Assembly (NCBI RefSeq): GCF_030503435.1 | Contig: NZ_JAUKPO010000006.1 | Location: 186,001-250,000, forward strand | Source: Rhodocytophaga aerolata | GTDB taxonomy: Bacteria > Bacteroidota > Bacteroidia > Cytophagales > 172606-1 | Direction: 5' to 3' | Length of the DNA stretch: 64,000 bases | Part shown: positions 1 to 64,000 of the stretch, in pieces | Position numbering within the stretch: the stretch's first letter is position 1 | Layout: every line of letters starts with the position of its first letter | Program-made: the position numbers and the translations under genes | Notes under the pieces: model-generated | Told to the model about the DNA's origin: nothing | Databases searched by the model: none | Seen by the model: the letters and a program-made list of their open reading frames with translations, nothing else

Positions 1-519
1 CAGGTTTTTCTGAAAAACAAACAAAGCTTATATACGAAAAGAAATCAGTTTTATGCTGCCAGGATGATAGAGTTTACTGGCTATAAAATCAGTCTGGACG
101 ATATAGAACATGGAATTTTGCGGCGTTCTATGTTTAAGTGGAGCATGGGCTACATCCGGAATCCATTTCCTGCGGCTTTTGAAAAAAAGTACCGCGTAAC
201 CCAGCCAGACTGCCGCATCCATTTTGCCCTCAATTGCGGAGCGGCCAGTTGTCCGCCCATTGCATTTTATAAGCCCGAAGATTTACCAGGCCAACTAGAT
301 ATAGCAGCTGCAGCGTATTTATCCGGCGAATGTACATATGATGCGCTGCAGAACAAAGTGACGGTTCCCAGGATACTCTTATGGTTCCGGGGCGATTTTG
401 GCGGATCTACTGGAATACGGCAGCTCTTGCAGAAGCATGAAATAATCCCGGCTGATTCTACACCAGCTATCCGCTACAAAGACTATAACTGGGATATGCA
501 ACTGGATAAGTACTACTAG
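1..519 (+). CDS. DUF547 domain protein, 3' part
   Basis: The reading frame is open to the left edge, so the start lies outside the window and only the C-terminal 172 residues are present. The visible part matches the C-terminal half of DUF547 proteins: the stretch HFALNCGAASCPPI with paired cysteines is the family hallmark, followed by a segment ending in a conserved Asp/Tyr-rich tail (YNWDMQLDKYY). DUF547 proteins are usually secreted or periplasmic; their activity is not established, although a papain-like or transglutaminase-like fold has been proposed. The gene lies 96 bp upstream of folC on the same strand. The family call is fairly safe; the function is unknown. Confidence 0.75.
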   Translation, partial: QVFLKNKQSLYTKRNQFYAARMIEFTGYKISLDDIEHGILRRSMFKWSMGYIRNPFPAAFEKKYRVTQPDCRIHFALNCGAASCPPIAFYKPEDLPGQLDIAAAAYLSGECTYDALQNKVTVPRILLWFRGDFGGSTGIRQLLQKHEIIPADSTPAIRYKDYNWDMQLDKYY

Positions 520-615
520 GCACTTATAGCCGGCGTATTCCAGATAGGTGATTTTTTCCTTGCGGCTTGTTTAGTAAGTTTACATATCAATGGAAGTAAC
601 ATTTCCCTTACCCGG

Positions 616-1908
616 ATGGATTACCAAGAAACCTTAAGCTATTTATATAACCGGCTCCCTATGTTTCACCGCTTGGGGAAAAAAGCCTATAAAGCTGACT
701 TACACAACACACTTGCTTTATGCAATCACCTGCAAAACCCGCAGAACCACTTTAAATCGATACACATAGCTGGCACAAATGGTAAAGGGAGCACCTCCCA
801 TATGCTGGCGGCTATTTTACAATCGGCTGGCTATAAAACGGGCTTGTACACCTCACCCCATCTTAAGTCGTTCACCGAGCGCATTCGTAACAATGGACAG
901 GAAATAAGTCAGGAAGCAGTAGTACGGTTTGTAGAAAAGAATAAAGAATTTATAGAACAGTTGCAGCCCTCATTTTTTGAAATGACTGTAGGAATGGCCT
1001 TTGATGAATTTGCCTCGCAGCAAGTAGACATAGCGGTAGTTGAAGTAGGGCTTGGCGGCCGGCTGGATTCCACGAATATTATTACCCCTCAGGTATCGGT
1101 TATAACTAACATCAGCTGGGATCATCAGGATATTCTGGGAGATACATTACCCCAGATTGCTTCAGAAAAGGCCGGTATTATTAAGCCTGGTATTCCAGTA
1201 GTTATTAGTGAATATCAACCGGAAGTAGCAGCCGTTTTTAAGGAAAAAGCTTTTTTACAACAAGCTCCTTTGTATTTTGCCAGCGAAACCTTTACTGTTG
1301 AACTAAAAGAATATACATCTGAAGGCATTATTGTCGATATATGGAAGGATAAAAGCCTGTATTTACCTAACCTGCTAAGTCAGCTTGCTGGGGAATATCA
1401 GCTAAAAAATCTGGCAGGGGTGTTGCAAACAGTAGAAGTACTCAAAGCACAAGGGTATGGTATAACTGAAGAGCATATACGGAAGGGGATAGGACAGGTA
1501 AGCACCTTAACTGGGCTAAAAGGAAGATGGCAGATTCTGGGCCGCAATCCTATGATTATCTGCGATACTGGGCATAATGAAGCAGGCATTAGGCAGGTTA
1601 TGGGCCATATCAGTAAGTTATCGTATAAGCAGCTCCATATTGTACTCGGGGTGGTAAACGACAAAGACTTAAGCCATGTGCTACCGCTTCTCCCTAAAAA
1701 TGCCCACTATTATTTTTGCCAGGCACAGATCCCCAGAGCCTTACCGGCAACGGCGTTACAAGCCCAGGCCGTAGATTTTGGTTTGCAGGGTGTGATTATA
1801 CCTTCGGTAGCCGAAGCAGTAAAAAGAGCGCGTAGCCAGGCTTCGCCAGATGACTTACTATTTATTGGTGGCAGTACCTTTGTGGTAGCAGAAATAGAAG
1901 AGTTATAA
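616..1908 (+). CDS. folC: Folylpolyglutamate synthase / dihydrofolate synthase
   Basis: Cytoplasmic Mur-ligase-family enzyme that adds glutamate to dihydropteroate or folate using ATP. Its 430 residues match the family length. The ATP-binding loop GTNGKGS is near residues 53-59, the folate-side motif LYTSPHLKSFTERIR follows at about 77-91, and EVGLGGRLDSTNI at about 143-155 is the Mg/ATP signature. The C-terminal ligase domain holds the DTGHNEAG motif, a variant of the usual D-x-A-H-N. The ATG at 616 has no in-frame upstream competitor. It is followed 65 bp later by trmB on the same strand. Confidence 0.93.
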   Translation: MDYQETLSYLYNRLPMFHRLGKKAYKADLHNTLALCNHLQNPQNHFKSIHIAGTNGKGSTSHMLAAILQSAGYKTGLYTSPHLKSFTERIRNNGQEISQEAVVRFVEKNKEFIEQLQPSFFEMTVGMAFDEFASQQVDIAVVEVGLGGRLDSTNIITPQVSVITNISWDHQDILGDTLPQIASEKAGIIKPGIPVVISEYQPEVAAVFKEKAFLQQAPLYFASETFTVELKEYTSEGIIVDIWKDKSLYLPNLLSQLAGEYQLKNLAGVLQTVEVLKAQGYGITEEHIRKGIGQVSTLTGLKGRWQILGRNPMIICDTGHNEAGIRQVMGHISKLSYKQLHIVLGVVNDKDLSHVLPLLPKNAHYYFCQAQIPRALPATALQAQAVDFGLQGVIIPSVAEAVKRARSQASPDDLLFIGGSTFVVAEIEEL

Positions 1909-1973
1909 TAGTCCCTCGCATCATTTGTCAACTTAACCTTACCGGCCTATTGCCGTTAACACCATACAGAACA

Positions 1974-2630
1974 ATGGCTAGAAAAAAATTGATACGATTT
2001 CAGGAAAATACAGAAAAACCTAACTTACTGGAACCCGGAAAACCCTTGTATGAAACCATTAAGGGTAACTGGCATACCGCTTATTTTAATAATGAGCACC
2101 CAATTGTTGTAGAGCTGGCTTGTGGCAGAGGGGAGTATACCACCGGGTTAGCCGCCCTGATACCTTCTAAAAACTTTATTGGGGTAGATGTAAAAGGCGA
2201 CCGTTTATGGAAAGGAGCCGTAGTGGCAGAGTCGCAAGGGCTACAGCAGGTAGCTTTTTTGCGTACCCAGATTCAGCAACTGGATAACTTTTTTGCTCCG
2301 GAAGAGATCAGTGAAATATGGATTACCTTCCCAGATCCACGGCCCAAAGACCGGGATGATAAACGGCGGCTGACGCATCCGAAATTTTTGCAACTCTATC
2401 AGCAATTATTGGCTCCGGATGGATTGGTGCACTTAAAAACAGACAATGCAGATTTATTCGCCTTTTCGTTGCAAGCAGTAAAAGAATTCGGAGTAAGAGA
2501 CCTGCAGTTTACAGAAGACCTCTACCAATCCGAATTAATGACTTACCATTATGGCATAAAAACCAAATATGAACAGAAGTATGCATCAGCAGGAGTGAAA
2601 ATTAACTATTTGCAATTCAGGTTCAAGTAA
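1974..2630 (+). CDS. trmB: tRNA (guanine-N7-)-methyltransferase
   Basis: Class I SAM-dependent enzyme that makes m7G46 in tRNA. The SAM site ELACGRGEYTTGLA is near residues 45-58, and the family motif FPDPRPKDRDDKRRL, which binds tRNA and catalyses transfer, is at about 115-129. An in-frame TTG lies at 1950, but the ATG at 1974 gives the N-terminus MARKKLIRF typical of Bacteroidota TrmB and 218 residues, so I chose it. The gene follows folC by 65 bp and may be co-transcribed. Confidence 0.93.
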   Translation: MARKKLIRFQENTEKPNLLEPGKPLYETIKGNWHTAYFNNEHPIVVELACGRGEYTTGLAALIPSKNFIGVDVKGDRLWKGAVVAESQGLQQVAFLRTQIQQLDNFFAPEEISEIWITFPDPRPKDRDDKRRLTHPKFLQLYQQLLAPDGLVHLKTDNADLFAFSLQAVKEFGVRDLQFTEDLYQSELMTYHYGIKTKYEQKYASAGVKINYLQFRFK

Positions 2631-2783
2631 CACGGATAGCATAAGTTAATCAATGCGTTTTATATAAACTCTATCTATACCAAAACGTACTTTCCCTGAA
2701 ATGATGCAAATCATCAGCAGCATGAACTATATTTTTACACCTATTTAGTTTGTTTTATACTCAACCACTTAAAATTAACAGCT

Positions 2784-3338
2784 ATGAATATGAATAAAAC
2801 CGTTGCAGGAGTATCCGTAGGAGCACTGGCAGGTCTTGCCTTAGTGGCCTATGTACGCCGGAAGGAAGAAAATAACTATCCAACTTTACCTGTGGCCCGC
2901 TATGTAGACCTAACTAAATATGCAGGCGATTGGTATGAAATTGCCAGAATGCCTGCCCGTTTTGAGAAGGAGTGCTATGCTTCCAAAGCCCATTATACAC
3001 TCAACGAAGATGGTACAGTAAATGTGCTCAATACTTGTCACAAAAAGGGGGTGCAGGGAAAGGTGAAAAAAGCTACTGCTAAGGCATATGTAGTAGACCC
3101 GGTAAGCAATGCAAAGCTGAAAGTGCAATTCTTCTGGCCTTTTTCTGGCGATTATTGGATTATGGATGTAGGCGACCAGTATGAGTATGCATTGGTGGGC
3201 GAACCATCCAGAAAATATCTGTGGATCCTTAGCCGCACGCCGCAACTGGATAATACAATCTTAGATAGTTTGCTGGATAAAGCTAAAAAGCAAGGTTTCG
3301 ATATAAGCAAGCTTATTCATACCAAGCATTTTGATTAG
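2784..3338 (+). CDS. Blc-like bacterial lipocalin with N-terminal membrane anchor
   Basis: 184-residue protein with a Gly/Ala-rich hydrophobic segment at residues 6-23, followed by positive charges, which looks like a membrane anchor or uncleaved signal. No lipobox cysteine is present, unlike E. coli Blc. The lipocalin fold is indicated by the first conserved motif YAGDWYEIARMP (about 46-57) and the late motif YLWILSRTP (about 148-156). Such proteins bind fatty acids or lysophospholipids at the envelope and are often stress-induced. It ends at a strong bidirectional terminator facing the next gene. Confidence is high for the family and low for the ligand. Confidence 0.88.
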   Translation: MNMNKTVAGVSVGALAGLALVAYVRRKEENNYPTLPVARYVDLTKYAGDWYEIARMPARFEKECYASKAHYTLNEDGTVNVLNTCHKKGVQGKVKKATAKAYVVDPVSNAKLKVQFFWPFSGDYWIMDVGDQYEYALVGEPSRKYLWILSRTPQLDNTILDSLLDKAKKQGFDISKLIHTKHFD

Positions 3339-3382
3339 CATTTGATAGAAGTAGCATTTCTGCCTCTCACTTACAATTAAAC

Positions 3383-3413
3383 AAAAAAGGTGCTTTACAG
3401 GAGCACCTTTTTT
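3383..3413. terminator. Bidirectional rho-independent terminator
   Basis: A perfect 12-bp stem (3383-3394 with 3402-3413) around a 7-nt loop. The outer base pairs are A-tract against T-tract, so a U-run ends the transcript in either direction. It sits between the converging lipocalin and GreA-like genes and serves both. Confidence 0.9.
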
Positions 3414-3449
3414 GTTTAAAGAAAGCATAGTGGCTTTAATTGTATTTAC

Positions 3450-3941
3450 TTAAAATACATCTGTTATCTTATAAGACCTGTCTCTGAAGTTAAAGGATTC
3501 CCCTTTTTTCAAACCTACCATTGCCTGAAATATAGGGGCAGAGGTAGATATGGTAAAGTAGGTTTTTCCATCTACGGTAACTTTACCAATGCTTACCGCT
3601 ATAAAAAAATTCTGTTTATCGGTTACGACTACAGCGCCATTTTCTATAGTAGGTGTCAGGGAATTTGCCGGCACCTGCTGCAACGTCTCCAGGTCGTTGA
3701 GTGTATTCTGCAATTGCATGGTAAACATATCACGGGCATGCTGTAGTTGCTCCCGGTAAGAGACAAAGCCCTCTTCCATGGAGTCGTCACTCGTGTTGGC
3801 ATTTTCCTGCGCTTCCTTTACAGCCATCCTGGCATTTTCTACCATCTGGTTCTGCATACGCAGGGCTTCGTTGTATACTTTCGTTTTCAGCGATAACTTA
3901 TCTTCCATCTTTTCTGTTCTTGACGATTGGGATTGAGACAT
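3450..3941 (-). CDS. GreA/GreB-like C-terminal domain protein
   Basis: 163 residues. The first half is helical with heptad-like spacing (roughly residues 12-85), the second half compact and beta-rich, ending GESFNFRDRSYKITDVF. This layout, a coiled coil then an FKBP-like C-terminal domain, resembles the small Bacteroidota GreA/GreB relatives that are often mislabelled as 3-oxoacyl-ACP synthase. Such proteins would bind the RNA polymerase secondary channel, but the acidic tip residues cannot be confirmed by eye. It begins 11 bp after the histidine kinase gene on the same strand, which supports the start at 3941 and an operon. An internal ATG at 3908 is an alternative start. Confidence 0.55.
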   Translation of the reverse strand: MSQSQSSRTEKMEDKLSLKTKVYNEALRMQNQMVENARMAVKEAQENANTSDDSMEEGFVSYREQLQHARDMFTMQLQNTLNDLETLQQVPANSLTPTIENGAVVVTDKQNFFIAVSIGKVTVDGKTYFTISTSAPIFQAMVGLKKGESFNFRDRSYKITDVF

Positions 3942-3952
3942 CTCACAATTTA

Positions 3953-6346
3953 TTAAATTTTGTTAATCAATTTATCTCTTTCTATGATTATTTGACTATA
4001 TGCTTCATCGCAGCCTTGTTTTAGCTGTGCTAGCATGGCCGATATTTTTTCCAGATTAACTCGATCTTTGGCAGATTCTTCGATGACAAGCAGTTCCTTT
4101 TGTAAGTGGATAAGGCCCATGCACGCAAATACAGACTTTATGCGGTGTGCCACAAAACATACAGCCTCCCAGTTCTCTATCTCTAAAAACTGATCCATTT
4201 GCACCAGGGCCTCCGGCGTTTTTTCCAGAAACATATTCATTAACTGGATCATAAAGTCGGGTTCGCCCAAACCTGCCCTTTCTACGTGTGCAATTTCAAA
4301 CTTGTTGCCTCTCAATGAACGCCTGTCGGCTGATATCGGCAATTTTTTTATTTTTCCAGCCAGGGTTTCTATATCAAAAGGCTTGGATACATAATCGTTC
4401 ATGCCGGCAGCTATGGCTTTTTGTTCATCCTCTTTCAAGGCTCCTGCTGTCAATGCAATTATAGGAATATTTTTTTTCGAAACATCCATTTTCGTCCGGA
4501 TATAGCGGGTAGTTTCATAGCCATCCATTTCCGGCATTTGTATGTCTACCAGCATCAGGTCGTAATTTTGTTCCTTCAATTTGTCTATTCCTTCTTTTCC
4601 ATCGCCAGCTACATCTATTTTTATATCGGGCATCCACTTTTGTAAGGTATTTACTGCCAGTATCTGGTTAATAGGATTATCTTCTAACAACAGGATGCTC
4701 AGATTGTTTGGTAAAGTATGAGTAATAGATGCATTTCTTGCTTGTACATGTTCACCGGTAATTCCTTTTTGGAAATGCAGGTATACCGAAAAAGTAGAGC
4801 CTTCATCCGGATAGCTTTCTACAGTTACTTTGCCGCCCTGTAGCTCTACCAACTGTTTAACAATACTCAGCCCCAGACCAGTACCTCCATATTTTCTGGT
4901 AGTTTGGTCACTTGCCTGGGAAAAGCTGTCGAAAATCACCTGGAGTTTATCTTCCGGAATGCCTATACCTGTGTCTTTTACCTCAAAATGCAGATAAATC
5001 TGCTCGGTTGTTTCCTCCACCAGCTGTATTTTTAAAAAAACACTTCCCTGATCGGTAAATTTTACGGCATTGGTAAGCAGATTTAATAAAATCTGCGTAA
5101 GCCGTGTAGGGTCACCTAGAAATACGGTAGGGATACGGTCGTCTATATAATATCCCACTTCCAGGTTTTTCTCAGCAATGCGCAGTTGCAGGGTATCTAT
5201 AATTGAATGGCAAAGGGTATCCAGGTGAATATTTACTTTCTCCAGCACAATTTTTCCGGATTCTATTTTCGAGAAATCCAGGATGTCATTAATAATTACC
5301 AGCAAGTTTTCGGCTGATGTTTTTATCAGGCGCACGTACTCCTGCTGCGGAGCATCCAGGTCTGACTGTTCCAGCAAGCGGGTAAACCCTAAAATGGCAT
5401 TCATCGGGGTCCGGATTTCGTGGCTGGTGTTGGCCAGAAACTGATCTTTAAACCGTTGCGATTGCTCGGCTTTCAGCAATTTTTTTGTAATGCTATCCTG
5501 GTTTTCGGTAAATACATTAATCCGCTGTGCCAGTACCGTTGCAAGAATAATACTGTGCAGCAAAGCAAATACTAAATACAGGTGCACAGTTACCGCGTGT
5601 ACAGGTATCCAGGCCAGATAAATACCCACCATCAGCAGCAGGCTGATCAGCAGAAAGATACTTCCCCAAATAAAGGAAGTCATTGAATTTTTTCGCTGAA
5701 AAATAGATGGAGTATATGAAATTAAAACGATACACATAACCAGCAGCAAGAGCAGACTAAAAAAACTGCCTACCCAGCTATTGAAGGCAAATAGCACAAC
5801 GGTTACAAAAGCCGCGCCTACAAAAATCTGAATAAAATGCTTGCTAACTACAGCAGGTAATTGCACAGCTGGCAAGCCTTCTTTAAACAATTTATAGTTT
5901 TCGAATATGGCCAGCAACGAAAAAACCATAATACCTGCTTGTAGCCATTTTTGCGTAGTGTAAGATTCACTTGCCGGTATAGCCTCGCGGAAGTACAATA
6001 AAAGCATCCCCAGGCTTAATACATATAACCCATAATACAAGTAGGCCGAATATTTAACGCGGATAATCAGAAATAACAGCACATGGTATACACCTAGCAC
6101 AAACAACCCTCCACTATAGAGTGCCGTAGTCCAGAACGCTACATTTTCCGGGGGCAAAGCCGAAAAAAGTGGCAGAAAACCCAAGGAGCCGGCAAAATAA
6201 GGAAAGGGGATAGAAGCAGAAATACGAGAGATAAAGGGAGTAAAGGAATATAATCCACTTGCCTGGCAAGCAGAAGATATAAGTAGCAACAAGAGTATTG
6301 GCAAGCCTATGGAGAAGGCCGGGCATACAAAGAGTTTTTTATACAT
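3953..6346 (-). CDS. Hybrid sensor histidine kinase with 7TMR-DISM-type membrane domain, REC and Hpt
   Basis: 797 residues. A signal-like segment (about 10-28) is followed by a seven-helix membrane region (about 70-285) resembling 7TMR-DISM, but the usual periplasmic DISMED sugar-binding domain is essentially absent, with only about 40 residues in its place. The kinase core follows: HisKA with SHEIRTPMNAILGF (His near 309), HATPase with N-box LLNLLTNAVKF and GTGLGLSIV, a receiver domain with phospho-Asp in LVDIQMPEMDG near residue 600, and an Hpt domain with AHRIKS near residue 734. A full internal phosphorelay is therefore present. The cognate output regulator is not next door; the co-transcribed GreA-like gene is its only partner. 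Confidence 0.9.
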   Translation of the reverse strand: MYKKLFVCPAFSIGLPILLLLLISSACQASGLYSFTPFISRISASIPFPYFAGSLGFLPLFSALPPENVAFWTTALYSGGLFVLGVYHVLLFLIIRVKYSAYLYYGLYVLSLGMLLLYFREAIPASESYTTQKWLQAGIMVFSLLAIFENYKLFKEGLPAVQLPAVVSKHFIQIFVGAAFVTVVLFAFNSWVGSFFSLLLLLVMCIVLISYTPSIFQRKNSMTSFIWGSIFLLISLLLMVGIYLAWIPVHAVTVHLYLVFALLHSIILATVLAQRINVFTENQDSITKKLLKAEQSQRFKDQFLANTSHEIRTPMNAILGFTRLLEQSDLDAPQQEYVRLIKTSAENLLVIINDILDFSKIESGKIVLEKVNIHLDTLCHSIIDTLQLRIAEKNLEVGYYIDDRIPTVFLGDPTRLTQILLNLLTNAVKFTDQGSVFLKIQLVEETTEQIYLHFEVKDTGIGIPEDKLQVIFDSFSQASDQTTRKYGGTGLGLSIVKQLVELQGGKVTVESYPDEGSTFSVYLHFQKGITGEHVQARNASITHTLPNNLSILLLEDNPINQILAVNTLQKWMPDIKIDVAGDGKEGIDKLKEQNYDLMLVDIQMPEMDGYETTRYIRTKMDVSKKNIPIIALTAGALKEDEQKAIAAGMNDYVSKPFDIETLAGKIKKLPISADRRSLRGNKFEIAHVERAGLGEPDFMIQLMNMFLEKTPEALVQMDQFLEIENWEAVCFVAHRIKSVFACMGLIHLQKELLVIEESAKDRVNLEKISAMLAQLKQGCDEAYSQIIIERDKLINKI

Positions 6347-6548
6347 TTACTAGTTAAAAGTAATCAGTCCTTTTGCGGTATGTATACAAATATCAAGCAA
6401 AATTCAAAAAAAATAATAAAATAATGAAAATATTACTCTAATTAGAAGGCAGGCGGTTCCTTAACAAAGGATTCATTCAGAAAGCTACTAAATCAACTAT
6501 CCGGAGAAAATAAATGCTGTTAGTATTAAAAATAATCCCGTAATTTGA

Positions 6549-8612
<2,064 letters not shown>

Positions 8613-8712
8613 CCGTCCCAGCGGGTAGTTCACTAATTACACATGGGTACTAATCAAAAGCAGGTTCTTTATCCATTCGTGGACTATTGCCAGTGGACTA
8701 ACTAACATAGCT

Positions 8713-9252
8713 ATGCAAAAGAAAATACAGTCTTTTTTTCTGAATCTGAAGAATAAAAAAGCAGCAGCTGAGAAAACGACACCCCGGAAAAACGTGCCGT
8801 ATTCGCAAGCCAGGCAGGTGGGTATTTTATTTATGAATGAGCGGGAAGAAGACTATGCAGCTATTAATAAATTTGTGCAGAAGCTGATCAGAGAAGGCAA
8901 AAAAATAACGGCCCTTACCTATTTTGAGCATATACAGAGTAATGGCTATGACTTTTATTTTGATTCCTTCACCAAAGAACAGATTTCGGCTACCGGCGTA
9001 ATTACTTCGGATAAAGTAGAACGGTTTATCGAATCTGATTTTGATTACGTATTTTGCATCAACAAACATTCATTTTTGCCTTTTGATTATATTTTGCTGC
9101 GAAGCAAAGCAAAGTGCCGGATCGGAATGTACCTGGAAGAAAAACCAGAGTGTTTTGAGCTGATGATTAAGCCAAAACCGGAAGATACTTTAGAGAGTCT
9201 GTTAGACCAATTGTTAAAATATTTGCAAGCATTAATACCGGATGGAAAATAA
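8713..9252 (+). CDS. DUF6913 family protein
   Basis: 179 residues with a basic N-terminus (about 1-30) then an alpha/beta domain beginning QVGILFMNEREEDYAAI. Family members are found in Bacteroidota next to ligA and dapA, exactly as here. The end overlaps dapA by 11 bp, so the two are probably translationally coupled. No catalytic motif is visible. The fold resembles proteins that track a small-molecule or envelope signal, but the role is unknown. No signal peptide or transmembrane segment is seen. Confidence 0.75.
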   Translation: MQKKIQSFFLNLKNKKAAAEKTTPRKNVPYSQARQVGILFMNEREEDYAAINKFVQKLIREGKKITALTYFEHIQSNGYDFYFDSFTKEQISATGVITSDKVERFIESDFDYVFCINKHSFLPFDYILLRSKAKCRIGMYLEEKPECFELMIKPKPEDTLESLLDQLLKYLQALIPDGK

Positions 9253-10144
9253 ATTTGCAGGAACAGGTGTTGCCCTGGTTACCCCTTTTAAAGAGAACCT
9301 GGAGGTAGATTATACGAGTCTTAGCCAATTAGTAAGACATGTGTCGCAGGGCGGAGTCGAGTATCTGGTTGTACTTGGTACCACTGGCGAATCGGCTACG
9401 TTATCAGCAGAAGAGAAAACGGAAGTACTGGCTTTCATAAAAAAGAACAACCCAGCCAGATTGCCCATTATGTATGGCTTAGGTGGAAATAATACCAGAG
9501 AAGTCCTGGACCAAATAAAACATACCGACTGGCAAGGAATAGAAGCGGTGCTTTCGGTAAGCCCGTATTACAATAAACCTTCACAAGCCGGCATATATGA
9601 GCATTACAAAGCCATTGCTGATGCTTGCCCGGTACCAGTAATGCTGTACAATGTGCCGGCACGCACCAGTTCAAACATAACAGCCGCCACAACACTTAAA
9701 CTGGCAAAACACCCGAATATTATTGGCACCAAAGAAGCATCAGGCGACATGTTTCAGTGTATGGAGATTGCCAGAAGCAAACCGGACGATTTTTTATTGA
9801 TCTCCGGCGACGATCTGCTTGCCCTGCCCCTGATCTCTTTCGGAGCTGTTGGCGTAATATCTGTACTCGCCAATGCGTTTCCGGCACCCTTCTCACAAAT
9901 GATACGCAGCGCCCTGGCTGGCGATTTTGTAGAAGCTAGACACGGATTATTTAATTTTTTACAGATCAATCCGCTAATGTATGAGGAAGGCAATCCGGTG
10001 GGTTTAAAACAAGCCTTACAACAATTAGGTATATGTGCTAACCATGTACGTTTGCCCCTGGCACCAGCTTCAGGCCCGCTCAGCAGCCGTATACAAACCA
10101 TACTGAATGAAGAAAAAGCGTTAACAGCGGCTTTATCACAATAA
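9242..10144 (+). CDS. dapA: 4-hydroxy-tetrahydrodipicolinate synthase
   Basis: 300-residue TIM-barrel aldolase that condenses pyruvate with aspartate semialdehyde in lysine and meso-diaminopimelate synthesis. Visible motifs are GTTGESATL (about 46-54), YNVPARTSSNI (proton-relay Tyr and Arg, about 136-146) and the Schiff-base lysine in GTKEASGD (about 164). Its start lies inside the end of the DUF6913 gene. Further genes of the lysine pathway are not in the window. Confidence 0.96.
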   Translation: MENKFAGTGVALVTPFKENLEVDYTSLSQLVRHVSQGGVEYLVVLGTTGESATLSAEEKTEVLAFIKKNNPARLPIMYGLGGNNTREVLDQIKHTDWQGIEAVLSVSPYYNKPSQAGIYEHYKAIADACPVPVMLYNVPARTSSNITAATTLKLAKHPNIIGTKEASGDMFQCMEIARSKPDDFLLISGDDLLALPLISFGAVGVISVLANAFPAPFSQMIRSALAGDFVEARHGLFNFLQINPLMYEEGNPVGLKQALQQLGICANHVRLPLAPASGPLSSRIQTILNEEKALTAALSQ

Positions 10145-10482
10145 GCAACATGGCTACTTATTTATTGGGAAGCTAACCGGCTTAATTTTTATCTTTTATC
10201 CGGATTTGGAGGCCAGGGAGAGTAAGTTTGGTACAAATACCAGCGGGTAGTTTTATATTTCCATGATAGCGGAAAAAATAGTTGTTTTCTTAGCCAATTT
10301 GCCAACGTATGTGCCTGAAAGCAGGGATCTACCTATTTTCAATTATTCCGCTTATCTTGCACAAATTCAATTGATAAAAAAACCGGCATACTGAACTAAT
10401 TAGGATATTTTTAGTTCTATGAACGTGCCCTTAACTTACGATAACCGTACTACCAGAGACCAATTTTTTTCTGGGTATACCT
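10145..10482. other. Intergenic region, no gene seen
   Basis: 338 bp between dapA and the phosphatase gene. It has a perfect TAAGTTTG (-7 type) at 10223-10230, but no TTG at the right distance upstream. No convincing hairpin terminator or small gene was found. It must hold the promoter of the downstream gene, but I cannot place it. Confidence 0.4.
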
Positions 10483-13242
10483 ATGTTAGATAAACTTTCG
10501 CTGAACAGGTTTTTACTCACCCTGCTTTTTAGTGGTTCATTACTGCTCCTCCTGGCCATTGGTCTTCTTTCGTACAACACTACCCAGCTATGGATAGCTA
10601 ACCGGCAGAAGGCAGCTACCCTACGGCAGAGTTTATTTCTGTACGAACGCCTGTTTTCTTTATTAAAAGATGCAGAAACCGGTCAGAGAGGATATATTCT
10701 TACCAACGATAGTACATACCTAGCCCCTTATCAGTCTGCTATAGATACTATAAAAAATTATCAGCAGGCAGTGTTGCAAATGCCCTTGGAGGAAGAAGAA
10801 AAAGCTGAGGTGGCTTCTATTAATAACCTGATTAATAGCAAATTAGCTAACCTGAAGAGTACGCTTGAAATACGCCAGACCCAGGGAATGGCTGCCGGCA
10901 TAGCAGCTATGCAGAACACAAATGGCCGTTTGCTAATGGATAGGCTCCGGTCTGGCATTACAGAACTTCAGCAAGATGTAACCAGGCAGATACGCACAGC
11001 CGACCGTACCATGATTCTCAAAAGCCAGCAAGTGGTGTACTTTCAAATAGCTGGTTCGATCTGTAGCATTCTGCTGGTAGCATGGGCTTTCTGGTTAATA
11101 TTCCGGCAAATGAAATACAGGCAGAAAGCCATGGAAGAACTGGAGAATTTAAATCTTAATCTGGAGCAGCGGATTTCCGAACGGACTAATGAGCTGCAAG
11201 CAGCTTTAGAAGAATTAAATGCCAGTAATGAAGAGTTGAACGCCAGCAATGAAGAACTTTTTACCAGCAACGAGCACCAGAGCGTGCTGCTGGATAAGTT
11301 GAATCAGACACAGCAGGAACTACAAATGGCCCTTCGTGCCGCCCGGATGGGAAGCTGGCAATGGCACCTGAACACTGGGGAACTGCACTGGTCAGCCGGG
11401 CTGGAAACTATCTATGGTTTACAGCCGGCAACCTTTGATAAACTGTATGGAGGTACCTTCGACGGCTGGAAAACATTCATTCATCCTCAGGATATTGATT
11501 CTTTTCAGGCAACTATTACTGAAACTATTCAAGAGAAAGGTTCCTATTCCCTGGACTTTAAAATAATAAAGCCAGATGGAAGCATCAACTGGGTAAATAG
11601 CCAGGGAAAAGTGGTGACTGATAGTTATGGAGAACCTGTACGGATGATTGGCATAGATACAGATATAACAGAGCGTAAAACAACTGAGGAGAAATTACAG
11701 CAAAGCGAAGAACGCTTTCAGATAGCTATTAAAGATTCGCCTATTTTGGTGTTTAACCACGACCAGCAACTCCGCTATACCTGGATATACAACAACCCTG
11801 CTATAGGCCGTTCGGAAGAATACATGCTCGGAAAAACAGATCAGGAATTACTCATGCCAGAAGAAGCGGAGCCCATTGTAGCCTTAAAAAAAGATGTGCT
11901 GAAGACTGGCATAGGTAAGCAAGCTGAAATGAAAGTAACCTTAAATGGGAAGCCTACTTATTTCAGCATGACCATAGAACCCTTAAAAGATGCAGATAAT
12001 GCCGTTATCGGATTAACATGTGCCGGATATGATATTACTGCCCGTAAGGAAGCGGAAGAACAGGTATATAAAAGTGAGCAGCTGAAGAAAGCCATTTTTG
12101 AAGGGTCGGCGGATGCTTTGTTTTTGGTAAATGCCCAGACAAGTACTATTGAAGACCTAAATAAGCAAGCCATGCAATTGTTTGGCTACAAAAGCAAACA
12201 GGAGGTTATTGGCAGGCAGGGGGAGGCACTACAGAAATATCCTTATACGGAAGAGCAGATACAAGAAATTATGCGGGAGATACAGATGAAAAAATTCTGG
12301 TCCTCTGAGATAGAATATATTAGTAAAACAGGACGGGAGTTCTGGGGAAATGCCGCAGTTTCGCTCATATCTGTAGACGATAATTCTTATTTCCTGATCC
12401 GAATAAGAGATATTACAGACGCGAAGATATGGGAGCGGGCTATTGCACGCGGGCAGCAGGAATTATTGCGGCAGAAGCAGAAAACCGAACAAGTACTGGC
12501 TATTCTGGAAAAAGACAACGAACGCAAAACCAAAGAGCTTGAAGAAGCCCGTGCCTTACAAATGTCTATGCTGCCCCAGAAGCCGCCTCAACTGCATAAC
12601 CTGGATATGGCCATGTATATGAAAACCAGTGTGGAAGTGGGTGGCGATTATTATGATTACAAGGTAGAAGCAGATGGTACCATTACGGTTATTGTTGGCG
12701 ATGCAACCGGGCATGGCTTGCGGGCAGGTATTGTGGTGGCTACCGTAAAAAGTTATTTTCAGACCCTGGCCAGCCAGTGTACCGTAAGTGAATTGTTGCA
12801 TCGCATTTCTGAAGGTATTCAGAATTTGCAGATCCGGGGTATGTATATGGGTGTGACAGTCATTAAAATTAAAGAACGGAATGTATCTATTGCCTCCTCT
12901 GGTATGCCTCCCTTATTTCTCTACAAGCAAGAGGTATATGCCGTAGAACGCATTATGTTAAAAGGATTGTTTCTGGGCTCGGCTCTGGAGTTTCCCTACC
13001 AGTACACATCCATGATTTTTGAACCTGGCGATACCTTGCTGGTTATGTCAGATGGGTTGCCTGAGTTATTTAATGCCGGAAGGAAAATGCTCGATTACGA
13101 CCGCATAGAAGACCACTACCGGCAGGTAGCACATTTATCTGCCCAGCAAATTGTAGACAACCTGGTACAGCTGGGCCATCAATGGGCTCCCGAAAAAGAC
13201 AATGAAGATGATATTACGTTAGTGGCCATTAAAGCCAGATAA
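10483..13242 (+). CDS. CHASE3-PAS-SpoIIE membrane serine/threonine phosphatase
   Basis: 919 residues. A transmembrane helix (about 11-31) and a second (about 186-208) flank a periplasmic CHASE3 domain with the hallmark DAETGQRGYILT. A long coiled coil follows (about 215-285) that contains three heptads of the type ELNASNE. Three PAS/PAC domains come next (about 280-395, 405-520 and 530-645), then a second coil and a PP2C-type SpoIIE domain (about 690-919). The metal-binding motifs of the phosphatase are all visible: VGGDYYDY, VGDATGHGLRAG, SDGLPE and DDITLV. It probably dephosphorylates an anti-sigma antagonist in response to an extracellular signal; no such partner is encoded nearby. Confidence 0.9.
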   Translation: MLDKLSLNRFLLTLLFSGSLLLLLAIGLLSYNTTQLWIANRQKAATLRQSLFLYERLFSLLKDAETGQRGYILTNDSTYLAPYQSAIDTIKNYQQAVLQMPLEEEEKAEVASINNLINSKLANLKSTLEIRQTQGMAAGIAAMQNTNGRLLMDRLRSGITELQQDVTRQIRTADRTMILKSQQVVYFQIAGSICSILLVAWAFWLIFRQMKYRQKAMEELENLNLNLEQRISERTNELQAALEELNASNEELNASNEELFTSNEHQSVLLDKLNQTQQELQMALRAARMGSWQWHLNTGELHWSAGLETIYGLQPATFDKLYGGTFDGWKTFIHPQDIDSFQATITETIQEKGSYSLDFKIIKPDGSINWVNSQGKVVTDSYGEPVRMIGIDTDITERKTTEEKLQQSEERFQIAIKDSPILVFNHDQQLRYTWIYNNPAIGRSEEYMLGKTDQELLMPEEAEPIVALKKDVLKTGIGKQAEMKVTLNGKPTYFSMTIEPLKDADNAVIGLTCAGYDITARKEAEEQVYKSEQLKKAIFEGSADALFLVNAQTSTIEDLNKQAMQLFGYKSKQEVIGRQGEALQKYPYTEEQIQEIMREIQMKKFWSSEIEYISKTGREFWGNAAVSLISVDDNSYFLIRIRDITDAKIWERAIARGQQELLRQKQKTEQVLAILEKDNERKTKELEEARALQMSMLPQKPPQLHNLDMAMYMKTSVEVGGDYYDYKVEADGTITVIVGDATGHGLRAGIVVATVKSYFQTLASQCTVSELLHRISEGIQNLQIRGMYMGVTVIKIKERNVSIASSGMPPLFLYKQEVYAVERIMLKGLFLGSALEFPYQYTSMIFEPGDTLLVMSDGLPELFNAGRKMLDYDRIEDHYRQVAHLSAQQIVDNLVQLGHQWAPEKDNEDDITLVAIKAR

Positions 13243-13329
13243 ACTCTATCTAGAGCCATATCCTTTATCCATGTGAGAATATGCGTATTGGAGCAATGAA
13301 TAGGACTGGTTCTCCTGAACACAAGGATA

Positions 13330-13353
13330 CCTGAGACAAAGCTTTGGCTCAGG
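13330..13353. other. Palindromic hairpin at the 3' end of the kinase gene
   Basis: A 24-bp palindrome (CCTGAG, one mismatch, CAAAG, CTTTG, one mismatch, CTCAGG) overlaps the stop codon of the histidine kinase gene, in the gap between converging genes. There is no U-run on either side, so it may stabilise the mRNA 3' end rather than terminate it. Confidence 0.45.
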
Positions 13354-14707
13354 CCGGAAAAAGTAATTTGAAAATAGTGCCTTCCCCCTTCGTAGATTGA
13401 ACGGTAATATTCCCTTTGTGCAGCAACATAATCTGCTTGGATAAGCTAAGCCCGATACCAGACCCCTTCTTTTTCGTGGTAAAAAATGGCACAAACATCT
13501 GCTGCTCTACCTGCTCATCCATTCCTGTTCCGTTATCTTTTACCTGTAGCACTGTTTGGCCGCTGCTATTGATACTGGCCGTTAGATCAATCGCCGGATT
13601 GGTTTTCAGTTCTACGGCATCTATGGCATTTAATAAAAGATTAATTAATACTTGTTCCACTAATTCAGGATCAGCTGTGAAATGCAAGTTTTCCTGCAAA
13701 AGCAGCATGGTAAATTTTATATGCTTCTTTTCTATCGTAGGACGGAGCAAGGTATATACCCGGGTAAACAACGATGCTACCGGCACCACCTGCATTACTG
13801 GTTTAGCTGTCTGGGTGAAGCTAGAGTAAGCCCTTACAAAATTTACCAAACCCTTACTCCGGTTCTCAATGGTTTGCAGGCTGTTGCGGATTTCTTGTTC
13901 CTCTTCATCATCCTGGTAGATAAGATGCGGATTCCGGATGGCTCTTTCCTGCAACATTTCATTAATTACCGAAGAAAGCGTAGCAATGGGAATAACCGAA
14001 TTCATAATTTCATGGGTAAGCACCCGGATCAACTTTTGCCAAGATTCCACTTCCTGTGCTTCCAGCTCACTGCCAATATCCTGGAAAGACACCAGCTTAT
14101 AGGATTTCTGCCCTAGTTTAAACGCAGTTGCCTGCACCGATAAATGCAATGTGGTACCTTGTTTTGTTATTTTGATAAGTTCTTTCTTTCCTGCGGCTAA
14201 ACTTCGAACGGTTTCCAATAATTGTTTATCAATTTGCTCCAACGCTTTTATGTTCTTGATGTAGGGCTTGCCAAAAAGGGTATAGGCTGCCTCATTCATC
14301 AGCTGTACGTCTTCTGCTTCGTCATAACAAATAAGGGCTACTTTTACATGTTCTACTACGGTCTGTAAATATTGGTGGCCAAATTCTTTTTCGCTTCGTA
14401 AGTGTTGAAATACCTTTAATATCTCGGAGTAAGCTTGTTTTAAGCCATCGTTCGAACCCTTGTTTCGGAGGCTTGGGAATAAAGTAGAAAAATCGCTTTG
14501 CCGGATAGATAATAGGAAGTTCTCCAGGTCTTTATGAGACCGTTCGATGAAATAGATAAGTTCAGAAATAAGCAGGATAATAGCCAGACCTATCCAAAAA
14601 GCTACCAGCCAGAAATGAGTCTGCGTTAGAATATAAAGCATGGCATGGCCCAGTGCCAGTATCAGCAGTATCCGGAAAATGATATGTAAGCGGAATTTTC
14701 TGAACAT
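13349..14707 (-). CDS. NtrY-like membrane sensor histidine kinase
   Basis: 452 residues. Two hydrophobic segments near the N-terminus (about 8-28 and 31-53) leave only a very short periplasmic turn, so the signal is probably sensed in the membrane or cytoplasm. A linker and PAS-like domain (about 95-205) precede the HisKA box RVLTHEIMNSVIPI (phospho-His near 231). The ATPase has an N-box with LINLLLNAIDAVE and a G-box GSGIGLSLSKQIM. The variant HisKA and the match to nitrogen-type kinases fit its neighbour, a sigma-54 response regulator that starts the operon 54 bp upstream. It probably sets the phosphorylation state of that regulator. Confidence 0.9.
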   Translation of the reverse strand: MFRKFRLHIIFRILLILALGHAMLYILTQTHFWLVAFWIGLAIILLISELIYFIERSHKDLENFLLSIRQSDFSTLFPSLRNKGSNDGLKQAYSEILKVFQHLRSEKEFGHQYLQTVVEHVKVALICYDEAEDVQLMNEAAYTLFGKPYIKNIKALEQIDKQLLETVRSLAAGKKELIKITKQGTTLHLSVQATAFKLGQKSYKLVSFQDIGSELEAQEVESWQKLIRVLTHEIMNSVIPIATLSSVINEMLQERAIRNPHLIYQDDEEEQEIRNSLQTIENRSKGLVNFVRAYSSFTQTAKPVMQVVPVASLFTRVYTLLRPTIEKKHIKFTMLLLQENLHFTADPELVEQVLINLLLNAIDAVELKTNPAIDLTASINSSGQTVLQVKDNGTGMDEQVEQQMFVPFFTTKKKGSGIGLSLSKQIMLLHKGNITVQSTKGEGTIFKLLFPA

Positions 14708-14761
14708 TAGAGATTTAAGTCAGTATAGTATATTAAATACCTTTTTTATTGTAGCCACTTT

Positions 14762-16135
14762 CTACAACCCATATTTCTCCATTCTCCTATACAAAGTGCT
14801 TCTGCCAAAACCTAACTCTTTAGCTGCTAAAGAAAGATTACCCTGGTGTTTTTTAATTGCCTGTTGAATAGCCGTTTTTTCGATTTCCTCCAGATTATAT
14901 GTCAGGTTCTTTTCATCCAATTTTTTGGAAGGAGCGGTAAGCAGAAACTCATCTAGTGTCAGTTCATAAGAATCACTCATGATTACGGCTCTTTCTATAG
15001 CGTGCTGCAGTTCCCGGATATTTCCCGGCCAGCTATAGTGCTGTAGTTGCTTAATGGTTTCTTTGCTGATGCGCATGCCAGGCTTCCGGTATTTTTGAGC
15101 ATATAGGTTCAGGAAATGTGTAGCCAATACAGGTATATCTTCTGTACGTTCCCGCAAGGGAGGCAACTTAATTTCTACCGTATTGATGCGGTAGAGCAGA
15201 TCTTGCCGGAAAGTGCCGTCGGCAACCATAGCATATACCGATTGATTGGTAGCACATATCAAGCGGATGTCTATTTTAATAAGTTTGTTGGAACCTACCC
15301 GCGTGATTTGCCGGTTTTGCAGAGCAGTCAGTAGTTTAGCTTGTAAAGGCAGAGGCAAATTGCCAATCTCATCCAGAAACAAGGTACCTCCGGAGGCTAT
15401 CTCAAAGCGGCCGGCCCGTTCTTCTTTGGCATCTGTAAAAGCTCCTTTGGCGTGGCCGAAAAGTTCTGATTCAAATAAAGTTTCTGAAATAGCACCTACA
15501 TCCACTTTTATGAAATCTGCATCGTCCCTGGGCGATTGCCTGTAAATGGCCCTGGCTACTAATTCTTTCCCAGTGCCATTCTCCCCTAAGATCAACACAT
15601 TCGCATCGGTGGCGGCTACTTTCTCGATGGTAGCAAATACTTTCTGCATAGAAGCCGATACAGCAATCATTTCCGGAAACTGGCTAGCGGCATCTTCACT
15701 CAATAAGCGTTGCTTATGTTTGAGCTGCTTTACTTCTTTCTTCGATTGGCTTAATTGATATACAGTCAGGACACTCGACAAGAGTTTCTCCTTCTCCCAT
15801 GGTTTTACCAGAAAATCAATAGCTCCCTGCCGCATAGCTGTTACGGCCAGGCCAATATCCCCGTAAGCGGTGTTCATCATGACGTGTGCAGTAGGGTCTA
15901 TTTTCAAGATTTCATTCAGCCAGTGCAAACCTTCCTGTCCGCCGGTTTGCCCATAAGTAAAGTTCATATCCAGAATAATGACATCAAAGGTTTCCTTTTG
16001 CAGGAGTTCGTATATGTTGCCCGGATCAGATTCGGTACGAACGATGGAAAATTGTTTTTTCAAAATCAGGCGGGCTGTGTGCAATACATCTATATCATCA
16101 TCGATAATGAGTATCTTACCAGTAAGTTGAGACAT
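14762..16135 (-). CDS. NtrC-family sigma-54-dependent response regulator
   Basis: 457 residues. Receiver domain with acidic pair DDD near residue 13 and phospho-Asp in IILDMNF near residue 55. AAA+ domain with Walker A GENGTGKE near 183, Walker B GGTLFLDEIG and arginine-finger region FRQDLLYRIN. The sigma-54 contact loop reads GAFTDA (about 229-234) rather than the classical GAFTGA, a variant I recall from other Bacteroidota regulators. The C-terminus is a Fis-type helix-turn-helix ending in RSTLYRRMEKYGL. It is transcribed divergently from the permease array, and the shared region carries dyads that are its likely binding sites. It most probably activates the sigma-54 promoters at 16321 and 29940. 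Confidence 0.93.
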   Translation of the reverse strand: MSQLTGKILIIDDDIDVLHTARLILKKQFSIVRTESDPGNIYELLQKETFDVIILDMNFTYGQTGGQEGLHWLNEILKIDPTAHVMMNTAYGDIGLAVTAMRQGAIDFLVKPWEKEKLLSSVLTVYQLSQSKKEVKQLKHKQRLLSEDAASQFPEMIAVSASMQKVFATIEKVAATDANVLILGENGTGKELVARAIYRQSPRDDADFIKVDVGAISETLFESELFGHAKGAFTDAKEERAGRFEIASGGTLFLDEIGNLPLPLQAKLLTALQNRQITRVGSNKLIKIDIRLICATNQSVYAMVADGTFRQDLLYRINTVEIKLPPLRERTEDIPVLATHFLNLYAQKYRKPGMRISKETIKQLQHYSWPGNIRELQHAIERAVIMSDSYELTLDEFLLTAPSKKLDEKNLTYNLEEIEKTAIQQAIKKHQGNLSLAAKELGFGRSTLYRRMEKYGL

Positions 16136-16153
16136 GAGGAAAGGAGTAGAGAA

Positions 16154-16171
16154 TAATGATTATTGACGAAT
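16154..16171 (-). repeat. Inverted leader repeat, arm next to the regulator gene
   Basis: 18 bp (TAATGATTATTGACGAAT) that is the exact reverse complement of 16424-16441. It ends 18 bp from the regulator start codon, as the other arm ends 12 bp from the permease start codon. Each gene therefore carries the same sequence in its own leader, reading ATTCGTCAATAATCATTA towards the gene. Confidence 0.85.
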
Positions 16172-16216
16172 AACTAGAAATTTGATGTAGACTATTGGGT
16201 GTGAACTAATATACGT

Positions 16217-16237
16217 ATTGTTTCAATCTGATACAAT
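16217..16237. promoter_or_regulatory. Enhancer dyad A1, likely NtrC-type regulator site
   Basis: Dyad ATTGTTTCA-ATC-TGATACAAT; the two 9-bp half-sites agree at 8 of 9 positions. Its centre (16227) lies 23 bp from that of dyad A2. The same half-site TGATACAAT occurs twice in front of the second permease unit. Binding by the neighbouring regulator is inferred. Confidence 0.75.
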
Positions 16238-16239
16238 TT

Positions 16240-16260
16240 TATGTGCCAGGATGAAACATA
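16240..16260. promoter_or_regulatory. Enhancer dyad A2
   Basis: Weaker copy of the dyad, TATGTGCCA-GGA-TGAAACATA, half-sites agreeing at 7 of 9 positions. It keeps the TGT...TCA / TGA...ACA core partly. Its centre (16250) is 73 bp upstream of the GG of the -24 element, the same distance as at the second unit. Confidence 0.65.
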
Positions 16261-16320
16261 AAGCGATAGTAAATTCTGTTGCTATTAATTAATATATTGA
16301 TAATCTGTAGTTTATATTTT

Positions 16321-16336
16321 TGGTATACTTGTTGGA
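16321..16336 (+). promoter_or_regulatory. Sigma-54 promoter of the permease array
   Basis: TGGTATACTTGTTGGA: -24 element with GG at 16322-16323 and -12 element TTGG at 16332-16335, in the correct 12-bp register. It fits TGGYAY-N5-TTGCW except for G in place of C at -12. Transcription would start near 16347, giving a leader of about 107 nt. The match in spacing to the second unit supports it strongly. Confidence 0.7.
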
Positions 16337-16357
16337 TTTCTGGGGCCAGGAGCAGCT

Positions 16358-16390
16358 GGCATTGTGCATGTTAATTTTATGCGCCATGCC
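16358..16390 (+). other. Leader hairpin of the permease array
   Basis: 12-bp stem (16358-16369 with 16379-16390), one mismatch and one G-U pair, 9-nt AT-rich loop. It starts about 11 nt after the predicted transcription start. No U-run follows, so it may protect or regulate the long transcript rather than end it. Confidence 0.5.
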
Positions 16391-16423
16391 CTTTGCATAA
16401 ACCTATATATCCTATACGTATTC

Positions 16424-16441
16424 ATTCGTCAATAATCATTA
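16424..16441 (+). repeat. Inverted leader repeat, arm next to the first permease
   Basis: ATTCGTCAATAATCATTA, exact reverse complement of 16154-16171. Looser versions (CATTAATCATTACTC, CATCAACAGTCATTAA) stand just before the permease start at 21718 and the remnant start at 24213, so this looks like a leader element of the whole gene set. Confidence 0.8.
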
Positions 16442-16453
16442 CTCTTCTCTCAT

Positions 16454-19180
16454 ATGTTCCGCAACCACCTGACCATCGCCTGGCGAAATTTTAGCAAACA
16501 CAAAGCATTTTCATTAACCAATAGCCTGGGCCTGGCAGTTGGCATGGCGGCTTGCTTACTGGTATTGCAGTACGTAGTATTTGAGATGAGCTACGATACC
16601 TTTCATAGCCAGGCTGACCGTATTTACCGGGTAGCTGGCAACCGATATGTAGCCGGACAACTGGATGGGCAGACCGCGCAAAGTTATCATGCGGCTGGCC
16701 CGGCCATGAAAAGAGAGTTTCCTGAAGTAATGCATTATACGAGGCTTAGGCCCTGGTATGGCAATACGATGGTAAGCCATACGGCAGGTATGGAGGCAAG
16801 TTTTCTTCAACCAGTTACTATCCGTACCAAACGGTTTGCCGATTCTACCAAGGTTTCTCTAGCCGGCGATTTTAACGGGTGGAACCCCAACCTCCAACCC
16901 ATGACTAGAGAAGGGGATGAATGGGTTGCCAAGCTTACCCTGACGCCAGGCCGCCACATGTACAAGTTTGTGGTAAATGGCAATTGGCTTACCGATCCGG
17001 ATAATCCTTTGGTTGATACGGCTGATCATGATAACTCTATTTTTATGGTTGCGGAAACAGAAGCTTACAAAAAAGCGGCCCAGGCTTTCCGGGAAGTAAC
17101 TTTTAAAGAAGAAGGTATTTACTTCGCTGATCCTACTTTTTTTAATGTATTCTCTTTTCCATTAACTCAGGGGAATCCGGCTACGGCTCTGATAGGGGCC
17201 AATGCAGTGGTATTATCAGAATCTATGGCCAGGAAGCATTTTGGCAAAGAGAATGCTATGGGGAAGCTCATTTATTTGCAGCAAGGCAACCGGTCTGAGC
17301 CTAAGCTAATAACTGGCATATTTAAAGATGTGCCGGCCAACTCCCACCTTCAAGTTAATTTTTTGCTATCATATAAAGCGCTGGGAATGGAAATGGATAC
17401 AGAATGGCGAGGCTTTCAAACATATACATATCTTTTACTATCTCCACAGGTATCTCCAACTGCGTTGGAAGCAAAGTTTGCTGATTTCATTCAGACATAT
17501 AGGGGCAAAGATCTGGCTGCTGAAAATGCCCGGGAAGAATTGTTTTTACAACCGCTGCAACGCATACATCTGTATTCTGATCTGAGGAATGAAATTAGTG
17601 TAAATAACAGTATCCGCACGATCTACTTCCTCCTGATTATTGCTGCCTTTATTCTGCTACTGGCTTGGGTAAACTATATAAATCTCTCTACGGCGCGTTC
17701 TATCGAAAGAGCCAAAGAAGTAGGGGTCCGTAAAGTAGTGGGAGCCAGCCGCTGGCAGTTGATCCGTCAGTTTTTAACAGAAGCTCTATTGCTAAATACC
17801 ATAGGTGCCATAACGGCTATTACCCTGGTACAACTGGCGATGCCTTATTTCAATGACTTTACCGGTCAGCAAATACAGATTACCTTCTGGAAGAGTTCCT
17901 ACTTCTGGCTGCTATTTATAGGACTATTCATCAGCGGAACCATACTGTCGGGCTTATATCCTGCCTTTGCGCTTTCCTCCTATAAGCCGGTATTGGTAGT
18001 AAAAGGAAAATGGCGGAGTTCGGCTAGTGGTATTCTCCTAAGAAAAGGCCTGGTTATATTCCAGTTTGTCGTTTCTGTATTACTTATAACCGGAACTTTT
18101 GCCGTATTCCGCCAGATACAATTTATGCAAGAGCACGACCTTGGTCTGAATGTGGAGGGTGTGCTAGTGGTAAAAACTCCCTTCATTATAAAAGATTATG
18201 CCCAGTTTGATACTAAACTGGAATTGTTCCGCAATAAAGTCCGGCAATACCCGGCGGTGAAAAATGTAGCTACTACCGATGTAGTTCCTGGGATGGAGAA
18301 TATGTATTCAGATAATGGCATTAAACGGGAAGGAAGCAACGATAACGGCATATCTATGTTCAGCCTCATCTGGGCAGATTATGATTTTGTAAATACCTAT
18401 TCCATCCCTTTACTGGCTGGCCGGGCTTTCTCTAAAGCCTATTCAACAGATAATAAAGGAGCTATTATCAATGAAGCAGCTGCAAAAGCATTAGGCTTTA
18501 AGAACCCGCAAGAAGCTGTAAATAGTAAAATTACGTATGGAAAAGATTTTCCCTATACGGTTATAGGCGTGGTGAAGAACTACCACCAGAAATCGTTGAG
18601 AAGTGATTATGTACCCATGATTTTTATACTGAATCCGAATGCTGGCCGTTGCTTTTCCCTGAAACTGGACATGAAAGATGTACCAACTACCATCAAGGCT
18701 ATTGAAGAAACCTATCAATCTGTTTTTCCTGGTAATCCTTTCGAATACTTTTTCCTGGATGAATTTATTGATTCACAATATAAAGCCGATCGTCATTTCC
18801 GTCGGATATTTACCTTATTTGCTCTGCTGGCTATATTTATCGCCTGCCTGGGTTTGCTGGGTCTCGCCTCCTTTGCTACCATCCAACGCACCAAAGAAAT
18901 AGGCATCCGCAAAGTGATGGGGGCTTCTGTAGACCAGATGATCTACCTGCTCTCCAAAGATTTTATGCAATTGGTGCTAATAGCTAACCTGATTGCCTGG
19001 CCACTGGCTTACTGGAGTATCCGGCAATGGTTGCAAAACTATACCTTCCGGATAGATATAAGTCCCTGGTTGTTTCTGCTTCCTAGTATACTGGTTATTG
19101 TCATTGCCCTACTAACTGTAAGTATGCAAACCATCCGCTCGGCAAAAGCAAATCCTGTAAAAGCCTTACGGTATGAATAA
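16454..19180 (+). CDS. MacB/FtsX-type permease with inserted CBM48 module
   Basis: 908 residues, about 100 longer than its sisters. General plan: one membrane helix near residue 22, a periplasmic MacB_PCD domain, three FtsX helices (from about 385), then a second copy of the same plan with FtsX helices near the C-terminus. The signature RAKEVGVRKVVGAS and its second-half twin RTKEIGIRKVMGAS are present. Residues about 122-204 interrupt the first periplasmic domain with a CBM48/AMPK-type glycan-binding module: SLAGDFNGWNPN, then HMYKFVVNGNWLTDP and a closing NSIFMV. The sister permeases lack this segment. No ATPase or adaptor gene is adjacent. This is the first gene behind the sigma-54 promoter; 51 bp separate it from the next permease. 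Confidence 0.9.
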   Translation: MFRNHLTIAWRNFSKHKAFSLTNSLGLAVGMAACLLVLQYVVFEMSYDTFHSQADRIYRVAGNRYVAGQLDGQTAQSYHAAGPAMKREFPEVMHYTRLRPWYGNTMVSHTAGMEASFLQPVTIRTKRFADSTKVSLAGDFNGWNPNLQPMTREGDEWVAKLTLTPGRHMYKFVVNGNWLTDPDNPLVDTADHDNSIFMVAETEAYKKAAQAFREVTFKEEGIYFADPTFFNVFSFPLTQGNPATALIGANAVVLSESMARKHFGKENAMGKLIYLQQGNRSEPKLITGIFKDVPANSHLQVNFLLSYKALGMEMDTEWRGFQTYTYLLLSPQVSPTALEAKFADFIQTYRGKDLAAENAREELFLQPLQRIHLYSDLRNEISVNNSIRTIYFLLIIAAFILLLAWVNYINLSTARSIERAKEVGVRKVVGASRWQLIRQFLTEALLLNTIGAITAITLVQLAMPYFNDFTGQQIQITFWKSSYFWLLFIGLFISGTILSGLYPAFALSSYKPVLVVKGKWRSSASGILLRKGLVIFQFVVSVLLITGTFAVFRQIQFMQEHDLGLNVEGVLVVKTPFIIKDYAQFDTKLELFRNKVRQYPAVKNVATTDVVPGMENMYSDNGIKREGSNDNGISMFSLIWADYDFVNTYSIPLLAGRAFSKAYSTDNKGAIINEAAAKALGFKNPQEAVNSKITYGKDFPYTVIGVVKNYHQKSLRSDYVPMIFILNPNAGRCFSLKLDMKDVPTTIKAIEETYQSVFPGNPFEYFFLDEFIDSQYKADRHFRRIFTLFALLAIFIACLGLLGLASFATIQRTKEIGIRKVMGASVDQMIYLLSKDFMQLVLIANLIAWPLAYWSIRQWLQNYTFRIDISPWLFLLPSILVIVIALLTVSMQTIRSAKANPVKALRYE

Positions 19181-19231
19181 TGTAACCCGGTAAGCACATA
19201 CTCATTCAGACAGTTCACTAATTATTTTTCT

Positions 19232-21604
19232 ATGCTTCGCAACTACCTTATTATCACCTGGCGAACTTTATTAAAGAGTAAGGTCTTTTCGTTTATTAAC
19301 ATTGTTGGCTTTGCAGCTGGTATAGCCGTTTGCCTGCTCATTTTGCTCTACATTGTAGAAGAAACCCGTTTCGACCGTTTTAATAAGAATTTTCACACCC
19401 TTTACCGGGTAGCCCAAGAGCAAAACCAGTCTGGTATATGGTATAATGTTGGCCGTACGCCTGCACCCTTAGCAACTGCCCTCCAGCAAGACATTCCAGA
19501 AGTGGTGAATGCTACCAGGTTTGCCTTGTGGGGAGATGTGCTGCTGAAATATGGAGACAAACTGATTGAAGAACCTAGCGGAATATATGCCGAAAAGAGC
19601 CTATTTCAAATGTTTGATTTTCCGTTTGTACAAGGCACTTACACTACAGCCTTCACACATCCGCATTCTATTATACTCACCCAACGCTTGGCCAGTAAAT
19701 ACTTCGGCAGCGATAATCCCATAGGCAAGCAAATTCAAATAAATAATCAGTATACATTGGTGGTAACAGGGGTAATTAAAGATATTCCGGCACATTCGCA
19801 TCTGCAGTTTGACTTTGTTATTCCTTTTGAGTTTATCAAAGAGTACGGAACAGATTTAACCAAGTGGGGAGCCAATGCTTTTTATACCTATGTTCAGCTT
19901 TCAGAAGAAGCTACTATAGAAGAGGTACAAGCTAAAATACGGAATTATTTTCACACGAAGCCGGATAGAAATGAGGAGATATTGTACTTACAAGCCCTTA
20001 AAGATATACACTTGTATTCACAATTTGATTTCAATACCGATTTTGGTGTACGGGGCGATATCCGGTATGTCCAATTCTTTTCACTCACGGCTGGTATTGT
20101 ATTGCTGATTGCCATATTCAACTTCATGAATTTGTCTACGGCCAAAGCTACACGCCGAGCTAAGGAAGTAGGCTTACGCAAAGTGGTAGGAGCAGACCGA
20201 AAACAATTAATTTTTCAGTTTTTAGGTGAGTCGCTACTATTTTCGCTGATTGCAGGAATACTTTCGCTTACGGTAGTACAACTAGCTTTGCCTTTTTTTA
20301 ATGAACTAACCGGAAAGCAGCTGACCATCACTACTTTTGACCCCACATACTTGGGGTTATTCAGCGGGCTAATTATTTTAGTTGGCCTTGTGGCGGGTAT
20401 ATATCCTGCCTTTTACCTGTCTGCTTTTTCGCCAGCCAAAGTGCTAAAAGGACAGCCACTTTCGGTTTCAAAAGGGGTTTTTCTCCGGAAAGTATTAGTA
20501 ACAGGGCAGTTTAGCCTGTCTATCATTATGATTATTGGCACCATCCTTATTAACCGCCAGTTGCAGTATATCAGCACAAAAAAGCTAGGCCTTACTAAAG
20601 ATGACCTGGTATATGTAGAGATGAGAGGCCAGTTGAAAGACAACTATTCTCTGGTAAAAAATGAGCTGCTTCAAAATACTGCTATTCAAGCCGTGTCAGG
20701 CACCAACTATTACAGCATGCCATTCAAATGGGTAGGTTCAGATGGAAGCGGAGGAATTGAGTTTCCAGGCAAAAATCCAGATGATCATTTTATGATCCAT
20801 AATTTCCGGGTGCAATACGATTTTATTGAAACACTACAACTGAAGATAAAAGAGGGTAGAAGTTTGTCTGCCAGTATACCCACCGATACAGCCAGCTTCC
20901 TGTTAAATGAAGCCGCTGTGCAGCGAATGGGGCTGACTAATCCTATTGGCCAACCCATTTCTTTTTATGACAAAAAAGGAATAGTTGTGGGTGTTGTCAA
21001 AGACTTTCATTTTACTTCTATGCAAAAAGAGATAGAGCCAGCCCTTATTCATGTAAGCCCTCAGGATATTTCGTATCTGCTTATCCGGATTAAACCAGAA
21101 CATACCAAAACGGCCCTGGCAAGTATAAAAAAAATAGTAGATAACTATAGCCAAGATTACCCAGTAGATTATCATTTTATGGATGATGCGTATGATGCGT
21201 TGTATAAGGCGGAGCAACGGATGAGCTCATTATTTAATGCTTTTGCAATACTGGCCATTGTTGTATCTGGCCTAGGACTATTCGGGTTAGCTTCATTTAT
21301 TACAGCAGGCCGCGCCAGAGAGGTAGGGGTACGCAAAGTTTTGGGTGCTTCGGTTCCGAGCATTCTGCTGCTACTTTCTATGGATTTTATCAAGCTGCTT
21401 TTAGTGGCTAGTTTGCTGGGATGGCCACTGGCATTTTTAGGTTTAAGACAATGGCTGCAGAACTATGCCTTTCAGACAGAAGTAACCGTGTGGCTGTTTG
21501 TTTTGCCTAGCTTGGCTGTTTGCTTATTAAGCATAAGTATCATTAGTTTCCATACATGGAGAGTAGCCCGCGCCAATCCAGCCTATGTACTGCGGAATGA
21601 GTAA
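19232..21604 (+). CDS. MacB/FtsX-type permease
   Basis: 790 residues, the shortest intact copy in the array. First-half FtsX signature RAKEVGLRKVVGAD; second-half signature RAREVGVRKVLGAS. The start MLRNYLIITWRTLLKSK is nearly identical to that of the permease at 21718. It is the most divergent copy in the periplasmic part (for example DRFNKNFHTLYRVAQEQ in place of the YDTFH form). No glycan-binding insert. Co-transcription with the preceding gene is likely from the 51-bp gap. Confidence 0.9.
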   Translation: MLRNYLIITWRTLLKSKVFSFINIVGFAAGIAVCLLILLYIVEETRFDRFNKNFHTLYRVAQEQNQSGIWYNVGRTPAPLATALQQDIPEVVNATRFALWGDVLLKYGDKLIEEPSGIYAEKSLFQMFDFPFVQGTYTTAFTHPHSIILTQRLASKYFGSDNPIGKQIQINNQYTLVVTGVIKDIPAHSHLQFDFVIPFEFIKEYGTDLTKWGANAFYTYVQLSEEATIEEVQAKIRNYFHTKPDRNEEILYLQALKDIHLYSQFDFNTDFGVRGDIRYVQFFSLTAGIVLLIAIFNFMNLSTAKATRRAKEVGLRKVVGADRKQLIFQFLGESLLFSLIAGILSLTVVQLALPFFNELTGKQLTITTFDPTYLGLFSGLIILVGLVAGIYPAFYLSAFSPAKVLKGQPLSVSKGVFLRKVLVTGQFSLSIIMIIGTILINRQLQYISTKKLGLTKDDLVYVEMRGQLKDNYSLVKNELLQNTAIQAVSGTNYYSMPFKWVGSDGSGGIEFPGKNPDDHFMIHNFRVQYDFIETLQLKIKEGRSLSASIPTDTASFLLNEAAVQRMGLTNPIGQPISFYDKKGIVVGVVKDFHFTSMQKEIEPALIHVSPQDISYLLIRIKPEHTKTALASIKKIVDNYSQDYPVDYHFMDDAYDALYKAEQRMSSLFNAFAILAIVVSGLGLFGLASFITAGRAREVGVRKVLGASVPSILLLLSMDFIKLLLVASLLGWPLAFLGLRQWLQNYAFQTEVTVWLFVLPSLAVCLLSISIISFHTWRVARANPAYVLRNE

Positions 21605-21717
21605 AAGTGGCGTGCAGGAGTAGCAAACAGTATTTAAAATTTATACTGCTTCTATACGTGCTGCGAGATACTCCATACAAAATCAATCATTTTTTAACTA
21701 GTCATTAATCATTACTC

Positions 21718-24165
21718 ATGCTTCGTAACTACCTTATTATCACCTGGAGAAACCTACTAAAAAATAAGTTGTTCTCTGCTGTCAATATTACAGGATTGGC
21801 TATTGGGATGGCTGCCTGCTTGCTTATTCTGCAATATGTAAGCTTTGAACTGGGGTATGATAGTTTTCATAAACAGGCTGACCATATTTACCGGATTGAA
21901 TCTGAACATTTTCAGGAAGGTATAGTAACCCAGAAGCGTGGAACTGGTGTGATTGAAATCGGTGATGAACTAAAAAAAACGTTTCCTCAAGTACAGGAAG
22001 TAGTCAGGGTTTCTACCTGGACAGGTGTAGTAACTGCCCCTAGCACAGAAGGTATTTTAACTGCTTATAATGAAGATCAAGTATTGTTTGTTGACGCCTC
22101 TTTCCTGCGAACTTTTTCTTTTCCATTAGTAAATGGCTCACCTGATGTACTGGACGAGCCTCATGCTGTGATAATTACCCAAAGCGCCGCCTTGAAATAT
22201 TTTGGTAAACAAGATCCCATAGGCAGGGAAATTATCATGGAAAACCACAACCAGGGGCATAAATTATCGGGTATTGTAAGAGGGATTTGCCAAGATGCGC
22301 CGCTTCAATCACATTTGCAATTCAACTTCCTGGTTTCGCGCAATACGCCAGGCCAGGCCGGGGGGCCTAAAACCTGGGATGCTTTTACCTATTTGTTAGT
22401 ATCGCCTGGCACTAATACACAGCCATTACAGGATAAATTAGCATCGTTCATTAAAACACATCAAGATGGAGGGACTTCGTCTATTAACTACTTCTTGCAA
22501 CCTTTATCGGCTATTCATTTATATGCTGGCTTAGCCGAAGATATCAGCCGGCAGGGAGATAGCAGGATCGTCTGGTTTCTGGTGTGTATTGCGGTATTAG
22601 TGTTATTTATTGCCTATATTAACTATATCAATCTGTCTACGGCTAAAGCGCTAGAGCGGGCTAAAGAAGTAGGCATCCGGAAAGTAATGGGTTCGATGCG
22701 GATTCATTTGATGAAGCAGTTTTTCCTGGAATCATTGCTGCTAAATTTGCTAGGCTTAATTTTCGCTTTAACCATTGTTCAATTTACTTTGCCTTGGTTT
22801 AAAGAACTTGTAGGAATAGCCATCCCTTTTACCCTTTGGCAGCAATACCCTTTTATACCCATACTCTTGCTATTCACCTTCATTGGCGCTTTGTTATCCG
22901 GGTTTTATCCGGCACTCATACTTTCCGCTTACCAGCCCATGCAAGTATTAAAAGGGCAGTTGTATAAGACAGGGAAAGGCTTACGGTTAAGAAAAGTGCT
23001 CGTATTCTTCCAGTTTGCAGCTTCGCTGGTGCTGACGATTGGTACTTTTGCTGTTTACCGGCAGGTAAGCTACATGCATGCCAAAGATTTGGGAATGAAC
23101 ATAGAACAAACCTTAATTGTAGCAGCTCCTCAAAGCAGGCGCGATAGTCCGGAAGAGGAAAGCAAGTTTCTGCGGAAACTTGCAAACTTTCAGACGCAGG
23201 TACGTACGTATGCGGGTATTAGCAGCTTTACTACGTCTTCTACCATTCCGGGGAAAGAAGTAAGCTGGTATAACCGGATTATCCGGAGACCAGATGCCCC
23301 TGATGAAGAAGTGGTACGCTACCACACACTTGCCATAGGCCCGGAGTTTATTGATCAGTTTGGTATAAAACTTATTGCCGGAGAAAAATTTTCTGTCAAT
23401 AGTGTTAAGAGCGAAAACAGTATAATTCCTATTATGATTAATGCAGCTGCTCTGGCACCCTTAGGTTTTGTTACACCAGCGCAAGCTATTGGGCAAAACA
23501 TTTATTCGCGGAACGGCCGGGGTAGAACTTTCAAACTGGAAATTATAGGCGTACTGCAGGATTTTCATAACCGTTCCTTGAAAGAAAAGCATGAGCCAAT
23601 GATTTTTTACAGCCAGGACGGCTCGAGTATAGAGTATTTTGCAGCGAAAGTAAATCCTGAAAACATTAAGCAAACCGTTCAGCAGCTAGAAACAACGTTC
23701 AAAAATACCTTTCCCAGTAGCCCATTTGAGTACTTCTTCCTGGATGAGTTCTTTAACCGGCAATATCAGCAAGACGAACAATTTGAAAAGGTGTTTTCCT
23801 TTTTCTCAAGCCTTGCTGTATTAGTGGCCTGTATGGGGCTGTTTGGCTTATCTTTATTAACTACCAGGCAGCGTACGAAAGAAATAGGCGTACGCAAAGT
23901 ATTAGGTGCTTCAGTTTATAGTATTCTTTCACTCCTAACAAGCGACTTTATAAAGTTGATTCTGTTGGCCAATGTATTTGCCTGGCCAGTGGCTTACTGG
24001 GGAATTAGCAGGTGGTTAGAGAATTATGCCTTCCGCATAGAAATCAGTGCTTTTCTGTTTATTCTGCCTACCTTACTGATTTTAGTAACAGCTTTGGTAA
24101 CAGTAAGTATACAAACGATGAAAGCGGCCAGAGCTAATCCGGCAAAAGCGCTTAACTATGAGTGA
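21718..24165 (+). CDS. MacB/FtsX-type permease
   Basis: 815 residues, standard two-half layout without an insert. It keeps YDSFHKQADHIYRIE near residue 50, RAKEVGIRKVMGS at the first FtsX domain and RTKEIGVRKVLGAS at the second. The motif SPFEYFFLDEFFNRQY before the last helices is shared with the copies at 16454, 26080 and 30065, which groups these four apart from the 19232 copy. The 113-bp leader ends in CATTAATCATTACTC directly before the ATG. Confidence 0.9.
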   Translation: MLRNYLIITWRNLLKNKLFSAVNITGLAIGMAACLLILQYVSFELGYDSFHKQADHIYRIESEHFQEGIVTQKRGTGVIEIGDELKKTFPQVQEVVRVSTWTGVVTAPSTEGILTAYNEDQVLFVDASFLRTFSFPLVNGSPDVLDEPHAVIITQSAALKYFGKQDPIGREIIMENHNQGHKLSGIVRGICQDAPLQSHLQFNFLVSRNTPGQAGGPKTWDAFTYLLVSPGTNTQPLQDKLASFIKTHQDGGTSSINYFLQPLSAIHLYAGLAEDISRQGDSRIVWFLVCIAVLVLFIAYINYINLSTAKALERAKEVGIRKVMGSMRIHLMKQFFLESLLLNLLGLIFALTIVQFTLPWFKELVGIAIPFTLWQQYPFIPILLLFTFIGALLSGFYPALILSAYQPMQVLKGQLYKTGKGLRLRKVLVFFQFAASLVLTIGTFAVYRQVSYMHAKDLGMNIEQTLIVAAPQSRRDSPEEESKFLRKLANFQTQVRTYAGISSFTTSSTIPGKEVSWYNRIIRRPDAPDEEVVRYHTLAIGPEFIDQFGIKLIAGEKFSVNSVKSENSIIPIMINAAALAPLGFVTPAQAIGQNIYSRNGRGRTFKLEIIGVLQDFHNRSLKEKHEPMIFYSQDGSSIEYFAAKVNPENIKQTVQQLETTFKNTFPSSPFEYFFLDEFFNRQYQQDEQFEKVFSFFSSLAVLVACMGLFGLSLLTTRQRTKEIGVRKVLGASVYSILSLLTSDFIKLILLANVFAWPVAYWGISRWLENYAFRIEISAFLFILPTLLILVTALVTVSIQTMKAARANPAKALNYE

Positions 24166-24212
24166 GGCATGGTATAAAATATTCATTCATCAACAGTCAT
24201 TAATTATAAATT

Positions 24213-24274
24213 ATGCTTCGTACCTATCTCGCAAGTGCCCAGAGAATCCAGTAAATCCCGGTAACCTATGAATA
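24213..24274 (+). pseudogene. Remnant of a deleted permease gene
   Basis: An ATG at 24213 opens MLRTYLASAQRIQ and stops after 13 codons. This matches the start of the sister permeases (MLRNYLFTASRAL at 26080) and is preceded by the same kind of leader. The next 30 bases (24245-24274) match the last codons of the 16454 permease, which encode NPVKALRYE, at 22 of 30 positions with one indel. The simplest reading is a permease gene that lost nearly its whole middle. The 13-codon product is probably not functional, and the C-terminal match could be partly chance. Confidence 0.5.
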
Positions 24275-24279
24275 CTCCC

Positions 24280-24309
24280 TTGAACGGGTGGCAATAAGCG
24301 TTATATTTA
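24280..24309 (+). promoter_or_regulatory. Vegetative promoter before the serine hydrolase gene
   Basis: TTG at 24280-24282, 19-bp spacer, TATATTTA at 24302-24309 (7 of 8 to TAnnTTTG). It starts 5 bp after the permease remnant and could give the hydrolase its own transcript, independent of the sigma-54 unit. The implied leader is only about 12 nt. Confidence 0.4.
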
Positions 24310-24327
24310 GAATAAAACAGATTTTTT

Positions 24328-26043
24328 ATGACAGGTAAAAAGTACGTAAAATGTTTACTACTGCTGCTGTGTACAGGCATTTTTTTGACTAGTTATAGTC
24401 AGCCTACTAGTACAAGCTCTATTAATAAAGCGCAGGTAGCAGCCAAGCTTGAAAAACGAATACCTCAGCTGTTAGATAGTGCTGTTATTCCAGGTATTGC
24501 ACTGGCAGTCATTAGTGAGGGCAAAGTGATCTATACAGGCGGGTATGGGGTAAAGAGTGCAGAAACCAAAGAGAGGGTAACGAATACTACCGTGTTTGAT
24601 GCAGCTTCTTTAAGTAAACCTGTTTTTGCCTATGCTGTGTTGAAATTTGTAGAGTCTGGTTTACTGGAGTTAGACAAACCCTTGTATCAATATTTGCCCT
24701 ATGAGGATATACAGCAGGATAACCGGTACAAGCAAATTACTGCCCGCATGGTGTTGAGTCATTCTAGTGGTTTCCCCAACTGGCGGGGTGGAGATTCGCT
24801 GCGGATTCATTTTGAGCCAGGCAAGCAGTTCCGGTATTCCGGGGAAGGATTTGTGTATTTGCAAAAGGTGATAGAAAAACTTACCGGTAAGGCGCTGAAT
24901 GAAGTAATGGCGGAAAACGTATTTACACCCTTAGGCATGAGCCGGAGTAGCTATGTATGGAAGCCGTTGCTGAATGATGATTTTGCCTTGCCCCACGATG
25001 GTTTTCTGAAGGTGATGGACAAAAACAAACCTCAGCAGGCAAATGCCGCCTATTCTTTGCAAACAACGGCTGGCGATTATGCAAAATTTATAGTAGCCAT
25101 CCTTAATGAGACCGGTCTTAGCAGGCAGACTGTGCAGGCTATGGTGTCCCCTCAGATACAGGTCCCGGAAAAAGCTTTTGATGCTTCCTCCCCTATGTCT
25201 AAATCTATTTCCTGGGGCTTAGGTTTTGGTTTGCAACAAGCTACCGATGGCAGTGCTTTCTGGCATTGGGGCGACAACAATACCTTTAAATGCTATGTGG
25301 TAGCGTATAAGCAAAAGAAAACAGGCGTACTATACTTTACGAATGGCTCTAATGGATTAAGCATTATTAAAGAAATAACCGGGCTAACTGTTGGAGGCGA
25401 GCAACCTGCGGTGGATTTTTTAGCTTACGACAAGTATACCGATCCAGGTATGTTATTCATAAAAAATATTCCCTCTAAAGGGGTAGCAAAAGCGATAGAG
25501 CCATTCTTGAATGCTGCCAGGAAATCTATAATAGCAGAGGAGAAAATGAATGAAATTGGCTATTCTTTGCTGCATGCCAAGAAAGTACAACAAGCCAAAG
25601 AGGTATTCAAATTAAACGTAGAAGCCTATCCTCAGTCGGCTAATGCGTACGATAGTTATGCAGAAGCCTGCCTGATGAATGGCGATTATAAAGCAGCGGC
25701 AGATAATTATCTGAAGTCTTTTGAACTGAACCCTAAAAATGAAGGAGCTAAACAGTTAGCCGATCAATTGCTTGCTCCGGAGTCGCAGAAGGGCAACACT
25801 ACGCTTACTTTGAAAGGTTATCCGCAGGCAAAGCTTATCACCCTGGCAGGCAGTTTTAATAAATGGAATGGATTGCATACCCTGTTTTTCCGCAAAGGCA
25901 ACGAATGGTTATGCAAGGTAGATTTACCTCCGGGAACCTATCAGTACAAACTTGTGGTAGATGGCGAATGGATACTGGACCCTGCTAACAAGGCTACCGC
26001 CACGGAGAATGGCTATACAAATTCTGTATTAGTTGTAAAATAA
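24328..26043 (+). CDS. Secreted class C-type serine hydrolase with TPR and CBM48 tail
   Basis: 571 residues with a signal peptide (about 1-25). The beta-lactamase/D-peptidase fold carries the nucleophile motif SLSK near 94, YSG near 169 and HWGDN near 312 (in the place of KTG). This suggests a D-amino-acid-peptide or ester hydrolase more than a classical beta-lactamase. Residues about 400-480 hold two TPR-like helix pairs (SANAYDSYAEACLMNGDYKAA). The tail, about 490-571, is a CBM48/AMPK glycan-binding module (TLAGSFNKWNG, then QYKLVVDGEW). It sits inside the permease array, after the remnant and 36 bp before the next permease. Confidence 0.88.
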   Translation: MTGKKYVKCLLLLLCTGIFLTSYSQPTSTSSINKAQVAAKLEKRIPQLLDSAVIPGIALAVISEGKVIYTGGYGVKSAETKERVTNTTVFDAASLSKPVFAYAVLKFVESGLLELDKPLYQYLPYEDIQQDNRYKQITARMVLSHSSGFPNWRGGDSLRIHFEPGKQFRYSGEGFVYLQKVIEKLTGKALNEVMAENVFTPLGMSRSSYVWKPLLNDDFALPHDGFLKVMDKNKPQQANAAYSLQTTAGDYAKFIVAILNETGLSRQTVQAMVSPQIQVPEKAFDASSPMSKSISWGLGFGLQQATDGSAFWHWGDNNTFKCYVVAYKQKKTGVLYFTNGSNGLSIIKEITGLTVGGEQPAVDFLAYDKYTDPGMLFIKNIPSKGVAKAIEPFLNAARKSIIAEEKMNEIGYSLLHAKKVQQAKEVFKLNVEAYPQSANAYDSYAEACLMNGDYKAAADNYLKSFELNPKNEGAKQLADQLLAPESQKGNTTLTLKGYPQAKLITLAGSFNKWNGLHTLFFRKGNEWLCKVDLPPGTYQYKLVVDGEWILDPANKATATENGYTNSVLVVK

Positions 26044-26079
26044 GCATTACTTACCTATACTTTAGTCCTTACTCTCTTC

Positions 26080-28515
26080 ATGCTTCGCAATTACCTCTTT
26101 ACTGCTTCCCGGGCTTTGCTGCGTTACAAATCGTTTTCTGTTATTAATGTAACAGGCTTGGCAGTTGGCATGGCGGCTTTTCTGCTGATTGTGCAATACA
26201 TCCGCTACGAACTCACCTACGACGCGTTTCATGAGAAGGGTGAGCGGATATACCGGGTGGGTACTAATTTCTACCGCGAAGGTATACCTGCTCAATATGC
26301 AGCTACCTTTCTGGGACTCGGGCCGGCTATGAAAGCAGATTTTCCGGAAGTAGCGGCCTTTACCAGACTAAGCTTCCGCAGAAGTATTGTATCCTACCAG
26401 AATCAGGCATTCACTGAAGAGAATTTATTCTTTGCAGATGCAGACCTTCTGAACATATTCACCTTACAGATGCAGCAGGGGAGTAATGCACCAGGCTTAC
26501 AAGCTCCTAATGAAATTCTGCTTTCCCAGTCTGCGGCTAAAAAATATTTCGGAAAGGAGCAGGCAGTAGGGAAGGTACTTACCCTAAAAACTCGGTTGCT
26601 GGAGCAGGATGTAACAGTGAAGGGTGTGTTTGCCGATTTGCCCTCTAATTCACATGTCCCTATTGATTTCCTGGTTTCCATACAAACATTGGCAAGCCAT
26701 ATAGGCAACGAACGGTTAAACGGGTGGGATAGTATCGATCATTTCACCTATATCCTGCTGGCTCCCGGCACAGATGTGCCAAACCTACGTGCTAAGCTTC
26801 CCGCTTTTATTGATAAATACTTAGGCAAAGTTTGGAATGAAGGTCCAGGATTGGGTATCGGGCAGAACCGGACTGAGCTTGTGTTGCAACCGCTGCTGGA
26901 TATACACCTGCACTCCGACCTGCAAAATGAAGCAGAGGCCAATGGAAATATAGCTACTGTCCGCCTATTGATGCTGGTGGCCTTTTTTATTCTGCTATTG
27001 GCCTGTATAAATTACGTCAATTTATCTACAGCCCGTGCCTTGGAGCGGGCCAAAGAAGTAGCTGTACGGAAAGTAATTGGAGCCAGCCGTAAGCAGCTAA
27101 GCAGTCAGTTCTTCTTTGAAGCGCTGCTACTAAACTTTGCCGCCCTTTTGCTGGCCTTTACTTTGGTACAACTAGCCGGTCCCTGGCTAAATAAGGTAGC
27201 TGCCAAACCTTTCTATGTGTTCAAATGGCTGGATACAGGTTTGTGGCTTTCCTTGAGTGGAGTATTCTTAGCCGGATCTTTTTTGTCTGGTATGTATCCG
27301 GCTTACCTGCTTTCGTCCTTCAAACCAGTACTGGCCCTTAAAGGAAAAATGCACCAGTCATTCAGTATATTTTCATTCAGACGGATATTGATTATGCTGC
27401 AATTTGTAGTAGCCGTGCTGATGGTGGCCGGAACGTATACTGTTTACAGGCAAATGCAGTTTATGCAGACATCCGACCTGGGTATGAACATAGACCAGCT
27501 GCTGGTAGTAAAAGCTCCTTCGCTGAAAGTAGCCGATTCTGTAGCCGGTAACAAGGCGGCTGTGTTCAAACAAGAGCTTCTTTCGCAGGCTGCCATTGCT
27601 ACCGTTACGGTTTTTTCTTCTGTACCTAACGCCGGTATGTATGGTACCATTGGTGCCGTTGGCAGGGTAGGCACTGTGCCGGCAGAGGTAGGACATATGT
27701 TTCATCATGTACAGGCAGATATTGATTTTATGCGTACTTATGCTATGAAGTTACTGGCCGGCAGGAATTTTACTAAAGACCTGTCTACCGAAAAAAACAG
27801 CCTGATTTTAAGCGAAGCAGCTATAAAAGTATTGGGCTTTCAAAGTCCGGCAGAGGCAGTAAACCAGCGGATACTTTATGAGGGTGAAAAAACTATTATA
27901 GGAGTTATCAAAGATTTTCATCAGTATTCTTTAGCGAAAGAAGTAATCCCTATTATCCTGGAGCTAAGTGCCACCAACGCAAAATACTTCTCTGCTAAAA
28001 TAACTCCCCATCTTCTTCCGCAGACTATAGCATCCATCGAGCAAACCTATAAAAAGCTTTATCCGGACAGCCCTTTTGAGTATTTTTTTATGGACGAACA
28101 TTTTGCCAAGCAATATGAGGCAGACAAGCGGTTTGGATATATTTTTAGCTTATTTTCAGGGATGGCTATTTTTATTGCTTGCCTGGGATTATTTGGACTT
28201 GTTTCCTATGCTTCCATTCAGCGAAATAAAGAAATAGGTGTACGGAAAGTATTAGGTGCGTCTGTTTCTTCTATTTTACTATTACTAGCCAAGGATTTTA
28301 TGAAGCTGGTGTTATGGGCAAACCTAATTGCCTGGCCTATTATCTACTGGAGTATATACACATGGCTTTCCGGGTATGCGTACCATACACCTATTCATGC
28401 AGGTTTTTTTATTATACCTAGCCTGGCAGTTGTACTAATTGCTTTTCTGACTATTTTCTACCAAACTTTAAAATCTGCTAAAGAAAACCCGGTGAAAGCT
28501 TTGAGAGATGAGTAG
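26080..28515 (+). CDS. MacB/FtsX-type permease
   Basis: 811 residues, last gene of the array, ending at a strong terminator. Both FtsX signatures are present (RAKEVAVRKVIGAS and RNKEIGVRKVLGAS), as is SPFEYFFMDEHFAKQY. The periplasmic part has no CBM48 insert although the neighbour hydrolase has one. Starts MLRNYLFTASRALLRYK. The 36-bp gap after the hydrolase suggests a common transcript. Confidence 0.9.
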   Translation: MLRNYLFTASRALLRYKSFSVINVTGLAVGMAAFLLIVQYIRYELTYDAFHEKGERIYRVGTNFYREGIPAQYAATFLGLGPAMKADFPEVAAFTRLSFRRSIVSYQNQAFTEENLFFADADLLNIFTLQMQQGSNAPGLQAPNEILLSQSAAKKYFGKEQAVGKVLTLKTRLLEQDVTVKGVFADLPSNSHVPIDFLVSIQTLASHIGNERLNGWDSIDHFTYILLAPGTDVPNLRAKLPAFIDKYLGKVWNEGPGLGIGQNRTELVLQPLLDIHLHSDLQNEAEANGNIATVRLLMLVAFFILLLACINYVNLSTARALERAKEVAVRKVIGASRKQLSSQFFFEALLLNFAALLLAFTLVQLAGPWLNKVAAKPFYVFKWLDTGLWLSLSGVFLAGSFLSGMYPAYLLSSFKPVLALKGKMHQSFSIFSFRRILIMLQFVVAVLMVAGTYTVYRQMQFMQTSDLGMNIDQLLVVKAPSLKVADSVAGNKAAVFKQELLSQAAIATVTVFSSVPNAGMYGTIGAVGRVGTVPAEVGHMFHHVQADIDFMRTYAMKLLAGRNFTKDLSTEKNSLILSEAAIKVLGFQSPAEAVNQRILYEGEKTIIGVIKDFHQYSLAKEVIPIILELSATNAKYFSAKITPHLLPQTIASIEQTYKKLYPDSPFEYFFMDEHFAKQYEADKRFGYIFSLFSGMAIFIACLGLFGLVSYASIQRNKEIGVRKVLGASVSSILLLLAKDFMKLVLWANLIAWPIIYWSIYTWLSGYAYHTPIHAGFFIIPSLAVVLIAFLTIFYQTLKSAKENPVKALRDE

Positions 28516-28578
28516 AAGAGTGAAATGAATGTACCTAGAAATTCAACAGGCGGGTTTAGTTATAAAATGCTTACAATA

Positions 28579-28611
28579 AAAAAGGCTGCAATAAACACTT
28601 GCAGCCTTTTT
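28579..28611. terminator. Bidirectional rho-independent terminator
   Basis: 12-bp perfect stem (28579-28590 with 28600-28611), 9-nt loop, A-tract and T-tract at the two ends. It closes the permease array on one strand and the manganese catalase gene on the other. Confidence 0.9.
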
Positions 28612-28626
28612 ACAATGGTAGCTTTA

Positions 28627-29529
28627 TTAAAATTTGATACCCATTTTCTTGGCCATATCTATAAACATTTGCGGATCATAATTTTCAGCACCCGGTGAAT
28701 TTAGCTGGGGTTCTTCCTCTAACACAGGCGGTGCAAACGTCTCAGGATGTCCGATTACAAACTCCAATGGCTGACCATCTTCCGGATGTGGACCATTAAA
28801 TATTAGCCCAGCTTGCTGATAGTCTGACTGGCTGAAAGAATAGAGTTTCAGATGCTCTTTGTTTTTCATAAACTGTAATGCTTCCGGAAACGCATCATTC
28901 TTAAGCTCTGGTACAGGCACCAGTTTCCTTACTTCTACACCAGTGAGTTTTTCCAAGGCAACTGCATAGGCAACCACATGCACACCTCCACGAACCAACA
29001 AATAGCCTAACATCTGACGGGCCGTAGGGTCAGAAACCATTTCGTAAACCCGCATTTTGTTAGCTCTGGCACCACACTCCAGGAAGAAGTTATGTAGCAA
29101 ATCCAATTTCAGGTTACCACTGGAAAATACATTTGCCCCAGTCCAGAAGTCACCCATAGAATCCATAGGAAGAGCCGCTTGTCCGCTGGCAATGAAGTGC
29201 CGCGTATTGCGGGCATCTGTGGTGTCAGCCAAAGGCGTTTTAGTTGGATCGGTACCTCTTTTGGAAGTTCCGGTCAGAAGCAAATTAATAGCATAAGAAA
29301 CAGCCTCGATGTGGCCGTATTCTTCAGCCGCAATACTGGCAATCAGATCATAAAATGGCCTAAGCCGGTCGCGGCCTCGGAAATTAAACGATTGAAAGGT
29401 GTAATTCATCAGAGTAGACATTTCTCCGAATTTACCGCCAAGTAATTCTTGAACGGCTGCCGCATCATTTGGCGACGGATTTTTGGGTTTTGGCAGGTCA
29501 ACAGCCAGCCGGTCCATGCGTGAAATCAT
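28627..29529 (-). CDS. Manganese (non-heme) catalase
   Basis: 300 residues of the di-manganese catalase family, which converts hydrogen peroxide to water and oxygen with a Glu/His-ligated Mn pair. The expected ligands are visible: Glu in GKFGEMSTLM (about 36), the EEYGHIE stretch (about 70-76), Glu in FFLECGARANKMR (about 147) and His in GGVHVVAYAVALE (about 180). Residues 1-4 (MISR) may be dispensable; an ATG at 29517 is an alternative start. The gene sits between the two sigma-54 permease units and faces the opposite way, so it is not part of either transcript. There is no signal peptide, so it acts in the cytoplasm. Confidence 0.92.
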   Translation of the reverse strand: MISRMDRLAVDLPKPKNPSPNDAAAVQELLGGKFGEMSTLMNYTFQSFNFRGRDRLRPFYDLIASIAAEEYGHIEAVSYAINLLLTGTSKRGTDPTKTPLADTTDARNTRHFIASGQAALPMDSMGDFWTGANVFSSGNLKLDLLHNFFLECGARANKMRVYEMVSDPTARQMLGYLLVRGGVHVVAYAVALEKLTGVEVRKLVPVPELKNDAFPEALQFMKNKEHLKLYSFSQSDYQQAGLIFNGPHPEDGQPLEFVIGHPETFAPPVLEEEPQLNSPGAENYDPQMFIDMAKKMGIKF

Positions 29530-29835
29530 AGGAAAGTGGTTTGTTTGATTGAGGTGGTTTTAGGAGTATTACTTAATTAAACTTGGGTAAGAGATGCTTT
29601 CGAAAGGTGTACGGCATGGAAAAGAGAAATGTTGGAGGTTTCACCTAAAATATGTGCATTTACTAATTATTTTTTTGTAAGGCTATTTTTAATGCTATAA
29701 AGGAATAGTAGAACTAAAATGGTTTGTTATTTTTTGCAAAAGCCGGTTATGCTACTATACACTTACACGTAGTCTTTAATCAGCCGGCGTAGGATAAACA
29801 ATATTCATTGGGGAGATACGCACAATTTTAAAGGG

Positions 29836-29856
29836 TTTGTTTTACTTTGATACAAT
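29836..29856. promoter_or_regulatory. Enhancer dyad B1
   Basis: TTTGTTTTA-CTT-TGATACAAT. The right half-site is identical to that of dyad A1; the left half agrees at 6 of 9 positions. Centre 29846, 23 bp before the centre of B2. Confidence 0.65.
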
Positions 29857-29858
29857 GC

Positions 29859-29879
29859 GCTGTGTCATTCTGATACAAT
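29859..29879. promoter_or_regulatory. Enhancer dyad B2
   Basis: GCTGTGTCA-TTC-TGATACAAT. Its core, TGTGTCA-N3-TGATACA, differs from that of A1 (TGTTTCA-N3-TGATACA) at one position. Centre 29869, 73 bp from the GG of the -24 element, as in the first unit. Confidence 0.75.
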
Positions 29880-29939
29880 CTCAGCCAAATCTTAGTATGT
29901 TTATATATTAAGCTGCTGATATATAGATAATTGTATACA

Positions 29940-29955
29940 TGGTATTATTCTAGCT
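29940..29955 (+). promoter_or_regulatory. Sigma-54 promoter of the fifth permease
   Basis: TGGTATTATTCTAGCT: -24 GG at 29941-29942, -12 TAGCT at 29951-29955, in the correct register. Five of six positions fit TGGYAY-type and four of five fit TTGCW. The predicted start near 29966 leaves a leader of about 99 nt, close to that of the first unit. Confidence 0.7.
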
Positions 29956-30064
29956 ACGTACTACCTGTGGCTTGCTTAGTGTATGGAAGTATGCCTGTAG
30001 TAAGGTATCTTGTACACATAGTTGAGCAGCCCATTATTTGTTAGTTGTAATAAAAATAATCCCC

Positions 30065-32488
30065 ATGTTTCATAATTATCTCATTATTGCCTGGAGAAAC
30101 ATACAGAAGAACAAGTTGTTTTCTCTGATAAATATCCTTGGGTTGGCTCTTGGTATGGCGGCTTGTCTATTAATTTTAGAATATGTCGTTTTTGAAACAA
30201 GCTATGATACTTTTCATACAGAAGGCAATCGTGTATACCGGGTAGTTGTGCAATCGCCGGAAGACGAAACGTATGTGGCAACTGCCAGTGCTCCCCTGGG
30301 GCCTTTGTTAAAGTCGCGTTTTCCAGAAATAGCCAGCGTAGCCAGATTTTTATATACCAGCGGCGTAGTGCGTATTGCTCAAGCACAGGCAGTTTATAAT
30401 GAAGAAAAATTTGCTTATGTAGATGAGGATTTCTTCCAGGTGTTTTCTTATCCCTTACTTACTCCCCAGTTCCCCGGCTTATTAAGCGAACCTAATACGA
30501 TCGTGATCAGCCAGACGTATGCAAAAAAGTATTTTGGTAGTGAAAAAGCGGTAGGCAAAACACTTACGTTTTATGACCAGTTTGGCGAACATACCTGTAC
30601 GGTTAGCGCAGTACTACAAGATGTACCCATAAACTCACATTTACAATTTCATGCTTTACTTTCTATTTCTACACTGAACACGACGAGCCAGTTCTGGGCT
30701 AAACTCAGCAACTGGAGCTGGACTAGTTTTTATACCTATGTGCAGTTAACCAAAGAAGCCAGTCCCCAGCTACTGGCAGACAAGTTTCCGGGATTAATCA
30801 AACAAGTAGGGGCAGATGAGAAAAGCAAGCTGGCGTTACAGCGCATGACAGGCATTCACTTATATTCCAATCTTCCGGCAGAAGCCGGCACCAATGGGAA
30901 CAGCAAGCTAGTGTATTTCCTTACGACCATTGCCCTCTTTATACTTCTGATTGCTTGGGTAAATTATATTAACTTGTCTACCACACGGGCATTAGACCGG
31001 GCAAAGGAAGTAGGGATACGGAAAGTATCTGGTTCCAGCCGGCCGCAGTTAATCGGGCAATTTCTACTGGAAGCTCTTTTACTGAACCTATTAGCTATTG
31101 TTCTTGCCGTTACATTTGTACAACTGTGTCAGCCATTATTTAATACACTTACTGGCAAACCTTTGTCCATTGCCTTGTTACATACACATACACTGTGGCT
31201 CTTTCTTTTATTGTTGTTTATTGTAGGTGCGTTTTTAGCTGGTGCCTATCCGGCCTTTATTTTATCGTCTTTTAAACCCGCGCAAGTATTAAAAGGTAGT
31301 TATTCTAAAAATTTACGTGGAGCGAGCTTGCGCAAAGCCTTAGTCGTAATTCAATTTGCTGCCTCTGTTACTATTCTCACCGGCACATTTACCATATATA
31401 GCCAGCTCATGTACATGCGCAACAAAGAGCTAGGCATTAATTTGTCTCAACTCCTGATAATTAAGGCGCCATCTGTTCAAGGAGATGAAAAAGAGTTTGT
31501 CAAAAATGTGGGCGTATATAAAAATGAAATGAAGCGGTATCCGGCAGTAAGCCAGGTAACGGCTTCGCAAAGCATACCAGGCAGAGGGTACAACTGGTAT
31601 TCTACCGGCTTCCGGCAACAAACCCGCAAAGCAGACCCTACCCGGAAATACAATGTGTTTTATGTAAATTCTGATTTTTTTGAAGCGTATCAAATCCAAC
31701 TGCTGGCCGGGCGGACATTTTCTTCGGCAAGCCCAACCGATGGAGAAAATAAGGAGGTAATAGTAAATGAGATTGCCCTTAAACAACTGGGATTTGCAAC
31801 CCCAGGCGAAGCTATCAATCAACCAATCTATAATGGCGATACCAGGGAAGGACGCATCATTGGCGTGGTAAAAGCGTATCATCATGAATCCTTAAAAACT
31901 ACCTTGGAGGCGTTAATTGTCTTTCGCAGTGAGTGGGCTAACTATTTTACGCTGCGTATTAATTCTAACGAGCAGGCTGTGCAACAGATAGCGGCAACCA
32001 TAGCAAATGCAAAAAAACAATATCAGGCTTTATTTCCAGGCAATCCTTTTGAGTACTTTTTCTTAGATGACTATTTTGACCAGAAATATCAGGCCGATCG
32101 TCAGTTCGGGCAAGTATTTGGCTTGTTTGCCCTGCTGGCAATTATCGTAGCTTGTCTGGGGTTATTTGGCCTGGCATCGTTCACTATCACGCAACGGACA
32201 AAAGAAATAGGCATCCGTAAGGTATTAGGAGCGTCTGAGAAGGGTATTTTATTGTTGTTATCCAAAGATTTTATTAAGCTGGTATTAATAGCCAACCTGG
32301 TTGCCTGGCCACTTACCTACCTAGGTATGCAACAATGGCTACAAAATTATCCGTACCGTATTGAGCTAAATGCCTGGTTGTTTATACTACCGGCTCTGTT
32401 GATCTTGTTGCTTGCTTCACTTACCATTAGTATCCAGACGATTAAAACAGCCAAATCTAACCCAGTTAGCTCCCTCCGAACCGAATAA
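30065..32488 (+). CDS. MacB/FtsX-type permease
   Basis: 807 residues from the ATG at 30065; an in-frame TTG at 30038 would add nine residues unlike the other family starts, so I rejected it. The start MFHNYLIIAWRNIQKNK and GMAACLLILEYVVFETSYDTFH match the 16454 copy best, which points to a recent duplication of the array's first gene without its CBM48 insert. FtsX signatures are RAKEVGIRKVSGSS and RTKEIGIRKVLGAS. It is the only permease gene of the second sigma-54 unit; two small lipoprotein genes follow 94 bp downstream. Confidence 0.9.
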   Translation: MFHNYLIIAWRNIQKNKLFSLINILGLALGMAACLLILEYVVFETSYDTFHTEGNRVYRVVVQSPEDETYVATASAPLGPLLKSRFPEIASVARFLYTSGVVRIAQAQAVYNEEKFAYVDEDFFQVFSYPLLTPQFPGLLSEPNTIVISQTYAKKYFGSEKAVGKTLTFYDQFGEHTCTVSAVLQDVPINSHLQFHALLSISTLNTTSQFWAKLSNWSWTSFYTYVQLTKEASPQLLADKFPGLIKQVGADEKSKLALQRMTGIHLYSNLPAEAGTNGNSKLVYFLTTIALFILLIAWVNYINLSTTRALDRAKEVGIRKVSGSSRPQLIGQFLLEALLLNLLAIVLAVTFVQLCQPLFNTLTGKPLSIALLHTHTLWLFLLLLFIVGAFLAGAYPAFILSSFKPAQVLKGSYSKNLRGASLRKALVVIQFAASVTILTGTFTIYSQLMYMRNKELGINLSQLLIIKAPSVQGDEKEFVKNVGVYKNEMKRYPAVSQVTASQSIPGRGYNWYSTGFRQQTRKADPTRKYNVFYVNSDFFEAYQIQLLAGRTFSSASPTDGENKEVIVNEIALKQLGFATPGEAINQPIYNGDTREGRIIGVVKAYHHESLKTTLEALIVFRSEWANYFTLRINSNEQAVQQIAATIANAKKQYQALFPGNPFEYFFLDDYFDQKYQADRQFGQVFGLFALLAIIVACLGLFGLASFTITQRTKEIGIRKVLGASEKGILLLLSKDFIKLVLIANLVAWPLTYLGMQQWLQNYPYRIELNAWLFILPALLILLLASLTISIQTIKTAKSNPVSSLRTE

Positions 32489-32582
32489 GATAACTAAAGC
32501 TTACCATTCCTTATAGCTAATATGTAGATAAGCTATGTACCAGCTGGTTTGCCTGCAATAACTCCTTTATTTAGCATTACTT

Positions 32583-32960
32583 ATGAAACAACTTTCTTTC
32601 CTTTTTTTAGCAGTAATTGTAAGCTGTTCAGAAAAGCAATTGTACGAGTCTTCCATACCGGCATCGGGTTCCGCAGCCTATGAGCAGTTGCCTGCTGAAA
32701 TGGTAACGTATGATGCATTTGTAGGTGAGTATCAAATGCAGGGTGCAGATTTTGATAAAGTCCTCATTACGCAGGAAAACGGAAAACTCTATGTACAGGC
32801 AACCGGAGAACGGAAAGTAGAAATGTATCTGCAAGGAGAAAACTCTTTCAATGTGCCTGCTTTTCATGCACTTATCACCTTCAAGGCTTTGGCAGACAGC
32901 AGTTTTTCTGACATTCGCATCCTCTTAAACGGAACAGAGTTCATTGGTAAAAAACTATAA
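32583..32960 (+). CDS. Small lipoprotein with DUF3471-like domain
   Basis: 125 residues. The N-terminus MKQLSFLFLAVIVSCS looks like a lipoprotein signal with Cys16, although the lipobox (VIVSC) is not ideal. The rest (from AFVGEYQM at about 46) resembles the beta-rich DUF3471 module that often ends serine beta-lactamase-like hydrolases (Y-x-G-x-Y start, then VLITQENGKLYVQ). Here it stands alone. The gene is 94 bp after the fifth permease and 2 bp before the next gene, so probably in the same transcript. Confidence 0.6.
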   Translation: MKQLSFLFLAVIVSCSEKQLYESSIPASGSAAYEQLPAEMVTYDAFVGEYQMQGADFDKVLITQENGKLYVQATGERKVEMYLQGENSFNVPAFHALITFKALADSSFSDIRILLNGTEFIGKKL

Positions 32961-32962
32961 GT

Positions 32963-33406
32963 ATGAGACATCTGCAGCTCTTTTCTACACTAGTGTCTGC
33001 TTTAGTGGTTATATGTATACTGGCTAGTTGCCATATCCCTTATCCGGAAAGCATGAGTAAAGCTGAACGTAAAAAGTACTATGATGCATATAACCAAGCG
33101 TATCAACCGAAGAGTGAAGGTAATACAGTACCGTCGGATACATTGCCGCCGGCCTCTCAAATAATAGCATCGGCAGAGGAATTATCTTCTGTTGCATTCA
33201 GCATTCAAAACAATAGTATTTGGCCACAACAGATAGAAATAAGTGGCAACATACTGGCATTTAATCCTTTGGAGACCCGGTATGTAGGCTTTGCTGCCGG
33301 CACAAAAGTTTATCAGTATAACAAGAAAAAGCCATTGGGAAGAGGAAAGTTTTTGTTTGAAATAACCGAACAAGACCTGAATAAATGTTTTGCCTTATTT
33401 AACTGA
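32963..33406 (+). CDS. Putative lipoprotein of unknown function
   Basis: 147 residues. A hydrophobic signal ends in the lipobox LASC, putting Cys23 as the lipidated residue. The mature part has a charged linker (about 31-60) and a C-terminal beta-rich stretch that I do not recognise, IWPQQIEISGNILAFNPLETRYVGFAAGTKVY. It starts 2 bp after the preceding gene, so the pair is coupled. A lipoprotein tied to a permease promoter could be an accessory subunit of that permease; this is inference. Confidence 0.65.
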   Translation: MRHLQLFSTLVSALVVICILASCHIPYPESMSKAERKKYYDAYNQAYQPKSEGNTVPSDTLPPASQIIASAEELSSVAFSIQNNSIWPQQIEISGNILAFNPLETRYVGFAAGTKVYQYNKKKPLGRGKFLFEITEQDLNKCFALFN

Positions 33407-34109
33407 TCCAGACAACACCCTTTGAAAGCAAGCTGGTAAGTAGCATTGTGTATATTCATAGAGCTTGCCAGCTTATCTGCATTTACTTCCACCTCATACA
33501 TCATTTTTTATTTTAGCTTTCATTAAGCGCCTGTTTTATAAAGGCTTACCTATTGTTTTTGTAATCCGGTTATAAAGATTCCGGTATATCCGCTTTTTTG
33601 CGCTTTGCCGTAACTTGAATATGCTTTTTTATTTTGACAGATATTGATCTTCTCGTAGAACTTTATAGTACAAAATAATGTACTATAAGTAGAAGCAAAT
33701 GGAATATAAGATATACTGGCTTTTTTAGTTTATTATTTGGCATGAAGGCATTAGAGCAAAATAAAAATAATAACAAACATAGTAACTTTATATTTCTTGA
33801 ATTATCCCTACCAGTTCTGGTAGTGATTTGCAGAGGGAATCATCCTTTTATCCCTTATTCGCCAGTAGTTTTCTAAAAAGTCTTTTGAGTTGCTTACTGC
33901 CAATAAAATATGAATTATTTTATCGGTGAAGCAAATATTGTTTTGGTAAATTTGAAAAATACATAATTTTATTCAGTAGCAAACAGGTTTTTTCTGTTAG
34001 TGGCATTAGAATTGATGAAGTATTAGTAAATAAAGTACAGATAAAACTTAATAAAATACAGTACGTTTAAAGGGTTTTGTTTATAAAACAGATTTATTAC
34101 TCATTGCTT
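33407..34109. other. Long AT-rich intergenic region
   Basis: 703 bp with no supported gene. It contains a perfect 10-bp inverted repeat at 33663-33688 and a perfect -7-type element TAAATTTG at 33947-33954, though no well-spaced TTG. The strong AT bias towards 34050 suggests the promoter of the downstream gene. An in-frame TTG at 34077 was rejected as start. Confidence 0.4.
33663..33688. repeat. Perfect 10-bp inverted repeat
   Basis: TTATAGTACA and TGTACTATAA around a 6-nt AT-rich loop. It could be a regulator site or an RNA hairpin. No U-run follows. Confidence 0.6.
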
Positions 34110-36329
34110 ATGAAAAGATTGCTGTCTGTGATATTGCCTTTGATTTTTATTTTTCTTGCTTCCCAATTCAAACAAGAGTATAATCTCAGGTCTGTATTGC
34201 AGGCAAGAACAGGAAAATTATGGACCGCCTGGTTCAGCAAATCAGATTCAGCTTCTCCTTTCGCCAGCCCGTATGCGCTCATAAAAGATACAAAAGAGCA
34301 AGTACTCCAGTACCTGAACAATACTAACTTATTTACCGCAGAAAGTCTCAGCTGGCAGTTGCCTTTTACCGGCGATACCACAGCTGAAGTAATTGTGCCC
34401 TTCCGGATTAACATGCAGGGCACTCAGCTGGCTGCTAAAGAAGTGCAATCCAAAGATGTAAAGCCTGCCACTATGCCGATTGTGGTTAAGCAAATAGTAA
34501 GTCCGCAGGTGAAGGCTATGGATTTTGAGTTGTATGAAAAAGCCATTACCGTAGTTAATAACAAACAAGGGTTACTCCCTTTCCGCAGCCTGGACACCTT
34601 GTCTTTTGCTTCTCTTACCATTGGTGAAGCGAAAGGGAATACTTTTCAGGAATACCTGGATAAGTATACGACGTTCCAGCATTTTGCCATTGCCCGGAAA
34701 GATACTTCCTCCAGTGCCTATGAATCTCTGCTAACAAAGTTGGCCGATTACAAAGTAGTAGTAATAGGCTTACATGGGCTCAATACTTCTGCCAGTCAGG
34801 CATATGGCATTCCTCAGTCTACCCGTACTTTTCTGGAAAGGCTCCGGAGCAAAACTACTGTAGCGTTGGTCGTGTTTGGTACACCCTATAGCTTAAAATA
34901 TTTCGACCGCATAGACCATCTCCTGTGTGCATATGAAGATACGGAAGTTACGCAGACCCTTATTCCTCAAGTTCTTTTTGGTGCCGTTTCTGCTACCGGA
35001 CGTTTACCTGTAACCGTGAGCCAGGCGTTGCCCGCAGGTACCGGTGAAACTACTCAAACCCTTAAGCGGCTTGGCTACACCGTTCCCGAGCGTTTAGGTA
35101 TGCATACCCCTACCTTACAACGTATCGACAAAATTGTAGAAGCCTGCATTAAAGACAGTGTAATGCCTGGAGCCCAGGTTCTGGTTGCCAAGAATGGAAA
35201 GGTAATTTATGAGAAAGCCTACGGCTACTTAACGTATGACAAGAAAGAACAGGTAACCAAGAAAACTATTTATGACCTGGCTTCTGTAACAAAAGTGGCT
35301 GCTACCTTGCAAGCAGTGATGGCATTACAGGCCAAAGGGATGCTGAATGTGAAAGCAAAAATAGCCGACTACTTACCCGAACTAAAAGGAACGAACAAAG
35401 AACATATTGTTATTCAGGATTTATTGCTTCATCAGGCAGGGTTGCTTGCTTTTCAAGATCACTGGACGCGTACAAAAGTTGAGTCAGAATTCGACACTAC
35501 GTATTATAGCTATGAGCTGGACGAAATGCATCCACTAGTAGTAGCTACCGGCTTGTATGGGGTGGCTACCCTAAAAGATTCCTTATGGAACTGGACTATC
35601 CAATCCAGATTGATGAAAAAGCCACAGCGTCAGAAATCGTATGCTTACCGCTACAGTGATATAGGTTTCGATATTCTCCAGCAACTGGTAGAGCGGCAAA
35701 CCAACATGTCTCTGGATGCCTATGTAGATAAATATTTTTATCATTCCTTGGGCCTGGATGAACTGACCTTTAATCCGCTGAAAAAATTCAAAGAAAGCTA
35801 TATTGCTCCTACCGAACTGGATAACAGGTTCAGAGGTAAACTGGTACGTGGAACCGTACACGATCAGGAGGCAGCTTTGATGGGTGGCGTAGCTGGCCAT
35901 GCCGGGCTTTTCGGTAATGCGAATGATCTGGCTGTGCTCATGCAAATGAACTTGCAGAAAGGATATTATGGAGGCAAACGGTACTTCCCTGACAACACGA
36001 TTCCTACATTTACCAAAACATACCAGCCTAAAAACCGCCGTGGCTTAGGATGGGACCGCCCTGAACCAGATGGCGGTGGCGGTGTATCGGATCTGGCTTC
36101 ACGTAACTCATTCGGGCATACAGGTTTCACTGGTACTTGTGTGTGGATAGACCCCGACCAGGAGCTAGTATATATCTTTTTGTCTAACCGGGTATATCCT
36201 AATGCGGAGAATAATAAGTTAGCCCGCTACAAAGTACGGGAGAAGATTCAAAGTGTCGTATATGAATCTATGTCTACACCCAAAACTCTGGTGGCTGATG
36301 TAAAAGGAAATAAGCCCGAAACAAATTAG
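34110..36329 (+). CDS. GH3 C-terminal domain / beta-lactamase fusion lacking the GH3 catalytic barrel
   Basis: 739 residues from the ATG at 34110, which begins a clear signal peptide (MKRLLSVILPLIFIFLASQ). Residues about 138-325 match the GH3 C-terminal domain (FELYEKAITVVNNKQGLLPF), followed from about 335 by a serine beta-lactamase fold with SVTK near 392, YSD near 514 and HTGFTG near 668. Full-length relatives in Bacteroidota carry a GH3 N-terminal barrel of roughly 350 residues first; here only about 110 residues of unclear type stand in its place. The barrel supplies the glycosidase active site, so N-acetylglucosaminidase activity is not expected, whereas the esterase/peptidase part looks intact. 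Confidence 0.82.
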   Translation: MKRLLSVILPLIFIFLASQFKQEYNLRSVLQARTGKLWTAWFSKSDSASPFASPYALIKDTKEQVLQYLNNTNLFTAESLSWQLPFTGDTTAEVIVPFRINMQGTQLAAKEVQSKDVKPATMPIVVKQIVSPQVKAMDFELYEKAITVVNNKQGLLPFRSLDTLSFASLTIGEAKGNTFQEYLDKYTTFQHFAIARKDTSSSAYESLLTKLADYKVVVIGLHGLNTSASQAYGIPQSTRTFLERLRSKTTVALVVFGTPYSLKYFDRIDHLLCAYEDTEVTQTLIPQVLFGAVSATGRLPVTVSQALPAGTGETTQTLKRLGYTVPERLGMHTPTLQRIDKIVEACIKDSVMPGAQVLVAKNGKVIYEKAYGYLTYDKKEQVTKKTIYDLASVTKVAATLQAVMALQAKGMLNVKAKIADYLPELKGTNKEHIVIQDLLLHQAGLLAFQDHWTRTKVESEFDTTYYSYELDEMHPLVVATGLYGVATLKDSLWNWTIQSRLMKKPQRQKSYAYRYSDIGFDILQQLVERQTNMSLDAYVDKYFYHSLGLDELTFNPLKKFKESYIAPTELDNRFRGKLVRGTVHDQEAALMGGVAGHAGLFGNANDLAVLMQMNLQKGYYGGKRYFPDNTIPTFTKTYQPKNRRGLGWDRPEPDGGGGVSDLASRNSFGHTGFTGTCVWIDPDQELVYIFLSNRVYPNAENNKLARYKVREKIQSVVYESMSTPKTLVADVKGNKPETN

Positions 36330-36369
36330 TTTGTTAAGGTTAGGGGAAGATAATCAACAGATGGTCTGC

Positions 36370-37155
36370 TTAGTCACTATCTGCTGCCGATTGCCAAGCT
36401 ACCTTTCCTTCCAACGCATGCAATACTGTCTTTTTATAGGTGCGGCTAATAGGCAAGGTTATATCTTTTATCCGAAGTTGCTCACTGTTATACGATTGAA
36501 TTTTACCGCTGTTTACAATGTAGGAACGGTGTATCCGCAGGAAAGAGGCAGGCAGCCGCTCATTCAGCTTACTTATTTTTTCCTTGGTCAGTAAGGGCCT
36601 GGTGGCCGCCGTCATAATTTTTACATAATCTCCCAAACTCTCCAGATAGGCAATTTCATCTTGCATTACTCTAACCGTTTGGCGGTCTACCCGCAGCAGT
36701 AAAAAACCGGTCTGTTGCTTGGCCATTTCTGCTTCAAAGCCCTGGATAACCCGTTGATTGGCAAACGACCGCCGGACAAGCAAAATAAATCCATATAAAA
36801 AAACAATGCAATACAAGGCAGTAGCCAACACAAATACATTAGAGGCAACTGGATTCATGTTCTTATACTGATAATTCGCCAGGAAAATGAATGCCAGGGT
36901 TATAACGATCATTTCCAGATATAGTGAAACAATAAGCAGGTAGATAGAATACAGAATAAACCGGAAAGTCTTTCGCTTGAACAAAAAGTGTGGTGCCAGA
37001 TAATTATTAAAAAAATAGGCTGTCCCGACCACTACCGGTAACAGCATGGCTACAAAGTAAAACGATTCTAGATAATTACCATTTACACTGCCAAACACGA
37101 TGGTGAGTACACTTAGGATAGCAACCCAGAACAATACATGCTTGAGTATCTTCAT
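36370..37155 (-). CDS. LytTR-type regulator with N-terminal membrane domain
   Basis: 261 residues. Four hydrophobic helices (about 6-26, 32-52, 66-93 and 105-127) precede a short linker and a LytTR DNA-binding domain (about 160-255) with FLRIHRSYIVNSGKI, a strong family signature. There is no receiver domain, so it is a one-component membrane-tethered regulator. It converges with the GH3C fusion gene at its 3' end, and its 5' end faces the MotA/TolQ-like gene, a possible target. Confidence 0.88.
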   Translation of the reverse strand: MKILKHVLFWVAILSVLTIVFGSVNGNYLESFYFVAMLLPVVVGTAYFFNNYLAPHFLFKRKTFRFILYSIYLLIVSLYLEMIVITLAFIFLANYQYKNMNPVASNVFVLATALYCIVFLYGFILLVRRSFANQRVIQGFEAEMAKQQTGFLLLRVDRQTVRVMQDEIAYLESLGDYVKIMTAATRPLLTKEKISKLNERLPASFLRIHRSYIVNSGKIQSYNSEQLRIKDITLPISRTYKKTVLHALEGKVAWQSAADSD

Positions 37156-37242
37156 AAGAATAATTTTACCTTAAAAATGGTATTTGTTTCGTAAAATAGA
37201 TAGAATAATCGATGAAATACAGGTTTCGGACCGGATTTTACA

Positions 37243-37274
37243 TTGACAAAGCTATGCGTAGGGTCTTAGTTTTG
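37243..37274 (+). promoter_or_regulatory. Vegetative promoter of the MotA/TolQ-like gene
   Basis: TTG at 37243-37245, 21-bp spacer, perfect TAGTTTTG (-7) at 37267-37274. The implied start near 37281 gives a 26-nt leader. A second perfect -7-type element (TAGCTTTG on the minus strand, 37247-37254) faces the LytTR gene, so the promoters may overlap back to back. Confidence 0.55.
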
Positions 37275-37306
37275 GCCTAGATAAATTTTAATTAAACTGT
37301 AAAACT

Positions 37307-37705
37307 ATGTTAGATCTATTGTTCCAGGGAGGAATCTTATTCATGGGTATTCTTACGCTGATACTGCTTGCTGTTTTTGCCATTACAGTAATATTGGCCT
37401 TACAACTTGTGGCGGGTAAAGTAAACTTACCTGACAAAACCCGCCACCAGTTAACGTATATTAAATCTGTAGGATTGTTTGCTTTTATATTCGGAATATT
37501 TGGGCAAGCCATTGGTTTGTATCAGGCATTTATTGACATTGAGAAAATGGAAAGCATTTCGCCTGCTTTGCTAGCTGCCGGGCTGCGGGTTTCGTCTATT
37601 ACGAGTATCTATGGAATCATTATTTTTCTGCTTTCCTATTTACTTTGGTTTTCGCTGGAATCCCTATTGAACCAGCGAACAACGAATGTTAACGGAATTG
37701 GATGA
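37307..37705 (+). CDS. MotA/TolQ/ExbB-like small membrane protein
   Basis: 132 residues with three hydrophobic segments (about 8-30, 50-72 and 92-114). The middle and last segments resemble the MotA/TolQ/ExbB proton-channel domain (GLFAFIFGIFGQAIGLYQAF, then GLRVSSITSIYGIIIF). The family is usually longer and paired with ExbD/TolR; no partner is encoded here. It could be a truncated or stand-alone relative. It diverges from the LytTR regulator, its likely controller. Confidence 0.7.
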   Translation: MLDLLFQGGILFMGILTLILLAVFAITVILALQLVAGKVNLPDKTRHQLTYIKSVGLFAFIFGIFGQAIGLYQAFIDIEKMESISPALLAAGLRVSSITSIYGIIIFLLSYLLWFSLESLLNQRTTNVNGIG

Positions 37706-37772
37706 GGTAAAAACAGCTATGGCAAGCATAGAACAAGAGCAGATCAAAGATACGTTTGCCTATCCATATTGA
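37686..37772 (+). CDS. Possible 28-residue acidic peptide overlapping the previous gene
   Basis: An ATG at 37686 lies inside the last codons of the MotA/TolQ-like gene and opens a 28-residue frame (MLTELDEVKTAMASIEQEQI...) ending at 37772. It has a reasonable composition and an overlapping start, which suggests translational coupling. It is too short to judge by eye, and a hairpin shares part of its 3' end. Confidence 0.25.
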   Translation: MLTELDEVKTAMASIEQEQIKDTFAYPY

Positions 37773-37783
37773 TTTGCTCTTGT
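37733..37783. other. Long-range stem with 23-nt loop
   Basis: 9-bp perfect stem (37733-37741 with 37775-37783), one mismatch, then 4 more pairs (37743-37746 with 37770-37773). It lies between converging genes. The flanking A-run is on the wrong side for a standard terminator in either direction. Confidence 0.45.
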
Positions 37784-37830
37784 AAAAAATATACTCTCCT
37801 GAGAAGAAAACGATGGGAAAGACGTATCGC

Positions 37831-39186
37831 TTACTTCTTTTGGGCTTTATTACTTTCTACTTTTCCAGTATAGGTAAACCCTAATTTGTCCAGGCCTCTT
37901 TTTACATCAGGTGAGCTCATAAACAATTTCCAGATCAGGCCGGTACGGTGGTTTTCAATCATCACAATAATGGGGCCCTGGTCAATAGCCAGATGCGATT
38001 TGGCATACCAGTTATGGTGTTCACTAAAGGCATCTATAAATCCATATTCCGACCAAAGTTTATCGCCCAAATCGAAGTAGAAATGTTTCAGGGCTTCCAT
38101 GGAGTATTCGGGCGTATAAGGGAAAGCTGATAAGGCTGCGGTAGGGGTTATAACACCCAGATCTTCTGCAGGTGAATGGGCTGCATACCCTACGTGGCTA
38201 TCGCTGGCGGTAAGTCCCCAGCTGTTTTTGCCATACCCTTTGTATTTTTTAGGATTTTCCAGGCAGTGTGCCCGGTTTATTAAGGTATGATTGAGATTTT
38301 GTTGCCAGTAATCTGCATAGTTATCTTTTAATCCTCTGGGATCTAACCCCAGAAAAGAATAATGAGAAAAGAACAAAGGGCCTCCATAGTCGAAACCTAA
38401 GGGTAGTTTAATACCATAAAATTCCCGTTCATTCCGGAAGTGGGTACTGGCTGTCCAGCCCTGGTGGTATACATTCGGTTCAATAGAAAATTTCGGAGAA
38501 GAGGCCGCCAGTACATAGGTGATCAAGCATTCGTTCCAGCCACGTATTTGATGGTTCATGCTCCAGCCATTATTAGGACTCCAGTGCCAGTATAGTACAT
38601 TCTGGCCACCTTGCGTATGCCAGTTCCATTCTACGCCTTCCCACATCCAGAGAATCTTATTGCGCAATTGTGTTTCTGTAGGGGTATCAGCTGTAAAATA
38701 TTGTCTGGCACAAATCAAGCCCTGAAACAAAAAGGAAGTTTCTACCAAATCTCCTCCATCGTCTTTCTGGCTAAAACGAATTACTTTACCTGTTTCGCCA
38801 TTCAACCAGTGCGGAAATACCCCATGAAAGCTATCTGCTTTCCAGAGAAAATTCACAATTTTTAATACCCGTTCAGCGGCTTGTTCCCGGGTAATCCATT
38901 TTCTTTCAGCTGCAATAATGATAGCCATCAAACCGAAGCCTGTTCCACCAGTTGTTACTACTTCTCCTCCATACTCAAAAGCCACGTTGCTGCGCTCTCT
39001 GGCCATGCCACTCACCGGGTGCCCAAAATCCCAGAAGTACCGGAACGTTTGCTTTTGTACCAGTTCCAGAAGCTCGTCGTCGGTTAATTTTTTAGGCCGC
39101 TGGGTAGCTGTATTTTGTGCAAAGCTGACACTTACAGTACATATTATCAGACAGATAGCCAAAAGAAGGAGATAGTTATTTTTCAT
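37831..39186 (-). CDS. GH144-like endo-beta-1,2-glucanase / glycoamylase family protein
   Basis: 451 residues from the ATG at 39186, chosen because it starts a good signal peptide (MKNNYLLLLAICLIICTVSVSFA, in two pieces: basic start then hydrophobic core). An ATG at 39255 overlaps the upstream stop as TAATG but would put 23 non-signal residues first. The mature part is an (alpha/alpha)6-type domain with TFRYFWDFGHPVSGMARERSN at its start and the conserved blocks GGTGFGLMA, QIRGWNECL and GLTASDSHVGY. GH144 enzymes cleave beta-1,2-glucans; the product class here is inferred. The gene follows a vWA-like lipoprotein gene. Confidence 0.72.
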   Translation of the reverse strand: MKNNYLLLLAICLIICTVSVSFAQNTATQRPKKLTDDELLELVQKQTFRYFWDFGHPVSGMARERSNVAFEYGGEVVTTGGTGFGLMAIIIAAERKWITREQAAERVLKIVNFLWKADSFHGVFPHWLNGETGKVIRFSQKDDGGDLVETSFLFQGLICARQYFTADTPTETQLRNKILWMWEGVEWNWHTQGGQNVLYWHWSPNNGWSMNHQIRGWNECLITYVLAASSPKFSIEPNVYHQGWTASTHFRNEREFYGIKLPLGFDYGGPLFFSHYSFLGLDPRGLKDNYADYWQQNLNHTLINRAHCLENPKKYKGYGKNSWGLTASDSHVGYAAHSPAEDLGVITPTAALSAFPYTPEYSMEALKHFYFDLGDKLWSEYGFIDAFSEHHNWYAKSHLAIDQGPIIVMIENHRTGLIWKLFMSSPDVKRGLDKLGFTYTGKVESNKAQKK

Positions 39187-39254
39187 TGCCGATAGGTGAT
39201 GGAGCTTCTGCTGGCAATACGCAGTATACCACAGGTATACAGTCAACAGAAACA

Positions 39255-40427
39255 TTAGTTCAATTTACTGTATTTCACGAGTAATCGGAGCATCAGGTTG
39301 TTCAAAGGCTCATCCGTGTACGTACTGATGGTAGATAGGGGATTGCTAAGGCCCTCTTCCGGGTGTGTAACAAAAATATAGGTGCCATTGGTGCGGATTG
39401 CCAAAGAGCGCAGCAATAATTCGCCGGATAGATTCATGCTACCCATGCTGACAGGAATAATCCGGATACCTTGCCTGGCTGCTTCCCTGCTTAGGCTACT
39501 TAACCGGGTGATGGTGCCAGGATCTTGTAGAAAGGGCGTGTCTAACAATAAAAATAGAAGGCGGCTACTGGCATTTTTCGCCCAGGCTTGCCGGTATATT
39601 GCCTCTTCCAAAGCCAGATCAATTGTCTCCGGAGAATGCGTTACGGTGGTATAGGGTTTGGTAAAGGTGAGCAGGGTAGGCTCAGGCTGAAGAATGAAAG
39701 GGTGGGTGCGGATAACAGAATTACCGGCATGTAGGCCATAGAAAATACTGCCAAGTCTAATATGTAACGTAGAGTCTGATTGACTTTTTGTTTTGTTTAT
39801 GATCTCTTTTAATTCCTTCTGCAGGTATACTAGTTTGTCTGCAGTGGCAAGGCTGGTATTTGCTACAAAGAGTATATCCATTACTGGCGATACATTTCTC
39901 TGAATATTTAATTGTTTTTCGATACGCCCGTTTTGTGGATTGAGGTCGCCTATGTAAAATACCTGATCAGCATACACAATTTTAAGCCGAAGGTCTTCCG
40001 GTTTGGTAGGAGCCGTAAGAAAAAGATAGCTAACACCATTATTATCAGTGCGGCTCTCGTCCAGAAGTGTGCCTTGTGAGGTTTCCAGGGTAATTCTTGC
40101 ATCAGTTATTCTTTTATGTAAGCTATCGGTTAGCACGACAGTATATCTATGCTGCAAGGCGAAATGCCATTTCTCCTGCACAAGCCTGCCTGCTCCCAGT
40201 TTTAGTTGAGGTGTCCACAGTTGCCAGTTAGCTAAATCATTCCATTCAGCAGCCGTTAAGGTACTGGCTTTTTGCATCGGTTCTGTGCTTAAAGCTGGGT
40301 AGGTATACGAAATTTTACTTGCCTCCTGCATCAGATTTTCTGCCGGGCTGGTATCTTCTTCTTTGGTACACTGGGCTAAGAACAAGATACACAGCAAGAG
40401 TAAAGGTAGTAAATGATGGCTTCTCAT
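39255..40427 (-). CDS. vWA-like lipoprotein with degenerate MIDAS
   Basis: 390 residues. Signal ends in the lipobox LAQC (Cys20). The N-terminal part of the mature protein (about 85-165) may be a beta-sandwich with the VTLETSQGT-like TonB/carboxypeptidase-regulatory look. From about residue 178 (VMDILFVANTSLATAD) a von Willebrand factor A fold is plausible: regular beta-alpha alternation, with a late SRLLFLLLDTPFLQDPG. The DxSxS metal site is missing (ANTSLAT instead). It overlaps the alternative start of the glucanase gene by one base. The lipid anchor suggests a surface or periplasmic scaffold for the downstream enzyme, which is inference. Confidence 0.65.
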   Translation of the reverse strand: MRSHHLLPLLLLCILFLAQCTKEEDTSPAENLMQEASKISYTYPALSTEPMQKASTLTAAEWNDLANWQLWTPQLKLGAGRLVQEKWHFALQHRYTVVLTDSLHKRITDARITLETSQGTLLDESRTDNNGVSYLFLTAPTKPEDLRLKIVYADQVFYIGDLNPQNGRIEKQLNIQRNVSPVMDILFVANTSLATADKLVYLQKELKEIINKTKSQSDSTLHIRLGSIFYGLHAGNSVIRTHPFILQPEPTLLTFTKPYTTVTHSPETIDLALEEAIYRQAWAKNASSRLLFLLLDTPFLQDPGTITRLSSLSREAARQGIRIIPVSMGSMNLSGELLLRSLAIRTNGTYIFVTHPEEGLSNPLSTISTYTDEPLNNLMLRLLVKYSKLN

Positions 40428-40584
40428 GGGAGGTTACTTTAAAGGGCTTTCTTCATAAACTATGACCCTAAATCATGCAATAAGGTTGCAAGACCAATGG
40501 CTAGATCATCTACAGAAAAAAAGTTATATAAGCTTGCTGCCTATTGATTAAGAGGCACTTACATACAAACTACACAGATTTATC

Positions 40585-41295
40585 ATGAAAAAAATAGGTA
40601 TATTAATTTTATTTTTCTGCTGGTATTTGCCAGCCAGTGCTCAAAGCCTGGATACAGGCTATAAACCTAAACTGGATTCATTGCCCAAACCCTTGTTTAT
40701 TATTAAATGGGCTCCCTTAGGTATAATAGATTTTGACCCAACCATGCAATTTGGGTTGGAATACCTGCCCTCCGGCATGTGGAGTGTGCAACAGGAAGTG
40801 GGCTATGGCCGCTTTGGGTACAGTGGGTTTTTTACTCCAGATGAAGAAGATATGCAGCAGAAAGAAGTATGGCGTTTCAGAACAGAAGCCAGAAAGTATT
40901 TAAGCCACAACCGGCCAAAACCTACTGGTGCTTATCTGGCCTTTGAAGTGCTATACAAACGTGTAAACTATAAAGGTAATGAAGAAATTGGCCGGAATTG
41001 TGTAAATGGCAGGTGCGAATACAGGGAACTGGTACAGAATAAAATTTTTAAAGATGCCCTTGGTTTTCATATTAAATTCGGTGTACAGACCCGGATTGGT
41101 AAACGTGCACTCCTGGATTGTTATATGGGTATTGGAGGAAGAAATGTACATGTAAAAGCAACTAACAAAGAACTGGAAGAGTTCTGGAAAGACGATCATA
41201 CAATGTTGGTGGCTAATCCACAGCGGCCAGGTAATTATGGGCTTGTCAGCGGAAATTTAGGCTTTAAACTTGGATATCTGCTTTACAAACAATAA
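40585..41295 (+). CDS. DUF3575 outer-membrane beta-barrel protein, first copy
   Basis: 236 residues, signal peptide at 1-19 (ending ASAQ). The mature part starts with the family motif IIKWAPLGIIDFDPTMQFGLEYL and ends NLGFKLGYLLYKQ, an outer-membrane C-terminus. The pair of cysteines in GRNCVNGRCEY may form a disulfide in a loop. It is a close relative of the gene at 42873 and brackets the two LVIVD lipoprotein genes with it. Confidence 0.82.
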   Translation: MKKIGILILFFCWYLPASAQSLDTGYKPKLDSLPKPLFIIKWAPLGIIDFDPTMQFGLEYLPSGMWSVQQEVGYGRFGYSGFFTPDEEDMQQKEVWRFRTEARKYLSHNRPKPTGAYLAFEVLYKRVNYKGNEEIGRNCVNGRCEYRELVQNKIFKDALGFHIKFGVQTRIGKRALLDCYMGIGGRNVHVKATNKELEEFWKDDHTMLVANPQRPGNYGLVSGNLGFKLGYLLYKQ

Positions 41296-41450
41296 GCTGT
41301 GCAGGGCTTGTAGATTGACTTATCATTGGCGCAGCAAGTTCTAGCCATTCACTCTACTTCTATAGAATTTATTTACAATTTCATAACAGGCTCTTGTTCA
41401 AAAGCATAAAATAAGTATGTATATTCATAAGGCTTCTCACTAACCATTAC

Positions 41451-41996
41451 ATGTTCAAACGATACCTATCTTCAAATGTAGCAGGCGTAATTATAGCTAT
41501 GTTGCTGGCTTCACTTGCAGGCTGTACATCCGAACCGGAGGAAACTCTGGAAAAAAAGGAAGGATATAGGCCTATTTATATGCCCTATGAGCAGATACGG
41601 CAGTTCTCAAGTACTTCTCCCAGACCTCTGGAGCATGCGGGTAAAATTTATATCAAAGGCAATTATGTATTCATTAATGAACTAAATAAAGGAATTCACA
41701 TCATCAACAACCAAAATCCGGCAAGTCCGCAACCTGTCAGCTTTGTTTCAGTGCCAGGGAATGTAGATATAGCTGTGAAAGGGAATGTGCTGTATGCGGA
41801 TAATGCAGTGGATTTGCTTGCGCTGGATATTAGTAATCCGGTAGATGTAAAACTGTTGAAGCGGATTGAAAATGCCTTTCCCAATCAGGTTTTCCCACCA
41901 CATACAGGAGTTAGTTTCGAATGTGCCGATCCTGCAAAAGGGGTAATTGTAGGCTGGGAAAAGGTAATGCTGGAAAACCCGAAATGCTATCGATAA
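41451..41996 (+). CDS. LVIVD-repeat lipoprotein, N-terminal half type
   Basis: 181 residues. The signal ends in LAGC (Cys25). The mature part has the YMPYEQIRQF start and one to two LVIVD-type blades: GKIYIKGNYVFINELNKGI and NVDIAVKGNVLYADNAVDLLALDISNP. As I recall, many Bacteroidota carry this section joined to the propeller section found in the next gene as one protein of about 400 residues. Here the protein stops at VMLENPKCYR, and the propeller begins as a new lipoprotein 81 bp later. A split of an ancestral gene is plausible; both halves look intact. Confidence 0.7.
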   Translation: MFKRYLSSNVAGVIIAMLLASLAGCTSEPEETLEKKEGYRPIYMPYEQIRQFSSTSPRPLEHAGKIYIKGNYVFINELNKGIHIINNQNPASPQPVSFVSVPGNVDIAVKGNVLYADNAVDLLALDISNPVDVKLLKRIENAFPNQVFPPHTGVSFECADPAKGVIVGWEKVMLENPKCYR

Positions 41997-42077
41997 GGGT
42001 TGCCGCCAGGGTAAACGTCTTAATCTATTACAGCATTAGAAAAACAACTAGTCAAGTATTCAAGAAACGTAGTACCT

Positions 42078-42848
42078 ATGAAGATAATGTTCAAACAATT
42101 ATTTGTACTAAGTCAGTTATGTTTAGCCACCCTGTGGCTCGGCAGCTGTAGCATGGATTCTAGCAATGCGCCTGTGTCTCCTGGCAACAATGGCATAGGC
42201 GGCTCTATGGCCAGGTTTGCTGTGGTAGGGAATCATTTATATACGGTAAACAATACAAGCTTGCAGATTTACGACATCAGCCAACCTGCCGATCCCATAA
42301 AAGGAAATGTAGTAAAATTAGGTGTAGGCATAGAAACCATTTTTCCCTATGCTAACCAGTTGTTTATCGGCTCTCAAACGGGTATGCACATTTATGACAA
42401 TCAGAATCCGGACCGTCCTACGCTGGTTTCCCGCTACGACCACGTACAGAGCTGCGATCCGGTAGTTGTGCAGGGTAATTATGCATACGTAACTTTGCGG
42501 GATGGCAATACCTGCCGCACCGGACAAAACCTGCTTGATGTGGTAGATATCAGTAATTTAAGTGCGCCGAAACTAGTACAGTCTTACCCAATGAAGCACC
42601 CGCATGGGTTAGGCATTGATGGAGATATATTGTTTGTATGTGAAGGCCAATTTGGTTTGAAAGTGTTTGATGCGTCCGATCCTGCTAATCTGGTGCAAAC
42701 GCAATTTATTCCTGGGGTTAAGAGCTACGATGTAATTCCGCATAACCAAGTCTTGTTACTAACAGGCGAAGATGGCCTGTATCAATACCGCTACACAGAT
42801 CCACAACATCTGGAATTATTGAGCAAAATACCGGTCGCCGTACAATAA
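42078..42848 (+). CDS. LVIVD-repeat lipoprotein, propeller half
   Basis: 256 residues, lipobox LGSC (Cys25; start at 42078 or the ATG at 42087). Several propeller-like repeats follow: MARFAVVGNHLYTVNNTSLQIYDIS, FIGSQTGMHIYDNQNPDRP, NYAYVTLRDGN, LLDVVDISNLSAP, GLKVFDASDPANL and GLYQYRYTDPQHL. LVIVD-repeat proteins are surface lipoproteins with a beta-propeller; their ligand is not known. It lies 81 bp after its sister and 24 bp before the second DUF3575 gene. Confidence 0.75.
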   Translation: MKIMFKQLFVLSQLCLATLWLGSCSMDSSNAPVSPGNNGIGGSMARFAVVGNHLYTVNNTSLQIYDISQPADPIKGNVVKLGVGIETIFPYANQLFIGSQTGMHIYDNQNPDRPTLVSRYDHVQSCDPVVVQGNYAYVTLRDGNTCRTGQNLLDVVDISNLSAPKLVQSYPMKHPHGLGIDGDILFVCEGQFGLKVFDASDPANLVQTQFIPGVKSYDVIPHNQVLLLTGEDGLYQYRYTDPQHLELLSKIPVAVQ

Positions 42849-42872
42849 GATTCTCTAACGTATAACTTGCGT

Positions 42873-43604
42873 ATGCCTTTTGCATCCATTTTTTGTTTGC
42901 ACATAAAAAAGACTGGAATATGTATCTTATGCCTGCTGTGCTACATTGCGGGAAAAGCTCAATCTTCAGTCTACAACATTGCTGATTCTATGCACATACC
43001 TAAGCCTGCCTACATTATTAAATGGGCGCCTTTCAGTGCAGTAGATATTGACCCTACCATCCAGTTTGGGTTAGAGTATTTGCTGAAAGGTAACTGGAGT
43101 CTGCAACAGGAGCTGGGATATGGGCATTATACCCACAGTAAGTACACGATCAACGGCGACGATTTGTGGAATAAAGAAGTATGGCGTTCCAGAAGTGAAG
43201 TACGACTGTACCTGGGAAATTCTCGTAAACCAGCGGGCGTATATACGGCTTTTGAAGTATTATACAAACGTGTCAATTTTAATCAGAAGGCCACCCTTGG
43301 CCGTGAATGTGCAGATGGCATGTGCAATTATTTTGAAGAGGTAGCATACAAAGTGTTACGGGATGTAGTTGGCTACCATGTAAAAATTGGTGGCCAGGCC
43401 CTTCTGGAGAAACGGATTGCTTTGGACTTCTATACAGGCCTGGGCTTCCGGAACATTTATGTAAAAACGCCCGGCAGTGGTGATGATGGCCAGTGGCGGG
43501 ATAATGAAATTCTATTGGAAATTTACCCAACGCGCCGGGGAAATTACAGGCTCATTAGCATGAATATGGGCTTTAAAATGGGATACCTTCTATACCGCAA
43601 CTAG
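42873..43604 (+). CDS. DUF3575 outer-membrane beta-barrel protein, second copy
   Basis: 243 residues from the ATG at 42873; an in-frame TTG at 42867 would add only two residues. Signal peptide at about 12-29. Same family landmarks as the 40585 gene: IIKWAPFSAVDIDPTIQFGLEYLL, GRECADGMCNY and the closing NMGFKMGYLLYRN. The signal lacks the usual close basic start and may include a leader of unclear role. The distance to the propeller gene is 24 bp, so one transcript is likely. Confidence 0.82.
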   Translation: MPFASIFCLHIKKTGICILCLLCYIAGKAQSSVYNIADSMHIPKPAYIIKWAPFSAVDIDPTIQFGLEYLLKGNWSLQQELGYGHYTHSKYTINGDDLWNKEVWRSRSEVRLYLGNSRKPAGVYTAFEVLYKRVNFNQKATLGRECADGMCNYFEEVAYKVLRDVVGYHVKIGGQALLEKRIALDFYTGLGFRNIYVKTPGSGDDGQWRDNEILLEIYPTRRGNYRLISMNMGFKMGYLLYRN

Positions 43605-43637
43605 CAAACTGGCTCTTCTGCTTTTACTTCCCGGCCA

Positions 43638-44654
43638 TTAGTTGCGCATAATAATTAACCTGCTGGTAACGTATCCATTCAACGAGACTACCTTTAGTAT
43701 GTAAACTCCTGCAGGTAAGTGCTGAATATGTATTACGCCGTCGGCATGACCTGAACTCTGGAGTTGCTTGCGGATGAGAAGTTGCCCTTTAATGCTCCAA
43801 ATTTCTGCTATTGTTTCAGTAGTTGATTCGGGTACATTGATATATAGTTTGTCATCAGCCGGATTCGGATAGATAGTAAATGTGCGTTCTTCCGCGGTAG
43901 GTGGAGTAACCGGACTGGAGCCAGTTACCGAAATTTCTATATCTCTATAGGTTAAACCTATCTTCACACCTTGCCGCCATTCTTCTATCTGCACTACTAG
44001 TACATATTTCCCAACATAAACCGGCATATCCCAGGTGATAGTTCCGGTAGAAGGGTTTATGTCAAATGTGTTTCCGGTATTGCCCCCTGCTTCATGCGGA
44101 AATACATAGCCTGCTACAGCCGGTGGAGTAACTAATTTATATACTAGACTATCTCCTTCAGCATCAATGGCTCCATATTCATCAGTGAATTTTTCTCCAG
44201 CAGTGGCAGAGAACTTAGGGGGAGTAGAAAAAACAGGTGAACTGTTCAAGCCTATCACCTGGTTAATAAACAACGGTAATTCTATATAGAACCTGGTGGT
44301 GCTTCCATCTGTCATGTTCACTACATGATTCCGGCTGCCACCTGTATAAGAAACCAGATATATGCCAGCAGCAGCATAGGTATACGTAGCTGTATAAATT
44401 ATTTTTGCCAATCCTTCATCCAGCTTCTCTTCCGAAATAAAGGTGAGTGGCACTTCAACGCCATTTTCTACAGCTAATGTATTAGATCCTTCGTTTACGC
44501 CTACTCTTTCTCCATAGAAAATTAAGGTAAATGTATAGGTAAATGAACTACCCAGTATGGGCTTGGCTGTTAATTCAGCACCTTTCAGATGGGTACCATA
44601 CGTTGAGAAGGAACAGGCTACGGTGCAGATAAAAATGAAGAAAAAAGATTTCAT
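43638..44654 (-). CDS. Secreted protein with cadherin-like domain and type A T9SS sorting domain
   Basis: 338 residues. A signal peptide (about 1-21) is followed by an Ig-like domain and a cadherin/dystroglycan-like domain (SSPVFSTPPKFSATAGEKF... GTITWDMP, about 138-245). The last 80 residues are the type A sorting domain that routes cargo through the type IX system: FTIYPNPADDKLYINVP, then GVIHIQHLPAGVYILKV and a final IIMRN. The cargo role is not visible; the sequence suggests a small adhesion or sugar-binding surface protein. Confidence 0.85.
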   Translation of the reverse strand: MKSFFFIFICTVACSFSTYGTHLKGAELTAKPILGSSFTYTFTLIFYGERVGVNEGSNTLAVENGVEVPLTFISEEKLDEGLAKIIYTATYTYAAAGIYLVSYTGGSRNHVVNMTDGSTTRFYIELPLFINQVIGLNSSPVFSTPPKFSATAGEKFTDEYGAIDAEGDSLVYKLVTPPAVAGYVFPHEAGGNTGNTFDINPSTGTITWDMPVYVGKYVLVVQIEEWRQGVKIGLTYRDIEISVTGSSPVTPPTAEERTFTIYPNPADDKLYINVPESTTETIAEIWSIKGQLLIRKQLQSSGHADGVIHIQHLPAGVYILKVVSLNGYVTSRLIIMRN

Positions 44655-44780
44655 AGTGGTTAGTTAAAAGTTTAGATAACTTACAAATTTCACCACATAA
44701 AATAAAGCACCTGGTAAAGTAAAAATTGCTCTTTTTGTCCACTGCCTACCAGAACTCTGATAAGTAGATATGGAAAGCAA

Positions 44781-44804
44781 AAAGCAGGCTAAGAGGCCTG
44801 CTTT
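44781..44804 (-). terminator. Rho-independent terminator
   Basis: 9-bp stem (44781-44789 with 44796-44804), 6-nt loop, followed on the minus strand by TTGCTTT. It closes the small lipoprotein gene that ends at 44827. Confidence 0.75.
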
Positions 44805-44826
44805 GAAAAAGTGAACTTATTAGTTG

Positions 44827-45219
44827 CTATTTTTTTCCTTTACTGTTTCCATTACCATTACTGTTTCCTTTGCCTCCATGCCCACCGTTGCCCTGGCTTT
44901 TTCCGGAATTTCCTTTTGCGCCTGAATTTCCATTGTTCATTTGGGTTTTTCCGCTGTTTCCATTTCCGGAAGCTTTTACTGTGTTACCCCCCTTGTTAGA
45001 ATTATTAATAATTACAGTTGTATTTCCGTTTTTATTGCTGTTATGCGCCGGATGATGTGGGTTATTTGGGTTTTTGTACCATCCTTTGTGTTTGCCATTG
45101 TCCTTTTTTACTACTGTGGTACTTTTACCTTTTTGAAGTACGACTGTTTTTCTTTGGCAAGAAGTACCGGCTGCTACAAGAAGTATGAGCAGATAGATTA
45201 CATATACATGTTTTTTCAT
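44827..45219 (-). CDS. Asn/Gly/Lys-rich low-complexity lipoprotein
   Basis: 130 residues from the ATG at 45219; a longer frame from 45243 gives eight extra residues and a less clean signal. The lipobox is AAGTSC (Cys about 21). The mature part is almost entirely polar low complexity: short repeats of N, G, K and S in its second half (GNGNSGK, GNSGAKGNSGK, GNGNSKGKK). No fold is expected; such tails often bind other cell-surface polymers. The gene follows a beta-barrel gene but has its own terminator. Confidence 0.6.
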   Translation of the reverse strand: MKKHVYVIYLLILLVAAGTSCQRKTVVLQKGKSTTVVKKDNGKHKGWYKNPNNPHHPAHNSNKNGNTTVIINNSNKGGNTVKASGNGNSGKTQMNNGNSGAKGNSGKSQGNGGHGGKGNSNGNGNSKGKK

Positions 45220-45247
45220 ATTGGGATTGTTTATTGTTTTCATATAA

Positions 45248-45274
45248 AACCCTCAAGTATTTGTCTTGAGGGTT
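45248..45274 (-). terminator. Rho-independent terminator
   Basis: 10-bp perfect stem (45248-45257 with 45265-45274), 7-nt loop, followed on the minus strand by TTTTATATG. It closes the beta-barrel gene ending at 45290. Confidence 0.85.
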
Positions 45275-45289
45275 GATTGGTTACATTTA

Positions 45290-45829
45290 TTAAAAATTAA
45301 AGCGGCCCCCGATTCCTATCGGCACACTCAGCCAGAAAGGCAAAGGAATAACTTCCATATATAAAGCGGCATCGGCAAAGATGGATATAGGCGTATCCGG
45401 AATAAAATATTCGGCTCCAATTACACCTGTCGCACCCAGCGCAATACTTCTGGTATACCCGCCAATGCGACGGTTGTTGGTATAAAATTCATAATCATAG
45501 TAGCGGCGGGAGCCTAACTGTCCACCCAGGCCATAGTACCATTGCAGCCCATCCACACTGTAAATATCCTTCTGCCATACATAGTTTACTTGTAAAGTAA
45601 CCCCACCATATTCATAGTAACGGTCCCGGTAGCGGCGGCCCCGGTTATAATAATAGCCCGAACTCCCAACATTAATGTCTAAGGCGTCGCCACTACCAAA
45701 ATACCTTCTGAAGTTGACGCCCGATGGGTCGCCTAGGCGTAAGCCCACTGCCCACTCTTGTGTTTGGCCCTGTGCATACGTAAAGCTGATTCCTACAAAG
45801 AAAAATAATACTAAAACTGCTTTTTTCAT
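45290..45829 (-). CDS. Outer-membrane beta-barrel protein
   Basis: 179 residues. Signal peptide at about 1-19 (ending TYAQ). The mature part alternates polar and aromatic residues in about eight short strands and ends in GIGGRFNF, a typical outer-membrane C-terminus with terminal Phe. Rich in Tyr and Arg in the middle (YYYNRGRRYRDRYYEYGG). Probably a small OmpA/OmpW-like barrel; the family cannot be named by eye. Confidence 0.75.
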   Translation of the reverse strand: MKKAVLVLFFFVGISFTYAQGQTQEWAVGLRLGDPSGVNFRRYFGSGDALDINVGSSGYYYNRGRRYRDRYYEYGGVTLQVNYVWQKDIYSVDGLQWYYGLGGQLGSRRYYDYEFYTNNRRIGGYTRSIALGATGVIGAEYFIPDTPISIFADAALYMEVIPLPFWLSVPIGIGGRFNF

Positions 45830-46018
45830 GATATTAAAACTGGTTAGGATGGTTGAACGGTTTACTGATTTTCTAACGGATGGTATCTGTTTCTATTTCT
45901 ATTTTGAATAAAAATACAACTAATCCGCTAGGCGGAAAGAAGTATGCTTCCATTCTGCTAAATGCGGATGTAGGGTTTGCCGGTAAAAAAGTGTTAGTAG
46001 ATAGGCTATCCAGAGAAA

Positions 46019-47083
46019 TTATAGAGCTTCTGTAGGTGCTTTAAACGTACGCATTCGCTGAATAAGTTTGTGGTTTTCTGCTGCTGTACCAACAGTAATA
46101 CGCAGGCAATTTTCGCAGAGAATAACCTTAGAACGGTCACGGACAATAATTTTGTCGTCAATTAGGTGCTGGTACATAGCTCTGGCATCTGTCACTTTTA
46201 CTAACAGAAAATTAGCATCAGAAGGGTAAATATGTTGTACAATGGGCAATTGCAACAACTCTTTTTTCAATAGCTGCTTATCCTGTAGAATTTGGGCGAC
46301 CATTTGATCTTTTGCTTCAACCGTAGCTATACTGCGTTCTACCAGTTCCTGTGTAAGGGTGTTTATATTGTAAGGCGACTTTAATTTGTTGAGAATACGA
46401 ATAATCTCTTCGGAAGCAAATGCCATTCCCAGCCGCAAACCGGCCAAGCCCCAGGCTTTAGAGAACGTCTGCATGACTACCAGGTTAGGGAATTCATTCA
46501 GTTTATTCACGAATGTATGATCGGGTGCAAAATCAATGTATGCTTCGTCTACCACCACCAACCCAGGAAAGTGCTGCAGAATGATTACTATATCTTCTGC
46601 TTTTAATAGATTAGCCGTAGGATTATTGGGGGAGCATAAGAAAATAAGCTTCGACTTTGCATTAATTGCCTTCAAGACGTTAGGCAGGTCAATCTGGAAA
46701 TCGGGGGTAAGCGGGACTTTCACCATCCGTACGTCATTGATACTGGCACTCACTTCATACATCCCATAGGTTGGCGGCAGTAGAATTACCTCATCCGACT
46801 GGGGCGAGCAGGTAGCCCGGATCAGCAGATCAATTGCTTCGTCGCTGCCGTTGCCCAGAAATATTTGTTTGACATCTACTTTCCGGATAGCTGCAAGCTT
46901 TTTCTTTAATGCCCACTGGTAAGGATCTGGATAGCGGTTGTAGGCTTCCGGCGTAATTGAACCCAACGGATTCTCATTGGCATCTAAAAATATGCCTTCT
47001 GTGCCTTCATACTCATCGCGGGCAGAAGCATAAGGCGTAAGGGTAAGTATATGTGGACGAAGTATTTTTTTTAGATCAAACAT
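46019..47083 (-). CDS. hisC: Histidinol-phosphate aminotransferase
   Basis: 354 residues from the ATG at 47083, giving the N-terminus MFDLKKILRPHI; a start at 47116 would add eleven residues unlike the family. PLP enzyme that transaminates imidazole-acetol phosphate in histidine synthesis. Visible landmarks: FLGNGSDEAIDLLIRA, SPNNPTAN, VVDEAYIDFA, the PLP lysine in TFSKAWGLAGLRLG and the phosphate-binding Arg in CLRITVGT. Co-transcribed with hisD, 70 bp upstream. Confidence 0.93.
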   Translation of the reverse strand: MFDLKKILRPHILTLTPYASARDEYEGTEGIFLDANENPLGSITPEAYNRYPDPYQWALKKKLAAIRKVDVKQIFLGNGSDEAIDLLIRATCSPQSDEVILLPPTYGMYEVSASINDVRMVKVPLTPDFQIDLPNVLKAINAKSKLIFLCSPNNPTANLLKAEDIVIILQHFPGLVVVDEAYIDFAPDHTFVNKLNEFPNLVVMQTFSKAWGLAGLRLGMAFASEEIIRILNKLKSPYNINTLTQELVERSIATVEAKDQMVAQILQDKQLLKKELLQLPIVQHIYPSDANFLLVKVTDARAMYQHLIDDKIIVRDRSKVILCENCLRITVGTAAENHKLIQRMRTFKAPTEAL

Positions 47084-47153
47084 GGTGGTATAAACAAATA
47101 ACGAATAAAAGAGCAAAATAACTGGTGTACCTAGAGAGGCAAAAAGCCACTGA

Positions 47154-48440
47154 TTATTTCTTGTGGTTCATCAGCCGGATAGAAACAGCATTTTTATGTG
47201 CTATCAGTTCTTCAGCAGCAGCCATTGCTTCTATAGCCGGACCAATGTGCTGTAAGCCGGCCAGTGTAATCTGCTGGAAGGTAATCTTCTTAACAAAACT
47301 ATCCAGCGAAACTCCGCTATAGGCTTTCGCAAATCCGTTGGTTGGTAGTGTATGGTTGGTACCCGAAGCATAATCGCCAGCTGACTCAGGAGTAAAATGC
47401 CCCAAAAATACCGAACCTGCATTAATAATTTGCTCGGCTACCACCTCTGCATTTTCTATAGCCAATATTAAATGCTCAGCTGCATATTCATTGAGCAGAT
47501 CTATAGCTTCTTTTTCCGTTTTTACCAAAATGGCCTTGCTATTTTCCAGGGCTTGCGTTGCCACAGCCTCCCGGGGTAGTTGCGCAAGTTGTCTGCTGAT
47601 TTCCTCCTGCACAGCAGTTAGTAACTTTTTGCTTTGCGAAACCAGTATTACCTGACTGTCGCGGCCATGTTCGGCCTGTGAAAGCAAATCGGCAGCTACA
47701 AATGCCGCATTTGCCTTTTCGTCGGCATAAACGGCTACTTCTGAAGGGCCGGCTGGCATATCTATAGCAATCCCTTCTTTATTAATCAGTTGCTTGGCAG
47801 CTGTAACATATTGGTTACCCGGGCCAAATATTTTATATACTGCAGGAATGCTTTCGGTTCCATAGGCCATAGCAGCAATGGCCTGGGCACCACCAACTTT
47901 GAAAATTTTGTTGATCCCCAGAATATCGGCTGTATATAAAATGGCCGGATGTATTTTGCCAGAACGGTTGGCGGGCGTGCACAGAACTACCTCTTTGCAA
48001 CCGGCAAGTTGGGCAGGTATCCCTAACATAAGCACCGTAGAAAATAAAGGAGCTGTACCGCCAGGAATGTATAACCCTACTTTTTCAATAGCTACATTTT
48101 TCCGCCAGCAGACAACGCCAGGCTGTGTTTCTACCTTTTGTATGGATGGCTGCTGCGTCTCGTGGAACTTCTGTATATTGGCTCTGGCAAGTTCAATGGC
48201 AGCTTTTAGTTCCGGATTTACCAGCTGATGAGCTTCCTTAATTTCGGCCGCCGATACTTGTATAGCTGCCAGTTCAACCTTGTCGAACTGATGTGTATAA
48301 GTTTTGACAGCCTGGTCGCCGCTGAGTTTTACCTGTTGTAAAACCGGAGCCACTATTTTTTCTATTTCCTGCAGGTTCATCACCGGCCTGGCCAGTAAAG
48401 CTGGCCACTGGTGTTGAGGTGGGTATTCTACTATATTCAT
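47154..48440 (-). CDS. hisD: Histidinol dehydrogenase
   Basis: 428 residues from the ATG at 48440. Zn-dependent NAD enzyme that makes histidine from histidinol in two oxidation steps. Motifs: [60 protein letters not shown], and the zinc/active-site stretch [17 protein letters not shown] longer frame from 48539 does not resemble the family. No hisG precedes it, unlike the common hisGDC order; the upstream neighbour is a divergent kinase gene. Confidence 0.94.
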
Positions 48441-48662
48441 ATATCTGACCAATTGAGTTGCTAATTTACGGAGGGTAGCAAAATATATGGTACAGTTCCT
48501 GAATAATAAATGAACAATCTGCCTTTTTGTGCCAGGCAATCTGCCGGATGAATGAGGAATGCCTAACTTTTTTATGCTAATATCAGTAAAATAGCTGTCA
48601 GGTAATACAAGGAATGGTTAGTTTTGCTTAATAAGTGTTGCCATGCCTGCTATGATGAATTT

Positions 48663-49910
48663 ATGAATAATCATGTAAGAAATAACGATACAACTAATTT
48701 AGTCTCTGAAAATCAGGTACTCAAGGAAAAGGTAAAAACCTATGAAGCCAAAATACAAAAACTTACCGAGCAACTGGAAACCAGGCAGGCTGTAACAACT
48801 AAATCTTTAGCTGACAATCCGGCGGCCACTGAGAACGAGAATATTCATCCTGAAATGTTTTATTTCCTGGCCGAATCTATTCCACAAATCGTCTGGACGG
48901 CCTTACCGGATGGATACGAAGATTTTCATAACAAAAAATTAACAGAATATTCCGGCATTAGTGTGGAAGAAGCGGAAGGTGATGGCTGGCAACAGATTAT
49001 TCATCCGGAAGACTATGCACCTACCCTGGCCATATGGGATGAGTGTCTCCGGACTGGTCAGCCTTATCAGGTAAAATACCGTTTCCGCAGACACGATGGC
49101 GAATACCGCTGGTTTCTGGGGAGAGCTTTACCATTGAAAGATGTTTCCGGCAAAATTATTAAATGGTTTGGTACGTGTACAGATATACACGAGGAAGAAC
49201 TGGCCAAAATACAGCTGCAAGATGCAAACCAGGAGTTGAAGCATATTAATGAGGTGTTGGATAATTTTGTATACATGGCTGCCCATGACCTTAAATCGCC
49301 GGTAAGTAGCCTGAAAATGCTGCTGCATCTACTGGATATGCAGACGGAAATTGATAAAAAAGAAGAGTTTATCCGGATGGTGAATGTGTCAGTAGACAGG
49401 CTGGAGCGGACCATTAGTGGCTTAATTGAAGTAATTTTTGTGGAAAGTAGTCAGAGTCCGGCTAAAGAAATAGCTTTTGACGAGATGCTGGCGAATATCA
49501 TAACAGAACTTGGCCCGCAGATGGATAGTTGCAAGGATTGTATTGAAGCAGATTTTCGAGTGCCAAGCATCAAGTATATTGAGGCATATTTGAGCAGCAT
49601 TATGAAGAACTTGATTACCAATGCAGTAAAGTACTATGCACCCCGAAGGCCACTGGCTATTCATATTCAGACCAAAAAAGTAGATGATGCCATCTTGCTT
49701 ACAGTTACCGATAATGGTATTGGTATAGATCTTATCCGCAATAAAGACAAAGTATTTAAGCCGTTCAAACGGTTTACCGAAAGGGCTCATGGTACGGGCG
49801 TAGGTTTGTATATCATCAAAAATATTGTGGAAAAAAATGGGGGCACCATTGAAATTGAAAGCCAGCCCGATAAAGGAACTACTTTTAGGGTATATCTGAA
49901 AGCCTATTAA
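48663..49910 (+). CDS. PAS-domain sensor histidine kinase, soluble
   Basis: 415 residues from the ATG at 48663; an upstream TTG at 48624 would add thirteen residues rich in Cys. No membrane helix. A coiled coil (about 15-50) leads into a PAS_3 domain with PAC (KYRFRRHDGEYRWFL, then GKIIKWFGTCTDI, about 75-180). The HisKA box is MAAHDLKSPVSSL (His about 208) and the ATPase has MKNLITNAVKYY and GTGVGLYIIKNIV. No receiver or regulator gene lies beside it, so its output partner is unknown. Confidence 0.9.
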   Translation: MNNHVRNNDTTNLVSENQVLKEKVKTYEAKIQKLTEQLETRQAVTTKSLADNPAATENENIHPEMFYFLAESIPQIVWTALPDGYEDFHNKKLTEYSGISVEEAEGDGWQQIIHPEDYAPTLAIWDECLRTGQPYQVKYRFRRHDGEYRWFLGRALPLKDVSGKIIKWFGTCTDIHEEELAKIQLQDANQELKHINEVLDNFVYMAAHDLKSPVSSLKMLLHLLDMQTEIDKKEEFIRMVNVSVDRLERTISGLIEVIFVESSQSPAKEIAFDEMLANIITELGPQMDSCKDCIEADFRVPSIKYIEAYLSSIMKNLITNAVKYYAPRRPLAIHIQTKKVDDAILLTVTDNGIGIDLIRNKDKVFKPFKRFTERAHGTGVGLYIIKNIVEKNGGTIEIESQPDKGTTFRVYLKAY

Positions 49911-49987
49911 GAAGTCCTGAAAAGCTAGCTGTTTTATTGTTAATTTGTTTCTCTTCTTGCTGCGAATGCTATTGTCTCTTCCAGCTA

Positions 49988-50021
49988 TTGCCGCATACTA
50001 CCTCTTGCCGCATACTACCTC
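49988..50021 (+). repeat. 17-bp tandem duplication
   Basis: TTGCCGCATACTACCTC occurs twice in a row (49988-50004 and 50005-50021), exact copies. Probably a recent slippage event in non-coding DNA. Confidence 0.9.
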
Positions 50022-50202
50022 TTGCTTTTATCTTAATTCAGTAATTGTTGTTTATTACCACAAGGTGTTATATATTTTCTTATATAATTCATTAAATCTT
50101 TTTAAACTTTTAAGAATAGTTGTAAAAAGTGTGTTGGCCCAGAAAAACAGCGGGGTGTGCGTAAGCCTGTAGCGAAGAAGCATTGTTTTTCCTAGACTTT
50201 TT

Positions 50203-50239
50203 TTCTTACTTTTTTGTGGCAATGACAAAAAAGTAAGAA
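50203..50239. repeat. Perfect 15-bp hairpin, possible dispersed element
   Basis: TTCTTACTTTTTTGT (50203-50217) and its exact complement (50225-50239) around a 7-nt loop. The ACTTTTTTGT core is flanked by further T/A runs. It looks like one copy of a dispersed palindromic unit of the REP kind; only one copy is in this window, so this is a guess. Confidence 0.5.
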
Positions 50240-50465
50240 GGTATGGTTAAAATTATCTGCTTTAGCACACACTCAATTGATAGTTTAATAAATTTAAATA
50301 ACCTCATTTTTAAGTATCCTTTTTATTTTACTTTATACCCTCACAATTTTCTTGCAAACTATCTGAACTGTGTAAGGCTACATAGACAAGTGGTTTAATA
50401 ATTGCGCATAATTGAGTAAACTTAATTAACTAAAAGGCAAACGTTCTATTTAAGAAAATAGGCAT

Positions 50466-52928
50466 ATGGAAGTAGTTTTACTGGTGGTAGTTATTGTCAT
50501 GATCTATTGGGTAGCCAACAAGGTATCGGATAAAAGCAAGTTGCTGCACTACCGCATGGATGAAGTATTGCATGAGTTGCAACAGTTACGGGCTGAAGTA
50601 GAGTCGGCCCGCCCGGCTCCGGCAGCACCCGAACCATCCAAACCTGTTGTCCAGGAAGAAGTAGTACCACCGGTAATCGCACCTGTTCCGGAGCCGGTTA
50701 CAGCCAAAGAAGAGGTAACAGCAGATATATCTTTTCAAGAACTGATAGAACAAGCTACTGTCCAGAATGTTTCCATTCCTGCATCCCCAGAACAACCCGT
50801 GGTAACAGAACCTCAGCCCTCCTTTGTGGAAAATTTCCTCAGAAATAACCCTGATCTGGAGAAATTTATCGGTGAAAATCTAATGAATAAAATTGGGATT
50901 GGTATACTGGTATTAGGGATTGGGTATTTTGTAAAGTTTGCCATTGATAAAGAATGGATTAATGAGATTGGGCGAGTATTTATTGGTATCCTAGCAGGAG
51001 GGGCATTAATTGGTCTGGCACACCGCATGCGCAAATCGTTTGCTGCCTTTAGTTCGGTGCTGGTAGGAGGTGGCCTGGCGGTATTGTATTTTACTATTGC
51101 CATTGCTTTCCATCAATACCAGATTTTTAGCCAGACCGTGGCTTTTGTGTTAATGGTAGTCATTACAGGATTTTCTATTCTGCTCTCAGTGTCGTACAAC
51201 CGGGTAGAACTGGCCGTATTAGCCATACTTGGTGGATTTGCCACACCCTTTATGCTAAGTACCGGGGAGGGAAACTATAAAGTGCTGTTTACCTATGTGC
51301 TGATTTTAAATGTAGGAATGCTGATATTAGCCTACCTGAAAAAATGGAATATTCTTAACTGGATCTGTTACCTATTCACTATTATCCTTTATGGCGGCTG
51401 GCTTACGAGAGAGGCAATGAGTACCAAGGAAGTTCCTTATGTAGGTGCATTGGTATTTGGTACGCTGTTCTATCTTGTTTTCTTTTTAATGAATATTATT
51501 AACAACATCAAAGAGAAAAGCAAATTTGCGCCCTCAGAGATTGCCATTTTGTTAAGTAATACATTTTTATATTATTCAGCTGGCATGTATATACTGGCCA
51601 ATATAGAGAAAGGTCTATATCAAGGATTATTCACTGTGCTGGTTGCCATATTTAACTTCTTGTTTGCCTTTGTTCTGTACAAGAACGAAAAGGTAGACCG
51701 TAACCTGATTTATTTGCTTATTGGCCTGGTTATTACCTTTGTTAGTCTGGCCGTACCTGTACAACTGGAAGGCAATTACATTACCATGTTCTGGGCACTG
51801 GAAGCGGTATTGCTGCTGTGGCTGTCTCAGAAGTCAGGATTGAAGCTGATAGCTAATAGTTCGCTGCTAGTTAACGGGCTAATGCTGGTAAGCCTGGCAA
51901 TGGACTGGAGTGATTTATATACCTCTACTACAACCAACACAGTTCTACCCATCGTGTTAAACAAGGCGTTTATAACTGGGGCTGTAGCTATTATCAGCTT
52001 ACTAGCTACTCAATATTTATTGCGTTTACAGGAGCATACCTTTCATTTCAGGCTATTTGCCATACCAGTTAAACCGTATCAGGCATTGCTTAGTATTATC
52101 CTGGGTCTGGTTATTTATTTAGTAGGATTGCTGGAGTTAGATTATCAGCTTACCCTGTATATGGAGTCTCAGGTAAACCGCACAATTCTGTTGGGTTGTT
52201 ATAACCTGCTGTATATAAGTATACTATTGCTTATGGGGTTCTACCGGGAAAAATATACCTTGTCTGTAGCGGCTTCTATGCTGGGTGTGTTAGGAACTAT
52301 ACTATATCTATTGGTATATAACCAGGCAGTATTACAATTGGTAAAATCACATTACATTAATTCCGGGATCAATTTCATTGGCTTTGGGTTTCATTACCTG
52401 AGTTTTCTGCTCGTTTTAGGTATTGTGACATTGCTACTCAGGAACAAAAACTTGCTGAGTCAGATTATTCCGTCAGTAGATAAAGGCTTGTCCTGGTTTT
52501 TGTGCTTTATCCTGGTTTTTGTATTCAGCTCAGAACTCGTGTTTCATGTGGTATATTTTAATAGTTCTTCAGTTACCTTAACTGGATTAAGTCAGGAATC
52601 TACTAGGCAGATATATGAGCAGTTTACCAGCTTATTAAAGCAAACTTATAAAGTTGGTTTTCCTATTCTATGGGGTATATGCGGATTTGCTTTTATGATT
52701 ATTGGGCTCCGAAGGAAAAACCGGGATTTACGCATTATTGCCCTTAGCTTGTTTACCCTTACTCTGACAAAACTATTTATTTACGATATACGCGGAATTT
52801 CTGAAGGAGGCAAAATAGCCGCCTTTATTTCGTTAGGTATTGTGTTGCTCGTAATTTCCTTTATGTACCAGAATTTGAAAAGATTAATTCTTGCCGATGA
52901 TTCTACCAACCAACGTTCTGTAGAATGA
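50466..52928 (+). CDS. DUF2339 polytopic membrane protein
   Basis: 820 residues. After one helix (about 2-18), a short coiled coil and a Pro/Val/Glu-rich linker (about 40-110) comes a very hydrophobic core of roughly 20 or more helices. The block NPDLEKFIGENLMNKIGIGILVLGIGYFVKFAID (split here: NPDLEKFIGENL then NKIGIGILVLGIGYFVK) is the DUF2339 hallmark. It forms an ATGA overlap of 4 bp with the DUF3999 gene. The family's function is unknown; an envelope transport or assembly role is often suggested. Confidence 0.9.
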   Translation: MEVVLLVVVIVMIYWVANKVSDKSKLLHYRMDEVLHELQQLRAEVESARPAPAAPEPSKPVVQEEVVPPVIAPVPEPVTAKEEVTADISFQELIEQATVQNVSIPASPEQPVVTEPQPSFVENFLRNNPDLEKFIGENLMNKIGIGILVLGIGYFVKFAIDKEWINEIGRVFIGILAGGALIGLAHRMRKSFAAFSSVLVGGGLAVLYFTIAIAFHQYQIFSQTVAFVLMVVITGFSILLSVSYNRVELAVLAILGGFATPFMLSTGEGNYKVLFTYVLILNVGMLILAYLKKWNILNWICYLFTIILYGGWLTREAMSTKEVPYVGALVFGTLFYLVFFLMNIINNIKEKSKFAPSEIAILLSNTFLYYSAGMYILANIEKGLYQGLFTVLVAIFNFLFAFVLYKNEKVDRNLIYLLIGLVITFVSLAVPVQLEGNYITMFWALEAVLLLWLSQKSGLKLIANSSLLVNGLMLVSLAMDWSDLYTSTTTNTVLPIVLNKAFITGAVAIISLLATQYLLRLQEHTFHFRLFAIPVKPYQALLSIILGLVIYLVGLLELDYQLTLYMESQVNRTILLGCYNLLYISILLLMGFYREKYTLSVAASMLGVLGTILYLLVYNQAVLQLVKSHYINSGINFIGFGFHYLSFLLVLGIVTLLLRNKNLLSQIIPSVDKGLSWFLCFILVFVFSSELVFHVVYFNSSSVTLTGLSQESTRQIYEQFTSLLKQTYKVGFPILWGICGFAFMIIGLRRKNRDLRIIALSLFTLTLTKLFIYDIRGISEGGKIAAFISLGIVLLVISFMYQNLKRLILADDSTNQRSVE

Positions 52929-54175
52929 TAAAAAGAATAATACCTATAATCTGCTTTTTCTGGCTAAGTATACAAGCAGGCATAGCCCAGAATTTTATGT
53001 ATCAGGCACAACTTGATACCATAGTAGAGGACGGCTTCTACAGAATTACTATCAGCCCCCAGATTGCCGGATATCTAAAAGCCGGTCTGTCGGATATTCG
53101 GTTGTATAACAAAGATTTACAAGAAGTGCCCTACTTAATGCAGCAAGAGCAACCAGTACAATACAAAAAGCTGTTTAGAGAATACGAAATAGTAAGCAAG
53201 ATCAGTAAACCCAAGTCAGGCACCAGTCTTATCTTACGTAATGCCAGCAGGAGCAAGATCAACAACATTCACCTTATTATTCAAAATACGAATGCCACTA
53301 AAAAGGCACAACTAAGCGGTAGCCACGATGCCAACGAGTGGTATAGCATTGATGACGGGTTTATACTATACCCAGTAAAAAATCAGTCGGCAACTTCAGA
53401 AATAAAAGCACTTGAATTTCCACTAAGTGAGTATGAATACTACAAGCTCGACATTCAGGATTCATTGAGTGCTCCCATAAACATTATCAAAGCTGGGTAC
53501 TATGATACCCATGCAGAAAATGGCAAATATACCCCGCTAGAAGAGCTTAAATTCATACAGAAAGATAGTGCAGCGCTGAAACAAACGTTTGTATATATTC
53601 ACCTAAAGCAGCCTGCTTTGGTTGATAAACTGGAACTAGCTATAACGGCACCTACCTATTATCTGCGCCCGGTAGAAGTGAACATACCTACTATTACCAT
53701 TGACAAAAGAAAGCGGCAAAAGACTTTTTATGAAACAGTGGCTTATACTACTTTAAAATCATCAGCCGACAAAACTATTTTTCCAAAGTCTTTTCATGCA
53801 AAAGACTTTTACCTGCTGATACAGAATGAAGATAATACCCCCTTGCAAATTGCGGATGTAAAAGCATATCAGCTAAACAGGTATCTGGTGGCTTTTTTGA
53901 AGAAAGGAGAAGCCTATCAGATAAAGTTTGGCAATGATAATCTACAAGCTCCGCAATACGACCTGGCCTACTTTACAGACAAACTTCCGGAAACTATTCC
54001 AGTAATACAGGTTAAGTCCATTTTGCCGGTGAGTTCATCGGCTACAGCATCAGATTCTGATTCAACTTTCTTTACCAACAAATGGCTGATATGGGCGGCT
54101 ATTGCGTTAGTGATTGTTTTGTTAAGTTTTTTATCCTTCCGGATGGTGAAAGATATGAAGAGCAACCAACAATAG
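52925..54175 (+). CDS. DUF3999 family protein
   Basis: 416 residues: signal peptide (about 1-21), a large beta-rich periplasmic part with the family-typical LSDIRLYNKDLQEVPYLM near residue 56 and DSLSAPINIIKAGYY, and one C-terminal helix (about 385-405) with a basic tail. Overlaps the DUF2339 gene by 4 bp; the two families are commonly found together and probably form one membrane complex. Function unknown. Confidence 0.82.
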   Translation: MIKRIIPIICFFWLSIQAGIAQNFMYQAQLDTIVEDGFYRITISPQIAGYLKAGLSDIRLYNKDLQEVPYLMQQEQPVQYKKLFREYEIVSKISKPKSGTSLILRNASRSKINNIHLIIQNTNATKKAQLSGSHDANEWYSIDDGFILYPVKNQSATSEIKALEFPLSEYEYYKLDIQDSLSAPINIIKAGYYDTHAENGKYTPLEELKFIQKDSAALKQTFVYIHLKQPALVDKLELAITAPTYYLRPVEVNIPTITIDKRKRQKTFYETVAYTTLKSSADKTIFPKSFHAKDFYLLIQNEDNTPLQIADVKAYQLNRYLVAFLKKGEAYQIKFGNDNLQAPQYDLAYFTDKLPETIPVIQVKSILPVSSSATASDSDSTFFTNKWLIWAAIALVIVLLSFLSFRMVKDMKSNQQ

Positions 54176-54236
54176 TCTGTTAGCAATTGAACGGTTGGCG
54201 TGCCAGTTCAATTTAAGCTAAGATCTGCTATTTAAC

Positions 54237-54267
54237 TTGCGGATTAGGTATATATTTAATACGTTTA
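54237..54267 (+). promoter_or_regulatory. Vegetative promoter
   Basis: TTG at 54237-54239, 20-bp spacer, TACGTTTA at 54260-54267 (7 of 8 to TAnnTTTG). A start near 54274 gives a short leader to the ATG at 54290. Confidence 0.45.
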
Positions 54268-54289
54268 CTTAGCCTCAAACCTGCAAAAC

Positions 54290-54637
54290 ATGCCCTCACG
54301 TATCATCTTATTCCTGCTAATTGCCTTGCTGAGTTTTTTGTTGCAACTATTCCTTCCCTGGTGGATAATAGCCTTTGTTGCTTTTGGCGCAGCTTTATGG
54401 CGGGCTACTAATGGGAGGAATGCTTTCTGGTCTGGCTTTCTGGCAATAGCCGTGGTATGGATGTTGACAGCTACCATTATCCATGTCCGCACAGATGGCA
54501 TTTTAACGCAGCGTATAGCGGCACTATTCAGTTTACCAGCCTCCTTTCTGTTACTATGTATTACAGCCCTAATAGGCGGAATAGTAGGAGGCATGGCGGC
54601 GCTAAGCGGATTTTACGTCCGGCAATTAATCAGGTGA
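54290..54637 (+). CDS. Small conserved four-helix membrane protein
   Basis: 115 residues, mostly hydrophobic: helices at about 4-20, 24-38, 46-66 and 78-104, separated by short polar turns (WRATNGRN; HVRTDGILTQR). It ends in a basic tail. I recognise it as a conserved hypothetical of Bacteroidota but not as a named family. It lies downstream of DUF2339-DUF3999 with its own likely promoter. Confidence 0.7.
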   Translation: MPSRIILFLLIALLSFLLQLFLPWWIIAFVAFGAALWRATNGRNAFWSGFLAIAVVWMLTATIIHVRTDGILTQRIAALFSLPASFLLLCITALIGGIVGGMAALSGFYVRQLIR

Positions 54638-54700
54638 GTGAATTTTTGCTAAACAAATTCTGCTGTTAATGGTTTTTAGAAAAAAACCAACTTAACAGCT

Positions 54701-55045
54701 ATGGCAACCAACGCAGCAAATGACCAGGAAGACGTATACCAGGAATTTAAAGATCTGGTAAATATGACACCCAAACAAATTGAAAAGTGGCTACAGACAG
54801 AGGAATCTAAAGAAGTCGGGTTTAAGGAGAAAGAGGGCGGAGAATCTGTAGGGCACCAGTCAGGAGGCAAAATCATTCACATTTTAGAAAAGAAGAAAGC
54901 AGACTTAAAAGAGGACGATTATGCGCATATGCGCAAAGTGGTGGGTTATATTAAAAGACATTCAGCGCAAAAACCAGGTGGCGACATAGAAAATACGCCC
55001 TGGCGCTTTTCTTTAATGAACTGGGGACATGATCCGATGAAGTAA
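54701..55045 (+). CDS. DUF3140 family protein
   Basis: 114 residues, matching the whole DUF3140 family: VYQEFKDLVNMTPKQIEKWL, then GESVGHQSGGKIIHIL, DDYAHMRKVVGYIKRH and a final RFSLMNWGHDP. The family is soluble, helical and of unknown function, and often appears next to stress genes. Its high conservation in the listed blocks makes the call firm. Confidence 0.9.
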   Translation: MATNAANDQEDVYQEFKDLVNMTPKQIEKWLQTEESKEVGFKEKEGGESVGHQSGGKIIHILEKKKADLKEDDYAHMRKVVGYIKRHSAQKPGGDIENTPWRFSLMNWGHDPMK

Positions 55046-55059
55046 ACTACCTGTTTAGG

Positions 55060-55089
55060 AAAAGAGCGGTGCCCTGGCACTGCTCTTTT
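55060..55089. terminator. Bidirectional rho-independent terminator
   Basis: 8-bp and 5-bp stems (aaaagagc, then gtgcc) separated by one G-U pair, 2-nt loop core, symmetric A- and T-runs. It closes the DUF3140 gene and the TPR gene; it overlaps the stop codon of the latter (55088). Confidence 0.85.
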
Positions 55090-56848
55090 AGTGAGCCTGT
55101 AGAGCTTCTTGTAATTTTTGCCGGGCATCACTAAAGTCGGGTTCCAGTTGAATAGCCCGGGTAAAATCTGTAATAGCCTCACTATACTTTTTCAGGCCAA
55201 AGCGAGCCAGCCCCCTCTGGTAATATACAATTGCCTGATCGCGGCTTTTTAACATAATTTCTTCACAATCGGCCAGTGCTTTATCGAACTGCCCCAATTG
55301 GTTGTAAAAATCTGCCCGTGCCATCAGGTAGGGTACTTTAGTTTCTTTATCCAAAGACATCGCCTTGTTCATATCCTTTAGTGCTTCGGCATAGTTCCCG
55401 GTGTCTGCCCATGCAAATGACCGTTCGTAGTAGTACGAGGTATTTTCTGGTTCCAGGGCAATGGCTTTATCAAAATCCTGGCGGGCTTTTCCGGCATCTT
55501 CCATCTGGTAATAAATAAGTCCGCGTAAATGAAAATGTTCTGCCTTGTTCTGGCTTGAATTTAATTCTATGGCTTTGTTTACATCTTGCAGAGCTTTGCT
55601 ATAGTTTTCGAAGAAGTAATATATTTTTGCTCTGGTAAACAAGCTGTATTCTTTATTGGGAGCTAACTGAATAGAATAGGTTATGGCCTGTAAAGCCTCT
55701 TCTTCCAAGCCTTCTTTTTCAAAGAGATTTTCGGCCCGTTGCCAATAGCCGATAGCACTCACACTGTCCAGCTGTTTTTGAGCGTATAGTCCCTTTAATA
55801 ATACGGATGCATTTCCCAGTAAAGCCAAGGTGTCGCCAAACTGGTTGCGCTGCCTGGTTATTTCCGGCAATAAAGCTACTGCCTGCAAGTAGTCTTGGGC
55901 TGCTCCGGCATTGTCTTTCATGGTAGACCGTACAATGGCTCTGTCGTAAAATACGGGTGCTTGTTCTTCGCCAGCTTCCTCCAGATACAGTACCGCTTTG
56001 TTTAGAGCTTTCAGGGCTTTTTTGTTGTCTTTCAATTTGTAATAGGCAAGGCCGGTGTAATAATATAGCTCAGCATCTGTATGTTTCTTGGGTGTAGTGA
56101 AATAAACAAGAGCCTGGGTATATTTCTTTTGCATAAAATGTGTCAGGCCCCAGTTCAGGAAATCGTCAGGTTCACTAATATCTCCATTGGCCAACAGTTG
56201 TTCGTATATTTTTATTGACTCTGGGTATTTCTTGGTATTCAAATAAACAAGGGCTTGTAACCGTAAGGCATCTGCATCTTTAGGATCTTCTTTCAGCAAA
56301 GGTGCCAGCGCAGTTAATGCCTCATTAAATTCATTCAGGCTATAATGTGTTTGTGCTTTCTGATACAAAGCAAAACGGCTGGGTTTTATGCGGATAGATT
56401 TCTCTAAATAATGCTTTGCCGCCTCATATTCCATTACCTGATAATAAAAATAGCCTAGGTCACTGTAAATGCTATGATCGGTACTATCTAAGGAAAGGGC
56501 GGTATGTAGATCTTTTTCAGCTTCCTGGAAGTTTTTTAAATACATCTGTGATAGACCCCTGTAACGGAAAGAGGCTGTGTCTTGCGGATAATGTATTAAC
56601 AGACTATCGAAATCAATGATGGCTTTTGTATAATCTGCTTGAGTGAATGAGTAAAACCCACGGGCGTATAAAGCATCATAAAAGGTAGGATTTGCGGCCA
56701 GAGATTTATTTAAATACTCAAAACCTTGCTCCATATTCCCTTTGTTCATGTAATCAATGGCTTTCTCGTACGATTCTTTTCCGGTAGATTGTGCCCATAC
56801 CCATGAATAACTCAGCAAGAAAGTAACAGTTAACAGTATATTTTTCAT
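55088..56848 (-). CDS. Tetratricopeptide-repeat protein
   Basis: 586 residues from the ATG at 56848, which starts a signal peptide (MKNILLTVTFLLSYSWVWAQ). A longer frame from 56929 is not signal-like. The rest is TPR from end to end, about 14 repeats by eye (YEKAIDYMNKGN, YDALYARGFYSFTQADYTKA, YYQRGLARFGLKKYSEA and so on). Periplasmic or outer-membrane scaffold; no catalytic domain. Function unknown. Confidence 0.85.
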   Translation of the reverse strand: MKNILLTVTFLLSYSWVWAQSTGKESYEKAIDYMNKGNMEQGFEYLNKSLAANPTFYDALYARGFYSFTQADYTKAIIDFDSLLIHYPQDTASFRYRGLSQMYLKNFQEAEKDLHTALSLDSTDHSIYSDLGYFYYQVMEYEAAKHYLEKSIRIKPSRFALYQKAQTHYSLNEFNEALTALAPLLKEDPKDADALRLQALVYLNTKKYPESIKIYEQLLANGDISEPDDFLNWGLTHFMQKKYTQALVYFTTPKKHTDAELYYYTGLAYYKLKDNKKALKALNKAVLYLEEAGEEQAPVFYDRAIVRSTMKDNAGAAQDYLQAVALLPEITRQRNQFGDTLALLGNASVLLKGLYAQKQLDSVSAIGYWQRAENLFEKEGLEEEALQAITYSIQLAPNKEYSLFTRAKIYYFFENYSKALQDVNKAIELNSSQNKAEHFHLRGLIYYQMEDAGKARQDFDKAIALEPENTSYYYERSFAWADTGNYAEALKDMNKAMSLDKETKVPYLMARADFYNQLGQFDKALADCEEIMLKSRDQAIVYYQRGLARFGLKKYSEAITDFTRAIQLEPDFSDARQKLQEALQAH

Positions 56849-57144
56849 AAAAATCCGGGAAGAATGCCTGGTAATCCGGCGTATCACTAAAGTTGTTCCA
56901 GCAAAAAGCTTGCAAGTAAAATACAACAATTAGCTAATGTACATATAGATACATAGGGTACATTTATTACATAGACAAAAGAGAAACCAAATTGTTGGTT
57001 AACGAATGGTTATATTGGCCTTAGGAGCGGCGGGTAAATAGGATTAAACCAGGTAGATCAGCAGAACATAAAACAACAAAAAGCTTTGTTGAATATATAC
57101 ATCAAAGTACAAATAGAAACTTCTCTATTTCTTGCCAAATGCCT

Positions 57145-57339
57145 TCAGGACCCGGTATTTTGTTTGCCTGTACTCTTCAGCAAGCCTATGCCGGAGCTAA
57201 AAAATATAAAACCTAGTATACCAAAAATCCATGGATTCTGCTTGGTAAGGTTTTCGCTGAATATGCCCGATACGCCTATAATAAGTCCGGCGATACCCGC
57301 TACTACTAAAATTATTCCCACAATGCTTTTAGGTTCCAT
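57145..57339 (-). CDS. Small two-helix membrane protein
   Basis: 64 residues from the ATG at 57339 (a longer start at 57366 adds nine residues). Helices at about 6-26 and 42-58 joined by SENLTKQNPW. Glycine-rich, with a polar tail. No family recognised. It sits alone between the TPR and DUF2911 genes on the minus strand. A 106-codon frame on the other strand overlaps it and is taken as a shadow. Confidence 0.5.
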   Translation of the reverse strand: MEPKSIVGIILVVAGIAGLIIGVSGIFSENLTKQNPWIFGILGFIFFSSGIGLLKSTGKQNTGS

Positions 57340-57427
57340 AAGTAAAGATAGGTATGTATACACCACATACGGACTTATACGCAGAAGGTTAAATGGATTT
57401 TGGTAGGTATATATTCAGGCAAACAAA

Positions 57428-57458
57428 AAGCGGACAAACTCATGAAAGTTGCCCGCTT
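57428..57458 (-). terminator. Rho-independent terminator
   Basis: Stem of about 12 bp (57428-57440 with 57447-57458) with one bulge and one G-U pair, 6-nt loop, followed on the minus strand by TTTTTG. It closes the DUF2911 gene. Confidence 0.7.
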
Positions 57459-57482
57459 ACGGTGGTATAGTTGCTAAATTGG

Positions 57483-58097
57483 TTATTTGCTGAATTCTAT
57501 CGGAAACGCAACCCTGGTATCTCCCCAAAGCAACTCCATTTCTGCACCGCTGGGAATATCTTTAAACTCAATGGTAAAGGCTTCATAGAAGTATTCAGGT
57601 TTGGTTAAAGGCACTTCAAAGCTAACCAGGTCTTTTTCAGGATTGTATTTATAAGCTCCCCACTGGCCCAGGTCTGAATTTACAATAACGGTCCATTTAT
57701 TTTCATTAGGGATGGTGAACAGCGTATATGTACCAGCTTTTAGTAATTTTCCACCGATGCGGAAATCTTTAGTGGCCGTAATTTCTGTGGCCTCATTAGC
57801 ACCGGTACGCCATACTTTTCCATACGGTTCCAGCTCTCCAAAAATGGTACGGCCTCTTTTATAAGGTTGCCCATAAACAACTTTCAAATACATAGTATTC
57901 GAGGTAAATTTTGCTACAGCCATGGGGCTTTTTCTAACCTGAGGTACAATGACAGAATCTTGCTCCACTGCTGAAACTGCCTTAGCTTCGCGCATAATAG
58001 ATTGTGTAGCCAGAGAATCCTTCGTTGTTTGCTGGCTCATGGAGAGGTGCCCCATACCAAAAATCGCTAAACAGGCCAGAATTATATTTTTTTTCAT
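57483..58097 (-). CDS. DUF2911 family protein
   Basis: 204 residues with a signal peptide (about 1-22). The DUF2911 domain occupies the last 140 residues: VVYGQPYKRGRTIFGELEPYGKVWRTGANEAT is split here as VVYGQPYKRGR, TIFGELEPYGKVWRTG and NEATEITATKDFRIGG, followed by KLLKAGTYTLFTIP. The family is periplasmic and of unknown function, and it is very widespread in Bacteroidota. Confidence 0.9.
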   Translation of the reverse strand: MKKNIILACLAIFGMGHLSMSQQTTKDSLATQSIMREAKAVSAVEQDSVIVPQVRKSPMAVAKFTSNTMYLKVVYGQPYKRGRTIFGELEPYGKVWRTGANEATEITATKDFRIGGKLLKAGTYTLFTIPNENKWTVIVNSDLGQWGAYKYNPEKDLVSFEVPLTKPEYFYEAFTIEFKDIPSGAEMELLWGDTRVAFPIEFSK

Positions 58098-58134
58098 GGA
58101 AGTACGTGAATTTACAGATAATATGAATTTAAGT

Positions 58135-58142
58135 TACCTTTG
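58135..58142 (+). promoter_or_regulatory. Possible -7 promoter element of the dCMP deaminase gene
   Basis: Perfect TACCTTTG. The matching position 21 bp upstream reads TTTA instead of TTG, so this is weak. A start near 58149 would give a leader of about 92 nt. Confidence 0.3.
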
Positions 58143-58240
58143 TCCATCTACTAGCGTAGGACTTCTGTGCGAAGTTGTTTACAAAAGTAGTTAAAGTATG
58201 TTTAAGTTATATTGCTATCCTCTTTACATTTTTTGCCTGC

Positions 58241-58729
58241 ATGCAACGTCCCGATTTTGATGATATTTTTATGGAACTGGCTGTGAACCTGGCCAAACGT
58301 TCTCACTGTATAAAGGCTCATGTGGGAGCTGTATTGGCCAAAGAAACCAGAATTATTTCGATTGGCTACAATGGCCCGCCTGCCGGAACCTATAACTGTG
58401 ATGAAGAGTGGCCTGACAAAGGTTGTGCCAGAGATAGAAAGGGGAGTTGCTCCCTGGCTATTCATGCCGAAGAAAATGCCATATTATATGCAGCAAAAAA
58501 CGGATCTTCCGTGGAAGGATCTACCTTGTATGTAACCCTATCGCCTTGTTTGCCCTGTGCCCGTATCATCTTCAGTATGAAGATTAAGAAAGTAGTATAC
58601 CTGAATTCGTATGCCGAATATAAAGGCATAGACATAGACGAAGGACTAGCATTTCTGGAAAAATTCGGTGTAGAAATACAGAAATATGCAGGTAAGTTTG
58701 TACAGGCAAATCAACCTTTGAATCCATGA
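58241..58729 (+). CDS. Deoxycytidylate (dCMP) deaminase family protein
   Basis: 162 residues from the ATG at 58241; an upstream in-frame start at 58175 adds 22 hydrophobic residues that do not suit a cytoplasmic enzyme. Zinc-dependent deaminase: HAEENAIL holds the zinc His and the catalytic Glu, and SPCLPCARII gives the PCxxC zinc cysteines. GYNGPPAG and GCARDRKG are also typical of the ComEB/dCMP deaminase group. It converts dCMP to dUMP for dTTP synthesis. It overlaps the glycosylase gene by 4 bp (ATGA). Confidence 0.88.
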   Translation: MQRPDFDDIFMELAVNLAKRSHCIKAHVGAVLAKETRIISIGYNGPPAGTYNCDEEWPDKGCARDRKGSCSLAIHAEENAILYAAKNGSSVEGSTLYVTLSPCLPCARIIFSMKIKKVVYLNSYAEYKGIDIDEGLAFLEKFGVEIQKYAGKFVQANQPLNP

Positions 58730-59328
58730 GCATCAGCTGGCAACATGATCCGGTCATACACCGGCTAACACAGGTACTTCCCCCACCAGAGCCTTACCCA
58801 TACCAGGATACGTATTTATTTTTACTGGATTCAGTAATATCGCAGCAACTCTCTACTAAAGTGGCCGACGTCATATATAAACGTTTCCTGAAGTTATTTC
58901 CCGAAGGCTATCCTTTGCCAGAATTGCTGCAAGAGATGCCTGTGGAATATCTCAGAGAAGTGGGCTTATCTACAGCTAAAGCAAATTACGTGAAAAATAT
59001 TGCCAGTTTTCATAGAGAACACTCCTTATATTTTGAACATTTGCATAGCATGCCGGATGAAGAAATACTGGCCTTGCTTACTCAAATTAAAGGTGTTGGC
59101 CCCTGGACGGTACAAATGGTGCTAATGTTTCCACTGAACCGGCCTGATGTATTTCCTATAGATGATCTGGTGATCAGGCAACAAATTAGTAGATGGTATA
59201 GCCTGACAGAAAACGGAAAAGAACTACGCCGGCAGATGACAGCCATTGCCGAAAACTGGCGGCCACACCGTACGCTGGCTTGTAAATATTTATGGAAGGC
59301 CAAAAACCTTCCTGCCACTTCTATTTAA
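58726..59328 (+). CDS. AlkA-like DNA-3-methyladenine glycosylase
   Basis: 200 residues: HhH-GPD fold with the helix-hairpin-helix LTQIKGVGPWTVQMVLMF (about 122-139) and the catalytic Asp in FPIDDLVIRQ (about 145-148). It removes alkylated bases from DNA. The N-terminal extension of E. coli AlkA is missing; this is the short form. It overlaps the dCMP deaminase gene, an odd pairing that links nucleotide supply and base repair. Confidence 0.9.
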   Translation: MSISWQHDPVIHRLTQVLPPPEPYPYQDTYLFLLDSVISQQLSTKVADVIYKRFLKLFPEGYPLPELLQEMPVEYLREVGLSTAKANYVKNIASFHREHSLYFEHLHSMPDEEILALLTQIKGVGPWTVQMVLMFPLNRPDVFPIDDLVIRQQISRWYSLTENGKELRRQMTAIAENWRPHRTLACKYLWKAKNLPATSI

Positions 59329-59402
59329 GTCCTTTCTTCGAAAGTGTATATTATTTAGTTTATTTGCCTATTGAACGTTCATCCAGCTGTCTGCTACTTG
59401 TT

Positions 59403-59798
59403 ATGCTTATGTCCAGAGAAACCTACAAAAACCTCCCTGTATTTATAAAAGCCAAGGAAATCAGTGAAATCACCCGGACTATTGTAGAAACCATTGATTC
59501 AGAGAAAGACTTATTTAAACTGAAAGAATTTATGTTGAACAATGCGTATGTATTGGGGGCAAAAATTGCGGCTGCTGAGGGAGGCGACTTATACAGTATC
59601 CGCATGGAAAATGCTGTATTAATTAAGATAGCGGCTAAAGAATTACTTACTCAGACCACCATGTGCAAGCATGAAAAACTTTGTAATCAGGAATATTTGC
59701 AGTTACTGAAAAATGAAATTGAAAACTTCCGGCATTTGTACCTGGCCTGGATACGTACGTTTGATAAATCTAAAGATATGGAAGATGGATGGAGTTGA
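59403..59798 (+). CDS. Conserved helical protein of unknown function
   Basis: 131 residues from the ATG at 59403 (59409 also possible). The longer frame from 59292 overlaps the glycosylase gene and adds a hydrophobic, poorly structured stretch, so I rejected it. All-helical by pattern, about four helices: IKAKEISEITRTIVETID, KLKEFMLNNAYVLGAKIA, MENAVLIKIAAKELLTQT and EYLQLLKNEIENFRHLYLAW. A conserved-looking CKHEKLCN pair of cysteines lies between helices 3 and 4. No family recognised. Confidence 0.55.
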   Translation: MLMSRETYKNLPVFIKAKEISEITRTIVETIDSEKDLFKLKEFMLNNAYVLGAKIAAAEGGDLYSIRMENAVLIKIAAKELLTQTTMCKHEKLCNQEYLQLLKNEIENFRHLYLAWIRTFDKSKDMEDGWS

Positions 59799-59829
59799 TA
59801 TTTTGGTTGCCTGTGTTGTTAGAAGTCGA

Positions 59830-62481
59830 TTACCGCAGCACATGGATAACCCCTTTATAAGGAACCGAAGCAGACTGATTATACAAAGAATAATAATACA
59901 TCCCGTTTTCTAAATTACTGGCATCCCATTCACCCTGGTAGTGTTGGCTGGTATACACTACTTTTCCCCATCGGTTGTATATGGCTAATTGCCATACATG
60001 TTTATTCATACAGGCAAAGGTGAAGGAGTCGTTGGCTCCGTCGTTATTGGGCGTAATCACATTGGGTAATTCATCTAATTTACATTCCGGACAAGTAATG
60101 GTGATGCTATCCCGTACAGTGCCGCAAGAATTGGTAACGTCTACCCAATAGATTCCAGGCTTTTGCACTGTATATGTTGCTTCTGTAGAGCCATCCTGCC
60201 ATACATACTTTGCTTTGCCCGAGGCTTGCCTGACATTTAATACAAGCTGTTCATCCCCGCATAAGGTAGTATTTTCTCCTAGCTCTACTTGTGGCGCGTA
60301 CTGGTAGGTTACCGTAAATACCCGTTTCGTAATACCCGTTTTTCCGCTTATTTCAATCCAGTAAGTACCGGGCTTTTGTACGTTGAACATGGCATTAGTA
60401 GAGCCATCCTGCCATTGAAAAACCTGCTCAGGTAGTAAATCAGATGCGTATAAAGGAAGCATACTACCCTGGCAGATAGTGGTGTCTATTATTTCTTTTT
60501 TAACATGAGGTAACCCATAGGCAATTTCAACAGAATCTCTTTTGTGCTCGCATCCATTGCTGACCTCTACCCAGTAAATACCTGGTTTAGTTACCCCGTA
60601 AAAAGAATTTGTAGACCCATCCTGCCACCGGTAGGTTACTTGTGGGATTGAGATTTGGAGCAGCAAAGAGTCTCCCGGTTTAATTGTTCGGTTATTCCCT
60701 AAGCTGAACTGGGGTAATTCTTCTTTATAGTCGATACGTATAGAGTCTCTTGATTTTCCACAGGCATTGCTAACTTCTACCCAGTAATAGCCTGCTTTGT
60801 TTACCATAAAGGACGTTCCGGCAGACCCATCTTGCCAGGTATAGGTAGCCGCAGAAGAAGGTTGTTTCACGGTGAGTAAAAGCGAATTGCCTTGGCACAA
60901 AGTGGTATCCTGGTCTTGTAGTTCCGCAGAGGCAGGTGTTTGATAGGTGATTATAATAGAATCTCTGACCGGGCAACCGCCGGTAACAACATCTACCCAA
61001 TAAATACCAGGTTTATTTACAGCATAGGTAGCTTTGGTAGAGCCATCTTGCCATAGATATGTCGCTCCTGGAAAAGCCGCATTCAGCTCAAAAAGCTCTC
61101 CGGTACACAAGGTAGTATCATGTCCTACGTTTACAGAAGGGAGATCATAGATGCTTACCTGTTGGGTAGTGTTCTTTACAGACCCATCTTTATACGTTAC
61201 ATCCAGAGACACCTTATACCCACCTGCCTGACTGAATATATGGGAAGGGTTTTTTGAAGAAGATATATTAACTACTCCCACTACCGGGTCGTTGAATACC
61301 CATTCTACTTTTGCTATATTATTGGTATCGCTGATAGCAAAATAGGTAGGCTCTGTTAAGCAGGTGTTGGAAAAAGTAAACGATGGCTGATGAAATAAAC
61401 TCTGTATAAAGTTAGGTAAGCCAAATGCGCCGGTTCTGCCTGCCAGATAAATCCCATCATCGGTGTAGCCACAAGCGGTTCCAGCCGCATTAGGTGTATT
61501 AATAACGCCCAGGTAAGAGCTTTCATACCGTGAAAAATAAATTTTGCCATCGGGGCCTAATTGCATGGCTCCCGCATATGAACTAGCGGATGTACCGATA
61601 AGCGTTATAGCATGGGTAACTAAATCTATCTGATAAATTTTAGCAGTTGGAGCAAAGCTAGCATTTACATAGAGTTTTGTTCCGTCTGGTGAAAATTCCA
61701 GGCCATACGCACTGTTATAGTTGTTAGATTGAAATACTACCGGGTTAGAGACTCTACCGGTAGCATCATCAAAATCAAATAATTCGTATAACTTCATTCC
61801 CCGGACAGCTAAAGCCAGTTTTGAACCTGATGGAGAAGCCTTAAAATATCCGATGGTATTATTATCCCGTCCCTGATGTATGGTGCCTGCATAGCTGATT
61901 ACTGGTTGGGCGGTAATACCCTTTTCTGTGAGAAGATATGCATAAAAAGCATTGTTATTCCAGCCATGCACCAGTACCCAAATATCTTTGCCATTTTCGT
62001 GTGCCACCGCCGTTAGTTTTTCGGTAACCGGCGTTAGGAGTAACTCATTCTTTTGGGTCACTTTTCCTAATCCGTTTTCCAGTGCCAGATCTACTATAGA
62101 ATACCGGAATCCATTAGGTTGCGCCACATTGTCTACCGTAAATACATAGTATTGCGAACGGCTGCCAGGCGTGGGTACAATAATCCCTGATTGTGTAGAA
62201 GAAGGATCGCCCATCAGGCCTGTTCCATTGGTCATCACTTTATGGTTTCTGTTCCAGATCGTAATTCCATCTGTATAGAAAGCCAACTGCCCGTTCTTAT
62301 CCGCAATAGAAGCGCAGCCTTCTGTGGTATTTAACTTGCTGCCAGCAATGGCCTGGGGTGTACCTGTGCTGAAATCAAGCCCTGCATTATTACCGAAATA
62401 CCATAGAGTACTTTCCCTCTGTGCAAAGCACACGTGCACCGTTAGAAGTAATACCAGTAAACCAATGCAGCGGCAGCTCAT
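59830..62481 (-). CDS. Giant secreted propeller/PKD protein with type B T9SS domain
   Basis: 883 residues. A signal peptide (about 1-20) is followed by a beta-propeller (about 25-360; blades such as SPDGTKLYVNAS and GPDGKIYFSR), a PKD domain (about 375-450) and five Ig-like repeats of about 80-90 residues. Each repeat has a WQDGST-type start and YWVDV/YWVEV end. The C-terminus is the gliding-motility type B sorting domain CHU_C (PNVITPNNDGANDSF, then NRWGKVVYTSQHY). It is probably a surface adhesin or polymer-binding protein exported by the type IX system and anchored at the cell surface. Confidence 0.88.
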   Translation of the reverse strand: MSCRCIGLLVLLLTVHVCFAQRESTLWYFGNNAGLDFSTGTPQAIAGSKLNTTEGCASIADKNGQLAFYTDGITIWNRNHKVMTNGTGLMGDPSSTQSGIIVPTPGSRSQYYVFTVDNVAQPNGFRYSIVDLALENGLGKVTQKNELLLTPVTEKLTAVAHENGKDIWVLVHGWNNNAFYAYLLTEKGITAQPVISYAGTIHQGRDNNTIGYFKASPSGSKLALAVRGMKLYELFDFDDATGRVSNPVVFQSNNYNSAYGLEFSPDGTKLYVNASFAPTAKIYQIDLVTHAITLIGTSASSYAGAMQLGPDGKIYFSRYESSYLGVINTPNAAGTACGYTDDGIYLAGRTGAFGLPNFIQSLFHQPSFTFSNTCLTEPTYFAISDTNNIAKVEWVFNDPVVGVVNISSSKNPSHIFSQAGGYKVSLDVTYKDGSVKNTTQQVSIYDLPSVNVGHDTTLCTGELFELNAAFPGATYLWQDGSTKATYAVNKPGIYWVDVVTGGCPVRDSIIITYQTPASAELQDQDTTLCQGNSLLLTVKQPSSAATYTWQDGSAGTSFMVNKAGYYWVEVSNACGKSRDSIRIDYKEELPQFSLGNNRTIKPGDSLLLQISIPQVTYRWQDGSTNSFYGVTKPGIYWVEVSNGCEHKRDSVEIAYGLPHVKKEIIDTTICQGSMLPLYASDLLPEQVFQWQDGSTNAMFNVQKPGTYWIEISGKTGITKRVFTVTYQYAPQVELGENTTLCGDEQLVLNVRQASGKAKYVWQDGSTEATYTVQKPGIYWVDVTNSCGTVRDSITITCPECKLDELPNVITPNNDGANDSFTFACMNKHVWQLAIYNRWGKVVYTSQHYQGEWDASNLENGMYYYSLYNQSASVPYKGVIHVLR

Positions 62482-62598
62482 GCAGATAATTATAAATCAG
62501 CATGAAGTTTGCAAATTGACCTATTTTAATTACTTTGAATTCTCTTGAAAGCTTACACAACTAAGTATTCAACAGATAATAGCCATAGAAAAAGAGCA

Positions 62599-62630
62599 GA
62601 TTTATAAGCGCATATAACCACTTATAAATC
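62599..62630. repeat. Perfect 10-bp inverted repeat
   Basis: GATTTATAAG and CTTATAAATC around a 12-nt spacer. The half-site spacing (22 bp between centres, two helical turns) is typical of a dimeric DNA-binding protein site; this is an inference. Confidence 0.6.
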
Positions 62631-62679
62631 AACAATATTTGATGAACAAAAAGATAAAATCAACCGTTATGAAAACACA

Positions 62680-62691
62680 ATCTGTACAGAT
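62680..62691. repeat. Perfect 12-bp palindrome
   Basis: ATCTGTACAGAT, fully self-complementary, in the same intergenic region as the 62599 repeat. Confidence 0.6.
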
Positions 62692-62803
62692 CTGTTTTTA
62701 TACTATCTATCTTCCGTGCACAAATATTTACAGGTAAAAAATTGAAATATTTGACGAAAAAATGTAAATTAATATATTGTTATAGCCAGTAATTCTACTT
62801 TCT

Positions 62804-64000
62804 ATGAAATCTCTATACAAGCACACAGTTTTGAGAGGTTTCAACTTTTTGATACTCCTCTTCATTCTACTGCCAGGCTATCTGCAGGCCCAGGAAAGCT
62901 ATAATTTCCGTTTTACCTCTGCCAAGAGAAAGCAGGTTAAAATTCCCTTTGAATGGCATAGTAATCTGATCATTGTTCCTATTTCGATCAATAATTCGGA
63001 TACGATGAATTTTATTCTGGATACCGGAATTAGTATGACCTTGTTAACCGATCCAAAAGCAGCCAATGCTCTCAACTTACATTATGTGCGCAAGGTTGAC
63101 ATTACCGGTGTAGGGCAAGGGTCTTCTCTGGAAGCCTTAGTAGCTATTAATAATCAAATCAACTTAACCGGCATTGAAGCAAAAGGACAAAGTATTGTAA
63201 CACTCTCCGAAGATGTATTGCATCTGTCTAATTATGTAGGTATTCCTATACACGGTGTGTTTGGCTTTGATATTTTCCGGCACTTTGTAGTAAAAATTGA
63301 TTTTCACCAGAAAATATTAACCTTATACCGGCCTGATCAATACGAATATAAAGGCAAAGGAGAAAAAATACCTATCTCCATAGAAGATGCTAAACCCTAT
63401 TTGTTAGCCAAGGCTATATGGGCCGATAACCGGGAAGTACCCATAAAAGTGATTCTGGACACTGGTGCCGGGCATGCCTTGTCTTTGGACATGGGCACCA
63501 GTGAACATATCCAGCTACCCGATAAAATTGTACGGGCCCAGCTTGGCCGTGGGCTGAATGGTATTATCACTGGCAGCCTGGGCCGCATTGAAAAAGTAAT
63601 GATCGGGAAATATGAATTACAGAACGTGATTACTTCCTTCCCGGATACCAACTCTATAGCTGCTCAAATAGCCAAACGGGTAAATCGGCAAGGAAATATT
63701 GGGTGCGAACTGTTACGCCGGTTTGATGTAGTTTTTGATTACTCCCGGCATTATATTGTATTAAAGCCCAATAAGAGTGCCTTTAAAGCTGCTTTTGAGC
63801 GGGATATGAGTGGAATGGAATTACGTGCCAAAGGCGATAATTTCAGAACCTATGTGATTGAACATGTAGAAAAAAGCTCTCCAGCTGCGAATGCAGGTGT
63901 GATACCGGGAGATGAAATTATTTCTATTAATGGGCAGATGGCTAACAGCCTTCGGTTGAGTGAGATTTATAAAATGCTACAGAAGAAAGAGGGCAAAGAA
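62804..64000 (+). CDS. Retropepsin-like aspartyl protease with PDZ domain, 5' part
   Basis: The first 399 codons; the frame is open at the right edge. A signal peptide (about 1-30, ending LQAQ) is followed by two retropepsin-type Asp motifs in separate lobes, FILDTGIS (about 69) and VILDTGAGHAL (about 218), and a PDZ domain from about 345 (ELRAKGDNFRTYVIEH, then PAANAGVIPGDEIISINGQ). Such two-lobe, PDZ-bearing proteases of Bacteroidota cleave periplasmic or surface proteins. It diverges from the T9SS type B gene. Confidence 0.85.
   Translation, partial: MKSLYKHTVLRGFNFLILLFILLPGYLQAQESYNFRFTSAKRKQVKIPFEWHSNLIIVPISINNSDTMNFILDTGISMTLLTDPKAANALNLHYVRKVDITGVGQGSSLEALVAINNQINLTGIEAKGQSIVTLSEDVLHLSNYVGIPIHGVFGFDIFRHFVVKIDFHQKILTLYRPDQYEYKGKGEKIPISIEDAKPYLLAKAIWADNREVPIKVILDTGAGHALSLDMGTSEHIQLPDKIVRAQLGRGLNGIITGSLGRIEKVMIGKYELQNVITSFPDTNSIAAQIAKRVNRQGNIGCELLRRFDVVFDYSRHYIVLKPNKSAFKAAFERDMSGMELRAKGDNFRTYVIEHVEKSSPAANAGVIPGDEIISINGQMANSLRLSEIYKMLQKKEGKE

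Follow-up and report, generated by a model that had tools for sequence, protein, structure and literature searches.

Paired dyads before sigma-54-type promoters point to a permease regulon of an NtrC-type regulator in Rhodocytophaga aerolata and related genomes

The window, a stretch of 64,000 nucleotides of Rhodocytophaga aerolata DNA, contains genes for a sensor histidine kinase and an NtrC-type response regulator on one strand and two units of MacB/FtsX-type permease genes on the other (Table 1). The regulator matched PF00072, PF00158 and PF02954 over cut-off (Sigma54_activat, 4.7e-68) and its recognition helix reads GRSTLYRR. Among the 25 NCBIfam models listed of 74 matched, none was over cut-off for the regulator; the best of those listed was the PEP-CTERM-box response regulator (PrsR) TIGR02915, which aligned near full length at 416.2 bits, short of its curated cut-off of 502.6. 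The best NCBIfam match of the kinase was AtoS (145.5 of 646 bits). The Pfam domains MacB_PCD and FtsX were over cut-off in all five window permeases and no ABC ATPase domain was found in the nine genes scanned (13.3–32.5 kb). ADOP permeases (TIGR03434) and MacB resemble the window permeases in combining MacB_PCD with FtsX at about 800–900 residues; two of the five window permeases were tested against TIGR03434 and gave 321.4 and 281 bits, below its cut-off of 622.3. The glycogen-binding-like AMPK1_CBM domain occurs twice in one gene row, in the first permease and in the serine hydrolase. A manganese-catalase gene (28627–29529, minus strand) lies between the two permease units, and its start is separated from the second dyad pair by 307 bp.

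Table 1. Genes and predicted regulatory features around the two window promoters (positions in the window).
Feature	Position	Strand	Basis
Sensor histidine kinase, downstream of regulator, same strand	13349..14707	-	ORF; HATPase_c 5.7e-22
NtrC-type response regulator: receiver, sigma-54 AAA+ with GAFTDA, Fis-type HTH	14762..16135	-	ORF, domains
Promoter 1 dyad 1, ATTGTTTCA-ATC-TGATACAAT	16217..16237	.	direct reading; centre 16227
Promoter 1 dyad 2, TATGTGCCA-GGA-TGAAACATA	16240..16260	.	direct reading; centre 16250
Promoter 1 sigma-54-like -24/-12 element TGGTATACTTGTTGGA	16321..16336	+	direct reading and consensus score
MacB/FtsX-type duplicated permease, first target; AMPK1_CBM in periplasmic part	16454..19180	+	ORF, domains
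Second permease, possibly on the first target's transcript (gene order only)	19232..21604	+	ORF, domains
Third permease, possibly on the first target's transcript	21718..24165	+	ORF, domains
Beta-lactamase-family serine hydrolase, C-terminal AMPK1_CBM, possibly on the first target's transcript	24328..26043	+	ORF, domains
Fourth permease, possibly on the first target's transcript	26080..28515	+	ORF, domains
Promoter 2 dyad 1, TTTGTTTTA-CTT-TGATACAAT	29836..29856	.	direct reading; centre 29846
Promoter 2 dyad 2, GCTGTGTCA-TTC-TGATACAAT	29859..29879	.	direct reading; centre 29869
Promoter 2 sigma-54-like -24/-12 element TGGTATTATTCTAGCT	29940..29955	+	direct reading and consensus score
MacB/FtsX-type duplicated permease, second target	30065..32488	+	ORF, domains

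The first-pass annotation of this DNA had described the same layout of two dyads and a TGGTAT element before both target genes, and the dyad centres proved exact to the base, giving a 23 bp step twice. The GG of TGGTAT, placed 72–73 bp past the second centre, was read at 16322–16323 and 29941–29942, and three right halves carry the half-site TGATACAAT without change, as described; the fourth is TGAAACATA, opposite the left half TATGTGCCA. The -12 motif had been given as TTGC but is TTGG in promoter 1 and TAGC in promoter 2. A regulator gene 80 bp from the first pair had also been reported, and its start codon at 16135 lies 82 bp from dyad 1. The pair pattern matched four times in the window, once per strand at each of two places, versus a shuffle mean of 0.11. 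Sigma-54-dependent promoters are recognized by GG at -24, G or GC at -12 and the proper spacing, and both window elements have this composition. Scored with the canonical consensus, the two promoters reached 14.3 and 14.6, the best values at offsets 50–139 on the gene-facing strand. The own genome contains one PF04552 match (4.9e-57), corresponding to rpoN.

When the 9.07-Mb own genome was searched, paired dyads were found at four places and the backward control pattern at none. This pair search had been asked for in the first-pass annotation, and each of the four pairs precedes a MacB/FtsX-type permease gene with a TGG element at an identical offset. The two pairs outside the window (C151:18448-18487 and C159:10710-10749) are each upstream of a MacB/FtsX-type permease of ~800 residues and carry TGGCAT..CTAG at exactly the window offset. 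The annotation's small regulon of two promoters was supported as a regulon and not in its number, the own genome having at least four such promoters. Two further permease promoters are weaker candidates, one on C158 (gap 5, TGGCGCTAACGTTGCC, 12 bases nearer) and one on C137 (one mismatch, gap 5, 9 bases nearer). Pair and element together were present at six of 48 permease-like ORFs examined, which are a subset of the permeases of this genome and include one CBM-carrying hydrolase; the other 42 were without such a site. The own genome gave 129 MacB_PCD domain matches, often two per gene, and so encodes dozens of such permeases. Many MacB/FtsX-type permeases stand in a tandem array at G000:C180:15413-66358, in which no paired dyad with a sigma-54 element was found up to position 27000. 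The contig of the C159 target carries a transposase-like ORF, judged by eye (L035:2063-2758).

The own genome also encodes three paralogues of the window regulator (57, 54 and 46% identity), each located close to permease or efflux genes and having a TGG element upstream, and the remote sites could belong to one of these rather than to the window regulator. We regard this as very unlikely, since the remote sites agree with the one next to the window regulator, whereas the TGG elements of the paralogues (L036, L037 and L038) are preceded by different dyad-like sequences, for example TGTAACGG.. and TGTCCG..CGAACA. These three loci, on contigs C111, C77 and C136 respectively, are paralogous kinase/regulator pairs near permease or MacA-LolD genes. 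No GAFT was found in the C77 paralogue.

Within the order the paired dyads occurred at 35 places in 21 of 390 genomes with no control hits; the remaining 369 genomes had no match to the window motif. The promoters are not independent events, because two genera give 19 of these 35 places. At the level of the class the pair was found in 6 of 395 genomes (control 0), of which four were new, belonged to one family and had 2, 2, 5 and 10 places. Altogether there were 54 places (35 in the order, 19 further in the class), four of them in the own genome and 50 in related genomes, and 46 of the 54 face a gene of interest (40 permease, 4 MacA, 2 LolD). Recurrence before permease or efflux genes had been predicted and was seen at 42 of the 50 further places, again against no control hits. 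At 19 of the 54 the regulator gene is transcribed divergently. Eight places are without a downstream permease, MacA or LolD gene: L185 adjoins a regulator and lacks a permease, L236 lies close to the end of its contig, L172, L179, L196, L237 and L246 have other or no genes (L196 still with TGGCAC at offset 103), and L195 was taken out by hand. The last had been counted as a LolD place and was dropped (47 to 46) after its match proved to cover 211 residues at 26% identity in an ORF of 549 residues, read by us as ABC-F-like; L238, likewise LolD-named, has a 54% match and was kept. At L182 and L183 the downstream permease frame is in pieces, from damage or assembly error. With the dyad gap left free (0–30) and exact matching, nine places were obtained in seven of the 390 order genomes; one of them is a simple tandem array, and the other eight had a gap of 6.

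Sigma-54 elements played no part in the motif search, and the distance to the promoter was read separately at the 46 gene-facing places, using the canonical consensus over offsets 50–139. On the gene-facing strand all 46 best matches fell at offsets 91–92 (nine), 101–105 (35) or 114–115 (two), that is 61–62, 71–75 or 84–85 bp past the second dyad centre, the 61–62 and 84–85 classes having been defined after data inspection. On the opposite strand the best match was at those offsets in 8 of 46. Mean scores were 14.12 for the gene-facing strand, 11.15 for the opposite strand and 10.76 for shuffled sequence; a score threshold of 9.5 was non-discriminating, being passed by 86% of shuffles. A stricter TGGYRY search found no element around offsets 91 or 102 at 18 of the 47 gene-facing places, several of which carry TGGAA, CGGCA or AGGCA, and was replaced by the consensus scoring. 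The steps between classes are ~11 bp, with a best-fit period of 11.5 (0.889) versus 10.5 (0.840); the Rayleigh value over these distances assumes independence of related promoters and was not taken as a probability. Single genomes mix the classes, with offsets of 91, 91 and 104 in G074 and from 91 to 115 in G685.

These distances also bear on whether the dyads bind some other, unrelated regulator such as a repressor, with the TGG elements being chance matches or part of a housekeeping promoter. Binding to the dyads is a prediction, the first pair, 82 bp from the start of the divergent regulator gene, could act on that gene too, and a sigma-70-type scan of 16000–16500 gave three matches, but shuffles gave 2.6. 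A search blind to sigma-54 has nevertheless put 46 of 46 best sigma-54 matches into three narrow distance classes, a divergent regulator gene accompanies 19 of the places, and the helix variant tracks the half-site (see below), all of which leaves this explanation very improbable. We consider it highly probable that the dyads are tandem enhancers, or upstream activating sequences, of the adjacent NtrC-type regulator, which would activate MacB/FtsX-type permease genes through sigma-54 polymerase. Motif, pairing, distances, gene context, regulator domains and the rpoN gene support this sigma-54 enhancer/promoter reading, as first proposed. As a prediction from sequence, a real regulon of the known sigma-54 kind with more than two promoters is well supported.

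A further possibility is that the layout was simply inherited, promoter and permease having been duplicated together so that the distances were copied and not selected. The four own targets all belong, as paralogues, to a single permease family, and two genera give 19 of the 35 order places, as this would have it. Aligned without gaps, the 60-bp spacers of the own promoters were 32–42% identical versus 28–32% for shuffles (chance 0.02–0.44 per pair); the spacer of promoter 2 (~30 kb) showed a faint likeness to the C151 and C159 spacers that slightly exceeded shuffles (chance 0.026 and 0.020), but the other four spacer pairs were not above chance at 0.05. The own targets are 26–42% identical in protein sequence among themselves, and compared with the four targets of the other genome of this genus one pair, involving the second window target, reached 67% while the rest were at or below 44.2%; for the C151 and C159 targets none was above 33.2%. 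This low identity, with a single cross-genome pair above 44.2%, and the mixing of distance classes inside G074 and G685 speak against the inherited layout, which we judge unlikely. The first-pass annotation had suggested that distance rather than copied sequence was conserved, and this was supported, with a single pair between the two genomes of the genus as close as 67% and with distances that step by about one turn. Most simply, targets would have been recruited independently while the geometry was kept, though a promoter module may have been copied.

To place the window regulator in its family, 66 loci with regulator relatives were compared. At 49% identity or more, 30 of 39 loci had a MacA/MacB-type gene within 6 kb, compared with 1 of 27 among the others. 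Records among the 30 include Bacteroidetes or Bacteroidales, Cloacimonadota and Acidobacteria, among others; the Ignavibacteriaceae record L085 had no MacA/MacB-type gene within 6 kb. A scan of the 66 loci with window-like half-sites returned five pairs in 1.03 Mb (reversed control 0). The wider family has other half-sites, and we therefore searched for TGT..ACA with free inner bases, in a set of 37 regulators that omits L098 and L099 (no upstream DNA) and L121–L147 (lower identity or partial) and includes L117 (43%). An exact TGT-N10/11-ACA pair with a gap of 4–6 was found upstream of 18 of the 37 regulators, against four hits in 3198 random stretches drawn with a 1-kb exclusion around true sites; the other 19 upstream regions were without an exact pair at this gap. 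Pairs at all other gaps from 0 to 24 numbered four for the same 37 regulators. From the pair to TGG the distance was mainly 53–56, 64–66 or 75–77 bases, with one pair also at 49.

The inner half-site varied with the recognition helix, GRST going with TGTNTC and GRTT with TGTTCC. TC at half-site positions 4–5 was seen in 1 of 48 half-sites for GRST versus 10 of 20 for GRTT, from 12 and 5 regulators that are mutually related; L180, L191 and L185 are absent from this count as the GAFTDA/GAFTGA filter yielded no C-terminus for them. Paired by eye, TGTNCG often went with TRTS or TRTA, and TGTTGG or TGTCGG with NRST. The GAFTGA loop of such activators contacts sigma-54. It is replaced by GAFTDA in the window regulator and in 35 of the 37 relatives, the other two being without a GA[FY]T motif. 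In a second set, selected with the filter that admits GAFTDA or GAFTGA only, 16 of 17 regulators had GAFTDA and L189 had GAFTGA.

Loop variants including GAFTDA have been taken to retain activity (PMC4641369), and enhancer-binding proteins in general are described in PMC7175178. The window system is like the NtrC, NtrX, AtoC and ZraR types in its receiver/AAA+/Fis-type HTH regulator, the palindromes upstream of -24/-12 and the adjacent kinase gene. Unlike them, it has a GAFTDA loop, MacB/FtsX-type permeases as targets, constant dyad spacing and turn-like steps in promoter distance. Sigma-54 control of COG0577 FtsX-like permeases in Bacteroidia has been predicted, with a claim to the first such evidence (PMC12316311); target class and sigma factor are shared with the window system, and the portion of that paper available gives no activator, enhancer motif or geometry for permeases. 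Sigma-54 has been linked to the bacterial exterior in a paper whose main text is without 'Bacteroid' and 'permease' (PMC3162934), and another lists one sigma-54-type regulator in a flavobacterium (PMC9723704). Helical phasing is stated in PMC7408454 as having been shown for an activation loop. The control principle is thus known; a description of the window circuit was not found in the literature searched, where titles and abstract openings of open-licence papers, among the best matches of longer lists, did not describe the regulon.

In the mechanism we propose, the adjacent sensor kinase would phosphorylate the window regulator, and two regulator dimers would occupy the two dyads, 23 bp apart, some 120 and 97 bp upstream of the predicted start (~16347 and ~29966). 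The bound dimers may help to assemble the AAA+ hexamer, which a short DNA loop would carry to sigma-54 polymerase waiting at -24/-12. Because the loop is short, the enhancer would be bound to a given face of the helix and the distance would change by whole turns, evolving to about 61, 72 or 84 bp. Further regulators of the subfamily would work in this way on MacA-LolD-MacB or permease operons of their own, where the half-sites differ and the geometry is similar. We lean towards a general form of this proposal, in which a regulator subfamily of Bacteroidota and some other phyla keeps a fixed enhancer grammar (dyad step 22–23 bp, promoter at ~61, 72 or 84 bp), the half-site is rewritten by a few helix residues, and new efflux permeases acquire the module independently. 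If this is true, the genomes of the subfamily are a natural helical-phasing experiment.

To us the stepped distances are clean natural evidence for helical phasing, and evidence from evolution that sigma-54 activation requires it when the loop is short. A specificity code for Fis-type recognition helices could be developed from the correlation between half-site and helix. For the organism itself, the enhancer grammar would assign some of its permeases to one kinase/regulator pair and yield a reporter with which to search for the signal.
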